Shown here: positions 1 to 64,000 of the stretch, one piece after another
Position numbering within the stretch: the first letter of the stretch is position 1
How the letters are laid out: every line of letters begins with the position of its first letter
NCBI GenBank assembly: GCA_009192285.1
Contig: WBVU01000008.1
Location: forward strand, 1,622,370-1,686,369
Source: Morchella semilibera
Taxonomy: Eukaryota; Ascomycota; Pezizomycetes; Pezizales; Morchellaceae
DNA: 64,000 nucleotides
Reading direction: 5' to 3'
Position numbers and translations under genes: made by a program
Notes under the pieces: model-generated
Seen by the model: the letters and a program-made list of their open reading frames with translations, nothing else
What the model was told of the DNA's origin: nothing
Databases searched by the model: none

Positions 1-156
1 TCCCTAGAGTCTGGAACCCGTACCCATGTAGCCTCCTGCCGCGCGCAGGCGGGCGCAGTTAACTCTGTCAAAACCCCACCCCCTACTCCGGCCCGCAATC
101 GTGTACCCCTGGCAGAATGGGTCCACAATTTCCGCCCCGGAAATCATTTATGTGCC
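1..156. repeat. Subtelomere-like repeat module
   Basis: Contains a GGCGGGCGCAGTTAA box and the phrase TCAAAACCCCACCCCCTACT, both of which recur at about 1,197 and 4,893 (and the GC box up to 6.8 kb). No coding potential is recognised. It ends where the telomere-like tail of LINE fragment D begins. Confidence 0.55.
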
Positions 157-443
157 ATTTAGTTAGGGTTAGGGCTAGTTAGGGTTAGTGATCAAGTTTA
201 TTAAATATCTACTCAAGCTAAGGGGAATCCCAGGAGCCCCGATCAAACTACCACATTCCTCAAGCCCCCAACACCGCCTTTCCGGATCAGTGCAGGAAGA
301 TCAGAAGGGAGGACACAAGAGACCCACAACTAGAAACCCATTCGAGGAGGAGAGCCCCCACCCGAACCGCAGCCCAACCAAACAGAGAGACGCAATCACC
401 CAACAGTCAGGTCTAACCAACAGCACAGCAAGGACCAAAACAC
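157..443 (-). mobile_element. Old 3' fragment of telomere-tailed LINE (copy D)
   Basis: On the plus strand it opens with a TTAGTTAGGGTTAGGG-like tract and then GTGATCAAG, exactly as at the 3' ends of the LINE copies at 39.2, 42.96 and 43.4 kb. The following ~260 bp align loosely with their 3' UTR (shared stretches GAGCCCCCACCCGAACC and GACCAAAAC). Similarity is clearly lower than among the other copies, so this is an older insertion. Only 3' UTR is present; the element is strongly 5' truncated, so no protein is encoded. The sense strand is minus, with the 5' side facing rightward. Confidence 0.7.
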
Positions 444-945
444 TAACAATTAGCGTTTCACGATTTCCACCCCGGAAATCCGCCAAATATGCCCGACGTC
501 AGGCCACCCCGACGTCAGGCACGGTCGGGCATCCCTACCACGTATTATGACACGGAACAGAATCATGTCGGGACCTATGTCAGGCTCAACCACTACAGCA
601 GGCTCCCATTAGTGAAAATAGGTCTCTAGTATAGCGCCCCCACTATCGCTTCCACCTCCACCTCCACCTTCACCCCCACCCCCACCCCCACCCCATGGAC
701 ACACCCATAATGACACCTAGGATACGCTTGAAATGACGCCACTAACACGTCCAAATCTACGCCTATGACACGCCCAGATAGTCAAAACCAGGTCCCCTAA
801 CAATTAGTGTTTCACGATTTCCGCCCTGGAAATCCAATAAATATTCCCGACGTCAGGCCACCCCGACGTCAGGCGTGGTCGGGCACAGTCGGGCATTTCA
901 AGCACCTCCTGTGACACGCGATAGAATTATGTCGGGCCCAACCAG
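441..945. repeat. Two-copy ~360-bp module with GACGTC boxes
   Basis: AACAATTAG(C/T)GTTTCACGATTTCC followed by CCCGACGTCAGGCCACCCCG appears at 441-590 and again at 799-945, each time followed by a weakly conserved ATGTCGGG. A related AACAATTAGTGTTTTGCC lies at 1,591. Between the copies is a CCACCTCCACC/CCCCCAC low-complexity tract (about 650-700). No ORF is supported. The GACGTC hexamers are palindromic, but there is no evidence for binding. Confidence 0.6.
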
Positions 946-3364
946 ATCCTGACTCTAACTATGCTCGCCAGGACTCCACCCAAAAGATTCTTTAGCTGAG
1001 CGTTAATAATCGCTTCCCCAGGACGGGAGCCATCATGAAGCCAGACACTTATGGCTTCCTACCTCTGCACTCACCCTGACTCCATCCCTGGAGTGTGGGG
1101 ACCATTGGAAGCCATACGCATAAGGCTCGCTGCCTCTACACTCGCTTGCAGGGGCTAGAGGCCATTAGGAGGCCACACCCATATGTGTTCTTGGCTCTGT
1201 CAAAACCCCACCCCCTACTCCGCCCCGCAATCGTGTACCCCTTCCGCCCCCACCATACAATATCTTGAGGCCAGTTCGCGTCACACACATACAAACTAAT
1301 ACCACGCTGGACGACTACGGGTCGCATACAACCTCAGTGCACCACAGCATAATCCCATCCCGGCTTAGCGACCGGCCCGGCTACCACCACCACCACTACC
1401 ACCAATACCACCGTGCCCGCCACTACCATCACGGTCGCATACTACCGTGATTAAGCGAACCTACCACCCACTCCCTACCACCACCCCTACTCCCACTATC
1501 ACCACCACCAGCATGTCCATCACACTCACCGCACCCTCCAATGTAGTCGTATACCACCATAGTCGAGCGAGCCTACCACCCAACTCGCCCCTAACAATTA
1601 GTGTTTTGCCATTGCTTTTCAGAAACGAGTAAAATCTGCCTCTACACTAGCCTCCGCAATATGGAAGCCACATCTAGATAGTTGCCTACCCTTACACCCG
1701 CTTTCACTCCCCCGAAGCCACTAGGAACGTAGGCCACACCCAAATGTTTCCCTGCCTCCGCAACCGCTTCCATATCCTGGAAGCCATTATGGAGCTAGAT
1801 ACATATGGCTCCCTGCTCCTCCACTCGCCTCTGCTGCATGGGGGCCACCCAAGCGGCTTCCTGCCCTACACCCGCCCCCACACCTTAGAAGTTGTCATAG
1901 AGTCACACCTATATGGCTCCCTAACTCTACATTCGCCTCCAGAGCCTGGACGCAATTAGGAAGACACACCCAGAAGGTTCCCTGCCTTTGTACTCGCTTC
2001 CACTCCCTAGAAGACTCTATAGAGATACACAAAAGGCTCCCTGGCCACGACGGGTCGGCGCGGTGAATCCTCATTCAGGACTTTAGATGTGGAGTTACGA
2101 TTCTGAAACCAGTAATAATATCTGGTTCATTAAATGCATGCTTTGTCGGTCGCTTCATAGTCAGCCAACTATATCACAACTTGGGAGTGTGTAACGTTCT
2201 GCTAATGAGCCTTTTTCGGTGGTGGCTTTGGTTTGGCTTCCTGAGTATAGGGGCAGGGTCGGGGCGAGTGTAGGGTCAGAGTACATACTCCGACGTATGT
2301 GAAGCCAGGCTTCTAGTCCCCCTGCCTCTACACTCGCTTCTACACCCTGGAAGTCATCATTGCAGTACACACATATAGCCTCCTGCCTCTGCACTCGCTT
2401 CCACACCATGGAGGCCAGATCCAAATGGGTCCCTGCCTCCTCTGCGCCGTGGGGGCGATTATGGGTCACACCCACATGGCTCCCTGCCTTTACACTCACT
2501 TCTATACTCTGGAAGCCAGGTGGAGGCCACATATATATGGCTCTCTGTCAGGGACGGGTCAACGTAGTATTTCCTCATTAGTACCCTTCCGTGTAGAGTT
2601 GAGGTTCCGAAACGAATGATATCCATATGGCTCCCTGTCTCTGCACCCGCTTCTTCACCCTGGAACCCATTATGGAGGCACAACAACCTGACCTACACTC
2701 GCTTCCACACCATGGAGGCCACACCGAAATAGCTCCCTCTACAATTGCCTCCACTCCATCGAAGCCATTAGGCACCTACACCCATATACTTGCCTGCCTC
2801 CGCACTCGCTTCCATATCCTGGAGGCCATTATGAAGCCAGACACATATTACTTCCTGCCTCTACACTCGCTTCCACACCATGGAACCTATCACGAAGACA
2901 CACGTACGGCCTCCTGCTTCTGGAATCGCTTCCACACATTCGGAGCCATCATGGAGCCACACACATATGGCTCTGTGCCTGGTTCGGACGGGCGCAGTTA
3001 ACTCTTGTCTGCACCCTTCCGTATGGAGTCGCGATTCTAAAGCGAGCGATAACATCATTTTCTATCGGATGTATACTTTTTTGATCGCTTCACCTGCGCC
3101 TGGGATGTTTTTTTTTTTTGATTGCTCCCCCCGCGCATAGGAACATGTACTGTGTCCGATATACCAGTTGCTCCCGATACAGGGACGCTAATTTATAGGC
3201 TGTCCTATAAGTGGAATATCAATAAATAGGGATGACTGCTCGCAGTTGAGCAGCAATAGATCGCCAACCAACCTCATCCTAGGTTGTATGGTGGACGGGA
3301 ACTAAACTATAAAATTAAACTTTCGGTAAGGAATATACTGCATGCACAAGCGAACATAACATGC

Positions 3365-3440
3365 AATCGCTACCTAGTGTAGTGGTAAACAACTGACATA
3401 TGACTGAGTGGGCTCAGGTTCGACCTGGCCTAAGTTAAAA
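3365..3440 (+). other. tRNA-like box A/box B pair, possible SINE head
   Basis: TAGTGTAGTGG (about 3,376) fits a Pol III box A, and GGTTCGACCTG (about 3,417) resembles box B at about the usual spacing. I could not fold a convincing cloverleaf: the T-stem does not pair properly. A tRNA pseudogene or tRNA-derived SINE head fits better than a working tRNA gene. Chance similarity is possible. Confidence 0.3.
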
Positions 3441-5280
3441 GAATTTCCCTGAGATGGGCTTTTAATTATCAGATATATTATTGAGGGCCTCAGCCGGTGC
3501 TTCCAAATACTCTCAGAGTAGAAGCCTTACCACTAGAGGAGCAGGGTTGTCCGCTTACTGTACCTATGAATTTATTCCTCTAGGAGGTAAGAGTGTAATA
3601 CTCCAGCTGTTTATTCTGCGCCACCTCACATTGTACATGCGTGAGACCAAGGAATATACAGCTGGGCCACCCGTTGAAGCATTTTTTGCATAATCATACC
3701 TACCTCCACACTCACGCTGGCTCCGCGATATGGCCCCCTACCAGCAGTGGGCGGGCATAGTGAATCCTTGATTGCGACTTTAGATCTGAAAGTCTGCACT
3801 ATGGCGAGGTTATGTCGCGAATAGGTCGCGAGTAATAATCACTGACTTTCCATCAAATGCATGCTTTTTCGACTCTTGACCCCACACTCACACCGACTCC
3901 GCCCCCGAAGCCTGGAAGCTAAATGAAAGCCACCACCCAAAAGGCTCCTTGGCTGAGCGTTACACACCTAAGCTGTGATATATGTGGCTGGCTCCACTTT
4001 GTATCTGGATCCAAGCCGACAGTCCCCCTGCCTTTACGCCCCCCTCCACAACCTGGAAGCCGTTTGGATGCCATATCCATATGTTTTACTGCCCTGCCTC
4101 TGCACTCGCTTCCACATCTTGACCCTACACTCGCCCCGACTCCCCCCCATGCAGTCTTGAAGCCATTGGAAGCCCCACGCATATAATATGCCTCCCTACC
4201 TCTGCACTCATTTCCACTCCATGGAAGCATTTAGGAACCCACCCAAATGCCTTCCTACCCTCGCAACCGCTTCCACACCCTGGAATCCATTATAGAGCCA
4301 GACACATATGGCTTCCTGCTAACAACGGGCGGACGCAGTTAATCCTCGTTCGCACCCTTCCATGTGAAATCATGATTCTGAGGTGAGTGATAGTGTTCAT
4401 TTTTGCATGCGTCTTCGACTGCTTCGCCTCAACATGAAAACATGTCTTCTTGCTGGGTATGACATGCTCACCTTGGCCCGTGGAAACGTGTTTTTTTAGC
4501 ATATAGAATCATATTTTCTTTTTGACTACATGCTTATTTGTCGTATAGAGGCTATTAGGAAACAACACCCGAGTGGCTTTCTGCCCCTACACTGGCCTCC
4601 GCAGCCTGGCGGCCATCTTGAAGCACACACTTTTTAGCTGCCTTCATACTCGTTTCCAGCGATCGGAAACTATTAGGAAGCCACACCCAAAAGCCCCCCT
4701 CCTTTACACTGACTTTACATTGTTACCAATTCCGCTATTGAAGTTTGGAAACCAACCGGAAGCCGCTATCTGAATGCCCCACCACCTGAACGTCACCCTT
4801 AAGCCACGGCGTAGGTGGCCGACTTCACTTTCTATGATAATCGAAAGCCAGTTGTCCTCCCCGCTGGCCCCGCTGTGATGCCCTTCACTACTCCTGTCAA
4901 AACCCCGTCCCCTACTCCGCCCCGCAATCGTGTACCCCTCGCGCCCTCCGCATACAAAATCGAGAGGCCAGTTCGCGTCGCACACATACAAACTAATGCC
5001 ACGCTGGACGACTACGGGTCTCATACATACAAGTTTAACGCACCCCTAAAACATTCCCATCCTGGCTTAGCGAGTCCCCACCGCTACCACAACGGTCGTA
5101 TCCCATCACAGTTGAGCGAGCCTACCCCCACCCCACCACCACTGCCCACCCCAACCACTAAAATTACGCGACGCACCATTTCCACCACCACTACTACACC
5201 CCCACCATTACTCCACCACAAAAACTTAAGCGAGGCACACCACCACTATCACATCGGTCGCACCCATCACCAACAGGATT

Positions 5281-5620
5281 AAGGGAGGGACATGGAAATG
5301 AATACTGGCGCCTCGGGTGAATAGCTGGCGCCTGAAAATGGTACTGATACTTGGAAATGAATGCTATGACATGCTGGCACGTGGGATTGCTGCAAAAACT
5401 CACTGCTGGTGCCTGGAATTGAGTCTGAGGGTATAGCACTACATGCTGCCGCCTGGGATTGAAAGTTGACACATAGGATTGGTGTTGGCGGCTGGGATTC
5501 ACTCTGGAGCCACCGGACTCACTACCATCACATACTGGTGTCTGGGAATGATACTAGCGCCTGGAAATGACTCTGGGGGCATGGAGAGCAGTACTGGCGC
5601 CTAGGATTGACTCTAACTCT
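5281..5620. repeat. (T)GGCGCCTGG-type minisatellite
   Basis: Short units of about 25-30 bp contain TGGCGCCTGGGATTGA or GGAAATGA variants. The same family recurs in the palindrome arms (about 42,215-42,480 and 53,400-53,660) and more weakly at 60,680-60,750, which links the left edge of the window to the 41-54 kb subtelomeric blocks. Confidence 0.65.
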
Positions 5621-7415
5621 GCTCCGTAGTCTGGAAGCCAAATTGAAGCCACCATCCAACAGGCTTCTTAGCCGAATTTCAGACACTTCCAAGCTGTGGC
5701 ATAGTTGGCCGGCTCCGCTTTGTATGTGGGGACAGGCTATACTCACTTCCACACCCTGGAAAAAATGTTGAGGCCACACACATATGACCCCCTGCCAGCG
5801 ACGGGCGGGCGCAGTGAATCCTCAGTCACGGTCTCATATGTGGAAGAATACCACATGGTGCGATTCAGACTCTACACTCGCCTCAACTCCGCCTCCCTGA
5901 TCTGGGGGCCAAACCGAAGCCACCGCCCAAAAGGCTCCTGAGCCGAATGTTGCACACTCCCAAGCTGTAGGCTAGTTAGCCAACTCCGCTTTGTATGTGA
6001 AGCTAGGCTACACTCGCTTCTACAACACTGGAGCCATTATAATTGGAGCCACACATACAGCTCCCTGCATCTTCACTCGCTTCCGCACCATGGGGGACAC
6101 CCAAATGGCTCCTTGCTTTTATAATCCCTTCCCCACCACGGGAGGCTATTCTGGAGCCGACGATGACGGGCGGGCGCAGTGGATCCTTGTTCGACCCTTA
6201 CATATGACGCATGCACCATGGCGCGATTATTGGGTGAATAATAATTCATGACTGCATCGAATGCATTCACTTCACATCCATATGAAAACATGGGTTTTTG
6301 GCGAATGGGATCTTGCCTTTTAGGCTACTTCACATCTAGATCAAAATATGCTTTTTCGGCGAATGGAGTAATAGTTTTTAGACTATTAGGAAGCACGAAT
6401 AGAAACTATTCGGGAGCCACCCAAATCGCTCCTTGCCTCTGCACCCACTTTCACGCCATGGATGCCATTCCGAAGCCACACCCAAATAGCCCCCCGCCCC
6501 TACACTTGCTTCCACACCATAGAGCCCATCTCGAATCCATAACCAAATGGCTCCCTCCCACTACTCTCGCTTCCACACTATGGAAGCCATCATGGACCCA
6601 CACTCATGTGGCTCTGACTCTGCACTCGCTTCAACACCCTGGAGGATATTTCGGAGCCACACATCTATGAATCCTACCCCTACACTCGCCCGGGCTCCAT
6701 GGTGGCCATTGGAAGGCCGCACCCAAAATCCTCTATATCTCTACTCGCTTCCACTCCACGGAGCCACACCCACCCATAAGTCCTCCTGCCGGGCGGGCGG
6801 GCGCAGTAAATCCTCTTCGCATCCTTCCATATGGAGGCATACACCATGGTGCGATCATGGAGCAAGTGCTAATCCGTGACTCTGCATCGAATGCATGCTT
6901 TTTCGTTAAGTCTGCTTTACATCTACATGAAAACATGGTTTTTTGGCGCGTGGAGTCACACCTCTTAGACCCCTCTACATGCAGATGAAAACATGTTTTT
7001 TTTCGCGCATGGAATCGTTGTTTTTCAGTCCCCAGGAATCATGCTTTTTTGGTACATGGAAGCCATTAGAAAGTTACCACAAATGCCTCCCTGCCTCTAT
7101 GATCGGCTTCACGTCATGGACGCCATTTTGATGCCACACACAAATCGCTTCCTACCTCTACCCTCGCCTCCGCACCATTGAAGTCACCTAAAATGCCTCC
7201 CTGCCCCTACACCCATTGATGCAACCAGGGAGCCACACCCATGCTTCCACATACAAGGTCCATCACAATTGGGTGGTGCCCCAGCTTGGTAACAAAGAAA
7301 GGGCAGGGTCCCGAGTCCACTCGCTTCTACACCCTGGAAGCCACTATGGGGCTATACACAAACGTCTCCGACAGCGATGGCTGGGAGCACTAAACCCTCG
7401 TCCCAACATCGCCAA

Positions 7416-8703
7416 TACAGTTTAGGGGCCAGCCGGAAGCCACTATTTGAAAGCCCCGGTATCCCAACTTCATCAGCAAACTCAACTTGTGACTGGAGTC
7501 TCCCAACAGTCTCCCGGGTCTCCTGAGAGTCTCCTGAGACCCCCGGATATCTTTTGAGTCTCCTGAGGCTCAGGAGACATCAGGAGACAAATGAAGTCTT
7601 GCTGATGTTTAACACCCCTAAACTATTATATAGGTGGCTGACTTGATAGGATACACGCAGTCCGATGAGATTAGCGAGACCGGATCTACGTGATAGGTCC
7701 AGCTACTCCAGAAAGCAGTTGAGCGGGCTTGTGTTCCCCATACAATACCGACCTGGGAATCCTAAAGGGCTTAGCAGTGGCTCGGCAAATTGTAGCAGCT
7801 ATGATATTCATGATTTGCAATCTCTTATCTACTATTTACCCTCGTGGAGAAACCCGATGTAATTGTCATGCCAGACGGGATGACATCATAATTTCATTAA
7901 CACTAGTCCATGCCGTTCAAGTCCTTACTAAATGAGGTTAGGTCCTAAGAATGAGACTAAATTAGCTTAGGTGCTATATGCCCGGCACAACCTGGATATA
8001 TGAGCGCTGAGTTTAGTTCCGTGTCCTTTTGGCCTCTTTTCCTATCGGTATCCCCTTCCTTCTCTTCCTTCCGCTTCTCCTCCCCATTTCTTTTCATCAT
8101 CAGAAACATCAACATCAATAACGGATTATCATCATTTCAAGCCGGCAAGTCATCCCCTCTTACCTTCATCTTCATACTCCACTCCACACGCACTTCGGGA
8201 ATGTTGGTAACGCTGCTAGGAGATTGCTTGTGCTCTCGCTACTGTAGGTTAAGGAGAGAAAATCATCAATTTCATCTCATTCTCATCTACAGAGTGCTCG
8301 TACATCAATGCTCATCATCTTTGGTATTTGGAAACTCGTTTGGGTGATGATTTTCAATGATTCCGGGAAGTTTACTCCTCCCTTTCACACCTCCGCTCCC
8401 CCGATTCCTTCTTTCCTGTATGTTGAAAATTAACACATAACTATATTACAACTCTACTAGATATACCTCTTCCGATTTTATTTCCGCTGCAGGTATCACC
8501 CATTCCCGCTGCAGGTATTCCCGTATTTATCCACTAACTACTAACCATACAGCTTCTACATATTAGGTCAAGGCATGATTCATCCGGATACAGACACAGG
8601 TGATTGGCAAATCTAACCACATTAGCTTTTACTATTGTCCCGCTTTATTTCTCCTGTTTATTTCATTGTGTTTTTCTGTGTAGCGAGTTTGAGGATTTAG
8701 TTT
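7416..8703. other. Non-coding stretch, no gene recognised
   Basis: This stretch holds the hairpin repeat at 7,495-7,590 and a pyrimidine-rich segment around 8,030-8,110. The longest ORFs have no recognisable domain and look like translated low-complexity sequence. Confidence 0.5.
7495..7590. repeat. GTCTCCTGAG tandem and inverted repeats
   Basis: Five or more copies of GTCTCC(T/C)GAG lie within 95 bp. They end in GTCTCCTGAGGCTCAGGAGAC, a 9-bp inverted repeat with a 3-base loop (about 7,558-7,578). A stable hairpin is expected; its function is unknown. Confidence 0.6.
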
Positions 8704-9325
8704 TTCTGGTCGCAATATGCTGCATACAGAATCATCTTTCCTTTGCTTGGCAATATCTGGCTGCGAGTATTCCGCTTACAGAAGATGATCTGTGATCACA
8801 ACCTATCTTACCGAAGATATGGAAGTCTACTTTTCTGGCCGCACGAAAGTGCTTACAGAATAATTACCTATTCTTGCTTCTGGTCACGGTTCACCCGTAT
8901 ACAGAATGCTTATGCTGCTCTATATTTTCTGGTCACGGTTGATCCGTATACAGATTTTTTCTATAACTATCAGTGACCTTTGGCCACAATACAACGCATA
9001 TACAAAATCAATTAGCGAGAGTTTTTCTGGTCGCGATAACGCATACAGATTAATCCTGCTATACAGTTAATAACGATACGGTCGCAACTATTGCAAAATA
9101 TAAATCTTGCTCTGGTTATGGTATACCGTATACAGAAACTTGATAGTACCTATTTCAACCGGTCAGGAAATATATTTCCCTTCATGTTTCTTTGCCTCTC
9201 GTTTATTCATACATATATTTCTTTTTTCTCTTGTTCAGTACTGTCTGGTCCCGGTTGATCCGCATACAGGCACGAACAAAGATATTTAATATTTTATTCT
9301 GGCTCCGGCTCTGCCGCATACAGAA
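8704..9325. repeat. 28-bp repeat array with complementary ends
   Basis: About ten imperfect copies of TTCTGGTCACGGTTGATCCG followed by CATACAGAA occur at about 8,704, 8,756, 8,833, 8,878, 8,927, 8,980, 9,025, 9,111, 9,244 and 9,298. Their spacing of 40-110 bp is irregular. TTCTG at the start and CAGAA at the end are complementary, so each unit can form a small stem. The spacer DNA is AT-rich and not repeated, so this is a dispersed motif array rather than a strict tandem satellite. It lies 420-1,040 bp upstream of the JmjC gene start. Confidence 0.7.
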
Positions 9326-9744
9326 GTAAGACATTACACATGATATACTGTATGTCTACTCATACTCAACTCGCGGGTAAATCTCTGAAGATTTGGCATG
9401 GGTTAGTAAGAGCAAGTATGCAGTATAGTGATATGTATGTACGAGAATATTCTAAAAGATACATATGTAAATGTATACATCCCGCTACCAGCACATATAA
9501 AAAAATGTTAACACCTATACGTTCTTATATTCATATATACACACATGAGAAGTATCTCAGATAAAGACACAATTCCTTTTGATAATATTCAATTTTACCC
9601 CGCACCCCCACCTTCTCCGGTTTCATTCATTACCGCTACTACTGCTGTATTTTCATCACCAGCAGCTCCCTTTCAGCACCACTATCATCATTTTCATCAC
9701 TCTAGCATCCATCACCGTATCGGCAGCTGTCATCCTTTGTAACT
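9326..9744 (+). promoter_or_regulatory. Upstream/leader region of the JmjC gene
   Basis: The last ~150 bp before the ATG at 9,745 are rich in CT and CAC/CATCA (for example ATCATCATTTTCATCACTC), the typical look of a fungal promoter and 5' leader. No clear TATA box is assigned. Nothing coding is recognised in this interval. Confidence 0.45.
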
Positions 9745-12708
9745 ATGGAGGCGACACCCCCAGTTTCGGCTCCGGTTGGTCAACAGGGGGGGCTCTCTCC
9801 TCCAGTTACAAGCCAATCTCTGCAACCAAAGTTTCAACATCCTCCTTACAGCCACTTATCACCTGAACTCGCACATGGACAGCATAATACTCATGCCAAC
9901 AGCATGTTGCATAATCAGCAACATGAATTAGGCCCGCAACAATATTCAAACGCTGGCTATGGTACAGGGTATTATGTGAGAGTTACCCATTACGCCTTCA
10001 TAGGGAAAGTGAACTTAACATCGCTTCCTGGAACAGCACCTCGCTCCGGTTCCTCAACCTACCAATAATTATAATGCGGGGCCTTCTGTAAGAAATCCCC
10101 CCACGCTTGACCTGCCAATATTCGCTAATCATAGAACTCCGGAACAGAATCCCACGCCATATTCCCACTCCTCCTATAATGCAGCAAACTATGCAGGGGG
10201 GCCTATTCAACAACTTCAAACATCAACCTATGGTAATCCCACTATTTCGGGATTGCAAGATACTTGCCATCCACCTCCTCGCCCTGTTTACCAGGCTGTG
10301 GACTATGCGAGAGGTCCCTTTCATCCTACTCAGACATCAAATGATACTACCGGTTGCGCACCAACGTGGTATCCCGCTACACCTCCCAATATTAGTACCT
10401 ATCACCATGTGGGACACCAACCTCACAATATTCACGCACCAGTTGAGTCTTCCGGTAGTACTATCGTAGGACAAGTTGCTGTACCTTCCCGCCACGGCCA
10501 TGCACAGAGCTATCGTTCTCGAGGTTATAGTATTAATCGTGGTACCCGAGGAATGAGTTCCTTAGCCAGAAAGGCGCAGGTCAGCTTTGACCGTGAACAG
10601 GCGAGGTTGCTTTCTAGAAAGGATAGACGAGTTAATGGGTTCCGGGAGTGCCGCTGGAATTTGTATGGATGTCAGGAAAAGATACCCATACCCATTCCCA
10701 ACCCGGCAGAAGTATTTCATGATGAGAATGCCTGCACCTTCAAATGTCAGACGGGAGTCAATGAATTATGGTCCATCTTGAGAAATTACCAACAAAAATA
10801 TCCAGACTTTAAACCGGATATTTGGGGAGCTCTGGCGCCGATGGCTCATACGTTCCAACTTGTGAATGTACATAATAAGGCAGTAATATCCCCAAAGGAC
10901 CAACCACAGCTATTTAATGCAAGTGATCTGTGGGATAAGAGTATCCCTACTTCTTCTGAGGTTTCACTAGCTGTCTTTACTGCTGCCGCTGAACTCTCTA
11001 CAGATACCATATCAGCGGTGGACCTTGTTTTCTTAATGCATCAAATTCAGTATCCTAAAGACCATCTTCCCAGGGATGTGCGCTACCAACTTGATGTTAA
11101 GCCGGAGCCTTTTCAAAAAGAATATCCTATTTCTCTCCCTTCTGCTCTTAATAGTCAACGCAAGATGGGTTATGTCGGATATAATATCACGCCACTCCAT
11201 TCGTTTGTTCAACTACACGTCGGTATGTATAATTATTTCTTTCTGGCTGATATATAAATCCACCCCGATAATACTTTTCGCTAATATTAGTAGACCGGGG
11301 CCAAGATACAATATGTACAGTTTTTGGTACTGCTGAGAAACTGTGGTTCATGTGGCCACCTACCAAACATAACGAAGCTGCCTTCTACAAGTATGCGCAT
11401 CCAAAGAAATCTGAGGGGGGGCATCTCCTTGGCTATGCTTGCCAGTTCTCTACCATAGGATCTCACCTAACCGAGGGTAGGATTGTCCGGCTCACTAAAC
11501 AATTTGCACTACATATCCCTCCTGGCTGGATTCACGCTGTTCTTACGATCCATGGTGGGTTCCTGGGTGGCTACACATGGACAACACCTGAACGTATTGA
11601 AATTCTACTTAGGTGTTTCCGGAACGAGGTAGTTCACGGAAATACTATTGAGGATCTTACAATATCTGCTATGCTAACCGTTGACATCATTGGAATTCTG
11701 TTCTTTGATACTAATGGAGAGGACGAGATATATAATGCGCTAAAGTACTGGATTCAATTCATTGATATTCTCCATCTCCGGAAAGGGTGGAGCGAAGGTT
11801 TGGCTGCAAGAACTAAAATAACTATGAAAACACTTTTGTCACGTCAACCACCTACCAGCTGTCCCTGTCAGGCACAGGATTCCCATACAGGAAAGAAGCA
11901 GAAGTTAAATATGGCAACGCACCTCATGAATCACACCTTAAGCGACCCCGAGGTATCGGGTGCTTCGAATCCCATGAATCCGAATCTGGTAACTATGACT
12001 GGTAATAATCAACCTCCTGTTACCACAAAGCGGGGAGTTACCATCACCCCAGTCAGCATCTTACGGAACCCAAAGGTACTTAGTCCCATCTATATATCCC
12101 CTGTTTTAGAATTCTCCAACAAAGTAACCACAACCAACAAGAAACATCAGAGTATTATAATTCAGGACCACTCCGATTCCGATATTTCAGATCACCGTAC
12201 CTCGGATAGCGAAACCCAGCCCAGGCGGACCGTTACAAAAGCTGCAGCCAAAAAGACCGTGCCCGCATCTAAGCCAAAGTTCACAAAACCGAAAGCGCCC
12301 CCCAAGCGCAAGGCACCAGAAAGTCCAGTCTCCAGGCCAAAGCCAAATAAGGCCAAACCTGCTGCTAAACCTCCCCCTAAAGCTACGGCAAAGGTTACCA
12401 AAACTAAACCTGCCGCAAAGGATACACAAAAGCCTAACGCAACCAAGGCTAAATCAGGAACCAACGCCCGTAGAATTGTCAGGACTCAACCTCCAAGGAC
12501 AAGGAGTGCTAGGGCCGCTGCTGAAGAGGCGGATGAGGAATATATCAATAGTTCAGAAGGTGTTCCCAGCGATAATGACCCTGATAGAGAGGAAAATGAA
12601 GGTGACTCTGATGTTAGCGAGGGGAATAATACAGATAATGATGAAAATAGGGAGGAGGATGATGATAACAGTGGTTCTGAGAGTGATTGTATCCAAGTTC
12701 GGATGTAG
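9745..12708 (+). CDS. JmjC-fold protein with basic and acidic tail
   Basis: Probable Fe(II)/2-oxoglutarate-dependent oxygenase of the JmjC type; the substrate is unknown and a nuclear role is inferred from the charged tail. I read three exons: 9,745-9,975, 10,037-11,222 and 11,294-12,708. The introns are 61 and 71 bp with GTGAGA/GTATGT donors and CTTAAC/CTAAT branch sites, giving 943 residues. Residues 1-190 are Q/P/H-rich and low complexity. The JmjC core spans about 400-570. TPLH, then H471-x-D473 (this Asp codon is split by intron 2), K488 in an AEKLW stretch and H553 in PPGWIHAV match the metal and 2-oxoglutarate positions. Residues ~785-875 are K/P/A-rich with AT-hook-like runs, and 880-943 are D/E/S-rich. 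The start was chosen as the first ATG that joins in frame to exon 2. No frameshift is seen, so the gene looks intact. A histone demethylase role is not demonstrated. Confidence 0.85.
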
Positions 12709-15559
12709 GCCAGTGAAATCTCTGAAGTTCCATAAATTGGTCTTATTGACAGCTTTTACAAAATTTCTCATGTACTCTAGCTCTGGAAGTTAACATATCG
12801 TGGGGTTCCAATGCTAGCATACTCAATAGTATCACCCCTCGAATAGTAATGTGTTGTTTGCTAATCTCGAATGTATTGGAATAAACGAACCTGTCCTTAT
12901 ACCGGATCATATGCCATGGTCGGCGCTGCACTCTATGGCAACAAAGATAATATATATCGTGTCTGATGTCTCACTTCCGTAATCAGTCATGCTTCCGCAA
13001 AACATTCACTATCTAATTAATGATCGATTCATACGCGCATGCAAAGATGAGCGAGTCAATATCATGCAGGCACACTAACTATATTGTGCACATAGCGTCG
13101 CATGATTTTATATTCCTAGGTTTTTAAACTAAACTATCCTCATTAAATGTACCACGAACTGAGTAAATCAGGTCTTATCATACTATTTTCACCGAGATCT
13201 ATCTGCTCCTGAGATCAAGCTGGTACCGAGCTGTGCTTATGGCTCTTGGGCGCTTTGGCGGATCCTCCACGCTTCGATTCGCCCTAGATACATCGCTGCA
13301 CGCTCCTAGGGTCTACCTCCAGAGTTTCCGGCCGTCCATGTGCTTTTGTAGCCATGAAAATCCCTCAAGGTTGTTGCGAAGCCGTGCCACCTAGGACTGT
13401 ACACACAACTACTATGACTCAGAAATCGTCGAATGAGACGTCAGATCAAACATCAAACCTAATGAACCTAGCGAATGGAATTTGAATCAAGCTAGCGAAT
13501 GGAACTTGAACCAAGCTAGCACGAGGCGCAATCTAGGGAAAACATCGAACCGATCAAAATTACAAATCTCAATGAAGCAAGACAAGAAAATCCATGGAAT
13601 TACAAATTGATCAACCTAAGCCCAGATACACACTATTATGCTTATAACCATCCAGTCCTATCATACACGGATCTTGTGTAATTCTCATAGTCCAAACCTA
13701 TCATCGATAGTGATTAGTCTCTTGCATCGATGAGTTCGAGTACCAATCCTTATACATAAAACAAGTGATTCCGCCGATATAAATATTTATATATGGCTTC
13801 TGAGGGGCTAAGGTGAGATATCACATGCTTGAATATAGCATAGATACAGACCGGCCTTCCAGTTCCGGTTGCCATTGTGTTGCCTCACTTCAATTCCTAC
13901 GCTTCTCATACAGAGCGCGAGTCAGGCTGGGGAAGTAATCTTCCGATGTTTTCGACTCTACCTGCTTACCTCTTAAAAGATATCACCTATTCCTACTCTC
14001 CATGTATCACGTGTAAGGGGTCCCCTCTTACCCTTCGTAAGGCAACGATTTGGGAAAGTCTTCGGTAAATCAGGCACGGGAACAGGAGCTTTGTGATTGC
14101 AAGTTTGGAGTTGAATTTACGTATAAATGATCCAGGTGTGTGGTGGTAGTGTCGGTGGATTCAGTCCAATCAGGGACAAAGGCTATATCTTTTTCGGCAG
14201 AAGCATATATGTAGGTCTTATCATTATAGGACGTGGTGTATAACAGGAGCTGGGTATATTGAGAAGCATGCCCAACCTTTTCTCCTACTGTATACGGAAC
14301 AAAGCTCTTTATTTACTCCTGAATCCCAATAACAGCTATATCCTTTCCAGCCCGGCCGGAGCGCATGTTACCGGGTCCTGCGTCAATTTCTTTTTAAGCG
14401 CATTAGTATGAATACACCCCCTCAATACTTTGGTTAAATATATCCCATACTTTTAAGCTAAGGCTACCCGATGTCAACTAACATTCTTGACTAGAAGTTT
14501 CAAAAATCCCTATCTACAATCACAGAAAGCATGGTCACTTAGAGGTTAAGATGCGCTACCTGCTTATCGGCTTAGGTCGCTAATGGGATCGTATCTTATA
14601 GCTACTGCCTCAGGTGCTAGTGGGGTGCTTCACTGATGAAAGCAACCGTGAATACTGATGTCGCTCCATATCCTAAAATGAGAGCGCTATTGATCAGATC
14701 TTTGCGGGTAAAGAAAGGCATGAAAAAAGGACTTGTTAACTGAACCTCAAATGGCATTTAGGTAAAGGAATACATGAAGTTGGCAGGGCAAAGGAGCAGG
14801 AGGGGTACTAGCAGGATGGCTATATAATAACAGGTCATGGGCAGGCACACAGCGTCGGTACAAGAAGGCGTTTCCCCTACACCTGTTTTATATTTCCTAG
14901 TTACTCCCGCCATTTACCTCCCTTACCCCCATTACCCCGCCACTGGCTATAAGAATAGCCTTTCGGCCGCAGACTACCCACGAAGTCGGGCATCAATTAT
15001 AGGCATGCCTTATTTTACCACCCCCCCCCATGCATACTAAGCTAAGATACCTATAGTACACAACAGGAAAGCAGACAGAAAGCGGCACGTGTAGCACATT
15101 TCATTCATATCTCTTCCCATATCTTTGCGGCCTACAAAGCACATCGCCTTCACATCAAGCATATTTGTATACGCTTGTCAACTGTGGGATGAGTAAGAGG
15201 TATCTCAGAAACCTGACATATACCTAGATCTACCACTGGGCCGGGCTTGGTACACTCTCATGAGTCTCCTACCATTATGAATCGTTTCCACATCTTGAAT
15301 ATTACCAGAAATCCTTACGTTCCATAGAATTACGGTTTATCCCCTTCCGTGTGAGGGAGTTATTAATATCCGTATGATTCCGACTAATAATGAGAAGACA
15401 TAGAATAGGTTTTTTAAATTCACCCAGATATACCAGCAGCCAAGTAACTCCAAGCTACACCTCGATCTGACCCAGCAATGCTCAGTTCCGGACCTTCTGG
15501 TTAACTCACATAGCCGGATTTGAATACTTGCGATATTCCTCAATATGTTGGCTACGATG
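12709..15559. other. Long non-coding stretch, no gene recognised
   Basis: The only structure I see is a 25-bp direct duplication at about 13,473-13,524 (AGCGAATGGAA-TTGAA-CAAGCT repeated). ORFs are short, unrelated and without domains. The base composition looks like old decayed DNA. Confidence 0.5.
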
Positions 15560-15685
15560 TACTCGTAGTTTTATAGCGTTTCCGGACTCAGCTGCTATTT
15601 TGTACACATAAAACCCTGCCAAGACTACCTTCTCATATGGTATGCAATAGTGGTCGGGTCCGGAAACATCATGAATTTACGAGTA
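15560..15685. mobile_element. MITE family 1, copy a
   Basis: This 126-bp element begins TACTCGTAGTTTTATAGCG and ends in the inverted counterpart, ...ATTTACGAGTA. The ~30-bp terminal inverted repeats carry a few mismatches. A second copy of almost identical length lies at 60,462-60,588. Both are bordered by TA, which suggests a TA target and a Tc1/mariner-like non-autonomous element. No coding capacity. Confidence 0.7.
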
Positions 15686-17293
15686 GCAATTCCGGTTCAA
15701 GACGGACTAAACTCTCCAGTGGAAATCCAAAACTGTTAGGACATATTGTTGTGGGGCCTCGCCTGAGTCTGGGTTCCTCAAAAGTGTATTCAACCACCCA
15801 CTACACTTACCCTCGATTTATTTCTTCTTGATGATCCACACTTACGTGCAGTCCGGAGGCTATGGCGATTTTGCCCCTTGGGGCCGAGCAGAATCAGCAC
15901 ATATCCCAGGCCACAGTAGGCAGCAATCGCAATAGAGGTTTTCATTTGGCCCGAATTTTCATTTCCAAAGTGAACGGAAACTCACGCAGTTTAAGTTGCG
16001 CTGCCCCCGACATTTCACCTCTTGATTTCTCAATGCTTAATATTCTATGCTCCCAGTGTGTAACTGCACGATGCTCTGTTTGTCGATTTTAGCAGAGACC
16101 CTTCGCTGCTGCAGGAGTTTCCTTTTCATTTTGGAAGTGGGAGACTGGGGTCAACTGAAAGCCTCTATTTTTTACGCATTCCTACAATTCAGATAATCAG
16201 TCCAGGTACCTACCAGCCGAAACCCAGGTGACCGCCACAGATGAGAGTAGGCAGGGCCAGTTAATTTATGTCGCCTATGTGACCGATACGACCTTAACAT
16301 CACGGACATGTACGGGTCGTATATACTGGGAAGAATTGTCGACTGCGATACCGACATACCACCTTAGTCAGGTGCGACCTGCATAGAAGAAGGAAGACAC
16401 ATTGTTCCGAGTATTTGTCGCATCTAGATCTCATGGTCGTACGTAGAGGATACTTGTGTGAAGTCACCTTTACGGAGGCGAAATAAACAGAGGTCCTTTG
16501 CAATCTCGGCTCGATACTACTCCTGAAGCAGGCAGGAACTCCGTAGCTCATGAACCCGAGCTTCCGAGGACTGAAGCGCGTCTTCAGATCCTTGGCCTTG
16601 CCTCCCTATACAAAGGTCCCCAGAACTGGAAAGGAACACCTATATTTCTGCGATTACAGTAAGGTATGCACTATTTTTTGCATTCGTTCTTTGTTGTTCT
16701 TATATGTTCATCTGTAGAGTGATCGTTTCTGCCATCGACAATGCAAAATAGGAAAAATTTGTCTTTTCATCAAACGTCGACGCCACACGGAAAATATTAT
16801 CAACTGGATAAATAGTCAACTCAAGGGGGAAGTCGAGCCCCTCGAGATTAACTCAAGTAGGAACGACCCGTAGTGCAAGACCTGACTCCTCCCCCCCAAA
16901 GTGCACATGACCCTGAAAACACACGGTCAAGTAGGCTCTGGCACTACCGGTAAAGTTACGGAACTCTTCCCCACACTCCCTAGGGCGTTCAACCCAACTG
17001 TTGAGGTGAGGGAGTGAAATAATTGTCTCTTGTGGTTTCATGAGACCAGAGTCGGCTTGGCTGCTTTTGTTTTGTCGGGGTCGCAGTCGGCGTGTTTCCA
17101 CATTTATGCGACTTCATCATCATCATGATTATTAGGAGATGTTAGGAACAGAGATGGAATGCGATAAATAAGCTCACATCAGCACCATCGGATCCCGGGA
17201 CTTGCGCGCCAGCAAAGACTAAGCGAACTCGTATTATGCAACCTGTCATACAGTCGCTTGCGGATTAAGACGGGTAGCGTGTAAAAACGGCGT
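15686..17293. other. No gene recognised
   Basis: Only short ORFs without domains are present. The 3' end (17,240-17,293) carries inverted sequences related to the neighbouring MITE (CATACAGTCGCTT and its partner AAGCGACTGTAT at 17,414), so a larger nested inverted repeat may start near 17,243. Confidence 0.4.
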
Positions 17294-17406
17294 ATTGCAA
17301 CGGAATGTCAGTAGGGTACAGGAGAGCAAATTCACGACCAGCCAGGCGATAATCCTGTACCCTACCGATAGTCCGTTGCAACAGACTACCCTGACTTATT
17401 CCACAG
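17294..17406. mobile_element. MITE family 2, copy a
   Basis: The inverted termini TTGCAACGGAATGTCAGTAG (17,294) and ...CTACCGATAGTCCGTTGCAA (ending 17,381) are about 29 bp long with few mismatches. The adjacent CAGACTACCCTGACTTATTC is shared with the copy at 55,184-55,310. Non-coding. It appears nested inside a larger palindrome (17,243-17,430). Confidence 0.65.
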
Positions 17407-17469
17407 CTTTTCGAAAGCGACTGTATCTGGCAAGCGACCTCCACGTCGACGCAAACTGATTATGCCATA

Positions 17470-17577
17470 CAGTCGATATACCTGGGGTTAAGTTAAGTAT
17501 TGTCCCAATTACGCTAGCTACCTACCATGCTATCATGAGAGGCGATACTTAATTTCATCGCAAGTACATGCGACTGA
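17470..17577. mobile_element. MITE family 3, copy a
   Basis: The core GTTAAGTATTGTCCCAATT pairs with ...GGCGATACTTAATT, and the inverted ends extend outward to CAGTCG on both sides. Further copies lie at 27,230-27,317 and 28,925-29,162. No coding capacity. Confidence 0.65.
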
Positions 17578-19639
17578 TATATATGAAATTCCACCGTAGA
17601 AATTGTTTATGCAACGCGAGTACGCACTCTGCAGCATCCCTGTCCCCTTGGCATATCCTAGAGATTAAGTAAATTCACCAATATTGGCATCGTGGGGACA
17701 TGCACATTCAGGTTTGTGATCTAGACAGCTGAGGGTTTGAGAGGTATATCTTCGGGTCTTTCGTTCATCCCCGGGGTTGATTTCGGCGTGGATCCTATGA
17801 TTGATCTCCGTATATGGATCTCCGGGGATGCTGTCCACAACCAGAACGTACTCCAAGGGCCCCTGTGAAAACCGTGGTCTCCGGTTTGCCTCTGAGCCCT
17901 CCAGGCAACAGAAATAGCTGGATACCCGGAATCCTATTCAGACGTTAGCGTATATTTGACAATATTTACTTCAGATAGTACATTGGCGAGGGGAACATTG
18001 TGGTAAAGGTTGCGTTTGATGACACGAAGTCGTTGTTACCTACAAGAATGACGTGACCAACGTCAACTGTCAACACCGATCCCACTAGCGCGTTTTTATT
18101 CCTCGGATATCGATAAAAAAGAATACGACATGTCATTATGCAATGAGCGTACTAAACCAGAGAAAGTAATCCTCATTTTGACCGCCCGCAGATGCGAATC
18201 CACCACTACTCGAAAACTTGGCTACGCATGAGATCAAAATCACCATAAGCAGACTTGATCTACTCCCTTCAGCCAACCGTGGAAGATAGCTATCTCTTGA
18301 GAAATTAGCCTCTGTATCTAAACACCTAGTTCTTGGCGACAATATTTGGTGTGGAAATCTCGTTTGGGCTCAAAACCTGAGGAAAAGGGATTGGGCAAAT
18401 TGCCCTATTAAGGTTATTAGTAGAAATAATCTGCACCATTTAATCGATCGTTAAGCTGATATTTCCTGGCCAGAAAAAGCCATCATCTTGAGTTTTTACG
18501 TTTCTTTCAGCTCAACCTTCTGACCGAACTGATCCGGCCACTCCCGAGACTATCTATCATATTACTGACTTCAGTCCCTGACTTTGCTCCGGTTCTGACA
18601 TGGTGCTGGTACCATACCTTCCTTTCTGATAATATTAGTTGCGCCTCGGTAGGGGTATAGGCCAACCAGAGACAACCTTTACGCGTTAATATGCAAGTTT
18701 TTGTGCGGATGGTCCCTGCTGCAGGCCTAGAAATCTCTTGAATTTTATCGTAGCTTAGATAAATTTTATGCAACCTCGTAAGACCAGCCTATCAAGTTAC
18801 GCCGATACTGCCATCAAAGCCGTGCTTCCAACCCTCACTTCCGTGCATCACCTGTGCTTCTGTCCATACAGCTGCTTGCGTGCGCTCGTACCGAAAGTGT
18901 TTCCCTCTAGCTTCTGTGCAACCTAAGGATGGCCGGTCGCCTCTGCCAATGCCCGCTATGCCCACACCGACCAGTAAATCTCAAGCGAGATGTGAACATA
19001 GCCAGATAAATATCCTATTTATTTTATTTAGTACCAGTGACTATGTTTGGCACATTCATAATAGAGGAGGTAATATTCTCATCATATAACCTGTGTATTC
19101 TCCCTCCATTTTCACGGCTTCCCCGTTGCAAGCCCTTGATGGCAGAGGTCGCAAAAGGCTATAGGACAAAGAGATACTCCCGTGCTGACCAAGGTATAGC
19201 ACTGTTGGGGCATCCAAAAATAATCAGAATTGTAATTTTGTTATCTTCATAGCTGGACTAAAACAGGAAGTAGCAAAAAGGAAGCTAGTAAGGCTGATAC
19301 CCGGGCTATGGAATATCAATAATCGCGTTAACAGACTTCCCCTAGAAGAATAGGACATCCAAAGCCTGTCCTATATTAGATGATGACAAGGAGTGTGGCC
19401 AAACGAAGTATATAAAATCTTGGAATTGGTACCTAAAACACGTTATAAAATATATCACCTCCGTATGGTGTCTAGCCACGCATTTTAACTTTCGGTGTAG
19501 TCGTATCAGTCCATGTGCCTTTGTCTCTTTAGCAAGGACTCCGATAGTTAGCTGAATTCTATTTACATGATGTAATAAGCTTCCAGTCCAGTCCTAATCG
19601 GGCGGGTGACAGGAGAAGAAGTAACGAGGTGTGCGGTTG
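17578..19639. other. No gene recognised apart from one MITE
   Basis: Short ORFs only. It contains the family 4 MITE at 18,620-18,748, annotated separately. No other repeat or motif was identified. Confidence 0.45.
18620..18748. mobile_element. MITE family 4, old copy
   Basis: TTGCGCCTCGGTAGGGGTAT, then GCCAACCAGAGACAACC, TTAATATGCAAG and CCCTGCTGCAGGCC follow the same order as in the intact element at 54,719-54,855 (reverse orientation) and its truncated copy at 41,059. Several mismatches indicate a decayed copy. Confidence 0.6.
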
Positions 19640-22600
19640 AAATAGCATCATGGTCTATCACTCGTGCCTAGTTGGCGATGGTTTTTAGTGTTAATTAGAA
19701 ACACTTCACATAGATCGTGGTATCAGGAGTACAAAGCTTCGGCTCCCCTAACAACAGTTATTCACTACCAAGCACCCTACCCCCCAACCACCATTCGGAT
19801 CACACCCGATCACTAGGCTCCAGCCCACAGTGACAAAGGCATTTAATAAATTTTTATTTTTCCTTTTAAGACTTAGTATACTTTCGGTAAAGAGGAGCTT
19901 AGGTCTCTTATCGCTGCTGCCGTTGGGGGAACGGGAGCTTTGGCCTTTGATACTATGGGTTATCAGTCTCTCCAGCGACAGGGTGGAGTATATTTTATTT
20001 TTATTTTTGCCAGTACAGTTATTGTTCCCACACACCCACAGTAAATGTAAAACTGTTCTCTACCGTCTCGCATCAGAACCCAAAAACCTTGGAAAAAATT
20101 GGTGCGTCATGGGCCATCACTCGATTCCTTATTTTTCATCAGACGATATTTTTTAAGTTTTTTTTATTTCCTCAAATTCTATAGTGTGTTCTTTATCATT
20201 AGAGGCTCCCGTCTCTTGTCCTCCTTGTCGTTTAGGAGAAAAGAACCCTTTGGCTAGAATATAATAGGATCATGGCTTATCACTCGACTTCCTCGAAGTC
20301 ATGATTCGGGTTTTATTCTTACTGGTCTAACCTTCGGCTTTGCTCCATATATTATCTTTCTTTTTTACAACCATCCTCTGCCATCATGCACTGGAAACTC
20401 AAGAAACCCAAGACAATTCAAATAATTATCGCATCATGATCCATCACTCGGTTCCCGTTTTCTATAGTGGAGATGATATTTTGAGGTGTCTATCCTCTTG
20501 AAATAAAATGAAGTACTACTGCCATGAGAGATTACTGCTACTGTCTTTGCTGCCGTGGAGGGGGGAAGAAAGGAGTATATTGGCTTTAATGTGAGAGGTT
20601 CATGATCTATCACTCGCCTCAGTTCCGGTTAGGATATACATGTAGTTTATTTTACCAATCCGGATATTCTTTCAATCTAACTACAGTATACAGCGTAGGC
20701 TCGCTATAATGGCACTGACTATAAGGGTAATCTTTTCATTAGGGTGCCACCTTTCGATCCCGTTTTTTTCTCGTGGGTAGGAAGGGTAAACCTGTCATAA
20801 AACACCCGTAGACCTATCTAAACCTCCATGCTGTATTACCTTTCTATAAAATATAGGGTTAGGTCATTTTGAGCAGTTTTTAGCTAATCCTTGTAGTTTA
20901 TATCACTCCGTAGCTTGATAATAGTATAAATGGCCCATTCCTACCGCCAATCATCATGCCCTACTATTATTGTACTTGTCCCCTAGTATACTGGTAGCTT
21001 ACACTTTACTTTAGCTTAATATTCCCCTATGTCGTCACACTGATGTACTGATAAGTAACAAGCTTCCTCCCCTTCGCTTCCTCCCTTCGCTTCCTAAATG
21101 GGTAAGCTCCCAATAGGGTACATGCTTTCGGTGCCGAGTGTACCCTGATAAAAGGATTCCACTCTATATATTCTCTACATTGTTCCTATGTCATCTCGCA
21201 TCATAGTTCTTAGGTTTTGCAAAAATTGTTACGTCATGAGCTATCACTCGGAATCCATTTCTACTAATTATGTATTAAAAAACGATAAATGAGATGTAGT
21301 TGAGTGGGGGAGTGTTATCGAGCCTGTCTCACTTTCTATGCACGGAAAGCGTCATTATATGGCCGTTTATTGGTTTCTGTTCGAACCAGACCCCCCCTCT
21401 TGGCCATCCGCGCGCCCTCGGTTAATCTTTTGTAAATAACTGTGCTCCTGCTGGACTCTATCAAACGCTCCTTATTGTCATTTTTATGTTAGCCGCTGTT
21501 GGTGGGGGGTTCTTTCACTTTACAGCGAACAACCATAGATCGTGTAGAGCATACCTACCCGTGCCTGCCAGTCCAACCCATGCTATATACAACTCAAGCT
21601 CGGAAGAACTTGTATCTACACTATACATATGTGGTGAGGGGAGTGAAACTATCTCGAGCCCCCAAACCACTTCGGTAAACTATAAAACCCGATGCAATCT
21701 GAGATAAATTTATAACTAGTCCTAGACAGGCGGAAAAGGCCTTGAATAATGGTAGCTATCTTGAGTAGAATGGGGGAGTCTTTTTTTGACTAAAATGTAT
21801 CATTCATTCTCGGAAAGGGGCGGTTTTGGGTGCGTTGTAGTTGGGTTTTTTTCCTTGCTCTGTAGACCTTCCCGATCGGCTAAAATCCAGAGGTATTTTC
21901 AAACCCACCAACATCAGATGCCTTTGGCTACCTGACGAGATCTTTGGCAAATAATAAATTCCATAATTTACTTTTCAACTCCCCTCATCTAATCGTCTAA
22001 GTATTGCAAACGTTTCCTACTCGTCGATGCTAGGTTCGTTGAAGAATAGCGCGCGAGTGTTGATCTAAAAAATTTTTAGGAAGGCATATAATTACAATAT
22101 TAGTCATTCCGATCGACCATTGAACACATGCGGAGATTGATACTTCAGGTATAAGACAAGTTATCTCAGGGCTTGAGAAAGTAAGACGAGACCTGGGGCA
22201 ACAAGATGAAACGCGACAGAACCAGTCAAGGATGTCTCGGGGCTTTGCTGGATTTTTTCCGTCACATAATTTGTAGTCACAGACTCCCAAACCAGGGTTA
22301 GGGTTTGGCAATATCGCTCCTCCTTGTATCAAAGCAACACGACTATGACCGCGAGAGCTCGTCGAGACCGGGCCCTTGTCGAGACTTTGGACATCAGAAT
22401 GAAGAGATACGTTTACCCCATATCTTAGGAACAAATTACCGACATGTGACAAATCCGTGGACGAATGCCTCAAGTTTCTGGGTTCCACCTCGGCTATCAT
22501 TTCGTGATCATCATGTTCTACGACATCAGCTCTCGTTACCATTACTTACCAACCTCCGATACTTCACACCCTCATATAGTTGTCGAGAGAGTTTGGGAAA

Positions 22601-22780
22601 AACCTGGGTTTGGCCTCTTTTTCCTTGTGCCCGTTGCCCCTAGCAGGGTTCGTTTTCCGGTCACTGGTATAGAATCGGCGCGGAAACTGAGGATACTTTT
22701 CTAATGTTTGGTTAGTCTTGGGTTTTGGTGGATTTTGACTAGCATCCGCGTAACTCCGGATCATGTATTATCACTCGCTT
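19640..22780. repeat. Decayed ~160-bp satellite with conserved 17-bp core
   Basis: The core TCATG-NN-C-Y-ATCACTCG occurs at 19,648, 20,107, 20,270, 20,434, 20,600, 21,234 and 22,761, with degraded versions near 19,796 and 19,948. Spacings of 163, 164 and 166 bp, and gaps that are near multiples of ~160, reveal a tandem unit. Neighbouring parts also match: AAAATTGGTGCG against AAAATTGTTACG, and a GCTGCCG...GGGGGAA-like block. Additional isolated cores lie at 23,215 and 26,262, and at 60,981 (TCATATCTTGTCACTCG). No ORF is supported. Confidence 0.65.
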
Positions 22781-25415
22781 CATCCCTACCAACCATTTCG
22801 GAGATGGTTTTTCCCTTCACTTTATTTCTTGGTTCACCATGTAGAGCATTATACTTGAGTATTCCCATCTAGAGCTTATTAAATCGGTTCTATCAGATAT
22901 TTCTTAGCCCAAGGATAGTACGTCAGTCCTAGCATTCTTTCTTTTGTTTTTCGGGGGGTTCGATATGACTAGAATGTTTATCATATAGTAGTAGCCCATT
23001 CCTAGTTTCAATTACCTCATACGGTAACTTCCTTGGACCGGCCTGGGCACATTTCGTAATATGTATAAAAATGTTGGAGGAAGTCTCTGGCCTGATCCGA
23101 TTTGGCACGGACGATGGGTGATTTTGGGTAGTACTTGGTCCACCAAGCTAACCAGGAAGGTCCCCCAACTTACATCGCTATAAAAAAATTTGAGACGCAT
23201 CCTGCTAATTTCAATCATGAACCCTCACTCGTTTTGACATCACTCCCTTTTAGGTTTGGAATTTTGGAGAGGCAGGAGGACAGTACAAGACTTGACCGAC
23301 TACCGCACTGAAAAGACGTCTCACATCCACGTATAAGACAGTCGCATAGTATCTCTTCGTACCAGCCAAATACTGCTAGCACCTGGCTGTCCTACTCGGA
23401 TATGACAAGGATTCTCTCACGCCTTGGAAGTAAAAACCAAAGACATCCAAATTTCTTAGCTCCGATATTTAATACTCGGACAAACTCTCCTGTGGGCCAT
23501 GGGTCTGGCTAAGAATTCCGAAGAGCTGATGTAATGTTTCCCTTGGTCACTCGGGCGGACCAAGTACCCTAGACCGGAGAAATCGGCTACATATAAGAAT
23601 ATTTTTATATGGTTGCAATCTAGGTATATCGAGTCAATTTGCGGTCGTCATCAGAGTAAGACCTACGATATATGGGTACTCAACCCCACAATCATTCATT
23701 ACTCTAAACTCTTTTACCCGGACCTAGTTCAATGAGGGGGATTTCCGGTGGTATCTCTTCACTCATAGGTATTTTATCTCTTTTCCTAAGCTCTCCGGTG
23801 GGGTGTATGTGTAATTTTGTATTCGGAGAGGTTAGACCGGCGAGTTGACGATGATATTTGATGCTATGTATCGTGTTGTTGCGAGGATTAGTTGAGAATA
23901 TAAAGCGAGTAGATTAAGAAAGCCTGCATTTAATGGTTGTTTGTTTCCGCCTCCGTTGACTAATTTGTCGATATGGTGAAGTAATCGTACAGTTACGCAT
24001 AAAAGCCTTTGTGAGTTTGTTGTGTCGGTGCGCGGAGTGGCGCACCCCTTATTTCTCGAGATTCGACCAGTGGGGATTATGGTCATGGATCCGGTTTCAG
24101 GCAACATTGGTCACTAGGAAAGTTTTTTTGGGGGGCTTTCGTAGCGTGTCACGGTTAGCTATAGACAAAGCCTCATATCAACATCGGAATAACAAACCCT
24201 TTTGCATGATGGCTGTACATCTCAAGAATGGCGACTATGGTTCTTTCAGGCCCATGTTTGACCAGAAATATAGCCAACCACTAAGTTAGTAGCAGGAAGG
24301 TTGCCTGTAATTACCAGGTCCGAGTACTCCGGACAACCTCACCGCCACGGATAATCCACGTTTAGTAAAGGTTTGCTGGACAAATGCAATGGCGTCGAAA
24401 GCCAATCCACCGCTAGCACACGCACAATCCCGGCTAGATCTCGAATAATAACATTATCAAACTAATATTTACCACCTCTCAAGCCTTACAGGTTGATCAA
24501 CTCGGTTTAGGTTGTGGACTGAATTAAATCCCTTTGATTGTATGTATTAGTCTCGCGACCCTACTTAAGGTGAAAGTAGATGCAGTCCAAAACATGAGGT
24601 GGTTACGTGCAATTCTTTGTCTCTAGGAGATCGTCTTTGCCCCTCGCTGGTATAATTGTCCGTTCTGAACATGGTAGGCCCACCCACTTTGAACGGGACC
24701 GCCGTCGCCTTTTCCTTAGAAGGTTTGTTAAGCGAGGTGGCCGCGATTGTACTCCAGCCGTAGCTACTCGACGCCGGATTCTAAAAAAGAGGTTGGTTTT
24801 TGTTATAAAGGGACCGAAGCTACTAAATTATCACGACTCACAAAAGTCAAGAGGTTTGAGGCATGCTTAACTACAGTGTCGAGAACACCTCACTACTACA
24901 AGATGGAACCGATAGGAGTAGATGGAGTGAAAGATTTCTATAATTGTACGCCGAGGGTAGGACCTGTATATCGAGATTAATTATATTGAATTAAGGCATA
25001 GAAATAGGAGAGGGCACCGGAAATCTCTCACTGATTATGCCGTAAAATCTGTGACATGGTCCGCGTTATTATTATTAATATCGCCATTACTTGAGAGGTT
25101 GGCTATGCATTTGTGATGAAAGTTATTATAAGCAGACGTTATCTGCCTTCAACCGATTGTGACGGAGGTGGTACCTGGCCGGAGATGGCCAATCTTTGAG
25201 TTTTTGCGGCGCTTTTCCAATTAGCAGTGAGTAACAGACTTCTTAGCCGCGAATAATATTGGCCAAACATGCCGAAATACACCGACCGTTATGTTATGAA
25301 ACCAAAAATAGTCAGAACTATATATAGCCTTTGGATGGGTCGAATCTGTCCGTTCGGGAAATAGGAAGATTACCCTTTCTTGGCGCGGTTATAGGAAGCT
25401 CTGACTGTACACTAA
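22781..25415. other. No gene recognised
   Basis: Contains one isolated 17-bp satellite core (23,215-23,231). ORFs are short and without domains. Confidence 0.45.
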
Positions 25416-25741
25416 GGCCCGTTCGGACAGTCTGACAATTGACGATAACCCGACGGATTATAGAGTTTTGGGTTATTGTAGTGTGTTCGGGGAATGAATA
25501 AACTATATTCTCTAGCTTCTGTTATCCGGAGGATCTTCCGAGAAAATAGCTCGAGAGGTGATTACATTTCTCTCCCTTCTCTTCAACCACACTGAGGTTG
25601 TCAACTCTGACAATCGCAGCATTGCGATGTACTGATATATATGAGATTATCCTCAGGCTCTCCTTATTTGAATTACCCACTCATTGATAATCAGCACTTT
25701 GGAATAGTCATCAATATAATCCGTGCCGCTCCGAACGGGCC
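25416..25741. mobile_element. MITE with GGCCCGTTCGGA termini and CTAA duplication
   Basis: This 326-bp element begins GGCCCGTTCGGA and ends TCCGAACGGGCC, a perfect 12-bp inverted repeat. It is flanked by the 4-bp direct repeat CTAA (25,412-25,415 and 25,742-25,745). The termini and TAA-containing target resemble PIF/Harbinger-type elements, but the superfamily is an inference. Non-coding. Confidence 0.7.
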
Positions 25742-27229
25742 CTAAAGGTTAAAAGCCTGGTTAACCCTGATTTTAGCGGCCGACGATTCGTAATTGTAAA
25801 TTGCGTCTTGTCATTAGATTGAGTCGCTAGTAGCGCGCGGGCCTCGGTGGTCGGGCCGTTTATGTCCGGTGACTCCCCTTTCACCCATTAAGTGCATGCA
25901 GTCTCTTGGCTTATGGCAGGGCCGAGGAATTTTCCCCCCGGAATTCCTTACCATCTTCAAAAAAATAAGGGAGTAGGTTTACAACCTTGGTGGCCGGAGC
26001 GCCTACATTGCCGCGTGGATCACTCTTTGAGTGAGCAAAGTATATTGCGGTCACTTCTTGGATGGTCAATAGCCAAACTAAAGAGCACCAACCAGTTTTC
26101 AATTCCACCAAGTTCGTACCTCGTACCATCTTATATCGCAGTGGGGATTGATCTCAATTCAGCTTGACAATAATATACCCGCATCCAGAGAAGCTTATGC
26201 GATTTGAGCACCCTTCAATGATCGAAGGTGTTTGAGTGAAAATATAGTGTCTGGTTTTGGTTCATGAACTATCACTCGATTTGGATTTAAGTGAAATATC
26301 TATATTGGCGTTTTTATCAGTAGTGTTCAGGCCCCCGTAAATAGATTTTGACGGTCCTTACTATGGTAGGTTACTCTTTCCATCACGTATAAGGGAGTCT
26401 CAAAGATATAGAAATTAACAGGCCGAGCATATTCATGGCGACCTCAGATGGCGGAAATAACCGCAGATACATTGTGGGCTTTATCTCAACTCAAGGTCAA
26501 GACGATGGAATGTTTTAGCCCATGAAAAATGTTATCTTTGATCACGTTAGCCCGATTTTCTATCGTACCCTGGGTGTTTATACCTCCCAATGTTTTATTC
26601 TGGTACCATGTGGGTAGACTATGGTAAACCGGAGATGTCTGACCAAATTATTGCGGGTGATGAAACACACTTAGACCGGTAACTATCGGTAGAAGATCTA
26701 TATAGGTCAGTTTCGTCAACTCTGGCCGGTATCGGGAGGTAGAGAGATATGTTCCTATTATTGTATTAATTTGTCTTAGCGGACACTTATATTGATGTTG
26801 GAATTACTTGTTCCAGTAGTTTGTCTTACAAGCGCCCCTGAATCTTCCCTCATACGCGCTGTAAAAGGCAATTTCCACAACTGTGTCACCGTCCGCCGAG
26901 GCGAATTACTGCGGTACTTGTACCCAAAAGATCGTAAAACATCGGGCATCAGTAGGGCGTTACCATTGCTTCGGGAGTGGTGACTGACCACAGAAAACGA
27001 CGAAAATGCCGATTCTAATCAATCACGACACTTGATATCCTCCGGACGTCGTTGGTTTAATGTTCTAGGCACCCCCATTGGTCGTTTCATTGGTCCCGTT
27101 ATTCCAGAGCCGACTGTAGCAATTTACCAATTTCCGCAAATGTCGGCTTCAATGGATAATTTATAATCACCTTATTTCTAGATAACTTGCCGACCGATTT
27201 ATTTAAATATTTTCCAATTTAATACATGG
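25742..27229. other. No gene recognised
   Basis: Holds one isolated satellite core, TCATGAACTATCACTCG, at 26,262. Otherwise only short ORFs without domains. Confidence 0.45.
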
Positions 27230-27317
27230 ATGTACTTGGTGAAATTAAGTATTGTCCTAATTGCGCTGGTAATCATGCTATCACGAGAGACAATACTTAA
27301 TTATACCGTAAGTATGC
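27230..27317. mobile_element. MITE family 3, copy b
   Basis: ATGTACTTGGTGAAATTAAG and TATTGTC are mirrored by GACAATACTTAATT...CCGTAAGTA. The inner 14 bp AATTAAGTATTGTC forms a perfect inverted pair (27,243-27,256 and 27,289-27,302). It is the same family as 17,470-17,577 and 28,925-29,162. Confidence 0.7.
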
Positions 27318-28924
27318 TGTTATCCGAAATATAGAGCGGTGTGCCGGCAATTTAATTAGACTTCTGCCGTTATCACAAAGGTCAGTGCTTTGTCTTGAAT
27401 CATGGGGTCTTTCGTTTTCTAAGTTATGTATATATCATGTATTACTCCACTACCCATGAAGCCATTCAGTTAGCGTGTATAGGAGCAATGGCTGTGGCCT
27501 ACAATTAATCACCACAGCGGTATCATAATACCGTTCCAAAGCTTGTGAATGTCGACGTATGCGAGCGAAAATCGTTCTTGACACTCATGACCCATAGTTT
27601 CCATATAATCCTAGGGGCCCCATTCAGCGCAGGGGTTGTTAGAAATTCTACAAACCTTTCCGGTTGGTGTGGTGTATGTTTTCAGCCTTTGGTGACCGAG
27701 CTTTGTCTCCGGCGCATCGAGAAACGGCCTTTATCCAGTGGGGTTCCAAAATGATGGACGCCTACTGTCCACTGCCGCACTCAACCTAAGGGAATATCTT
27801 GAAATTTCCCTTTACCGCCCATCAAGGGATGCTAGTATACGTTTCTGTGTTTTTCAAAGATGCTTTCTCCCATCTCTCAAAACAATCGTATATTTTGCGT
27901 GTTGAGTCTTTGGCCCGGCTCAAGGTGAGTTGCGCTTTCCAGAGAGTATACTCGAATACCCAATATGTATTGGCGCAACCATCAAAACACCAAAAATTGA
28001 GTTTTTCAACAGGACACAGGGATTTCCGGGTATACCACAGCTTGGCTGACCAACTGTAATATAACCATAGTATATATGATCCGTATACTAAATTCCTGGT
28101 TTAATTCGAGTTTTAGTGGGAAGTAACAAGATGGAATTTCTGGACACCATTTACCTGAGTACTCCCTTCTTATGAAGAGGCCTACAATTCGCATGTTGAC
28201 TGATTCTTGTGCCTAGTTACAACATACAAAGGACGAGGGGAAGAGAGAACTCTTAGTGTTTTGTGCCCTTTCGTGTGTTCTGCTGGTTGCCCTGATGCGT
28301 GATGGACGGGCGAGACAGTGTACGACCGTTCGATAAGAGTTGCTTTACTTATATTGATTGGAGTTTGGCTATTTGAAAATGAAGCGTTGCGGCTTGAGTT
28401 GCCCTACAGGCTGCCACCAGAATATGACCAAAGTATGACTTACTAGCGCATAGTGTCCATAGCTGAAAGATCCGAGTGTGATCGAGTTAGGCGGTGTTTC
28501 CGGATAAGGGGCGCTGACGTATACTGGAGCATCTTCGTATGGCTTCCTCGAAAGGTATTACCGTCTTTAGAACTCTACTAACATTCCCATGCTATTTTGT
28601 TCATGCTCTCGGGTCGCACTGCCAGAGGAAGAGGTTCCATAACTGTATCTCCGTTTCAGTAGAAAATTATTACTTTTGCATTTCCAATCAAAGAATCAAA
28701 AGATCCCTTACCCGTGATCGGCCTCTGCCCCATACAATCAGCACTATCAAAATCAAGTGATCCCATAACCTTTTCGGCGCTAGTTGGATAGGTCTGATAT
28801 TGAGTAACGGAGGTGAAGATGAGTCGAGAAATTGGGAATTAAACCTACCGGTGACTAAAGATATTGTAAGAAAAGAAATCAGTAGTATATGCTGGTTTCC
28901 TTACTTGTCTTTTGCGAATTGAAT
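27318..28924. other. No gene recognised
   Basis: Short ORFs only (longest about 86 codons), with no recognisable domain, splice structure or repeat. Confidence 0.4.
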
Positions 28925-29162
28925 GTAATTGCGGTGAAATTAAGTATTATCTCTCACGCATGTTAGTAACCGACCTCACCATGATGGCTTAAGTGGGATA
29001 TAATCGTTTTTGGGTGTAGAAAAGACCGTAGCTTGGGTTTGGTATAGTTGGATTAAGTTTGTGATTGTGATTCTGTAGGGTCTCAAGTCTGGTGGGGTTG
29101 AATGGTTGCCAGCGCACTAAGTGATTGGGACATTACTTAGTTCCACCGCAAGTACATACCGT
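28925..29162. mobile_element. MITE family 3, longer copy c
   Basis: The left end GTAATTGCGGTGAAATTAAG and right end ...CATTACTTAGTTCCACCGCA, AGTACAT match the termini of the shorter copies, but the inner region is about 150 bp longer. It could be the less-deleted form of the family or carry an insertion. Confidence 0.55.
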
Positions 29163-29479
29163 AAGTTGGGGCGCGCGGTACTGATTCCCCGTGCTAGTGT
29201 GGTAAATCCGTATCACGGAGCCAAAAATCTCTGCTCTGGAAAACCGGGAATTGAATCGATGCCTGCGATACTCTGAAAGTTTCTCTAGTATACCTTGCCT
29301 GCCACAGCCATCCTTTTGGTAATGCAAGCGGGTTGAATGAGATATATACCAAAAGAGAGAGGCGGTTCTGGAAGGTAAGTTGGTGACACCCCTTGGTATT
29401 CGGCAGAAACGCACGAATACATTCTGTTTTTCATCTGCTGCAGATGTGACCTGATTACAAAGGTTTATACCGTTAGTTA

Positions 29480-32400
29480 GGGACGATTTAGAACATTAAT
29501 TCTCGCCACTATGATGTATATGAGCGCAGGGCCATGACCTGCTAATTGGAAGCGGCAACTAATCGATACGTCGCTTGATCTACCATAAAGGAAATTTTTT
29601 AGTATATTATGCTTGTAGGCATCTTTTACGGAATCAAAGGGTTGGAAAAAACATTGAACAAAATAGAGGGGGAAGCTGAAAGTTAAGTTGGTGCTGCGAT
29701 TGTGTTCGAAAAATCCTATATATATCCTGTTTGTCACTGTTATCCTCTGTAGAGTGTAACTATATCGGGGAGGTTTACCGAGGGTGAGAGAGAACATGGA
29801 GAGTATTAATTCCCGCCACCAAATCTGGGGAATTATCAGCGCAGAGCCATGACATCCGTGGTTGGGAAGCAGAAGTTGAATTGATGTGTCGCTTGAACGA
29901 TTGGATTCAAATTCTTGTACAATATCATGTTACTGTACCTCCTGCAGAATGCGAGAGGATTGCAGAGGCACACGGAGGGTGGCCATGTAGGGGATGAATC
30001 CCCACATGGTACTCTGCTGAATTCATAGCCCAGGACCATGATCTCTGGCCTGTTGAACTGAAATTAGATTGGTGCGTTGATTATGACACTGTAAAAGAAT
30101 CCCGAATATATCTGTTGATAGACAATCTCTGCTGAGCACAAGAGGATTAGAATAGGTATGTAACACAAGTTAGCGTATTGAATCAGTGCATAGGAGGGGG
30201 TAAATAGTTAGCACAGGCCGTAGCACCCCGTTTGGGAAGCCGAGAATTCTGTTGATGCGTCGCTTGAGATAACCGAAAGATTTCCTAGTATAACGGTTAT
30301 CTTGTAGAATGCGGGCAGAAAGCACATAGGACAGACGGACCTCTTGTAGGTAGTATCGGCAATTAACAGCGCCGAGCCAGACCCCGGCTTATTGAACGGA
30401 ACACTATGTTGATGCGTTGTTTGTGATATCAGGAGATATGTCCTCCTATTTGTAACAGACGACCTCTGCTGAACCCAAGAGGCTTAGGGGATGGATGTTC
30501 CGGGGCTGGGCGTGCAGCATGTTAATTACCGCCATGGGCGCCGTACATGTATAGCGCAGAGTCATAGCCGGTTGGCAAAAGGAGATAAAAGTAATGCGCT
30601 GCTTGTATGATGTGGAAGAATTTCCAAGCATATCGGTCGAGCTCAACGGAATGCAGGATGTAAAGTCCCTACCCAAAGGTTTTCGTGAAAGGACCAATTA
30701 CCACCCAGATTAGACCCAGGTTCAAAGTATAGAACCACAACAAAATTAATTATAGCGACGAACATGGGTAAAGAAATTTTACCCTTAGGAGAAGTCTTTT
30801 GCGCATTTTTGAGTTTGTAAAAAAGTGTTAAAGTGTAAAGAATATCGTAGCGGGAGATTTTGTATGGGGTTTCACCATTCAACTACAGTACCGCAAATGG
30901 GCAGAAATTGACTACCGTATTTTAGTCATTACGCTAGTGATTCTGTAAGAATACGGCATTGATGCGGTATCGGTATGGTATTCTACTTACGGTGCTGGTT
31001 TAGATCGGTATCCCTGGCTGAATACCGTGGCCCCACGGTTACATTTTTACCCCCATTTCCGAGACTGTACTTCCGGAGAAGCGCTTTGGCAGGGGCTTTA
31101 CCGTGAGGTGAGGGACGTCATGCAGTGTATTGATTTCTGCCCTGGTAGTGTCGGGGATTAATAGCGGAGAGCCAGACTTCCGGGTGGAAAGCAGAAATTA
31201 AGTTGATCCGTCGCTCGAGCTACCGTAATAAATTATAAATTCCCATTGTCACCGTGCTCTGATGCGACCGGGTTGGAGGGGTGGCTGGTGTGGGAGGGGT
31301 TGGTTCCCGCGGCGGAGTGCGGTAAATTATAAGCGCGGAGCCATGATCTCCTGCTTATTAAGTAGGAAGTTGATGTGTAATTTGTGATATCGTAAACCAT
31401 TGCCGAAAATATCCCGGATAAGGAGGTTGGAACAAGGACATATTGCGTGTAGGTGCTACGAGACCACTATAAATGGATAGTGCGGAATCTCCAAGTTGTG
31501 AAGCTGAAATTGAAGTATGTATTAGACCTTTTAAGCCATCGCCGTTTGCAGAAAAAAGGATGGGCGAAAAAACGATAATCCTCTCATACTAGGTTGGTAT
31601 GATCAGGTAAACGCAGTTAATAACCATGCTCGTACGGTTGTACTTTACTATGATAGAGGCCTCTGTGAGTGGCATAGAAGGTATCGTACCTACTGACTCT
31701 TGCTGGTAGATGCTGAACTTTTATTTGCCGATCTTCTTGTTCTGTTGGCTTAAAAGACCTACTGCATCGCTTGTGAAATCGTTAGTATATCGGCCGTCTA
31801 TGGCGGAGTGCAAACAGAAAAGTATACCGTAAAGTGAGGGACTTTACGCTGCGTATTAATTCCCGCATGGGAGCGCCGAAGATACATAGCGCAGAGCTGT
31901 GGCGTACGGGTCGCGGTTTGTGTTATTGCGCCGCTTATGCTAGCATCCAAGCGTCTCCCTTACCACAGCGGTCAACTCTCGGAGTGCAAGAGGGAAGTAT
32001 GATATACCATAGTCTCGTTCCCAGCCCATACGGTGATGTTAGTGGTGGTTGTATAATATAGGTTCATCACAGTAGGGTCTGGAGCAATAAGTTTTCGGAA
32101 AAAAACCGGGTTTCTAAATGACCCCGCCGAACTTTTTGGTAGAGAGTCCGGGGTCTTTGGCATAGCAACCCGGGATTTTGGAGGGCAGCCGGACCTCCTT
32201 GGTGCAGAATCCGGAGTTTTGGGGCTCTTTGGCATAGAAACCCGACCTTTTGGCATAGCAACCAGGCAAAAAAAGGACTGGTACAAACCTTTTGGGCAAG
32301 ACCGCTGGAGTCTAGGAACGAGACTAGATATACCATAGAGCGAGGGACATTATGTACTGTCTTGGTTTCTGACATGGTGTCGGGGATTAATACGCACAGC
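29480..32400. repeat. Decayed 160-185-bp satellite
   Basis: The phrase AGCGCAGAGCCATGAC recurs with changes at 29,523, 29,838, 30,025, 30,209, 30,368, 30,553, 31,163, 31,332, 31,888 and 32,393. Each is followed about 45 bp later by GATGCGTCGCTTGAG variants and preceded by TATTAATTCCCGCC. Spacings of 160-185 bp, and multiples, indicate an ancient tandem array. ORFs inside it are not conserved between units. Confidence 0.65.
32085..32290. repeat. Short ~30-bp minisatellite
   Basis: TTTGGCATAGCAACCCGGG-like units recur at about 32,154, 32,229 and 32,250, separated by GGAGGGCAGCCGGACCTCC-type partners. The minus-strand reading repeats a CYAKxPG pattern. This is repeat-driven and I do not call a gene. 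Confidence 0.45.
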
Positions 32401-33009
32401 GATTACCCGAGTAGGGCAGTTTTGTAGTCGAGAGGTTGTTTACTCTTTATTACACCGTCAGATTGTTACGGGTTATGTTTGGGAGATGCAGGGGTACTTG
32501 ATTTCACCACCGTTTTTTGGCTTGTCGGAGTGACGGGCATGCCTATCATAGGTGAGCATATCTCGGCACAACGGCCGTATCGCCCATTATATAACTAAAG
32601 ATCAATAAGCCCAGAGGAACAGGGAGATTACTCGGAGCCTGATTTATCAGTCTTGTTAAACATGGTGGCGGGGTCTCCGTCGCTTGCGGCGTGTACTGAG
32701 CTTTGTTGGACATTTATGAACCGTCATTAGTCGATATTTCCGTTTCCGGTGTCGGGGAAAAACCTAAACTAGATAAAAGGTCAGGTGCGTAGTGGTTAGA
32801 CTTATTAAATACCCGAACTGGGGGGGCCAAGCAGGGTAGGGCTATATCGAAGTGAGCATTATATATTTTCAGCTGACTATCGCTTAGTATGGGGCGCATA
32901 AGCAATCTCTATTATCAACGTCAATAATCAACACCAAGCGCACTCTGATTCGGAAGGTACCTACCTTGCCCATAGCATTGCATCTATCCTTTACACCAGC
33001 TGAGGTTGT

Positions 33010-33225
33010 GGGCCGTTCATCTTTCCTCGGTTGGTATACCGGTATTATCTCATTGAGTTGGTAGTAGATCTAACGGGCCCTTGAGAGTTGGGATAGTTAG
33101 AATATCAGGGTTCCCTGGCGCCATTCATCTCGATTAGTATAGCAATATTATTTCATTGAGTTAGTAGTAGTTCTAATGAGCCCTTGAGGGATTATCATAA
33201 TTAGCATGTCAGGATTGCCTTGCGC
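33010..33225. repeat. Tandem duplication of ~107 bp
   Basis: TTCATCT...CATTGAGTTGGTAGTAG at 33,017 is repeated as TTCATCT...CATTGAGTTAGTAGTAG at 33,123. Both are followed by TCTAA-GGGCCCTTGAG and a TCAGG(G/A)TT block. Two units, moderately diverged. Confidence 0.6.
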
Positions 33226-33601
33226 GCCCCAATCAACTCATTAGTGGCGGTTCAGCATTGAAAATTAGGTGTTGACAACAATTCGGTATCCTGATCGTTA
33301 GGTATCGAGGCCTTCTCTTGTGATCTGTTGGAACATTAGAATAGAGTGTGGGGAGAGGAGCAGCAGATGCAAATTGAAGTGATCTATTAGGCCTGTTAGC
33401 GCTCTCCTAGTGCTATTCACCTACCAAATATCTCCATCGGTTAGTCTAGCATGGCTTCCGTAAGGGATAAAGTTTGAGCTAGTGACCTTACCGCTTACCT
33501 TAAATATGTCATCACGCATACATCTCTCACTACACCTCATCAATCCCCCTCATCAACCAGGCTCTGACTTATCTTGCCTCCATCCCATAACTCATCCTTA
33601 A

Positions 33602-33663
33602 TATAAAAGAACTAACCTTTTTTGTCTCCTGCGCAACCACCACATCTCAGAACCCGACCAAAC
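33602..33663 (+). promoter_or_regulatory. TATA-like box and leader of a small ORF
   Basis: TATAAAAG (33,602) lies about 60 bp before an ATG at 33,664. It is followed by a CT- and CA-rich leader (CCACCACATCTCAGAACC) typical of highly expressed fungal genes. The function is inferred. Confidence 0.4.
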
Positions 33664-33756
33664 ATGCCATTTTTTGAAATGAAAATCGCTTCCCATCTCC
33701 GGCTCGTTTTGGCGGTGATTTTGCATAGCTTTTCGTTTATCGCACTGCAACCTTAG
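33664..33756 (+). CDS. Short ORF with signal-peptide-like start, likely fragment
   Basis: This 30-codon ORF starts in a good context (CAAACATGCC). It encodes a charged head followed by a hydrophobic stretch (about residues 10-27, containing LVLAVILHSFSFIAL), the form of a secretion signal. It stops 93 bp after the ATG, though a GTATCA donor at 33,756 would allow splicing to an exon I cannot identify. Downstream sequence (33,780-33,870) is a GGCGAGGCG-rich repeat. It could be the surviving 5' end of a small secreted-protein gene, a real micro-ORF or chance. Confidence 0.35.
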   Translation: MPFFEMKIASHLRLVLAVILHSFSFIALQP

Positions 33757-34131
33757 TATCACGAGGTCGAAGCGGGGCAGGAACTAAACAAGCCAAGGTA
33801 CACAACCAAGGCAAGGCGCGGCGAGGCGTATCGGGGCGAGGCGTAGAGGGACGGAACTTGGCGATGAATGGCGATGCGACGAGGGGAACGAGGACTATAG
33901 ACGAGAGGAAGCGTCTTGTACCTGCTCCGGCCCGATCAAAAACGATACCTATAGGGGAACGTTCCTGGTTGGGTCACAGTGTTCCATATTGGGGACTGGT
34001 TCTGTACGGGTTACCCACCCAACCAACCCTCCGTACATATCGAATAATAGATATTTATTTCTTTTCAAATACATAAGTGTTGCGGTCACTATGGATACAC
34101 TATTGAATTTAGGTATACAGAGAAATCTCCC
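33757..34131. other. GC-rich simple stretch, no gene recognised
   Basis: A run of GGCGCGGCGAGGCG / GGGGCGAGGCG repeats (about 33,810-33,850) is followed by an unremarkable 200 bp leading to the 3' end of the integrase gene. Confidence 0.4.
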
Positions 34132-36361
34132 CTAGAACCTTTTCCTACGCTTGCTTGAAGCTGACTCCATGGAACTACCTTTACGCTTTCCATTGTGCCC
34201 CCTAATTACCCTACTACCCCGACCCTCAGGTGGGGTACCGGGCTCCTTTTCAGTTGATATAGCCAGCGATGCAGGTAGTGGTTCCCTCTGAAGCTGTTCA
34301 ATATATATGGTATCGAGCATTGCTAAAAGATCAGACTTAGCATTATATTTTCAGGCGATAAAATCAATAGGGGACCCTACATGTTGAGGACTCCGGCTCT
34401 GTTATTAGGTCGGCCAGGATTGATTCCCTATTTGCATGCTGTTCGAGAGGTCCAGCACCATGGGTGGTTGGTAGCTCTGGCTCGTGACTCTGCTGGCTAT
34501 CTAACTCTAAGTTGTTACCAGAAGGATGCAGCTGAATATCATTCTCAATATTTTCGCAGGCACTCTCGTTACTCTGTCTAGAACTATTACCATGACACAA
34601 GTAGCTACAGAGACGAAATGATTTAAAGCATGGGCAGCGAATAGTTTGGCACTTGGAACAGCAGGTACAAAAGTTGGATGTCTATAAATAAGTTATCAGC
34701 AGCTCAAGCAGAGTATAAGTTATTAAGAGTATTACCCGTGACTGTCCTGACTGCTGGAGTGGGTTGGCCACCATATTGGAATATTGTGATGCCATTCTAA
34801 GAGTTATTTTTCTTGTATTGGCGCTGGGAGTTAATTCAAAATCGAGTGAACCTCTAACCAACTCCATATCACTTGCTTGACATTTTCGTTTGGTAATTCC
34901 ATATTGACTTTGTAATATGAAGCCGGTAGCTGTACCTCCACTCAACACCTTACAGAGAAGCCGTTTTGGGTCGGTTTTGCCACGGTCTTGATTAGGGATT
35001 TTGAGAGTAACAAGATCACCAGTATTGAATACTACAGGTGGACCATTAACAATGTCCCTACGCACCATTGACTCTCTGCCTCTTGCAGTAGATTTCCGGA
35101 CCTCTGTATGAATAATCGATCTTTCTTGAGTATGACTATGAGTAGTATTTGTTGGTGTCATGGATATAAGTACTGGATCGATTGGTATTAAAGGTGAAGA
35201 AGGTGGTGAGGAAGTTATTTCTAAAATGTCACGTTCTTGTTGGGAAATAAGACTATTCTCCTCAATAGGATCCTCGACAGTAGATGGGGTTTCGTCAGCA
35301 ATTGCTACCTGATGCCTTTCAGTAAATGGTACCCTGTTTCCATAAATCCTTTGTCCAAATACAATATCATAAGGTGCTTTTCCTGTGACTGAGTGGCGTT
35401 GGGTATTCATTGCTAGAATGACCTCCGGTAGTGCTTTGCTCCACATCTTTGACCTATGATCCTGCATCGATGATATCTTTTCTTTCAATACCCCATTGCC
35501 TTGTTCAATCAATCCTTGACTCTGTGGATGGCGGGCTCGTCCATTAATTACCTATAATCATAATAAGTTGATTGTCAATGTATCCTAACTAGAATATCTG
35601 TACCTGAATACCATGTGCCTGTAACAATAAAGTAAGAGCTCCTTTGAACTCAGTCCCATTATCACATTGAAGGATCCGAGGGGGTCCAAGGTGCGTAATC
35701 CAGCTCAAAACCACCTCCACAACACTGCTGCTTGCTTTGTTGATGATTGCATATGCTTGCGAATATTTACTAAAGTGAACCTTCATATGACAGATCCATT
35801 TATAATTCCCATCTGGTTTACTGCTCATATCAATCAAGTGGATCTGAATTCAGTTAGTACATGGTCTCCAACTAAGGTGTCTGGTATTACCTGTACTCTT
35901 TCGAAGAGCTTCTCAACAACAATGGGTCTCAATTCTGCCGTTTTTGTCTGTGGACGTTGGCGCATACAAGTATAACAGTGGTCTAATATCATTTCAACCT
36001 CACGGCGTGATATTCCATAGTAATCCCTATCAAGCTCCTCAAATGTCTTCCTCCTACCGGCATGACTCAGGTTTAGATGAGCTCGAACCACCAAATCAAA
36101 CACTTCCAAATCTGTAACCACTTGACGGAAGGGTTTGTTGGGTTGTCTGTATAACAGGTTGCCTTCAGTCATTTGGTATCGATGCTTAATATCATGTCTC
36201 AGACGCCTAGCATTTGGTCCCGTTGCTTCTTGATTCCCAGCAATTATTTGGGTAATAAGTTGAACTTTAGCAACTGTTGGACGGGAGCGGTTGTTGTTGG
36301 AACCATCAGTTAGATATTGATTCCAAGATAGTCTAGTATTCTGTGAAAATGGGGATACCAT
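34132..36361 (-). CDS. Integrase-core protein, Ginger/KRBA2-like, spliced
   Basis: DDE integrase of the kind found in Ginger-type cut-and-paste transposons and their KRBA2/SCAND3-like domesticated relatives. I read five exons (36,361-35,891; 35,843-35,604; 35,551-34,736; 34,681-34,381; 34,322-34,132). The introns are 47, 52, 54 and 58 bp, the first with a perfect TACTAAC branch site, giving about 672 residues. Visible parts in order: an H2C2 zinc-binding domain (H95, H100, C129, C132) with HAGRRKT; the catalytic triad D162, D218 (QCDNGTEF) and E253 (GLIEQGNG); and a C-terminal cysteine cluster (514-539, CSKCQTIRCPCF then CSYLCH) typical of this group. A basic tail (KRRKRF) suggests nuclear import. 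It looks whole. No protease or reverse transcriptase lies beside it, arguing against an LTR element. I saw no clear terminal inverted repeats. The last intron is the least certain: without it the gene ends at 34,364. Confidence 0.8.
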
Positions 36362-39218
36362 ATTGAAGATTTGTTTAGTGCTGATCGATCGGGTAAAACT
36401 GTAGTCCAGAGAATCACTATCCGGAAGGAAAGGAGATATTTATAGAATATAGAGGAGTGTGTGAAAGTTAAATCCTCTCGAGTCATCAAGTGTTATAATA
36501 CCCTTATTCCGCAACTCACAAGACTTATAATCATCCGCTCGATCCTCCTTACCTTTCTTTTCAGGACTAACATAAAGAATTATCATATATGATCTCACAT
36601 CGGAGCTCATAAAGTATATTGAAGTCCTACGAGTCATGGGACTAGTCTGCTATCATCTCACAGTATGTTAATCACGGGTTATAGAATGTGTCATACCAAA
36701 GAAAACCCACAGCTGGTGGGGTACGTGCTCAGGATTCAAACTCATAATACTTGAAAGCCGGAGGTTTTGTAGATGGGAAACCTATTCAAAAACACTGCTC
36801 ACACGAGAACCATCCATCGCATCTGGGTAACGTTCATCGAGTAGGGAGACTCAATCAGGAACGTTTATCAACAGGTATCGTTCCTGACCGGGCCGGAGCA
36901 TACCTCTTGTGGTGTTATCGCTGAAGCATCGGTATGGAGCATAGGGAGAGAGTTAATCAGATCTGGTTTAGGTGGGAAAAAAGCGTTGATCAGATTCTGA
37001 TTAAGGAGTATTGGGGTTGTGAAAGGGTTAGAAGAAGTGGCGGAGGCGTGGGATGCTGGCTCACCAAGACTTAGACCTATATCTAATACAGCCCCTGACC
37101 TCCTGCGTACCGCACAGTGCAGCGGCAGTTAATAGGCGATGGAGCGCGGCAATAGCTATTTTGGTAGAACGCCACCAACATTTAGTGTTTGTACTCCCAG
37201 GGCGTTCCATCACTTACTACCTACTACTGTACACGGTAATGTGTATGAGTAGAAGGGTCAGTGTTGGCTCACCAATAAATGGAGAGTAGAGTCTGACAAT
37301 CGGCGGAATAGCAACTCCTACCAATAGATGTCACTACAGGGAAGAAACCACACGGGGCATGGGAGTCACTTGCGTCTCACCTCAATGTTATGTAGTTGAG
37401 TGGTTGATAACTTATCGGGATAATTGAGTAGTATGGTAGTGGCGTCAGGTTATGAATATTAAATGCGTTAGCTTTGGAGTGGGGGCATGCAGTTTGGAGA
37501 ATAGGTGAGTGGATACCCTTAAACAGCAGTCAGAGGTTCACCATAGCGGCAATCTTTATAATTCTCCTTGTGATTATCTTGAGACCGGTGTCCAGCTCCT
37601 GTAATGTTCGGGTTTCGCGTTTGCGCCTCTTCTAAAGGCCCCCATGAATTAAAGACTGGTTCAGCCGACAAAGAAGGTTAGTGCCTGATGGCCCCAGCAT
37701 TGGGCTTTGCACGGAGACTGTTAGTATAAGAAGGAAATACCGAAAGTATGGCTCACCCAGGTTAGCACTGGCAGCGGGTACTTTACCTCGAAAGCACCCG
37801 TCAGATATAGTGGGCCAGTACGTGCCTCGTTCCTGCATTCCGCTTGGATTCTGGAGCAATCGCTTGCTGATTTCTGTCTCGTGGGGTAATCTCCTGTCAA
37901 GCGCCCGTGTATCAAGATGCGTAGGTAAGCGCAGGCGGTATAACATGCTTTCTATTCATAACTGTGGATCAGAGTATTCTTGGGTCGCAACCTATTTCGT
38001 TTAGCGCCAAGACATGTATTAAAACTGGGAGTCACTGCCCTGGCTAGCATCGGTCGCCTGCATATGCAAGTGTCCTCGCAGATCATTAGGACCTTAAGAT
38101 CACCACTGTCCAAGCATGTTTGTAGCTCGCTTATCCTGTGTCACATGTTAGAGCAAAGGGCGGACTGGTGCGACGGTGCAATCGAAATATCTTGCATGAA
38201 GCAGCTCAAGGGACAGCGCTTGAAACTGACCAACCTCTCAAAGCTCTGGAATTACTCTGGGCACGTCGTGGGCGGGCAGCGGTTCCAGGGCCAGGGTAAT
38301 TGCAACCTGTGGATATTCTCAAGTCACTATGAGATACAGTACGTCTCAGGTGGGTTGTCACTGCTACACGATTAGATGTTTGATTAACAGCGTTGCCAGC
38401 ACTGCGACCGAGATAAAACCTGATTATTCACTCCACAAATAGGGTATTACTGTTGGTGCACTTGCGTAACGCATAACCATTTGTTTAATATCTGCAATTG
38501 AGCAATTGAGAGGCGCCGCAAAGCAGTTGTGCCATCGCCTATTCAGTAACAGATAGCTTCCAGACTGGCTCACAACCTATGTAGAGCTGGATTGAGCGGG
38601 TCAGCATGCGGCCCGGTATACGGCTCAGTTTTCCGGATCATTGTTTCCCATCAGATTTCATTATCTTCTGGTGGGATTACACAAGTAGGTTTATATCGGG
38701 GCAGGGGCGCATAGGGTTGCTACATTAAATCAAATTAGTAACTCACCGTGGATACATTCCAACGGCCCATTCAATCACAGTGTCTTCAATAAGCGATCAA
38801 CATCTCAGCTTAGCCGCACCATATCACTTCGCATTTGATCATAAGATGAATCTTAGGACAGGTCTCGGGCGGAGGCACGGCACCAATTTATAGACGGTCA
38901 CGGCATCATTGTGTGAGGTTAAAGATTTATTCAGAGAGAAGTATAAGGTTTGTATTGGAAATCACTAATGCGATAAAGAGAATTCTTTGCCATAGCTCTA
39001 GAGTAGCGGAAATCACAAAATGTGAGAGAATATATTTTTTCATATAAAAGCTGTTTGCTCAAGATGATGAGGAATGACGGGGAGAGAGGGTGGAGAGGGT
39101 GGTATAAATAGCTATCGCGAAGGAGGCCATGGTGTCGCTTAACCGTCCCGGATGCTTACCGTGTTTTGTGCCAGATATCCATATATGCTTGAGGGTGACG
39201 TTGCATGCATTATGCCAG
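36362..39218. other. No gene recognised
   Basis: Several ORFs of 60-131 codons occur (the longest at 37,980-38,375), but none shows a domain, splice signals or codon pattern I trust. GTAGTTGAGTGG at about 37,391 resembles a Pol III box A, with no matching box B. Confidence 0.4.
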
Positions 39219-39871
39219 GTTAGTTAGGGTTAGTGATCAAGCTGTATTTGTTTTAGGGTACAAATAGCAAACCACAGCTAGGGAAAGCCTAGGCACATGA
39301 CTACAACTATAACCGCAGGTACAAAAATGAAACCCCATCCACCCCTAGGAGAGCTCAACCCAAAATTCGAAGGCACAACCCTCAAAGCCGAGTCTTACAA
39401 CACCCAAGAAAGAAGACAAGAACAACACCAAGCACGGGTCCTATGCATGCCATCACCCTTATAACAGCAATCCATGCGAGGGAGGAAGAGCCCCTACCCG
39501 AACCAACAGCTCAACCCAAGTCAGAGGCACAACCCCCTAAGTCGAGTCTAACAAATCAGTCCAGCAAAGACCAAAACCCAAAACAGCCCAATCCATACCG
39601 AGGCACAACCCCGAGACCAGGACTAACAACAGGTACATCCTCCAAAGAAAAAGAAGCAGAGCAAACTTCAACTTCTAGCGGCCCCAGACCTCCACTCCAC
39701 CCCACCATTCCCGTCTCAAAGCAGGAACGGTTGATGGGAAAATGATTAAGAGACATAGGAAAATTAACAAATGAGTGACAGATATAAAACAGTGGAAACA
39801 CAAATAAATCAATAACGAAAGAGTATTCCCGTATCCTCCGAACCCAAGTAAACATATCATATCTATCAATT

Positions 39872-40897
39872 TCAACCACCAAACTCATTCATCAATCGTC
39901 GTACCTCGTCCTCTTGGAATGCTGTTGCAAGGCGTTTGTTCCAATCGGTTAATATCCTGTATGCTCTATCATGCGCCTTGATATTAAGGAGGTAATCAAT
40001 GACTGTATACTTGGTATCCGGTGGGTGGAAAAGCCTATCAAACTCCATCATCTCCTTCTCCTCATCATTCAACACCAAGTCCAGATCCATACATCGGACA
40101 TGACCCCTATCAAACCTCTCACCGCACAGACATTTCCTGCCCCAACAGTAGATTCCTCGCCTCCAATCCCAGAGCATTCTCTGCATGGTCGGATCAGATA
40201 TACCTGTAACAGTAGAAAAAGGGTGGAGATGAGAAGGCAATATCAGCCATCAATCCATTGAAGGGGGAGGAGGAGCGAAAACCTAAACATGAATATTCGA
40301 CATAGAAATCCATGCGGTCCACCAAGACATTAATGTCTAGGTGGACCATCAACTCAAACAAGGCAAAAGGGGGAAGGAGGGTTGGAGGGGGAGGTGGAGG
40401 GGAGGGGGGGGGGGAAAGCCTAAACATAGATATTCGACATAGAAATCCATGCGGTCCACCAAGACATTAATGTCTAGGTGGACCATCAACTCAAACAAGG
40501 CAAAGGGGGAGGAGGGTTGGAGGGGGAGGTGGAGGGGAGGTGGGGGGGAATCATAGATGGGTGGGGGGTGGGGGGTGGGGGGTGTGGGGTTAGACCAACC
40601 AAGAACGGCAACCGCATCCAGTCCAGTCAACCTGGCCTCCGGCTCAACAATGGCACTCAAGGTTATAGTCTTCATATCCCTCTCACATACGGTCACAGTC
40701 TTCCTCCAAGCCAAAAAGGAAATCATCTTGTCCTTCAATTCCTTGCCATCAAATAGGTCTCGCTGCTCCAGGAAGGAGGAATACATCCGGTCCTCCAGTA
40801 GGTGACCAGCAAGGAGGCCATCGCATTCCCTGCATCGTCGTTTTTCCCCCCCCCCTACCCGGCGTGTCGACGACCTCGAAAGGGTGGACCTTCCATG
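39872..40897 (-). pseudogene. LINE polyprotein, C-terminal part (copy A)
   Basis: The coding region ends at 39,872. The C-terminus contains a CCHC-type knuckle, CLCGERFDRGHVRC, preceded by WDWRRGIYCW and followed by a charged ~70-residue tail. This knuckle is the zinc motif found downstream of the reverse transcriptase in many LINEs. Upstream are two ~137-bp direct repeats and a proline-rich low-complexity segment, then EARLTGLDAVAVLGW and HLLEDRMYSSFLEQRDL. The reverse transcriptase itself is missing because of the 5' truncation. Confidence 0.65.
40282..40556. repeat. 137-bp direct repeat with 30-bp palindrome inside LINE
   Basis: Two tandem units begin at CCTAAACAT (40,282 and 40,419). Each holds a 30-bp near-perfect palindrome, GTCCACCAAGACATT then AATGTCTAGGTGGAC (40,317-40,346 and 40,454-40,483), followed by a G-rich run on plus (CT-rich on the LINE sense strand). 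The same pair occurs in copy B (about 44,445-44,720) and copy B' (about 51,170-51,435). It therefore belongs to the element and is not a local accident. Confidence 0.75.
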
Positions 40898-41057
40898 TTA
40901 GGGTTAGTTAGGGTTAGTTAGGGGTTAGTTAGGGGTTAGTTAGGGTTAGTTAGGGTTAGTTAGGGTTAGTTAGGGTTAGTTAGGGTTAGTTAGGGGTTAG
41001 TTAGGGTTAGTTAGGGTTAGTTAGGGTTAGTTAGGGTTAGTTAGGGTTAGTTAGGGT
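40898..41057 (+). repeat. Telomere-like array, unit TTAGTTAGGG
   Basis: About sixteen copies of the 10-bp unit TTAGGGTTAG (equivalently TTAGTTAGGG), with a few 11-bp variants carrying GGGG. The G-rich strand runs 5'-3' toward the right, the polarity expected of a right-hand chromosome end. The array starts exactly at the truncated 5' end of LINE copy A and stops at the ambiguous base 41,058. It is either a real telomere joined to another contig or an interstitial telomeric tract. Confidence 0.85.
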
Positions 41058-41058
41058 N
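41058..41058. other. Ambiguous base at a probable join
   Basis: This is the only N I noticed in the window. It sits between the telomere-like array and a MITE that is cut in the middle, so it probably marks a gap or a forced assembly join. Confidence 0.7.
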
Positions 41059-41152
41059 AAGCCAACCAGAGGCAGGATTTGGACGTCAATATGCAAGATT
41101 TGGTAGAGAAGACCCCTGCTGCAGCGCAACGAATTTTCTCAATTAAAGCGGT
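41059..41152. mobile_element. MITE family 4, truncated copy
   Basis: It starts mid-element (AAGCCAACCAGAGGCAGG) directly after the ambiguous base and ends with the right inverted repeat ACCCCTGCTGCAGCGCAACG...AAGCGGT. The complete version is in the other palindrome arm at 54,719-54,855. Confidence 0.75.
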
Positions 41153-42957
41153 ACCCACAACCAAGGTGATCGCCTGATCGCCCATGCAGGTACCGATCGC
41201 AACCACTGCAGGTCCGAACGGGTCTAAGCGGGCCGCAACCGCAACCCTGCAGATTCGATCGGAACTAGCCGACCCGCAACCGCAACCACTCCGCAACCGA
41301 CTCCGCAACCATACAATCCCAACTGCACGCACCTCCTGGATATCAGCTCACACTACCCTCCAGCATGTCGCTATTGAGACACCGCTGCATGTTGCTGGTG
41401 GGACACAGCTACATATCGCTTCTGGAACACCACTGCATGTCGCTTCATGTCGCTGCTGTGATAATCCTTCATATCGTTGCTAGGACACCACATGACTGTA
41501 TCTCGCCTCTGAGACGCTATTGTATGCGGTTTGTAAGCAAGCACTGACGGTAGTCCCGGGCACGCTCCGCCTCCGGAGCGCGCGAAAGCGACCACCACCC
41601 AAGCGACACCACCCAAGCGACACCGCCCAAGCGACCGCATGCGACCACCCACCACCACACACAATCAAAACCCTTAACTAAGAGGTCTCTCAAGCGGTCA
41701 CCAAAGCGACTCCACCCCTGACTCTATATTCCGACACCCCAGGCGAACGTTTAGATACAGAGTCCACACTCACACCCAAAACCTCAGATCGCCATGGACA
41801 CGCCAAAAAATACTGGAATTAAGCGAGGTACCACACTACCACTACTGCTGTCGCTTCGCCTACCGTCGCACCACCACTACCACGGTCAACCAACACTACC
41901 ATTACGAAATTGAAGCGGGGCAGAGGCCATCACTAAATATCACCTATGCCTGTAATGATTGCTATAGCTATGAATGCTGGGCGCATGGTAACTAACCCTA
42001 ACTATACTATCCTGGCGTCAGAGATTGATTCTGCGGACTGAGAATTATATGGCTTTTTCTGGTCTGGTAGGTACCCACTACCGGGTACGATTAAGCGAGG
42101 CATTACACCATCACCATCACCATCACTATCATCACTACCACCACCACTACCCACAAAAATGAAGCACACCACCGCCACCACCATCATTAAATATCACCTG
42201 CGCCTGGTAATGACTGCGAATAATAGCGGCGCCTAAGATTAACTCTGGGGACTAGGAATAACAGTTAGCGCCTGAGAATGACTGCTATAGCATGTTGGCG
42301 AATGGGGTTGATAGCAGTCACATAAGATTGATACTGGCGCCTGGGATTAACACTGGTGGCATGGAAATGAAAACTAATGCCGGGAATAGCTGCAGGGTCA
42401 CAGGATAGCTGGCGCATGGAGTTAGTATCTGCCGCCTGAGATGACTATGGGGGCATGGATATGAAAACGTGCCTGGTAGTCCTAGGTGTTATCATCACCC
42501 AAGTGACATCACGCAAGTGACCACGCGCGATACCCGTTGCACACAAGCGACATCTATACTACCAAGAGGTTTCCCAAGCGACTAGGCCGGTTAGGGCGCA
42601 CTGCTTACTAAAGCGACTCCACCTAGCTCTATTTTTCCGACACCCACCCATGCTCACGTTTATACACCAGTCCACATTCACGTCCAAACTGGCACTCGAG
42701 ATTGACTATGGGGGCATGGATATGAAGACTGGTGCTTGATTGTAATCCTGGGCACGACCACCACCTAAGCGACCCATACAAACAGGTCTCCCAAGTGACC
42801 TGACCAGTTAGGACCCTTCACCTCCGCCCCCACCTCCACTTCCATCTCTACCTTTGCCTCAACTTTCACCTCGACTTCGAGTATCTCCTCATATCTATCT
42901 CCGCCTCCACCTCCATCTCAAGTATCTCCCTAGCTCTATATTCCGACCCCTTTGCTA
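41153..42957. repeat. Subtelomeric minisatellite mosaic (left arm)
   Basis: Successive short-unit tracts: CGCAACCGCAACC (41,220-41,320), ~34-bp units with GCATGTCGCT (41,360-41,490), CCAAGCGACACCACC (41,585-41,640), CACCATCACCATCAC (42,100-42,180), GGCGCCTGGGATTAAC units (42,215-42,480), and CACCTCCACTTCC-type tracts (42,820-42,930). No gene is supported. The mirror copy is 52,919-54,718. Confidence 0.75.
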
Positions 42958-43367
42958 ATTAGTTAGGGTTAGTGATCAAGTTATATTGATTTATGGGTAC
43001 AATAGAAAACCACAGCTAGGGAAAGCCTAGGCACATGACTACAACTATAACCGCAGGTACAAAAATGAAACCCCACAAGCCCCCCAAGTGAGCTCAACCC
43101 AAATTCGCAAGCACAACCCCCAAAGCCGAGTCTTACAACACCCAAGAAGAAAACAGGAAAACACCAAGCACGGGTCCTATGCATGCCATCACCCTAATAA
43201 CAGTCATCCATGCGAGGGAGGAAGAGCCCCTGCTCGAACCAATAGCTCAATCCAAGTCAGAGGCTCAACCCCCTAAGTCGAATCTAATAAATCAATCCAG
43301 CAAAGACCAAAACCCAACAGCCCAATCTATACCGAGGCACAACCCGAGACTAGGACTAACAACAGGT
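42958..43367 (-). mobile_element. Telomere-tailed LINE, copy C (3' UTR only)
   Basis: It opens on plus with TTAGTTAGGGTTAGTGATCA and continues with a 3' UTR clearly related to, but diverged from, copies A and B (GTTATATTGATTTATGGG in place of GCTGTATTTGTTTTAGGG). It is 5' truncated at 43,367 and followed directly by the telomere-like tail of copy B, giving a head-to-tail array. Confidence 0.8.
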
Positions 43368-46080
43368 AGTTAGGGTTAGTTAGGGTTAGTTAGGGTTAGT
43401 GATCAAGCTGTATTTGTTTTAGGGTACAAATAGCAAACCACAGCTAGGGAAGCCTAGGCACATGACTACAACTATAACCGCAGGTACAAAAATGAAACCC
43501 CATCCACCCCTAGGAGAGCTCAACCCAAAATTCGAAGGCACAACCCTCAAAGCCGAGTCTTACAACACCCAAGAAAGAAGACAAGAACAACACCAAGCAC
43601 GGGTCCTATGCATGCCATCACCCTTATAACAGCAATCCATGCGAGGAGGAAGAGCCCCTACCCGAACCAACAGCTCAACCCAAGTCAGAGGCACAACCCC
43701 CTAAGTCGAGTCTAACAATCAGTCCAGCAAAGACCAAAACCCAAAACAGCCCAATCCATACCGAGGCACAACCCCGAGACCAGGACTAACAACAGGTACA
43801 TCCTCCAAAGAAAAAGAAGCAGAGCAAACTCCAACTTCTAGCGGCCCCAGACCTCCACTCCACCCCACCATTCCCGTCTCAAAGCAGGAACGGTTGATGG
43901 GAAAATGATTAAGAGACATAGGAAAATTAACAAAATGAGTGACAGATATAAAACAGTGGAAACACAAATAAATCAATAACGAAAGAGTATTCCCGTATCC
44001 TCCGAACCCAAGTAAACATATCGTATCTATCAATTTCAACCACCAAACTCATTCATCAATCGTCGTACCTCGTCCTCTTGGAATGCTGTTGCAAGGCGTT
44101 TGTTCCAATCGGTTAATATCCTGTATGCTCTATCAGCGCCTTGATATTAAGGAGGTAATCAATGACTGTATACTTGGTATCCGGTGGGTGGAAAAGCCTA
44201 TCAAACTCCATCATCTCCTTCTCCTCATCATTCAACACCAAGTCCAGATCCATACATCGGACATGACCCCTATCAAACCTCTCACCGCACAGACATTTCC
44301 TGCCCCAACAGTAGATTCCTCGCCTCCAATCCAGAGCATTCTCTGCATGGTCGGATCAGATATACCTGTAACAGTAGAAAAAGGGTGGAGATGAGAAGGC
44401 AATATCAGCCATCAATCCATTGAAGGGGGAGGAGGAGCGAAAACCTAAACATGAATATTCGACATAGAAATCCATGCGGTCCACCAAGACATTAATGTCT
44501 AGGTGGACCATCAACTCAAACAAGGCAAAAGGGGGAAGGAGGGTTGGAGGGGGAGGTGGAGGGGAGGGGGGGGGGGAAAGCCTAAACATAGATATTCGAC
44601 ATAGAAATCCATGCGGTCCACCAAGACATTAATGTCTAGGTGGACCATCAACTCAAACAAGGCAAAGGGGGAGGAGGGTTGGAGGGGGAGGTGGAGGGGA
44701 GGTGGGGGGGAATCATAGATGGGTGGGGGGTGGGGGGTGGTGGGGTGGGGGTTAGACCAACCAAGAACGGCAACCGCATCCAGTCCAGTCAACCTGGCCT
44801 CCGGCTCAACAATGGCACTCAAGGTTATAGTCTTCATATCCCTCTCACATACGGTCACAGTCTTCCTCCAAGCCAAAAAGGAAATCATCTTGTCCTTCAA
44901 TTCCTTGCCATCAAATAGGTCTCGCTGCTCCAGGAAGGAGGAATACATCCGGTCCTCCAGTAGGTGACCAGCAAGGGAGGCCATCGCATTCCCTGCATCG
45001 TCGTTTTTTCCCCCCCCCTACCCGGCGTGTCGACGACCTCGAAAGGGTGGACCTTCCATGACCCCTAGCAAGTCCAGAGTAGGAAGAGGAGGAGGAGGAG
45101 GAGGAGGAGGAGGAACAAATACCATCCAGGAGGATCAGTCTCATCGGGTTGTCACTGTACATGGTTTCCAGGTGGTGTTGAAATCCACACCTCAAGTGCT
45201 CCATCCGTCTCCGCATATCCAGCACCCCACAGAGATTTCCAAACAAGCAAGGTCTATTGGAGCAACCACCAGCAATCCATATCATGCACTCCTTCCAGGC
45301 AACCTCCAACGGTACAAGGAACCTGCGGGCTCCAGCACGGCCACCACCACCACCACCACCGGATCGGACCCAAGGATCAACAAGAGCCAGACCATACTCC
45401 ATGACCGGTCTTATGAATATCTTGAACATGTTCAGCCTGACCCTAGGAGTCCAAGTATCGGAGCTGAACTGGAGGAAACCCTTGACACCCATCGCCTTCG
45501 CCACCATCCGGTCACGATGCGCCTCAAAGTCAATACCATCCCTATCGACCGGAAATCCCAGATAGCGATAGGAGTCAACAACCGGAAGAGGTAGATCATA
45601 TAGGGTCAGAGGAGCATGTCCAATCCTACCCATCGACTCGCTGGCAACAATCCCGCACTTGGCCACCTTGAATCGCATATCATGGTCTTCGGCCCACCGC
45701 TCACAAATGGACAGGAGAGCAGAGGCATGAGACCAATCACGGCACATGAGAACCCCATCATCAGCATAGAACAAGGCCGACGGTAAACAAGAACCAGAAT
45801 CAAGAAGCCGAGGTGGTGAAGGGTAGTCCAAATCGGATGAGTCGAGATCAAGTTCAGTATCCGTATCAATCTCAAAGTCAGAGCTATATCCAATATATTC
45901 AGGGATCTCAACTGAATGAGATTAGAATCAGATCAAATCACAGTAATCGTTAGCAAAGGAACATGAAACACGGATATCAAGTTATGGTAATAACTAATGG
46001 GCAGCAAATCGGAGGAACTCACACTCAGAATCAATCTCGCCAGTCAGAAACCAACGATAAGATTATCCTCCGATATCCCA
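43368..46080 (-). mobile_element. Telomere-tailed LINE, copy B
   Basis: The tail is about three TTAGGGTTAG units (43,368-43,400), followed by the 3' UTR, the CCHC C-terminus (stop at 44,036), the 137-bp repeats and the reverse transcriptase second half. Beyond 46,080 the element continues as a much more diverged sequence (46,081-47,150). The sense strand is minus, with the 5' end facing right. Confidence 0.85.
44036..45831 (-). pseudogene. LINE reverse transcriptase and C-terminus (copy B)
   Basis: FYADDGVLMC near 45,770 is the catalytic YxDD box of the palm. It is followed by the thumb-like RYLGFPVDRDG and FEAHRDRMVAKA region, a glycine-rich spacer (GSGGGGGGG type), a serine run and the CRECDGL...HLLEDRM segment. 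The C-terminal CCHC knuckle follows after the low-complexity repeats. The frame changes once in the GATGGCCTCCC run (about 44,984), where copy A has one C fewer. This may be a sequencing difference or a real inactivating change. Confidence 0.75.
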
Positions 46081-47150
46081 GAAGAGCCACAGTTTAGTAA
46101 TTCCTTCCTTCACCCCAGCCGGGAGTAGTCAATCCAATTATAGCACTTGAGAGCTGACTTTTGGCCTGGTCACATGGCGCGGTCCTAAAGTGGACTGACC
46201 TCCCAGCCGCAGACAACTAGTGCCCACCTGTCCTGGAAATACATACATAACCTATCGCATCGCTTAAAGCTTCCACTCTCTACCGACCAGCCCAGTAACG
46301 TCCACATACTGGATTCAGACCCTTGCACTCTGCTTCATACCGGAGTGGGGTTATCGGCATCGGAGAGGAAATCCGGATGTGGAACACAGAGGAGTCAGTC
46401 TCATTGTCCGTAATCCACTGAGTCAATGGACTTGGCAAGGTGGATGTTCCCGGCACACCGATCATCATGGACAGCCCCGAGTACTTCATGCTAAACCGGC
46501 CCATCAGCTCCGGAACTTGCCCGATTCAAGAGCACGCTAGGAAAGAGTAAGTACCCTAATCTGCTAATGAAGATGGCAATCGGTCGGATATCAGCAAGGC
46601 AGAGGCCTGCCCTTGAGGGTACCCCTGCCACTTGCTAACCTATCCCCCGACCGGCGTGCTACTCTCCCTGATAGTAGTGGGCACCGCCATTCTGAAATCC
46701 GACCAACCAATTAGACATTGAACCCTTGAACATCAAAGATCGCGAACCGACCGTACCAAGCAATACAGTAGGGCTCAGCACCATGCTTCCATCGCACTTC
46801 TTTCTCCAAAACTCACCCACAACGCTCATAACACTCTTCGGAGACGCATATCGTAAGCCACGCCTATCAAATCGAACTAGACCCATACCACTCCGGATCA
46901 CGTAATAGCTGCAAGTCGATAGCCCGCATCGGATGAGGGTAGCACGCCACTGTGTCAAGACGAACGTGCAGCCACTCCTAGAAAACAAGGCCTGAGACCC
47001 AGCTTCAAGGACACTTGTTAGGGGTCATCCCAGATCCTTTTCCGGGACGGATCATACTCCTAGACTAGATTCCGACGGAACAATCACCCCAAGGATGTGC
47101 CGATGGGCCTAGAATTGGTAAACGGCCCCGGCGTGTCCATTTCGTCCTCC
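46081..47150 (-). mobile_element. Diverged continuation of LINE copy B
   Basis: The reverse complement still follows copy B' in order: CTAGGCCCATCG, GTATGATCC, AGGAGTGGCT, GTGGGTGAGTTTTGGAGAAA, GACTCCTCTG and GGGTCTGAATCCAGTATG. Substitutions and insertions of one to a few bases now occur every few positions. The switch from near identity to this state happens within a few tens of bases at ~46,080. Such evenly spread indels resemble uncorrected long-read sequence more than mutational decay. Confidence 0.6.
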
Positions 47151-48314
47151 ATAGGATCTTCTCCTTGTATGGACTCGGACCACCAGCTTAGGTGGTCACC
47201 TGCCATCCCCGCTTGCGAGGCGCTGCTGCAATACACCCACACACCCGGACAACAAGTCTGAAACGTTTTCGTATCCCAACCGAACAGTAGGTGCAAAGTT
47301 CTACTCTCTTCTACTCACCTCCTTGACCTCCTGCCATAATAGTATTACGCCTTCCGCCCATCAACCGGCACGCATATGGCGCCTGCTGAGTTTTATGGTC
47401 ACCCCATTTGAAAGTGTGCTTAGGCCGACCTCTCAAACCTACACCTGTTAGACCTCCCAGTACTAGGCGAGGGGAATATACCCAATAGCCTAACGCCCCT
47501 CGGTCAAAACATGGTGTAACCTTAAGAAGTTCAATTACCATCCTTTACAACGTCAGGCTGAGAGAGGTGAGCGGCTGCTGTCGCCCAAGAATATGGGCTT
47601 GGCAGCTGGGCCCAATCAATCCTTACGATATAGCACCTCACTCAACGCGTCCGTTGCAATCAACAAATATCGGATTAACTGGGTTATCTAAACGCGGGGT
47701 CCAGTGAAGAGCGTTTATTATCAAATGTAGGGTGTTAAACTTCTTCTATACTATCACGCCGAACGGGTGTTACGTTCGTTAGGTAGCACTATCCAAAGTA
47801 CGCCGTAGTAGGTTCTCCCTAACACGCTGATTTACAAGGACCCTAGCATTGAGTGTTAGTGTATGGAACGCTCTAGCAGGGCTTCAGAAGTTCTTTCTCG
47901 GGGTTTTAGTCCTATAAACGGTAGATTTAGTTGGGGCGGCAGTTAGCGCCGCGGATCGCTCACTTAGGAATGAGACGGTGCACTCGGTGTATAAGAATCG
48001 ACGTATCCTAGGTAGTAAGGTTAAGATATCTCTCAGCCTGACGATAACATATAGAGATACAACTATGCGACTCTGTCAGCATACGTGGGATAGAGTCTCT
48101 CTGTAGGCGATGCGTAATGCCTGAATTCCCCTCGAATCATCCCCCTGATACTCATATATAGCGATGAACTGAGGCCCTCTACCCTGATCATGAGCGTTAA
48201 TTTCTAACCTCTACAACGCACCCACGTGCCGTCGTAAGAGAACACATCACCGCAAAACTATACCACATCAAGAGACTACTCGCTAACTCGTAACTCGCAT
48301 CGGTCGAACTATAG
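47151..48314. other. Palindrome centre, no gene recognised
   Basis: The symmetry axis would lie near 47,940. The sequence shows no repeat or ORF I can support. Weak similarity between 47,180-47,300 (reversed) and 48,830-48,960 suggests that the mirror symmetry continues in degraded form. Confidence 0.4.
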
Positions 48315-48420
48315 TCCCTTAACTAACGCCGAAACAAACCCTACTCTAACCGCTAACTAACCCAACTACACCCTTAACTAACCCCTAGCTAACTAACCCC
48401 GTAACGTTAAAACCCCTAGC
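48315..48420 (-). repeat. Degenerate telomere-like tract
   Basis: CTTAACTAACGCC, CTAACCGCTAACTAACCC, CCCTTAACTAACCCCTAG and CTAACTAACCCCG form a noisy CCCTAACTAA series on the plus strand. It lies upstream of LINE copy B', as expected if that copy sits inside telomeric repeats. Confidence 0.6.
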
Positions 48421-48979
48421 TCGTGTGTCCTACACGATCTTTCCGAAAATTGAATGAGAATACTGTCACCGGACGCCTACTTGCACGTAAACGTAGGGGT
48501 GGTTTCTCTGGTGTATTGTGAGGTGCATCAGCGAATGTTTCAGGACCCCCGCCCCACCGCTTATTTCCCTTGCCGAGTGAGAGGATAGATACTTGGACGT
48601 CAGCCTGCTTTCTATCCCACCATGACTAGCTCGCATTCGCTGATGAAGAGGAACTGGCGCATAAGACGAAGTACAATTGGAGGGACAGGCCAACAACCAG
48701 CAAAGCGTTGGCGGTGGAGTGCGTAACAATGCGATGAGCAGGTATAGATGACATGCGAAGTAGTGACGATATATCTGAAGGTATTCGTGGACGGGATGTT
48801 AACTGCGCTGATAACGGCCCCATGCCTTCCGTGAAAAGAGCTGCGCTACGTGTTTTCGTAATCTGAGGCTGCTCCCGTTTGGCGTGTCTTTGTCTTGTCC
48901 AGAGCTCGCGGGGAGGGTTTAACGCCACGCCACTGGAACAGCCGTACACTTACTGTTCACGCAATCCACAAGGATACTT
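48421..48979. other. No gene recognised, possibly LINE 5' region
   Basis: Lies between the degenerate telomere tract and the first recognisable reverse transcriptase motif. It may be LINE 5' sequence of low quality; no endonuclease motif could be found. Confidence 0.35.
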
Positions 48980-51900
48980 CGAAGCCTTACAACCGCGTCC
49001 AATACTAGGCCCATCGCAATCCTTGTGATGTTCCGTCGAATCTTCGAGGGTATGATCCTTCCCGCGTTTGAAGATCCTGGATACCCCTACAATGTCCTTG
49101 ATGGTGGTCAGGCTGGTTTCAGGAGTGGCTACTCGACCTTGACACATGCTGCTACCCTCAACCATGGGGCTATCGACTGGTACGATTCCGATTGCTGTGT
49201 TCCTCGATCTTGAAGCGGCTTACGATATGGTCTCCGAGGTGAAGCTTGTGGGTGAGTTGGAGAAACAGGGCATGCCTGAGATACTGATTGCCTTGGTGGT
49301 TCGGTTGATGTTCAGTTCAATGTCCTATCGATTGGTTGTCAATGGTCATACCTCGGAGTCGCTGAATAGGAATGTGGGGGTACCCTCAAGGCTCGCCTCT
49401 ATCACCTGCCATCTTTAATAAGTTTGTGGATTCTCTTCTACGTGCTCTGAATCGGTTGGGTCCTACCCTGTTACCTGATACTGCTTCCGATGATGATGGT
49501 GATGCCGACTCCCTTGCCAAAATCCATTGATATGGATACGGACATGGACGACTCCTCTGGTTCTGCCACTCCGATTCTCCCCGATCCGATACCCACTCCG
49601 GTAATGAAGCAAAGTGCAGGGTCTGAATCAGGTATGTTGGAACGTTACTGCTTCACTCGAGTTGCTCCTATTTTTGATTGGGTTTGCTGACATTCTATTG
49701 ATCTTCCCTATTCAGTTAGTAGCGTTGGTTTGAGACGCTCAATGAGATTGATTACTACTTCCGCTGGTGAAGGAAGAGGATACTACTGTGGGCTTTCTGA
49801 TTCGGAGGATAATCTTATCGTTGGTTCTGACTGCGAGATTGATTCTGAGTGTGAGTTCCTCCGATTTGCTGCCCCATTAGTTATTACCATAACTTGATAT
49901 CCGTGTTTCATGTTCCTTTGCTAACGATTACTGTGATTTGATCTGATTCTAATCTCATTCAGTTGAGATCCCTGAATATATTGGATATAGCTCTGACTTT
50001 GAGATTGATACGGATACTGAACTTGATCTCGACTCATCCGATTTGGACTACCCTTCACCACCTCGGCTTCTTGATTCTGGTTCTTGTTTACCGTCGGCCT
50101 TGTTCTATGCTGATGATGGGGGTTCTCATGGTGCCGTGATTGGTCTCATGCCTCTGCTCTCCTGTCCATTTGTGAGCGGTGGGCCGAAGACCATGATATG
50201 CGATTCAAGGTGGCCAAGTGCGGGATTGTTGCCAGCGAGTCGATGGGGTAGGATTGGACATGCTCCTCTGACCCTATATGATCTACCTCTTCCGGTTGTT
50301 GACTCCTATCGCTATCTGGGATTTCCGGTCGATAGGGATGGTATTGACTTTGAGGCGCATCGTGACCGGATGGTGGCGAAGGCGATGGGTGTCAAGGGTT
50401 TCCTCCAGTTCAGCTCCGATACTTGGACTCCTAGGGTCAGGCTGAACATGTTCAAGATATTCATAAGACCGGTCATGGAGTATGGTCTGGCTCTTGTTGA
50501 TCCTTGGGTCCGATCCGGTGGTGGTGGTGGTGGTGGCCGTGCTGGAGCCCGCAGGTTCCTTGTACCGTTGGAGGTTGCCTGGAAGGAGTGCATGATATGG
50601 ATTGCTGGTGGTTGCTCCAATAGACCTTGCTTGTTTGGAAATCTCTGTGGGGTGCTGGATATGCGGAGACGGATGGAGCACTTGAGGTGTGGATTTCAAC
50701 ACCACCTGGAAACCATGTACAGTGACAACCCGATGAGACTGATCCTGGATGGTATTTGTTCCTCCTCCTCCTCCTCCTCCTCCTCCTCTTCCTACTCTGG
50801 ACTTGCTAGGGGTCATGGAAGGTCCACCCTTTCGAGGTCGTCGACACGCCGGGTAGGGGGGGGGGAAAAACGACGATGCAGGGAATGCGATGGCCTCCTT
50901 GCTGGTCACCTACTGGAGGACCGGATGTATTCCTCCTTCCTGGAGCAGCGAGACCTATTTGATGGCAAGGAATTGAAGGACAAGATTGATTTCCTTTTTG
51001 GCTTGGAGAAGACTGTGACCGTATGTGAGAGGGATAATGAAGACTATAACCTTGAGTGCCATTGTTGAGCCGGAGGCCAGGTTGACTGGACTGGATGCGG
51101 TTGCCGTTCTTGGTTGGTCTAACCCCACACCCCCCACCCCCCACCCCCACCCATCTATGATTCCCCCCCACCTCCCCTCCACCTCCCCCTCCAACCCTCC
51201 TCCCCCTTTGCCTTGTTTGAGTGATGGTCCACCTGACATTAATGTCTTGGTGGACCCGCATGGATTTCTATGTCGAATATCTATGTTTAGGCTTTCCCCC
51301 CCCCCCTCCCCTCCACCTCCCCCTCCAACCTCCTTCCCCCTTTTGCCTTGTTTGAGTTGATGGTCCACCTAGACATTAATGTCTTGGTGGACCGCATGGA
51401 TTTCTATGTCGAATATTCATGTTTAGGTTTTCGCTCCTCCTCCCCCTTCAATGGATTGATGGCTGATATTGCCTTCTCATCTCCACCCTTTTTCTACTGT
51501 TACAGGGTATATCTGATCCGACCATGCAGAGAATGCTCTGGGATTGGAGGCGAGGAATCTACTGTTGGGGCAGGAAATGTCTGTGCGGTGAGAGGTTTGA
51601 TAGGGGTCATGTCCGATGTATGGATCTGGACTTGGTGTTGAATGATGAGGAGAAGGAGATGATGGAGTTTGATAGGCTTTTCCACCCACCGGATACCAAG
51701 TATACAGTCATTGATTACCTCCTTAATATCAAGGCGCATGATAGAGCATACAGGATATTAACCGATTGGAACAAACGCCTTGCAACAGCATTCCAAGAGG
51801 ACGAGGTACGACGATTGATGAATGAGTTTGGTGGTTGAAATTGATAGATACGATATGTTTACTTGGGTTCGGAGGATACGGGAATACTCTTTCGTTATTG

Positions 51901-52509
51901 ATTTATTTGTGTTTCCACTGTTTTATATCTGTCACTCATTTGTTAATTTTCCTATGTCTCTTAATCATTTTCCCATCAACCGTTCCTGCTTTGAGACGGG
52001 AATGGTGGGGTGGAGTGGAGGTCTGGGGCCGCTAGAAGTTGGAGTTTGCTCTGCTTCTTTTTCTTTGGAGGATGTACCTGTTGTTAGTCCTGGTCTCGGG
52101 GTTGTGCCTCGGTATGGATTGGGCTGTTTTGGGTTTTGGTCTTTGCTGGACTGATTTGTTAGACTCGACTTAGGGGGTTGTGCCTCTGACTTGGGTTGAG
52201 CTGTTGGTTCGGGTAGGGGCTCTTCCTCCCTCGCATGGATTGCTGTTATAAGGGTGATGGCATGCATAGGACCCGTGCTTGGTGTTGTTCTTGTCTTCTT
52301 TCTTGGGTGTTGTAAGACTCGGCTTTGAGGGTTGTGCCTTCGAATTTTGGGTTGAGCTCTCCTAGGGGTGGATGGGGTTTCATTTTTGTACCTGCGTTAT
52401 AGTTGTAGTCATGTGCCTAGGCTTTCCCTAGCTGTGGGTTTGCTATTTGTACCCTAAAACAAATACAGCTTGATCACTAACCCTAACTAACCCTAACTAA
52501 CCCTAACTA
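48980..52509 (+). mobile_element. Telomere-tailed LINE, copy B' (longest)
   Basis: Mirror of copy B, and the longest copy in the window. It holds the reverse transcriptase from the first recognisable palm motifs (49,025), two intron-like segments, YADD, the CCHC C-terminus (stop ending 51,838) and the 3' UTR, and ends in the tail CTAACCCTAACTAACCC (52,475-52,509). No endonuclease domain was identified, and the 5' end is not defined. A 10-bp CCCTAACTAA tail in place of poly(A) is unusual among LINEs and is shared by every copy here. Confidence 0.85.
49025..51838 (+). pseudogene. LINE reverse transcriptase ORF (copy B')
   Basis: Palm motifs in order: GGQAGFRSGYST (about 49,110), AVFLDLEAAYDMV (about 49,196), GVPQGSPLSP (about 49,378, readable across a one-base insertion), FYADDG (about 50,105). 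Then come RYLGFPVDRDG and the C-terminal CLCGERFDRGHVRC knuckle (about 51,575). Between VPQG and YADD lies an S/D/E-rich insert of about 150 residues. The insert carries two GT-AG segments, 49,632-49,715 (84 bp, GCTGAC branch) and 49,851-49,962 (112 bp, CTAATC branch); removing both keeps one open frame. Small indels near 49,382, 49,521 and 50,120 break the frame. In the last case copy B reads correctly through the same place, so sequencing error is plausible. Confidence 0.7.
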
Positions 52510-52918
52510 CCTGTTGTTAGTCCTAGTCTCGGGTTGTGCCTCGGTATAGATTGGGCTGTTGGGTTTTGGTCTTTGCTGGATTGATTTATTAGATTCGACT
52601 TAGGGGGTTGAGCCTCTGACTTGGATTGAGCTATTGGTTCGAGCAGGGGCTCTTCCTCCCTCGCATGGATGACTGTTATTAGGGTGATGGCATGCATAGG
52701 ACCCGTGCTTGGTGTTTTCCTGTTTTCTTCTTGGGTGTTGTAAGACTCGGCTTTGGGGGTTGTGCTTGCGAATTTGGGTTGAGCTCACTTGGGGGGCTTG
52801 TGGGGTTTCATTTTTGTACCTGCGGTTATAGTTGTAGTCATGTGCCTAGGCTTTCCCTAGCTGTGGTTTCTATTGTACCCATAAATCAATATAACTTGAT
52901 CACTAACCCTAACTAATT
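52510..52918 (+). mobile_element. Telomere-tailed LINE, copy C' (3' UTR only)
   Basis: Mirror of copy C. It is 5' truncated immediately after the CCCTAACTAA tail of copy B' and ends in its own tail, CACTAACCCTAACTAATTAG. This is the second view of the head-to-tail junction. Confidence 0.8.
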
Positions 52919-54718
52919 AGCAAAGGGGTCGGAATATAGAGCTAGGGAGATACTTGAGATGGAGGTGGAGGCGGAGATAGATATGAGGAGATACTCGAAG
53001 TCGAGGTGAAAGTTGAGGCAAAGGTAGAGATGGAAGTGGAGGTGGGGGCGGAGGTGAAGGGTCCTAACTGGTCAGGTCACTTGGGAGACCTGTTTGTATG
53101 GGTCGCTTAGGTGGTGGTCGTGCCCAGGATTACAATCAAGCACCAGTCTTCATATCCATGCCCCCATAGTCAATCTCGAGTGCCAGTTTGGACGTGAATG
53201 TGGACTGTGTATAAACGTGAGCATGGGTGGGTGTCGGAAAATAGAGCTAGGTGGAGTCGCTTTAGTAAGCAGTGCGCCCTAACCGGCCTAGTCGCTTGGG
53301 AAACCTCTTGGTAGTATAGATGTCGCTTGTGTGCAACGGGTATCGCGCGTGGTCACTTGCGTGATGTCACTTGGGTGATGATAACACCTAGGACTACCAG
53401 GCACGTTTTCATATCCATGCCCCCATAGTCAATCTCAGGCGGCAGATACTAACTCCATGCGCCAGCTATCCTGTGACCCTGCAGCTATTCCCGGCATTAG
53501 TTTTTCATTTCCATGCCACCAGTGTTAATCCCAGGCGCCAGTATCAATCTTATGTGACTGCTATCAACCCCATTCGCCAACATGCTATAGCAGTCATTCT
53601 CAGGCGCTAACTGTTATTCCTAGTCCCCAGAGTTAATCTTAGGCGCCGCTATTATTCGCAGTCATTACCAGGCGCAGGTGATATTTAATGATGGTGGTGG
53701 CGGTGGTGTGCTTCATTTTTGTGGTAGTGGTGGTGGTAGTGATGATAGTGATGGTGATGGTGATGGTGTAATGCCTCGCTTAATCGTACCCGGTAGTGGG
53801 TACCTACCAGACCAGAAAAGCCATATAATTCTCAGTCCGCAGAATCAATCTCTGACGCCAGGATAGTATAGTTAGGGTTAGTTACCATGCGCCAGCATTC
53901 ATAGCTATAGCAATCATTACAGGCATAGGTGATATTTAGTGATGGCCTCTGCCCCGCTTCAATTTCGTAATGGTAGTGTTGGTTGACCGTGGTAGTGGTG
54001 GTGCGACGGTAGGCGAAGCGACAGCAGTAGTGGTAGTGTGGTACCTCGCTTAATTCCAGTATTTTTGGCGTGTCCATGGCGATCTGAGGTTTTGGGTGTG
54101 AGTGTGGACTCTGTATCTAAACGTTCGCCTGGGGTGTCGGAATATAGAGTCAGGGGTGGAGTCGCTTTGGTGACCGCTTGAGAGACCTCTTAGTTAAGGG
54201 TTTTGATTGTGTGTGGTGGTGGGTGGTCGCATGCGGTCGCTTGGGCGGTGTCGCTTGGGTGGTGTCGCTTGGGTGGTGGTCGCTTTCGCGCGCTCCGGAG
54301 GCGGAGCGTGCCCGGGACTACCGTCAGTGCTTGCTTACAAACCGCATACAATAGCGTCTCAGAGGCGAGATACAGTCATGTGGTGTCCTAGCAACGATAT
54401 GAAGGATTATCACAGCAGCGACATGAAGCGACATGCAGTGGTGTTCCAGAAGCGATATGTAGCTGTGTCCCACCAGCAACATGCAGCGGTGTCTCAATAG
54501 CGACATGCTGGAGGGTAGTGTGAGCTGATATCCAGGGGTGACGTGCAGTTGGGATTGTATGGTTGCGGAGTCGGTTGCGGAGTGGTTGCGGTTGCGGGTC
54601 GGCTAGTTCCGATCGAATCTGCAGGGTTGCGGTTGCGGCCCGCTTAGACCCGTTCGGACCTGCAGTGGTTGCGATCGGTACCTGCATGGGCGATCAGGCG
54701 ATCACCTTGGTTGTGGGT
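52919..54718. repeat. Subtelomeric minisatellite mosaic (right arm)
   Basis: Mirror of 41,153-42,957 with the same tract order reversed: GGAGGTGG-type, GGCGCC units, GATGGTGATGGTG, GTCGCTTGGGTGGT, ~34-bp GCGACATG units and GGTTGCGG tracts. No gene is supported. A small difference is GGGGTGACGTGC (54,535), where the left arm reads GCACGCACCTCC. Confidence 0.75.
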
Positions 54719-54855
54719 ACCGCTTTAATTGAGAAAATTCGTTGCGCTGCAGCAGGGGTCTTCTCTACCAAATCTTGCATATTGACGTCCAAATCCTGCC
54801 TCTGGTTGGCTTATACCCCTGCTGCAGCGCAACGAATTTTCTCAATTAATGCGGT
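54719..54855. mobile_element. MITE family 4, complete copy
   Basis: This 137-bp element has 41-bp terminal inverted repeats (54,719-54,759 and 54,815-54,855) starting ACCGCTTTAATTGAGAAAAT, with a single mismatch between the arms. The centre, containing GACGTCCAAATCCTGCCTCT, is shared with the copies at 18,620 and 41,059. Non-coding, and the least decayed inverted-repeat element in the window. Confidence 0.8.
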
Positions 54856-55183
54856 AGTGGCGGAGATGCGGTGCGTTGCGCGGGTAGAGGATTTGTATAG
54901 AGACCGACTGAAGGGCTCGCTTACCGGTAGGCCGTTGCCCCAAAGTTGACTATAGTTGTTGACTAAGCATAACACATCAAATTTGAGCAACAAGAATATC
55001 TGGGCATGGGAGGACCCCCAAAACTGGGGCATACTGAAGATTAAATATCAAGAGAAATGGCTGGGGAGGTGGACCCCCGCACGAGGGGGCCGAAGGTCTC
55101 CCGTGCCCAAAGCTGGGACAGATCAAAGGACTCCGCTGTACCTTCAATTACTGGATCAACTCCCGGTCGTGAGCTGGCCACTG
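54856..55183. other. No gene recognised
   Basis: Nothing beyond short inverted stretches (CCCCCGCACGAGGGGG at about 55,074, a possible small hairpin). Confidence 0.4.
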
Positions 55184-55310
55184 CTAGTCAGTAGGGTACA
55201 GGACTTCCGCATAGGGCGATGGAGTTGTCCGATTCGCGACCGACTAGACGGTAGTCCTGTACCCTGCCGATAGTCCGTTGCAGCAGACTGCCGTGACTTA
55301 TTCCACAGCC
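55184..55310. mobile_element. MITE family 2, copy b
   Basis: AGTCAGTAGGGTACAGGA is mirrored by TCCTGTACCCTGCCGATAGT and CCGTTGCAGCAG. It is followed by GACTTATTCCACAGC, the same order as 17,294-17,406. Non-coding. Confidence 0.65.
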
Positions 55311-56826
55311 TTTCCAATCCCAATGTATATACTACTGGTGTAGGTAGGTAACCAAAAACTGTTAGTTATTATATTTGGTAGTCTCTTATAGTAATTTCTA
55401 GATGCCATAATATAACAAAGAGTTGTTTCTATTGGTAGGTGTTCCATTTGCTCTGGCGCGTCTACAGATTCCCTGGCAAGTACAAAAATCAATATCAGTC
55501 AGACAACCTATTTCCCTCCACCTCTTGCCAGGATCGCTTAAAGCTATAACTGTAGCCCCCTCATCCCTTGCTATTCCTAACATTCGCAGGCTCATGATAA
55601 TCAGACCGTGTTTCTTTTTGTCTCATTATGTCAAACGGAGTCGAACAGGGTCAAACTAGGCTCCTGGAACGGGGGCGAATAGGGTTAACGGATCGAACAG
55701 GGGCGAGCGGGCGTCACTAGTTGAGCCCCACGGGTTCACGATATCGGACCCTCCTCCTCCTCCTCCCACTACGTGACAGTGGCGGTGTCCTGTATGCACC
55801 TATTAGGTATCCACTTATGCAATATATATAGATATCACCTCCTAGCTCGTCAAACAATTGCGCTGAGATATATGGAGCTTTTGGGCCTGCCCGGGCCTTT
55901 GCTATTTGCGCTGAGCTGGGCGGAGGGGTTTCTGCGCCTGGGCTGGCCCATTGGAAGCCTTGAAAGGCACCAAGAAGAATTGTCCAGAATAGAAGGCTCA
56001 TGGCTGGAGTTGAGGCCCAATTTTGAATTGTGTTCAAATTGTCCTTCCCCCTCCTGTTCGACTGAGAGGCTAAAATATACTCGAGTCAGTTACACAAGTG
56101 CACAGCGGCTACATTGTGGCTCCTGGAAACCACAGGTTGATACATTGAACTGCTCGAGCTTTAGGCTCAAGATGAGTGATCGATCGAGCCGACTCAACCT
56201 GTGGATCAGACTAGTACTACTGCAATGGAAAGAGGTTTCCAACATATGTGAAATATGGTGGGGAGATCAAGCGCAACACGGCAGGAAACTCGGAGTCTGC
56301 ACAACTTGGGAAACGAGGTCGACAGTATGTTCACTCGTGTCTCAAAAATTCACGAATCTAACCAACAATCAGAAGAGTGAGTCTTGTTATATGAATTTTC
56401 TTTTTCCATTTTAGCCCGTCCCAACACGCCCCGGCCTGACCTGAAAGAATTACTAGTTAGTCAATTAAAAGCAACATTTGCCACTTTCATCTAAGGGCTA
56501 GGGGAGAACACGCAGGGTTTGGTACGGAGGAAATCGCGAGAGTAAATGAAGAAAGAAAAAGGAAGAAAAAACGACCGACTATGTTAGAGGATGACATGCT
56601 GAGACTATAAGTTGACAAGGGGAATAAAGGGGTAGGCTTTATATTCGCATGATCAAAGTCCAAAAGAGGTATTGTCTCAAAAACCACTGGCATATAAAAA
56701 ACTTTCTAGATCTACGTTCGGTAAAGGTCGGCCATGTTTTTGAAGATAGGATTTCACCTTTTCGGCAGATTGACCCAGAACTCTCTTTAACAATGTTAGC
56801 AAGGGTTAATCACAGAGCAATCAGAA
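55311..56826. other. No gene recognised, one long uncertain ORF
   Basis: A 213-codon plus-strand ORF (55,773-56,414) overlaps minus ORFs and has no recognisable domain. A different frame at 56,200-56,380 reads a helical, polar segment ending at a GTGAGT donor, which may be an exon of an unrecognised gene. An inverted repeat CAGGTTGA...TCAACCTG lies at 56,132-56,203. Confidence 0.3.
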
Positions 56827-58886
56827 CTACTTGCCATAGCCAAATGTATACTTTTCATGGGCTTGATCATTTCTCCGATACCATCTAAAGTAGTCGGAAT
56901 CGAGCGAAGCCCGCCAGGGGCGCATATAGATTGTGTCTGGGAAATCATAAACAGTCGGTAAACCTGAAACGTGAGACCTATCGCTACTGGTTAGCCCAGG
57001 GAAGAGTAACAAGTGAACAATTTTATATCTACCAGCATGAATAAAGGCGACAAATTGTAAGGCTTTCATCGTATCTTCATGATGATCCAGCAAGTCGCTC
57101 GCGCGCATTGCCATGGTGTGTAATGTCGTCAGCAACTTGTTCGAGTCATTACGCCATTTCAGCGTGTTGGTGTCTTTAAAGTCTATTGAGACTTCGGCAG
57201 CTCCAAACTCTAAGCGTGGGTTGTCAAGGGAATACACTATCCCATCCAGCCTAGACCTCGGGTTTCCACTGTGGGGTTCTGTGCCGTGTTGCTTGTGTTT
57301 CGATCTCCACCCAAGTGACGAGGACTGCACCTCTTTGCTATATAACGTCAGCAGAAGTAGATATGGAACTACCGCGGGGGAGATCAACCGTTGCAAGAAT
57401 AGCCCATCGTGACCGACGACACAAGAGTCGATGAGGATAGACCAAATGTTCGAGTCGAGCCAACCTTCCTTGTAAACCACGTTCGTCAGGTCTCGATGAC
57501 GTTCGTATAATCTGATCCTAGGATTAAGTGTTACTCTTAAAACGAATTGAAGTATGTACACAAATGTCAATCAGGTACTTACATATGCATGAAGACTAGA
57601 TTAACCCACTCGGCACCAGCGTGTATATCCCTTTTATAGGTCACGTTTGCATCACGATAAGGTACTGCCTCGAGGATCTCCCTGAACGTGCTTGGCTTGG
57701 CCCCAGAGGACCTACGCAATGATTGGGCAAAGTGCTGATCTGGCTTTGGGTTCTCAGGGATGAGTTCCTTCAACTCCGATACCTCGGATTCCTCAAATAA
57801 TCCCATGATTAGATGATCGCCCAGATCTATAACTCCCTCCCGAGCTATGTGTCCACGTGGAATAGCGCTTTCAGCAATTATTCTGCTCAGATTCCGGTGG
57901 GTAGTGGCAAAGCTGAATCTTTGTGGTGGTAGTGTTATTTCATCATGATTATCAACGTCTTCATCAGTAGTGGTACTGTTGTCCGGGTAGGTTTCATCAT
58001 CACTGGCTCCGTCGGTACCGAGATTGATGCTTCCGTTGCTTCCGTAGCGAGTGCTAGCACCGGTGTTTATGTCTTCCCCACAATCAGTCAGTAAGGTTTT
58101 TTCTACAACGATAATCAGAGTTTTTCCTCTTACCCCCGGTGAAACTCTGATGTCCACCAATGCTGGGACTTATGATGGCTGGGCCAATCCTTGTATTAGC
58201 AGCGTAGTTATAAACGACCCTGTTGTTGGTCTTTTTTATATTATGCCGGGGTGTTGGTTGATTCAAGTCGAACCACTTGGTAGCTCTTCGTTTGTCCTGC
58301 AATGCAACACGGTGTATATATAAGTACTGTCTACTGAGGGGAGAGACTCAGTCCGTCAAAGGCAGGCATTCATCTATCTCACGTACTCATACTCTGGTAT
58401 ATATTTAACCAGTGCAGGCGTTCGTGTATCTAACGTGCTCATACTCTGACGTTTTACTTACTGCAAGCCCCATCGCCGATATTGACAGATAGGACTTGCT
58501 AGAAGTAAGACGGGGGGGTTAGCCCCTACGCGGCCCAGGGCCAAACGCATACACCATTGGATACAGTTTCTGATTCTGATAACAGCGTATCCAATCCTCT
58601 GAGCACGCATAATGTGCTAGTGGATGAAGGAAATTCGAAACAGACTTACTCGGGAATCCCATTTTCCAAGGAGTGATTTAGCCATGTCCTTCAATTCCAC
58701 CGGTTCATCTCCTTTCGTTGCATAATGTCCCAAGCTAGATCGCCAAGCCTTGACAGCTTTCCCATGGTTGTATTGTTTGCCTGACCGTGTCGCGAGGTGG
58801 TGAAGGGTTGCGTCGAGGAAAATCTTGATATCCCACTGCTTGACATCTCTGAAATAACTTGGGATAGCGCGGGGTTTGGAGGACAT
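56827..58886 (-). CDS. Fungal protein of unknown function, possible nuclease-like core
   Basis: Multi-exon gene. The exons I trust are 58,886-58,650 (from the ATG in GGCCATGTCC), 58,296-58,134, 58,072-57,583 and 57,535-56,827, with introns of 61 bp (TACTGAC branch) and 47 bp (GATTGAC branch). The interval 58,649-58,297 is long for an intron here and may hide a short exon (candidate 58,500-58,460) or an earlier acceptor near 58,340, so total length is uncertain (about 530-560 residues). The middle is acidic (GTDGASDDETYPDN). The last exon has RSRLDGIVYS followed by EFGAAEVSIDFKD, then a helical stretch and LQFVAFIHAGRYK. D...ExE...K in this order recalls a PD-(D/E)XK fold. This is inference; I know of no function. 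An upstream in-frame ATG at 59,006 would add 40 residues. Confidence 0.65.
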
Positions 58887-59350
58887 GGCCGACGATAATG
58901 AAGAGAGATCTAAAGTGTGAGTGAATGAGTGCTTGACTGAGGATATATCTTTCCCTACACAACTGTTATGGAAGCATAAATGGTTGGATGAAACTGTGGG
59001 CTGCAACGGAGAAACCCAAGAGAGGATGGGACAAAGACGTGGAAGAATGAATTAATAAGGAACGGCGTTTTACAGTTGTTCACTATCATTGTTTCTTTGT
59101 TGTGTCGTTTTGGCGGTTTTGCTTTGCGCATTTTGAAACACGATGTCTTTCTTTTATAGATCAGGTTGACGCAAAGCCCAGACTAAGAGTTCGAGGTTAG
59201 TAGGTAGAGCAAAGGACGCTATTCATTCATTTACTTCATCAAGTTAGAAGTCTGTGGAGAATAGAGGATAGTGTAAGAGGTCGTGGGAGGTTTCGCTTAG
59301 TTCACTTTTGGAAGTGATATGACGCCGCGCACCTTAGAGGTGACATAAAT
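58887..59350. other. Upstream region of the 58.9-kb gene
   Basis: Presumed promoter on the minus strand. No distinct element is identified and no gene is recognised. Confidence 0.35.
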
Positions 59351-59459
59351 ACTTTTCAACCAGTCAAGATATCAAAAATCTATGAAATCAAATTGTAGGT
59401 ACAGGTATGATAAAGACCTTGAGCTCATAGAATTTTGATATCTTCTCTGGTTGAAAGGT
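59351..59459. mobile_element. MITE family 5
   Basis: This 109-bp element has ~34-bp inverted termini, ACTTTTCAACCAGTCAAGAT... mirrored by ...ATCTTCTCTGGTTGAAAGGT. The arms match except for a few bases. No second copy was seen in this window. Non-coding. Confidence 0.7.
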
Positions 59460-60461
59460 TATTCGAGATGCAATTTACCTAAATTTATATGTAAAAAGCG
59501 CCAAGACTTGGTGATTTATCCCTACAATAGGTACAGGATTGTGGCCAAGATCCGATTCCCAGCCATAACATGGCTGGAACCTAAGGCTCTTATTGGTTCA
59601 TTAAGTAATCGGAGTGGACAAGATTGTCCCAACTGTGATACCAGCATGTCCCCTTTAAGATGCGCCGCGCCATACATGGAGTTATTCAGTATACAGTAAC
59701 ATGCACGGTATCCGTAAGGCGGGAGTTTTTGCCTGCCAATATATTCGAAGGCTTGGCGTGGGTTAGGCTGCAAGCCACACCACGATCTTCATGGAAGCTC
59801 GCCGTTTTTGCAAAGGCTTGTTAGACAGAAAATCTCATGAGAAATTTGCGAATGGAGGGACCCAAACGAGACTAGAACCACTCCACACCTACAGTAACGT
59901 ATATCGTGCCTATCTCTTTTGCTAGTGAAGCTGCCAATATTCAAGGAGGCCACAGAGTGCAAAATTCCCCCAGAAATACGCCGCCTGTGCTTCTGAGAAT
60001 GGTTCATGGTTGTCACGGTTCCGGAGGTGGCCCCTCAAGAGTTGGCAGAATTTAATCCCCAACGAAAGAGTTAGGCTGTGCATGCCAAGCCTTCCGGAAG
60101 TGACTTAGCCGCTCCGAATCAATGGAAGTCAATATTTCATCTCCGTTCCTGAGTCGATAACCTTTCTGGGAGCGCTGAAATCATTATCAACTCTCCTCGC
60201 TCTTGTCATGGTGTCTGACGCTTTACCATCCCGCCATATAGTTTCGGACATTTAATCACAGCATATCACTCGCGCCAAGAGTTACGTTACACAAACATCG
60301 TGGACAACGCCGCGCGCCCGTGTGCTGTGCGATAATACCTGATGTAGCTAGCCGGGGAGCATTGCCCTACATAGTCCCGATACAAAGAAAGCCTCCATAG
60401 CTTCCGACCTGAAAATCAAAGTTTATATTGTTCTGGCCCGATTTTGAATTCGGGCGGGATG
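59460..60461. other. No gene recognised
   Basis: Short ORFs on both strands with no domain. A degraded satellite-like core, GCATATCACTCG, lies at 60,261. Confidence 0.4.
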
Positions 60462-60588
60462 TACTCGTAATTTCATAACGTTTTTAAACACAGCTGGGTC
60501 TGCATACCACCAGGATTTGGAGCCTCATGCAGGATTTGGCGGGAATGCACACCTAGTTGCGTTTAAAGATACTATGAAATTACGAGTA
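60462..60588. mobile_element. MITE family 1, copy b
   Basis: Begins TACTCGTAATTTCATAACG and ends CTATGAAATTACGAGTA, with about 31-bp inverted repeats and TA at both borders. It is 127 bp long against 126 bp for the copy at 15,560. The internal CCAGGATTTGG / GCAGGATTTGG pair is a short direct repeat. Confidence 0.75.
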
Positions 60589-62102
60589 TTAGTGCCCTTA
60601 GTAATATAATTAACCCAACAAAGCTCCAGGTCGTCGCCGTGCTGGTCCTGCCCCAAATCCTGCGTAGACCTTACTGCTGGGCGCCTGGTACTACACGCTG
60701 GCGCCTTGAACCTCGTAACAAGCCCTGGCGCCTTAGCTCAGTGTTGAGAACTGGAGCCGCCACTCTTGTGGCCATTAACGCCCTCAAAATTTCCTAGACA
60801 AACACCACAACGGTCCGACCGCCCCAACAACTTCTCCATGCATGGTTCTGCTTCTAACTCTATCCAAATACACCAATATTGCCGGAGAATACCCCAACGT
60901 CTACAATTCCCATACTCCTAACATTTGCAAATTATCCCATTCAAACCTGAATCATGAAGTAAACAAAAAAAAAACCTGAATCATATCTTGTCACTCGTCA
61001 TTTCCGACAAATCTTTGACTTGAATTATTTTCGTCGTGTACCTACTTAGGTTCTATTAGGGAGGTTTTCACTTTCCGACCAGATATGAGGTGGGCCTACA
61101 GGCTGTAGGACCTATGCACAAATAAACAGGGAATCGTTTGGAGGTTTTGCCCTTTCCTTGCTCCTTCGCATGGGGCTATGCGCTAAGAGCTCTAAGAGTG
61201 AGTTGTCTTTTTGTAGGTGATTCATACACTAACTAGAGTTGTCTGAAGGGGATGCTTAAGTGGGTGCATCCGCTTAGTATGCTTGGTATCCCACATCTCC
61301 AATTTCTCACCTACAGAGCACATAAAGGCCACTAAACAGTAAAGAGGGCCATATGCGTGACTTCATGCACTTTCACAGTGCGCAGAGCGCTCTGTCGGAC
61401 GCTGCAAAACCTCTCTATTGGCAGCTGCCGCATTAATAGAGTCTTTTATCCACACTCACTTGAAGGTTGAAAGATGACTGGGAGTCGTACGCACAAGCCA
61501 AGTGGGGGGAAAAACACACATGAAAGAGCCAATAACATGACGGGACCCATTCTTTTCCCGAGAAATCTGACATATCATATGTCTAAAATAAAGGGTTAGG
61601 CCTCTTCGTGCAAAGATCCTGGTATGGTGCGAGAAGGCTTGGAGAGCGCTGTTGTCAACCCCGTTCACACCAGTTCAGTGTAATACCTTATTGGCTCTGA
61701 CAGGCATAGAGTCGAGTTCAAGTGAGGCTCTTCAATGTTTACTTCCCAGAGGCAATGAAAGAATTGGTGGAAGTGGTGTGTACAGGGTTGTCAAAGTGAC
61801 CCTTTACTCCCTCTCACACACCATAGTTCTCCCTCGACTACAACTTTCAAGTGTGGGATAAAATCCTCAGGCACCAATCTAAAGGATATCCAGAACAGGC
61901 GATACCAGATGTTGCAGGACCCCTCCAATGCGTTTGGCTCGTTGGGCGGCCCGTGGCTTGGGTGGGGCCCCGCGTTTGCGTGCCGCGCCGCTGCTCTTGT
62001 CGCCCCGCGTCTCAGGCAAGACGCATCGTACCCGGGGACCAAGATAGGATTGTATGTGCGCCGATATCCAATTGTATTTCGGGTCAGTCCCCTCTAAATA
62101 GA
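60589..62102. other. No gene recognised
   Basis: Includes a weak GGCGCC-type minisatellite (60,680-60,750), a satellite core TCATATCTTGTCACTCG (60,981), and a GC-rich block at 61,930-62,040. In one minus frame that block encodes a basic AARKRGAPPKPRAAQRAKR stretch, possibly a scrap of a DNA-binding protein. Confidence 0.4.
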
Positions 62103-62214
62103 GACTTTGCGCAAATGGAGCCAGCTCCATTTTCCGGTCACCTGCTTGATGCCGATCCCATAGCCTGCCAATCAGATAATTGAAGTATAGAGCTGGCTCC
62201 ATTTGCGTAAAGTC
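62103..62214. mobile_element. MITE family 6
   Basis: 25-bp inverted repeats, GACTTTGCGCAAATGGAGCC... (62,103-62,127) and its complement ending GCGTAAAGTC (62,190-62,214), differ at one position. The near-perfect ends suggest a young insertion. It sits about 130 bp upstream of the next gene start and could affect its promoter. Confidence 0.75.
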
Positions 62215-62345
62215 ACTAGTAATTTAGGGGCGTTGTTGGTTTCGAGGATAAAAGAGCATATATTCTCACCGCACTGGGAGGGCACGTAAACGGAGGAAAA
62301 GATTCATCGAGGTAGCTAAGGACTGACTTTTCTGAAAGACTCAAA

Positions 62346-63272
62346 ATGACCAACGCCCACCTTCTCGGCCAACCTTTGCACCCCGACTCGGCTAAGCTCG
62401 GCCGCCTCACCACCAACCGTCACCGCCCGCACGATGACTTCATAGACCCATTCCCTAGTCGCCCCAGCGACACCGAAATACAAAAGAGGAATCAAAATGA
62501 CTTCTACGATACCCGCAAGTCCAGCAACCAATCCCGCTGGAATGTAAACTTTGGATTCCTTGCTAGACTGGGCTTATCCAAGTCCGGCACTGGCACTGCA
62601 AAGCTATCGGCTCAGCGGACCACAACCCGGGAGCTCGAGAACTCGAAACAATGGTTCGAGGACGCGTGCCTGCAACCAAAGACGCGGAGATGGCTAGAGA
62701 AGGCCGCAAAAGATAAATCTCACGTATATTTAATTGTCGGCTCTCACAGCGCTTGGGATGCCAAGGTGATCTCGGCGTGTGCGGGCGCTGGTGACTCAGG
62801 TGGAGCGGCCGCGATGGCGTCGTGGGTGTCGTTGCCACTGCCCCACCCGGTGGGGTCACTGGTGACACTGCCGCACCTGATGGAATCACAGTTGACTGTG
62901 AGCACGGGTAACGGATGGGGAGGGGGTGGCGACATGGGGTTTACGGCGGAGGGGGAGCAGGTATTTGCCGTGTTATATCGAGAGGTCCAGACCGGAAGAT
63001 TTTCCAAGAACGTTGACAAAATGGTACTCAAAGAAGTGGGTAACTGGGTATCTGTATGGGATTGGGGGTCGACGGTCACGGGCGGAGGGTATGCTATTTC
63101 CGCCGGCCTCAGCGTTCCTGTAGGTAGTAACCCGCAACTGCTACCGGTACTCCTACCGGAACCCCTACCGGAACCCCTACCAGAGGGGGCAGACCCCCAG
63201 GGACAAGTAATCGCGGTGAGGCTGGGGGAGAAGGAGGGGGAATTGGATACGAGGGAGGATCGATTAGTCTAG
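62346..63272 (+). CDS. Fungal protein of unknown function (VYLIVG core)
   Basis: Intronless ORF of 308 codons starting at an ATG in CTCAAAATGACC. The N-terminus contains AKLGRLTTNRHRPHDDFIDP (residues 17-36). Residues ~98-132 read as a helical region with WFEDACLQPKTRRWLEKAA followed by VYLIVG (127-132). A second conserved-looking stretch, GEQVFAVLYREV, lies at 203-214. This order resembles an ascomycete family whose members sit near incompatibility or NLR-type genes; I recall the pattern but cannot verify it. The tail has a 15-bp tandem repeat coding LPEPLPEPLPE (about 268-280). No signal peptide or membrane segment is seen. The N-terminus may be short if an upstream exon exists. Confidence 0.65.
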   Translation: MTNAHLLGQPLHPDSAKLGRLTTNRHRPHDDFIDPFPSRPSDTEIQKRNQNDFYDTRKSSNQSRWNVNFGFLARLGLSKSGTGTAKLSAQRTTTRELENSKQWFEDACLQPKTRRWLEKAAKDKSHVYLIVGSHSAWDAKVISACAGAGDSGGAAAMASWVSLPLPHPVGSLVTLPHLMESQLTVSTGNGWGGGGDMGFTAEGEQVFAVLYREVQTGRFSKNVDKMVLKEVGNWVSVWDWGSTVTGGGYAISAGLSVPVGSNPQLLPVLLPEPLPEPLPEGADPQGQVIAVRLGEKEGELDTREDRLV

Positions 63273-64000
63273 AGTTGATGATAACAAGAGAGTATGGGAA
63301 GGGAGGGGTGGGAAATATCTATGTCGAGGGGGGGGATGTCGAGGGAAAGCGGGGGGTGGTAGGTTGATGGTCGGTAAAGTGGCTATTGGGGGGGAGACTG
63401 AAGATGGAGGGACTAGGGGTATGACGGGGTGAGGTAGAGCAAGTGGTGATGAGGAATACACCGGTACCTTTGAATTAAGAAATTAAATATTTGTTCCCCT
63501 AACAATTCTATGAATAGTTGCGGTCTGGCCTGACGTGAGTGAAACACCACGCCCCGTAATAATACTCCCCCGTGCCTACTCGCTATATTTTATGATTATG
63601 GACTGTCTCCGGAAAACCTGATACCAGATTACACATAACTCAGGATGAAGATGTTGCTGTCCGAGCCCTGGATCGCTGCACCTTGTACGGTTTCAATGTC
63701 GGTATTAGTACCACCGACCCCAGTCGTAAACATCTATCGGTCCAGTCCCTTCCTCAGGCAAGGCAACTATAAATATAACACTATACTTTCCGAAGAGGCA
63801 ATGCCCCCAATTATAAAGACCATGAGGTTGAAGTTGTGCTACGGTATCCCACTTCCTCCTGGAACGGAATATTCTAGCTGCTCACCTCAAGAGTTGTGGA
63901 GCGGTCCTAGGTTAGTTAGTAGATTAGTAATCAAACAAAATAAAAACTACCCTTATCTAATAGCTTGTCAGGCCAAATTGCAACGAGGCACTCAAATCCT
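63273..64000. other. 3' flank with short unrecognised ORF
   Basis: Purine-rich DNA (63,280-63,460) is followed by a short plus-frame ORF at about 63,593-63,772. It contains RLHITQDEDVAVRALDRCTL, whose composition looks protein-like but which I do not recognise. A degenerate GGTTAGTTAGTAGATTAGTA at 63,911 faintly resembles the LINE tail. Confidence 0.35.

Follow-up and report, generated by a model that had tools for sequence, protein, structure and literature searches.

The window analysed here, a stretch of 64,000 nucleotides of Morchella semilibera DNA, lies on contig C22 (1622370-1686369) of the assembly that was searched, which comprises 56.76 Mb in 23 contigs. It contains pieces of a LINE family with two subfamilies, A and B, and a telomeric tail common to both. 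A telomere array, a scaffold join and a large palindrome lie among them. The features are as follows.

175-196, minus strand: tail, one mismatch
189-444, minus strand: subfamily B copy, 5'-truncated, 256 nt, with its telomeric tail at 175-188 and non-telomeric DNA on its 5' side
39220-39241, minus strand: tail, exact
39220-40897, minus strand: subfamily A copy, 5'-truncated, about 1.66 kb, with 3' tail; its 5' end adjoins a telomere array
40898-41057, plus strand: telomere array (TTAGTTAGGG)n capping the 39.2 kb copy, interpreted as a genuine chromosome end
41058-41058, no strand: single N, read as a scaffold join beyond the chromosome end
41059-54812, no strand: palindrome with arms 41059-46001 and 49873-54812
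42959-42980, minus strand: tail, exact
42959-43368, minus strand: 5'-truncated copy of about 396 nt plus tail; its 5' end meets the tail of the next copy
43366-43399, plus strand: three telomeric units joining two head-to-tail copies, as read from the sequence
43386-43407, minus strand: tail, exact
43400-46134, minus strand: well-resolved part of a long subfamily A copy, 96% to the L051 copy, with poor-quality sequence beyond
46134-48934, no strand: palindrome centre, 71-79% to a good copy where aligned, the quality of unpolished reads
48934-52476, plus strand: RT-bearing right-arm image of the long copy, 97% to L051; another alignment extends as far as about 48694
49632-49715, plus strand: intron-like stretch 1, 84 nt, in the RT frame (GTATGT...TGCTGAC...CAG)
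49851-49962, plus strand: intron-like stretch 2, separating motifs B and C of the RT; 111 nt in L051 and longer by one base here
51518-51835, plus strand: C-terminal exon with CCHC zinc knuckle, in the RT-bearing right-arm image
52469-52490, plus strand: tail, exact
52469-52916, plus strand: mirror of 42959-43407 (tails and truncated copy), in the palindrome arm
52895-52916, plus strand: tail, exact

On the sense strand, the element 3' end reads CTTGATCA-CTAACCCTAACTAA at all six ends in the window, one with a single mismatch, and six tails were reached in none of 100 shuffles. A sequence-only reading of the window had described six LINE pieces with the same tail. All six are present (five exact, one with 1 mismatch), but the two mirrored ones are not independent. 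The same reading had placed the repeat immediately after CTTGATCA, as CCCTAACTAA; this string had 0 matches even with 3 mismatches allowed, and four bases, CTAA, intervene. The order that it gave for 43366-43407 was borne out: a truncated copy, then three repeat units, then the neighbouring copy's 3' end. The telomere array at 40898-41057 and the N after it go unmentioned in that reading.

The palindrome spans 13.75 kb and begins directly after the N in the window. Its centre, at about 46.1-48.9 kb, could be aligned with a good copy as two pieces at 71-79% only, and the pieces at 52.5 and 52.9 kb are mirror images of those at 43.4 and 43.0 kb. Mirrored pieces were counted once because both are arms of one palindrome with a poor-quality centre, which is probably an assembly artefact. 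Six long internal telomere arrays were followed to their far side, and every one stops at an N (the window; C19:2201148; C19:4063202; and C1 near 1462305, 4005412 and 5770150); these are interpreted as chromosome ends that the scaffolder placed in series. Further internal arrays lie on C2, C11 and C23, with edges outside the sequence read, and a short three-unit tract at C1:1519381 has no N.

The host telomere repeat is (TTAGTTAGGG)n with a unit of 10 bp, as found by a genome-wide pattern search and inspection of contig ends. The assembly contains 251 exact 30-mers of this repeat, and the arrays at contig ends are properly oriented. Judged from the listings of a literature search, there is no apparent report of TTAGTTAGGG as the telomere of any organism. 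A profile search of the genome yielded a match to the TERT RNA-binding domain on C11 (E 4.2e-48). The Zn2Cys6 domain, typical of fungi, has 49 matches in the assembly, in keeping with a fungal host.

Position, orientation and junctions across the assembly

The genome-wide count rests on 40 exact sites of an 18-mer spanning the tail and the element end, searched for in the whole assembly. Another 25 sites with 1-2 mismatches lie outside this classified set, and a reversed control pattern gave 4 matches. Ends were defined as contig ends plus nine internal telomere arrays, and sites within 5 kb were considered near. By this definition 24 of the 40 tail sites lie near a contig end or internal array, as does about 0.5% of the genome, an enrichment that treats copies as independent, although those sharing one end or lying on paired haplotypes are not, and the left ends of C21 and C22 look like haplotypes. 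The 5' end is directed toward the near end at 22 of the 24 sites; the two exceptions (C22:1665332 and C22:1665759) both belong to the left arm of the palindrome, just past the N join. A further eight of the 40 sites face an end 5-60 kb away. When the arrays counted as ends were restricted to the six verified by an N, the 22 were unchanged and C23:200868 dropped from the eight.

The 22 end-facing copies are spread over 17 ends. A telomere array was seen at 11 of these, which carry 15 of the copies; for the other seven copies the contig end showed no array or was unread, and a repeat by itself may be enough to break a contig. There is no telomere array at C14 right, C15 left, C15 right, C16 left or C22 left, and the C21 left end is unread. 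The remaining 10 of the 40 sites comprise four in the palindrome, among them the two exceptions just named, one at C19:716874, where the copy begins at an assembly gap, and five misfits, all with the same tail. The misfit at C20:3980131 lies 781 kb inside, and four face away from the nearest end: C2:4100098 (36 kb), C4:2672931 (59 kb), C11:2004745 (9 kb) and C23:181269 (6.8 kb). Element homology read at the C2, C4 and C23:181269 misfits spans 16-34 nt only, and these may be other subfamilies or relics.

As a control, 60 RT matches to the first exon of the family were placed on the assembly, eight of which are the family itself. Of the other 52, a lower bound for such loci, not one is found within 60 kb of an end, and all are at least 101 kb away, with the distance taken at the RT rather than at the 3' end. 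The sequence-only reading had suggested that the family inserts into, or primes on, telomeric repeats with its 5' end facing the terminus, and had proposed listing what flanks each copy in the assembly. That check, run in part on 3' ends and their flanks, supports such targeting through the near-end and end-facing counts above and through nine copies whose 5' ends are capped by telomere.

The tail sequences come from 38 of the 40 sites (C13:1559364 and C21:1276 were left out), or 36 after removal of the two mirror copies. The telomeric tail after CTTGATCA is 11-16 nt long in 26 of the 36 and 19-37 nt in the other 10; none is below 11 nt. The 25 nt of 3' flank beyond are all different, with 36 flanks for 36 independent tails. 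On the 5' side, the nine capped copies run directly into a telomere array (the window copy at 39.2 kb, L034, the first copy of L036, L038, L047, L051, L052, L053 and L064), and the 5' ends of eight copies meet the tail of a copy nearer the chromosome end (the window copy at 43.0 kb, L035, two in L036, L045, two in L051 and L052). Five copies have non-telomeric DNA on their 5' side (window 196, L037, L053:308, L055 and L056), four of them near ends. Copies outside these classes are cut by a sequence edge, belong to the short B pieces or, at L035:918, show an indistinct border that does not fit the aligned length. The two tandem copies of L036 were counted separately; a mismatch occurs in the tail at C6:236.

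The 5' truncation is variable and the 3' end constant, as expected of LINEs. The smallest remnants between telomeric repeats measure 16 nt (L053) and 8 nt, which is CTTGATCA alone (L064). The order of the L051 array is unique DNA, truncated A copy, truncated B copy, 4.16 kb A copy, telomere array and N. Over 2.7-3.3 kb, the copies on C16 and C17 match the window copy at 98.8-99.4%.

Reverse transcriptase gene and endonuclease

The RT frame of the L051 subfamily A copy encodes 448 aa and matches RVT_1 (E 1.1e-15). Its best relatives of solved structure are LINE-1 ORF2p and R2, by which the RT is classed as LINE-type. In this copy the RT frame is followed by an 84-nt stretch, a short exon, a 111-nt stretch, an exon with YADD and a last exon with the CCHC knuckle. 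Both stretches have GT...AG ends and branch-like motifs (TGCTGAC and GCTAAC), and the reading phase holds across them. A third intron-like stretch in A has a clear acceptor, a blurred donor and an inner repeat of about 137 bp. With the mirror excluded, the first stretch is kept in all three copies that span it and the second in all four. Exact exon-exon words for stretches 1 and 2 were absent from all sequence examined. These stretches are putative spliced introns. Folding of the RNA of the element 3' end gave no signal (z -0.12).

From the REL endonuclease set (CCHC, RHD/N, E, R/KPD), the motifs CCHC, RHD/N and R/KPD were sought and CCHC alone was confirmed; RHD/N and R/KPD were absent after it in one copy each of A and B, both from L051. 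A single copy with an N-terminal domain was found, a subfamily B copy at C23:195.6-200.9 kb with one frame of 943 aa. The 3' end of this copy and the nearest internal array, the edge of which is outside the sequence read, are 12.8 kb apart. In this copy (L069), AP-endonuclease-like motifs occur in order, in the same frame and upstream of the RT: N.RG, ETW, YYPP, GDIN and TDH. A pattern written post hoc, after the motifs had been seen, found no match among 200000 shuffles or among 106 other ORFs. The endonuclease of an ordinary LINE (L070) matches a relaxed form of this pattern, which is the only form tried on it. There was no Pfam, NCBIfam or PDB match to an AP-endonuclease domain in the N-terminal region, and genome searches with PF14529 and PF03372 matched many ordinary LINEs and none of the telomeric family. 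In pairwise comparison of this region with L070, 208 of 1000 shuffles scored as high or higher. The N-terminal domain is an unconfirmed candidate for an AP-endonuclease-like domain.

Proposed priming at chromosome ends and alternative explanations

These observations suggest that the family adds itself to chromosome ends, which can afterwards be capped by telomerase. The reading that we favour, with a probability of roughly 0.8, is of a telomere-directed LINE in which the tail of the element RNA pairs with the G-rich chromosome end and primes cDNA synthesis, the copy is truncated and telomerase caps it. The element RNA would end in CUUGAUCACUAACCCUAAC(UAAC), complementary to the G-strand overhang (TTAGTTAGGG)n. 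Its last 11-15 nt would be telomeric and the tail template-encoded, with the transcript running past CUUGAUCA into the tail. The RT would then lengthen the chromosome 3' end with the element RNA as template. Because the chromosome 3' end would be the primer, the element 3' end would lie centromere-ward and its 5' end toward the terminus, as observed. Synthesis would mostly halt early, which would account for 5' truncation, and telomerase would then add a fresh TTAGTTAGGG cap, available as a primer for another copy. Head-to-tail copies with one to three units between them would be expected because each new copy primes on a fresh cap. Short, eroded or broken ends would be favoured as targets over the middle of long arrays, and insertion of the element may have a healing role. 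Both the template-encoded tail and the preference for eroded ends are suggested because most copies reach non-telomeric DNA through only 11-16 nt of repeat. The 11-16 nt tails and the 8-16 nt remnants together form a direct, countable record of turn-taking between retroelement and telomerase at the chromosome end.

TRAS, SART, TART and Zepp carry an endonuclease of AP type. A possible alternative, which we hold to be the less probable course and which may be partly true alongside end priming, is that the element nicks intact telomere arrays with an endonuclease of its own in the style of TRAS and SART and that the leftover proximal units form the tail. The ordered AP-endonuclease-like motifs of the C23 copy, and the failure of shuffles and other ORFs to match the post hoc pattern, are in its favour. 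However, this domain has no match in Pfam, NCBIfam or PDB and a pairwise score to L070 that is not above shuffles, and random hits in arrays of 50-200 bp should leave remnants of widely varying length, whereas 26 of the 36 tails have just 11-16 nt. Priming at chromosome ends has better support than insertion into telomere arrays because the 3' sides mostly show just this short repeat and then other DNA.

Subtelomeres of other fungi recombine. Spread of copies among ends by subtelomeric recombination, rather than by retrotransposition, is nevertheless unlikely here: it would account for the near-identical copies on C16 and C17, but recombination would have copied the flanks along, and the 36 tails have 36 distinct 25-nt flanks and the 5' truncation points differ. 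MoTeR arrays are described as recombining in portions of PMC7367193.

It is very unlikely that an untargeted LINE with an RNA-encoded tail has survived mostly in gene-poor chromosome ends. The five of 40 sites that lie far inside or face away with the same tail would fit such an element. However, survival bias is unable to select orientation, and 22 of the 24 near sites are end-facing, with the other two palindromic; nine copies are telomere-capped, and the other RT loci (0 of 52) are missing near ends.

An assembly artefact as the source of the whole arrangement is extremely improbable: the palindrome at 41059-54812 is probably one, six joins at an N are certainly due to scaffolding and repeats are where contigs tend to break (among the 17 ends, 5 lack a telomere array and one more is unread), but many separate contig ends show this structure again, with a telomere array distal to the element.

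Comparison with known telomeric retroelements

The papers in this section are cited from portions of their text unless stated otherwise. The fungal telomere-directed LINEs of these papers, MoTeR, FoTeR and Cnl1, form one REL-endonuclease group (PMC12857005, PMC12810828). MoTeR1 and MoTeR2 of Magnaporthe/Pyricularia oryzae are non-LTR elements with the 5' end always nearest the terminus and 5'-truncated copies capped by new telomere; their arrays contain short interstitial telomere tracts, and internal relics keep 3' telomere repeats (PMC7367193). The Morchella element resembles them in its location at ends, outward 5' end, capped 5'-truncated copies, arrays with short telomere tracts and internal copies with tails. 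However, MoTeR1 has the C-terminal REL motif set (PMC12857005), whereas in the Morchella element the CCHC is followed by neither RHD/N nor R/KPD. The host repeat is TTAGGG for MoTeR and a 10 bp unit here, and introns are not mentioned for MoTeR in the portions of PMC7367193 consulted, in contrast to the intron-like stretches described above.

FoTeR of Fusarium oxysporum has REL, typically carries 3-7 TAACCC units (about 18-42 nt) past its 3' end and is absent from non-telomeric loci (PMC12857005). As in the Morchella element, its 5' end points to the terminus, its 3' end is followed by telomeric repeats and truncated copies are commoner than full ones (PMC12857005), but in Morchella 26 of the 36 tails measure 11-16 nt and some copies are internal. 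The word 'intron' is absent from the main text of the FoTeR paper (PMC12857005). Cnl1 of Cryptococcus neoformans occurs in subtelomeric arrays with telomeric repeats on the outer side, an arrangement like that in Morchella, and also lands in an ordinary gene (PMC12810828). It is grouped with MoTeR among R2-like elements (PMC12810828) and in a REL tree (PMC12857005), whereas the Morchella copies tested are without REL motifs. Judged from these characters, the lifestyle is that of MoTeR, FoTeR and Cnl1, and the absence of RHD/N and R/KPD in the copies tested would place the element outside their group.

Chromosome-end LINEs are also found in hosts that are not fungal, namely TRAS and SART (Bombyx), Zepp (Chlorella) and HeT-A and TART (Drosophila). 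TRAS, SART and Zepp sit among telomeric repeats (PMC10088271), and in Drosophila HeT-A and TART stand in for telomerase (PMC5537684). Replacement of this type, with loss of telomerase and of the simple repeat, is not what was found in Morchella, in which a TERT match is kept and 10-bp telomere arrays are present at ends. Some telomere-associated Penelope-like elements retain introns. Penelope-like elements (Athena, Coprina; cf. PMC3846280) are likewise chromosome-end retroelements, but the RT of the Morchella element is LINE-type, its best matches of solved structure being LINE-1 ORF2p and R2. Among the titles and abstract openings of a literature search, neither a telomeric APE-type LINE in fungi nor an intron-bearing LINE was recognised, and either may exist in print.

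What is known is the telomere-directed lifestyle of fungal LINEs; what appears to differ here is the lack of REL motifs in the copies tested and the intron-like stretches in the RT gene. A tentative proposal, to which we give less than even credence, is that this telomere-directed LINE lies outside the REL-bearing fungal group and has an RT gene split by spliceosomal introns in its catalytic core. Unspliced nuclear RNA, ending in CUAACCCUAAC, would serve as template and spliced mRNA would encode the protein, so that RT and template would be separate molecules, as in telomerase, and the element would be a break-healing primer with its own telomere seed. An unspliced template is suggested because each copy that spans the introns retains them. 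Real introns would raise a testable question, namely how a LINE protein locates an RNA other than its own mRNA, and if the family is outside the REL group, the lifestyle that it shares with MoTeR, FoTeR and Cnl1 would be convergent.

Telomere repeat, scaffold joins and the palindrome

The telomere repeat of the whole assembly (G000) was TTAGTTAGGG, 10 bp in length; a literature search with three rotations of the repeat apparently returned, in the text that it reached, no published report of it as a telomere. Internal telomere arrays on contigs C1, C19 and C22 are read as chromosome ends that the scaffolds connect at N (n=6 seen). Match positions were near-equal within the contig pairs C9/C10, C12/C13 and C21/C22, and these pairs look like haplotypes. 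Positions 41059–54812 of the window comprised a near-perfect palindrome with a centre of poor quality, probably a fold-back read from a chromosome end that was taken into the assembly. Degraded CCCTAACTAA-like repeats were noticed by eye within the palindrome, at approximately 48300–48400.

Repeats and flanks of the LINE family

In subfamily A, a near-perfect inverted repeat of 32 bp (GGTCCACC...GGTGGACC) lay within a direct repeat of ~137 bp in the third of the intron-like regions.

Positions of the 32 bp inverted repeat in the window
40316–40347
40453–40484
44478–44509
44615–44646
51362–51393

A loosely recurring sequence resembling ATTATA..GG(C/T)TTTCTGGTG(A/G)GGTG was noticed by eye adjoining LINE ends in short stretches outside the window, and is perhaps the end of a different mobile element; a regular expression for it gave no matches.

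Occurrences noted by eye
L037, L053 and L055: 5′ sides of LINE copies
L060: 3′ flank

One isolated telomeric tract of 33 nt lay without any element at C1:1519381 (1501–1533 of stretch L019) and is perhaps a LINE copy reduced to its tail. A tRNA-Thr gene was located ~40 bp downstream.

Other protein-domain matches

The telomerase RNA-binding domain was matched twice, on C11 by an open sequence and at G000:C5:306657-306866 by one interrupted by two TGA codons and one TAA. An integrase zinc-binding domain match at 35837–36439 of the window (E 6.3e-06) probably belongs to an LTR retrotransposon.
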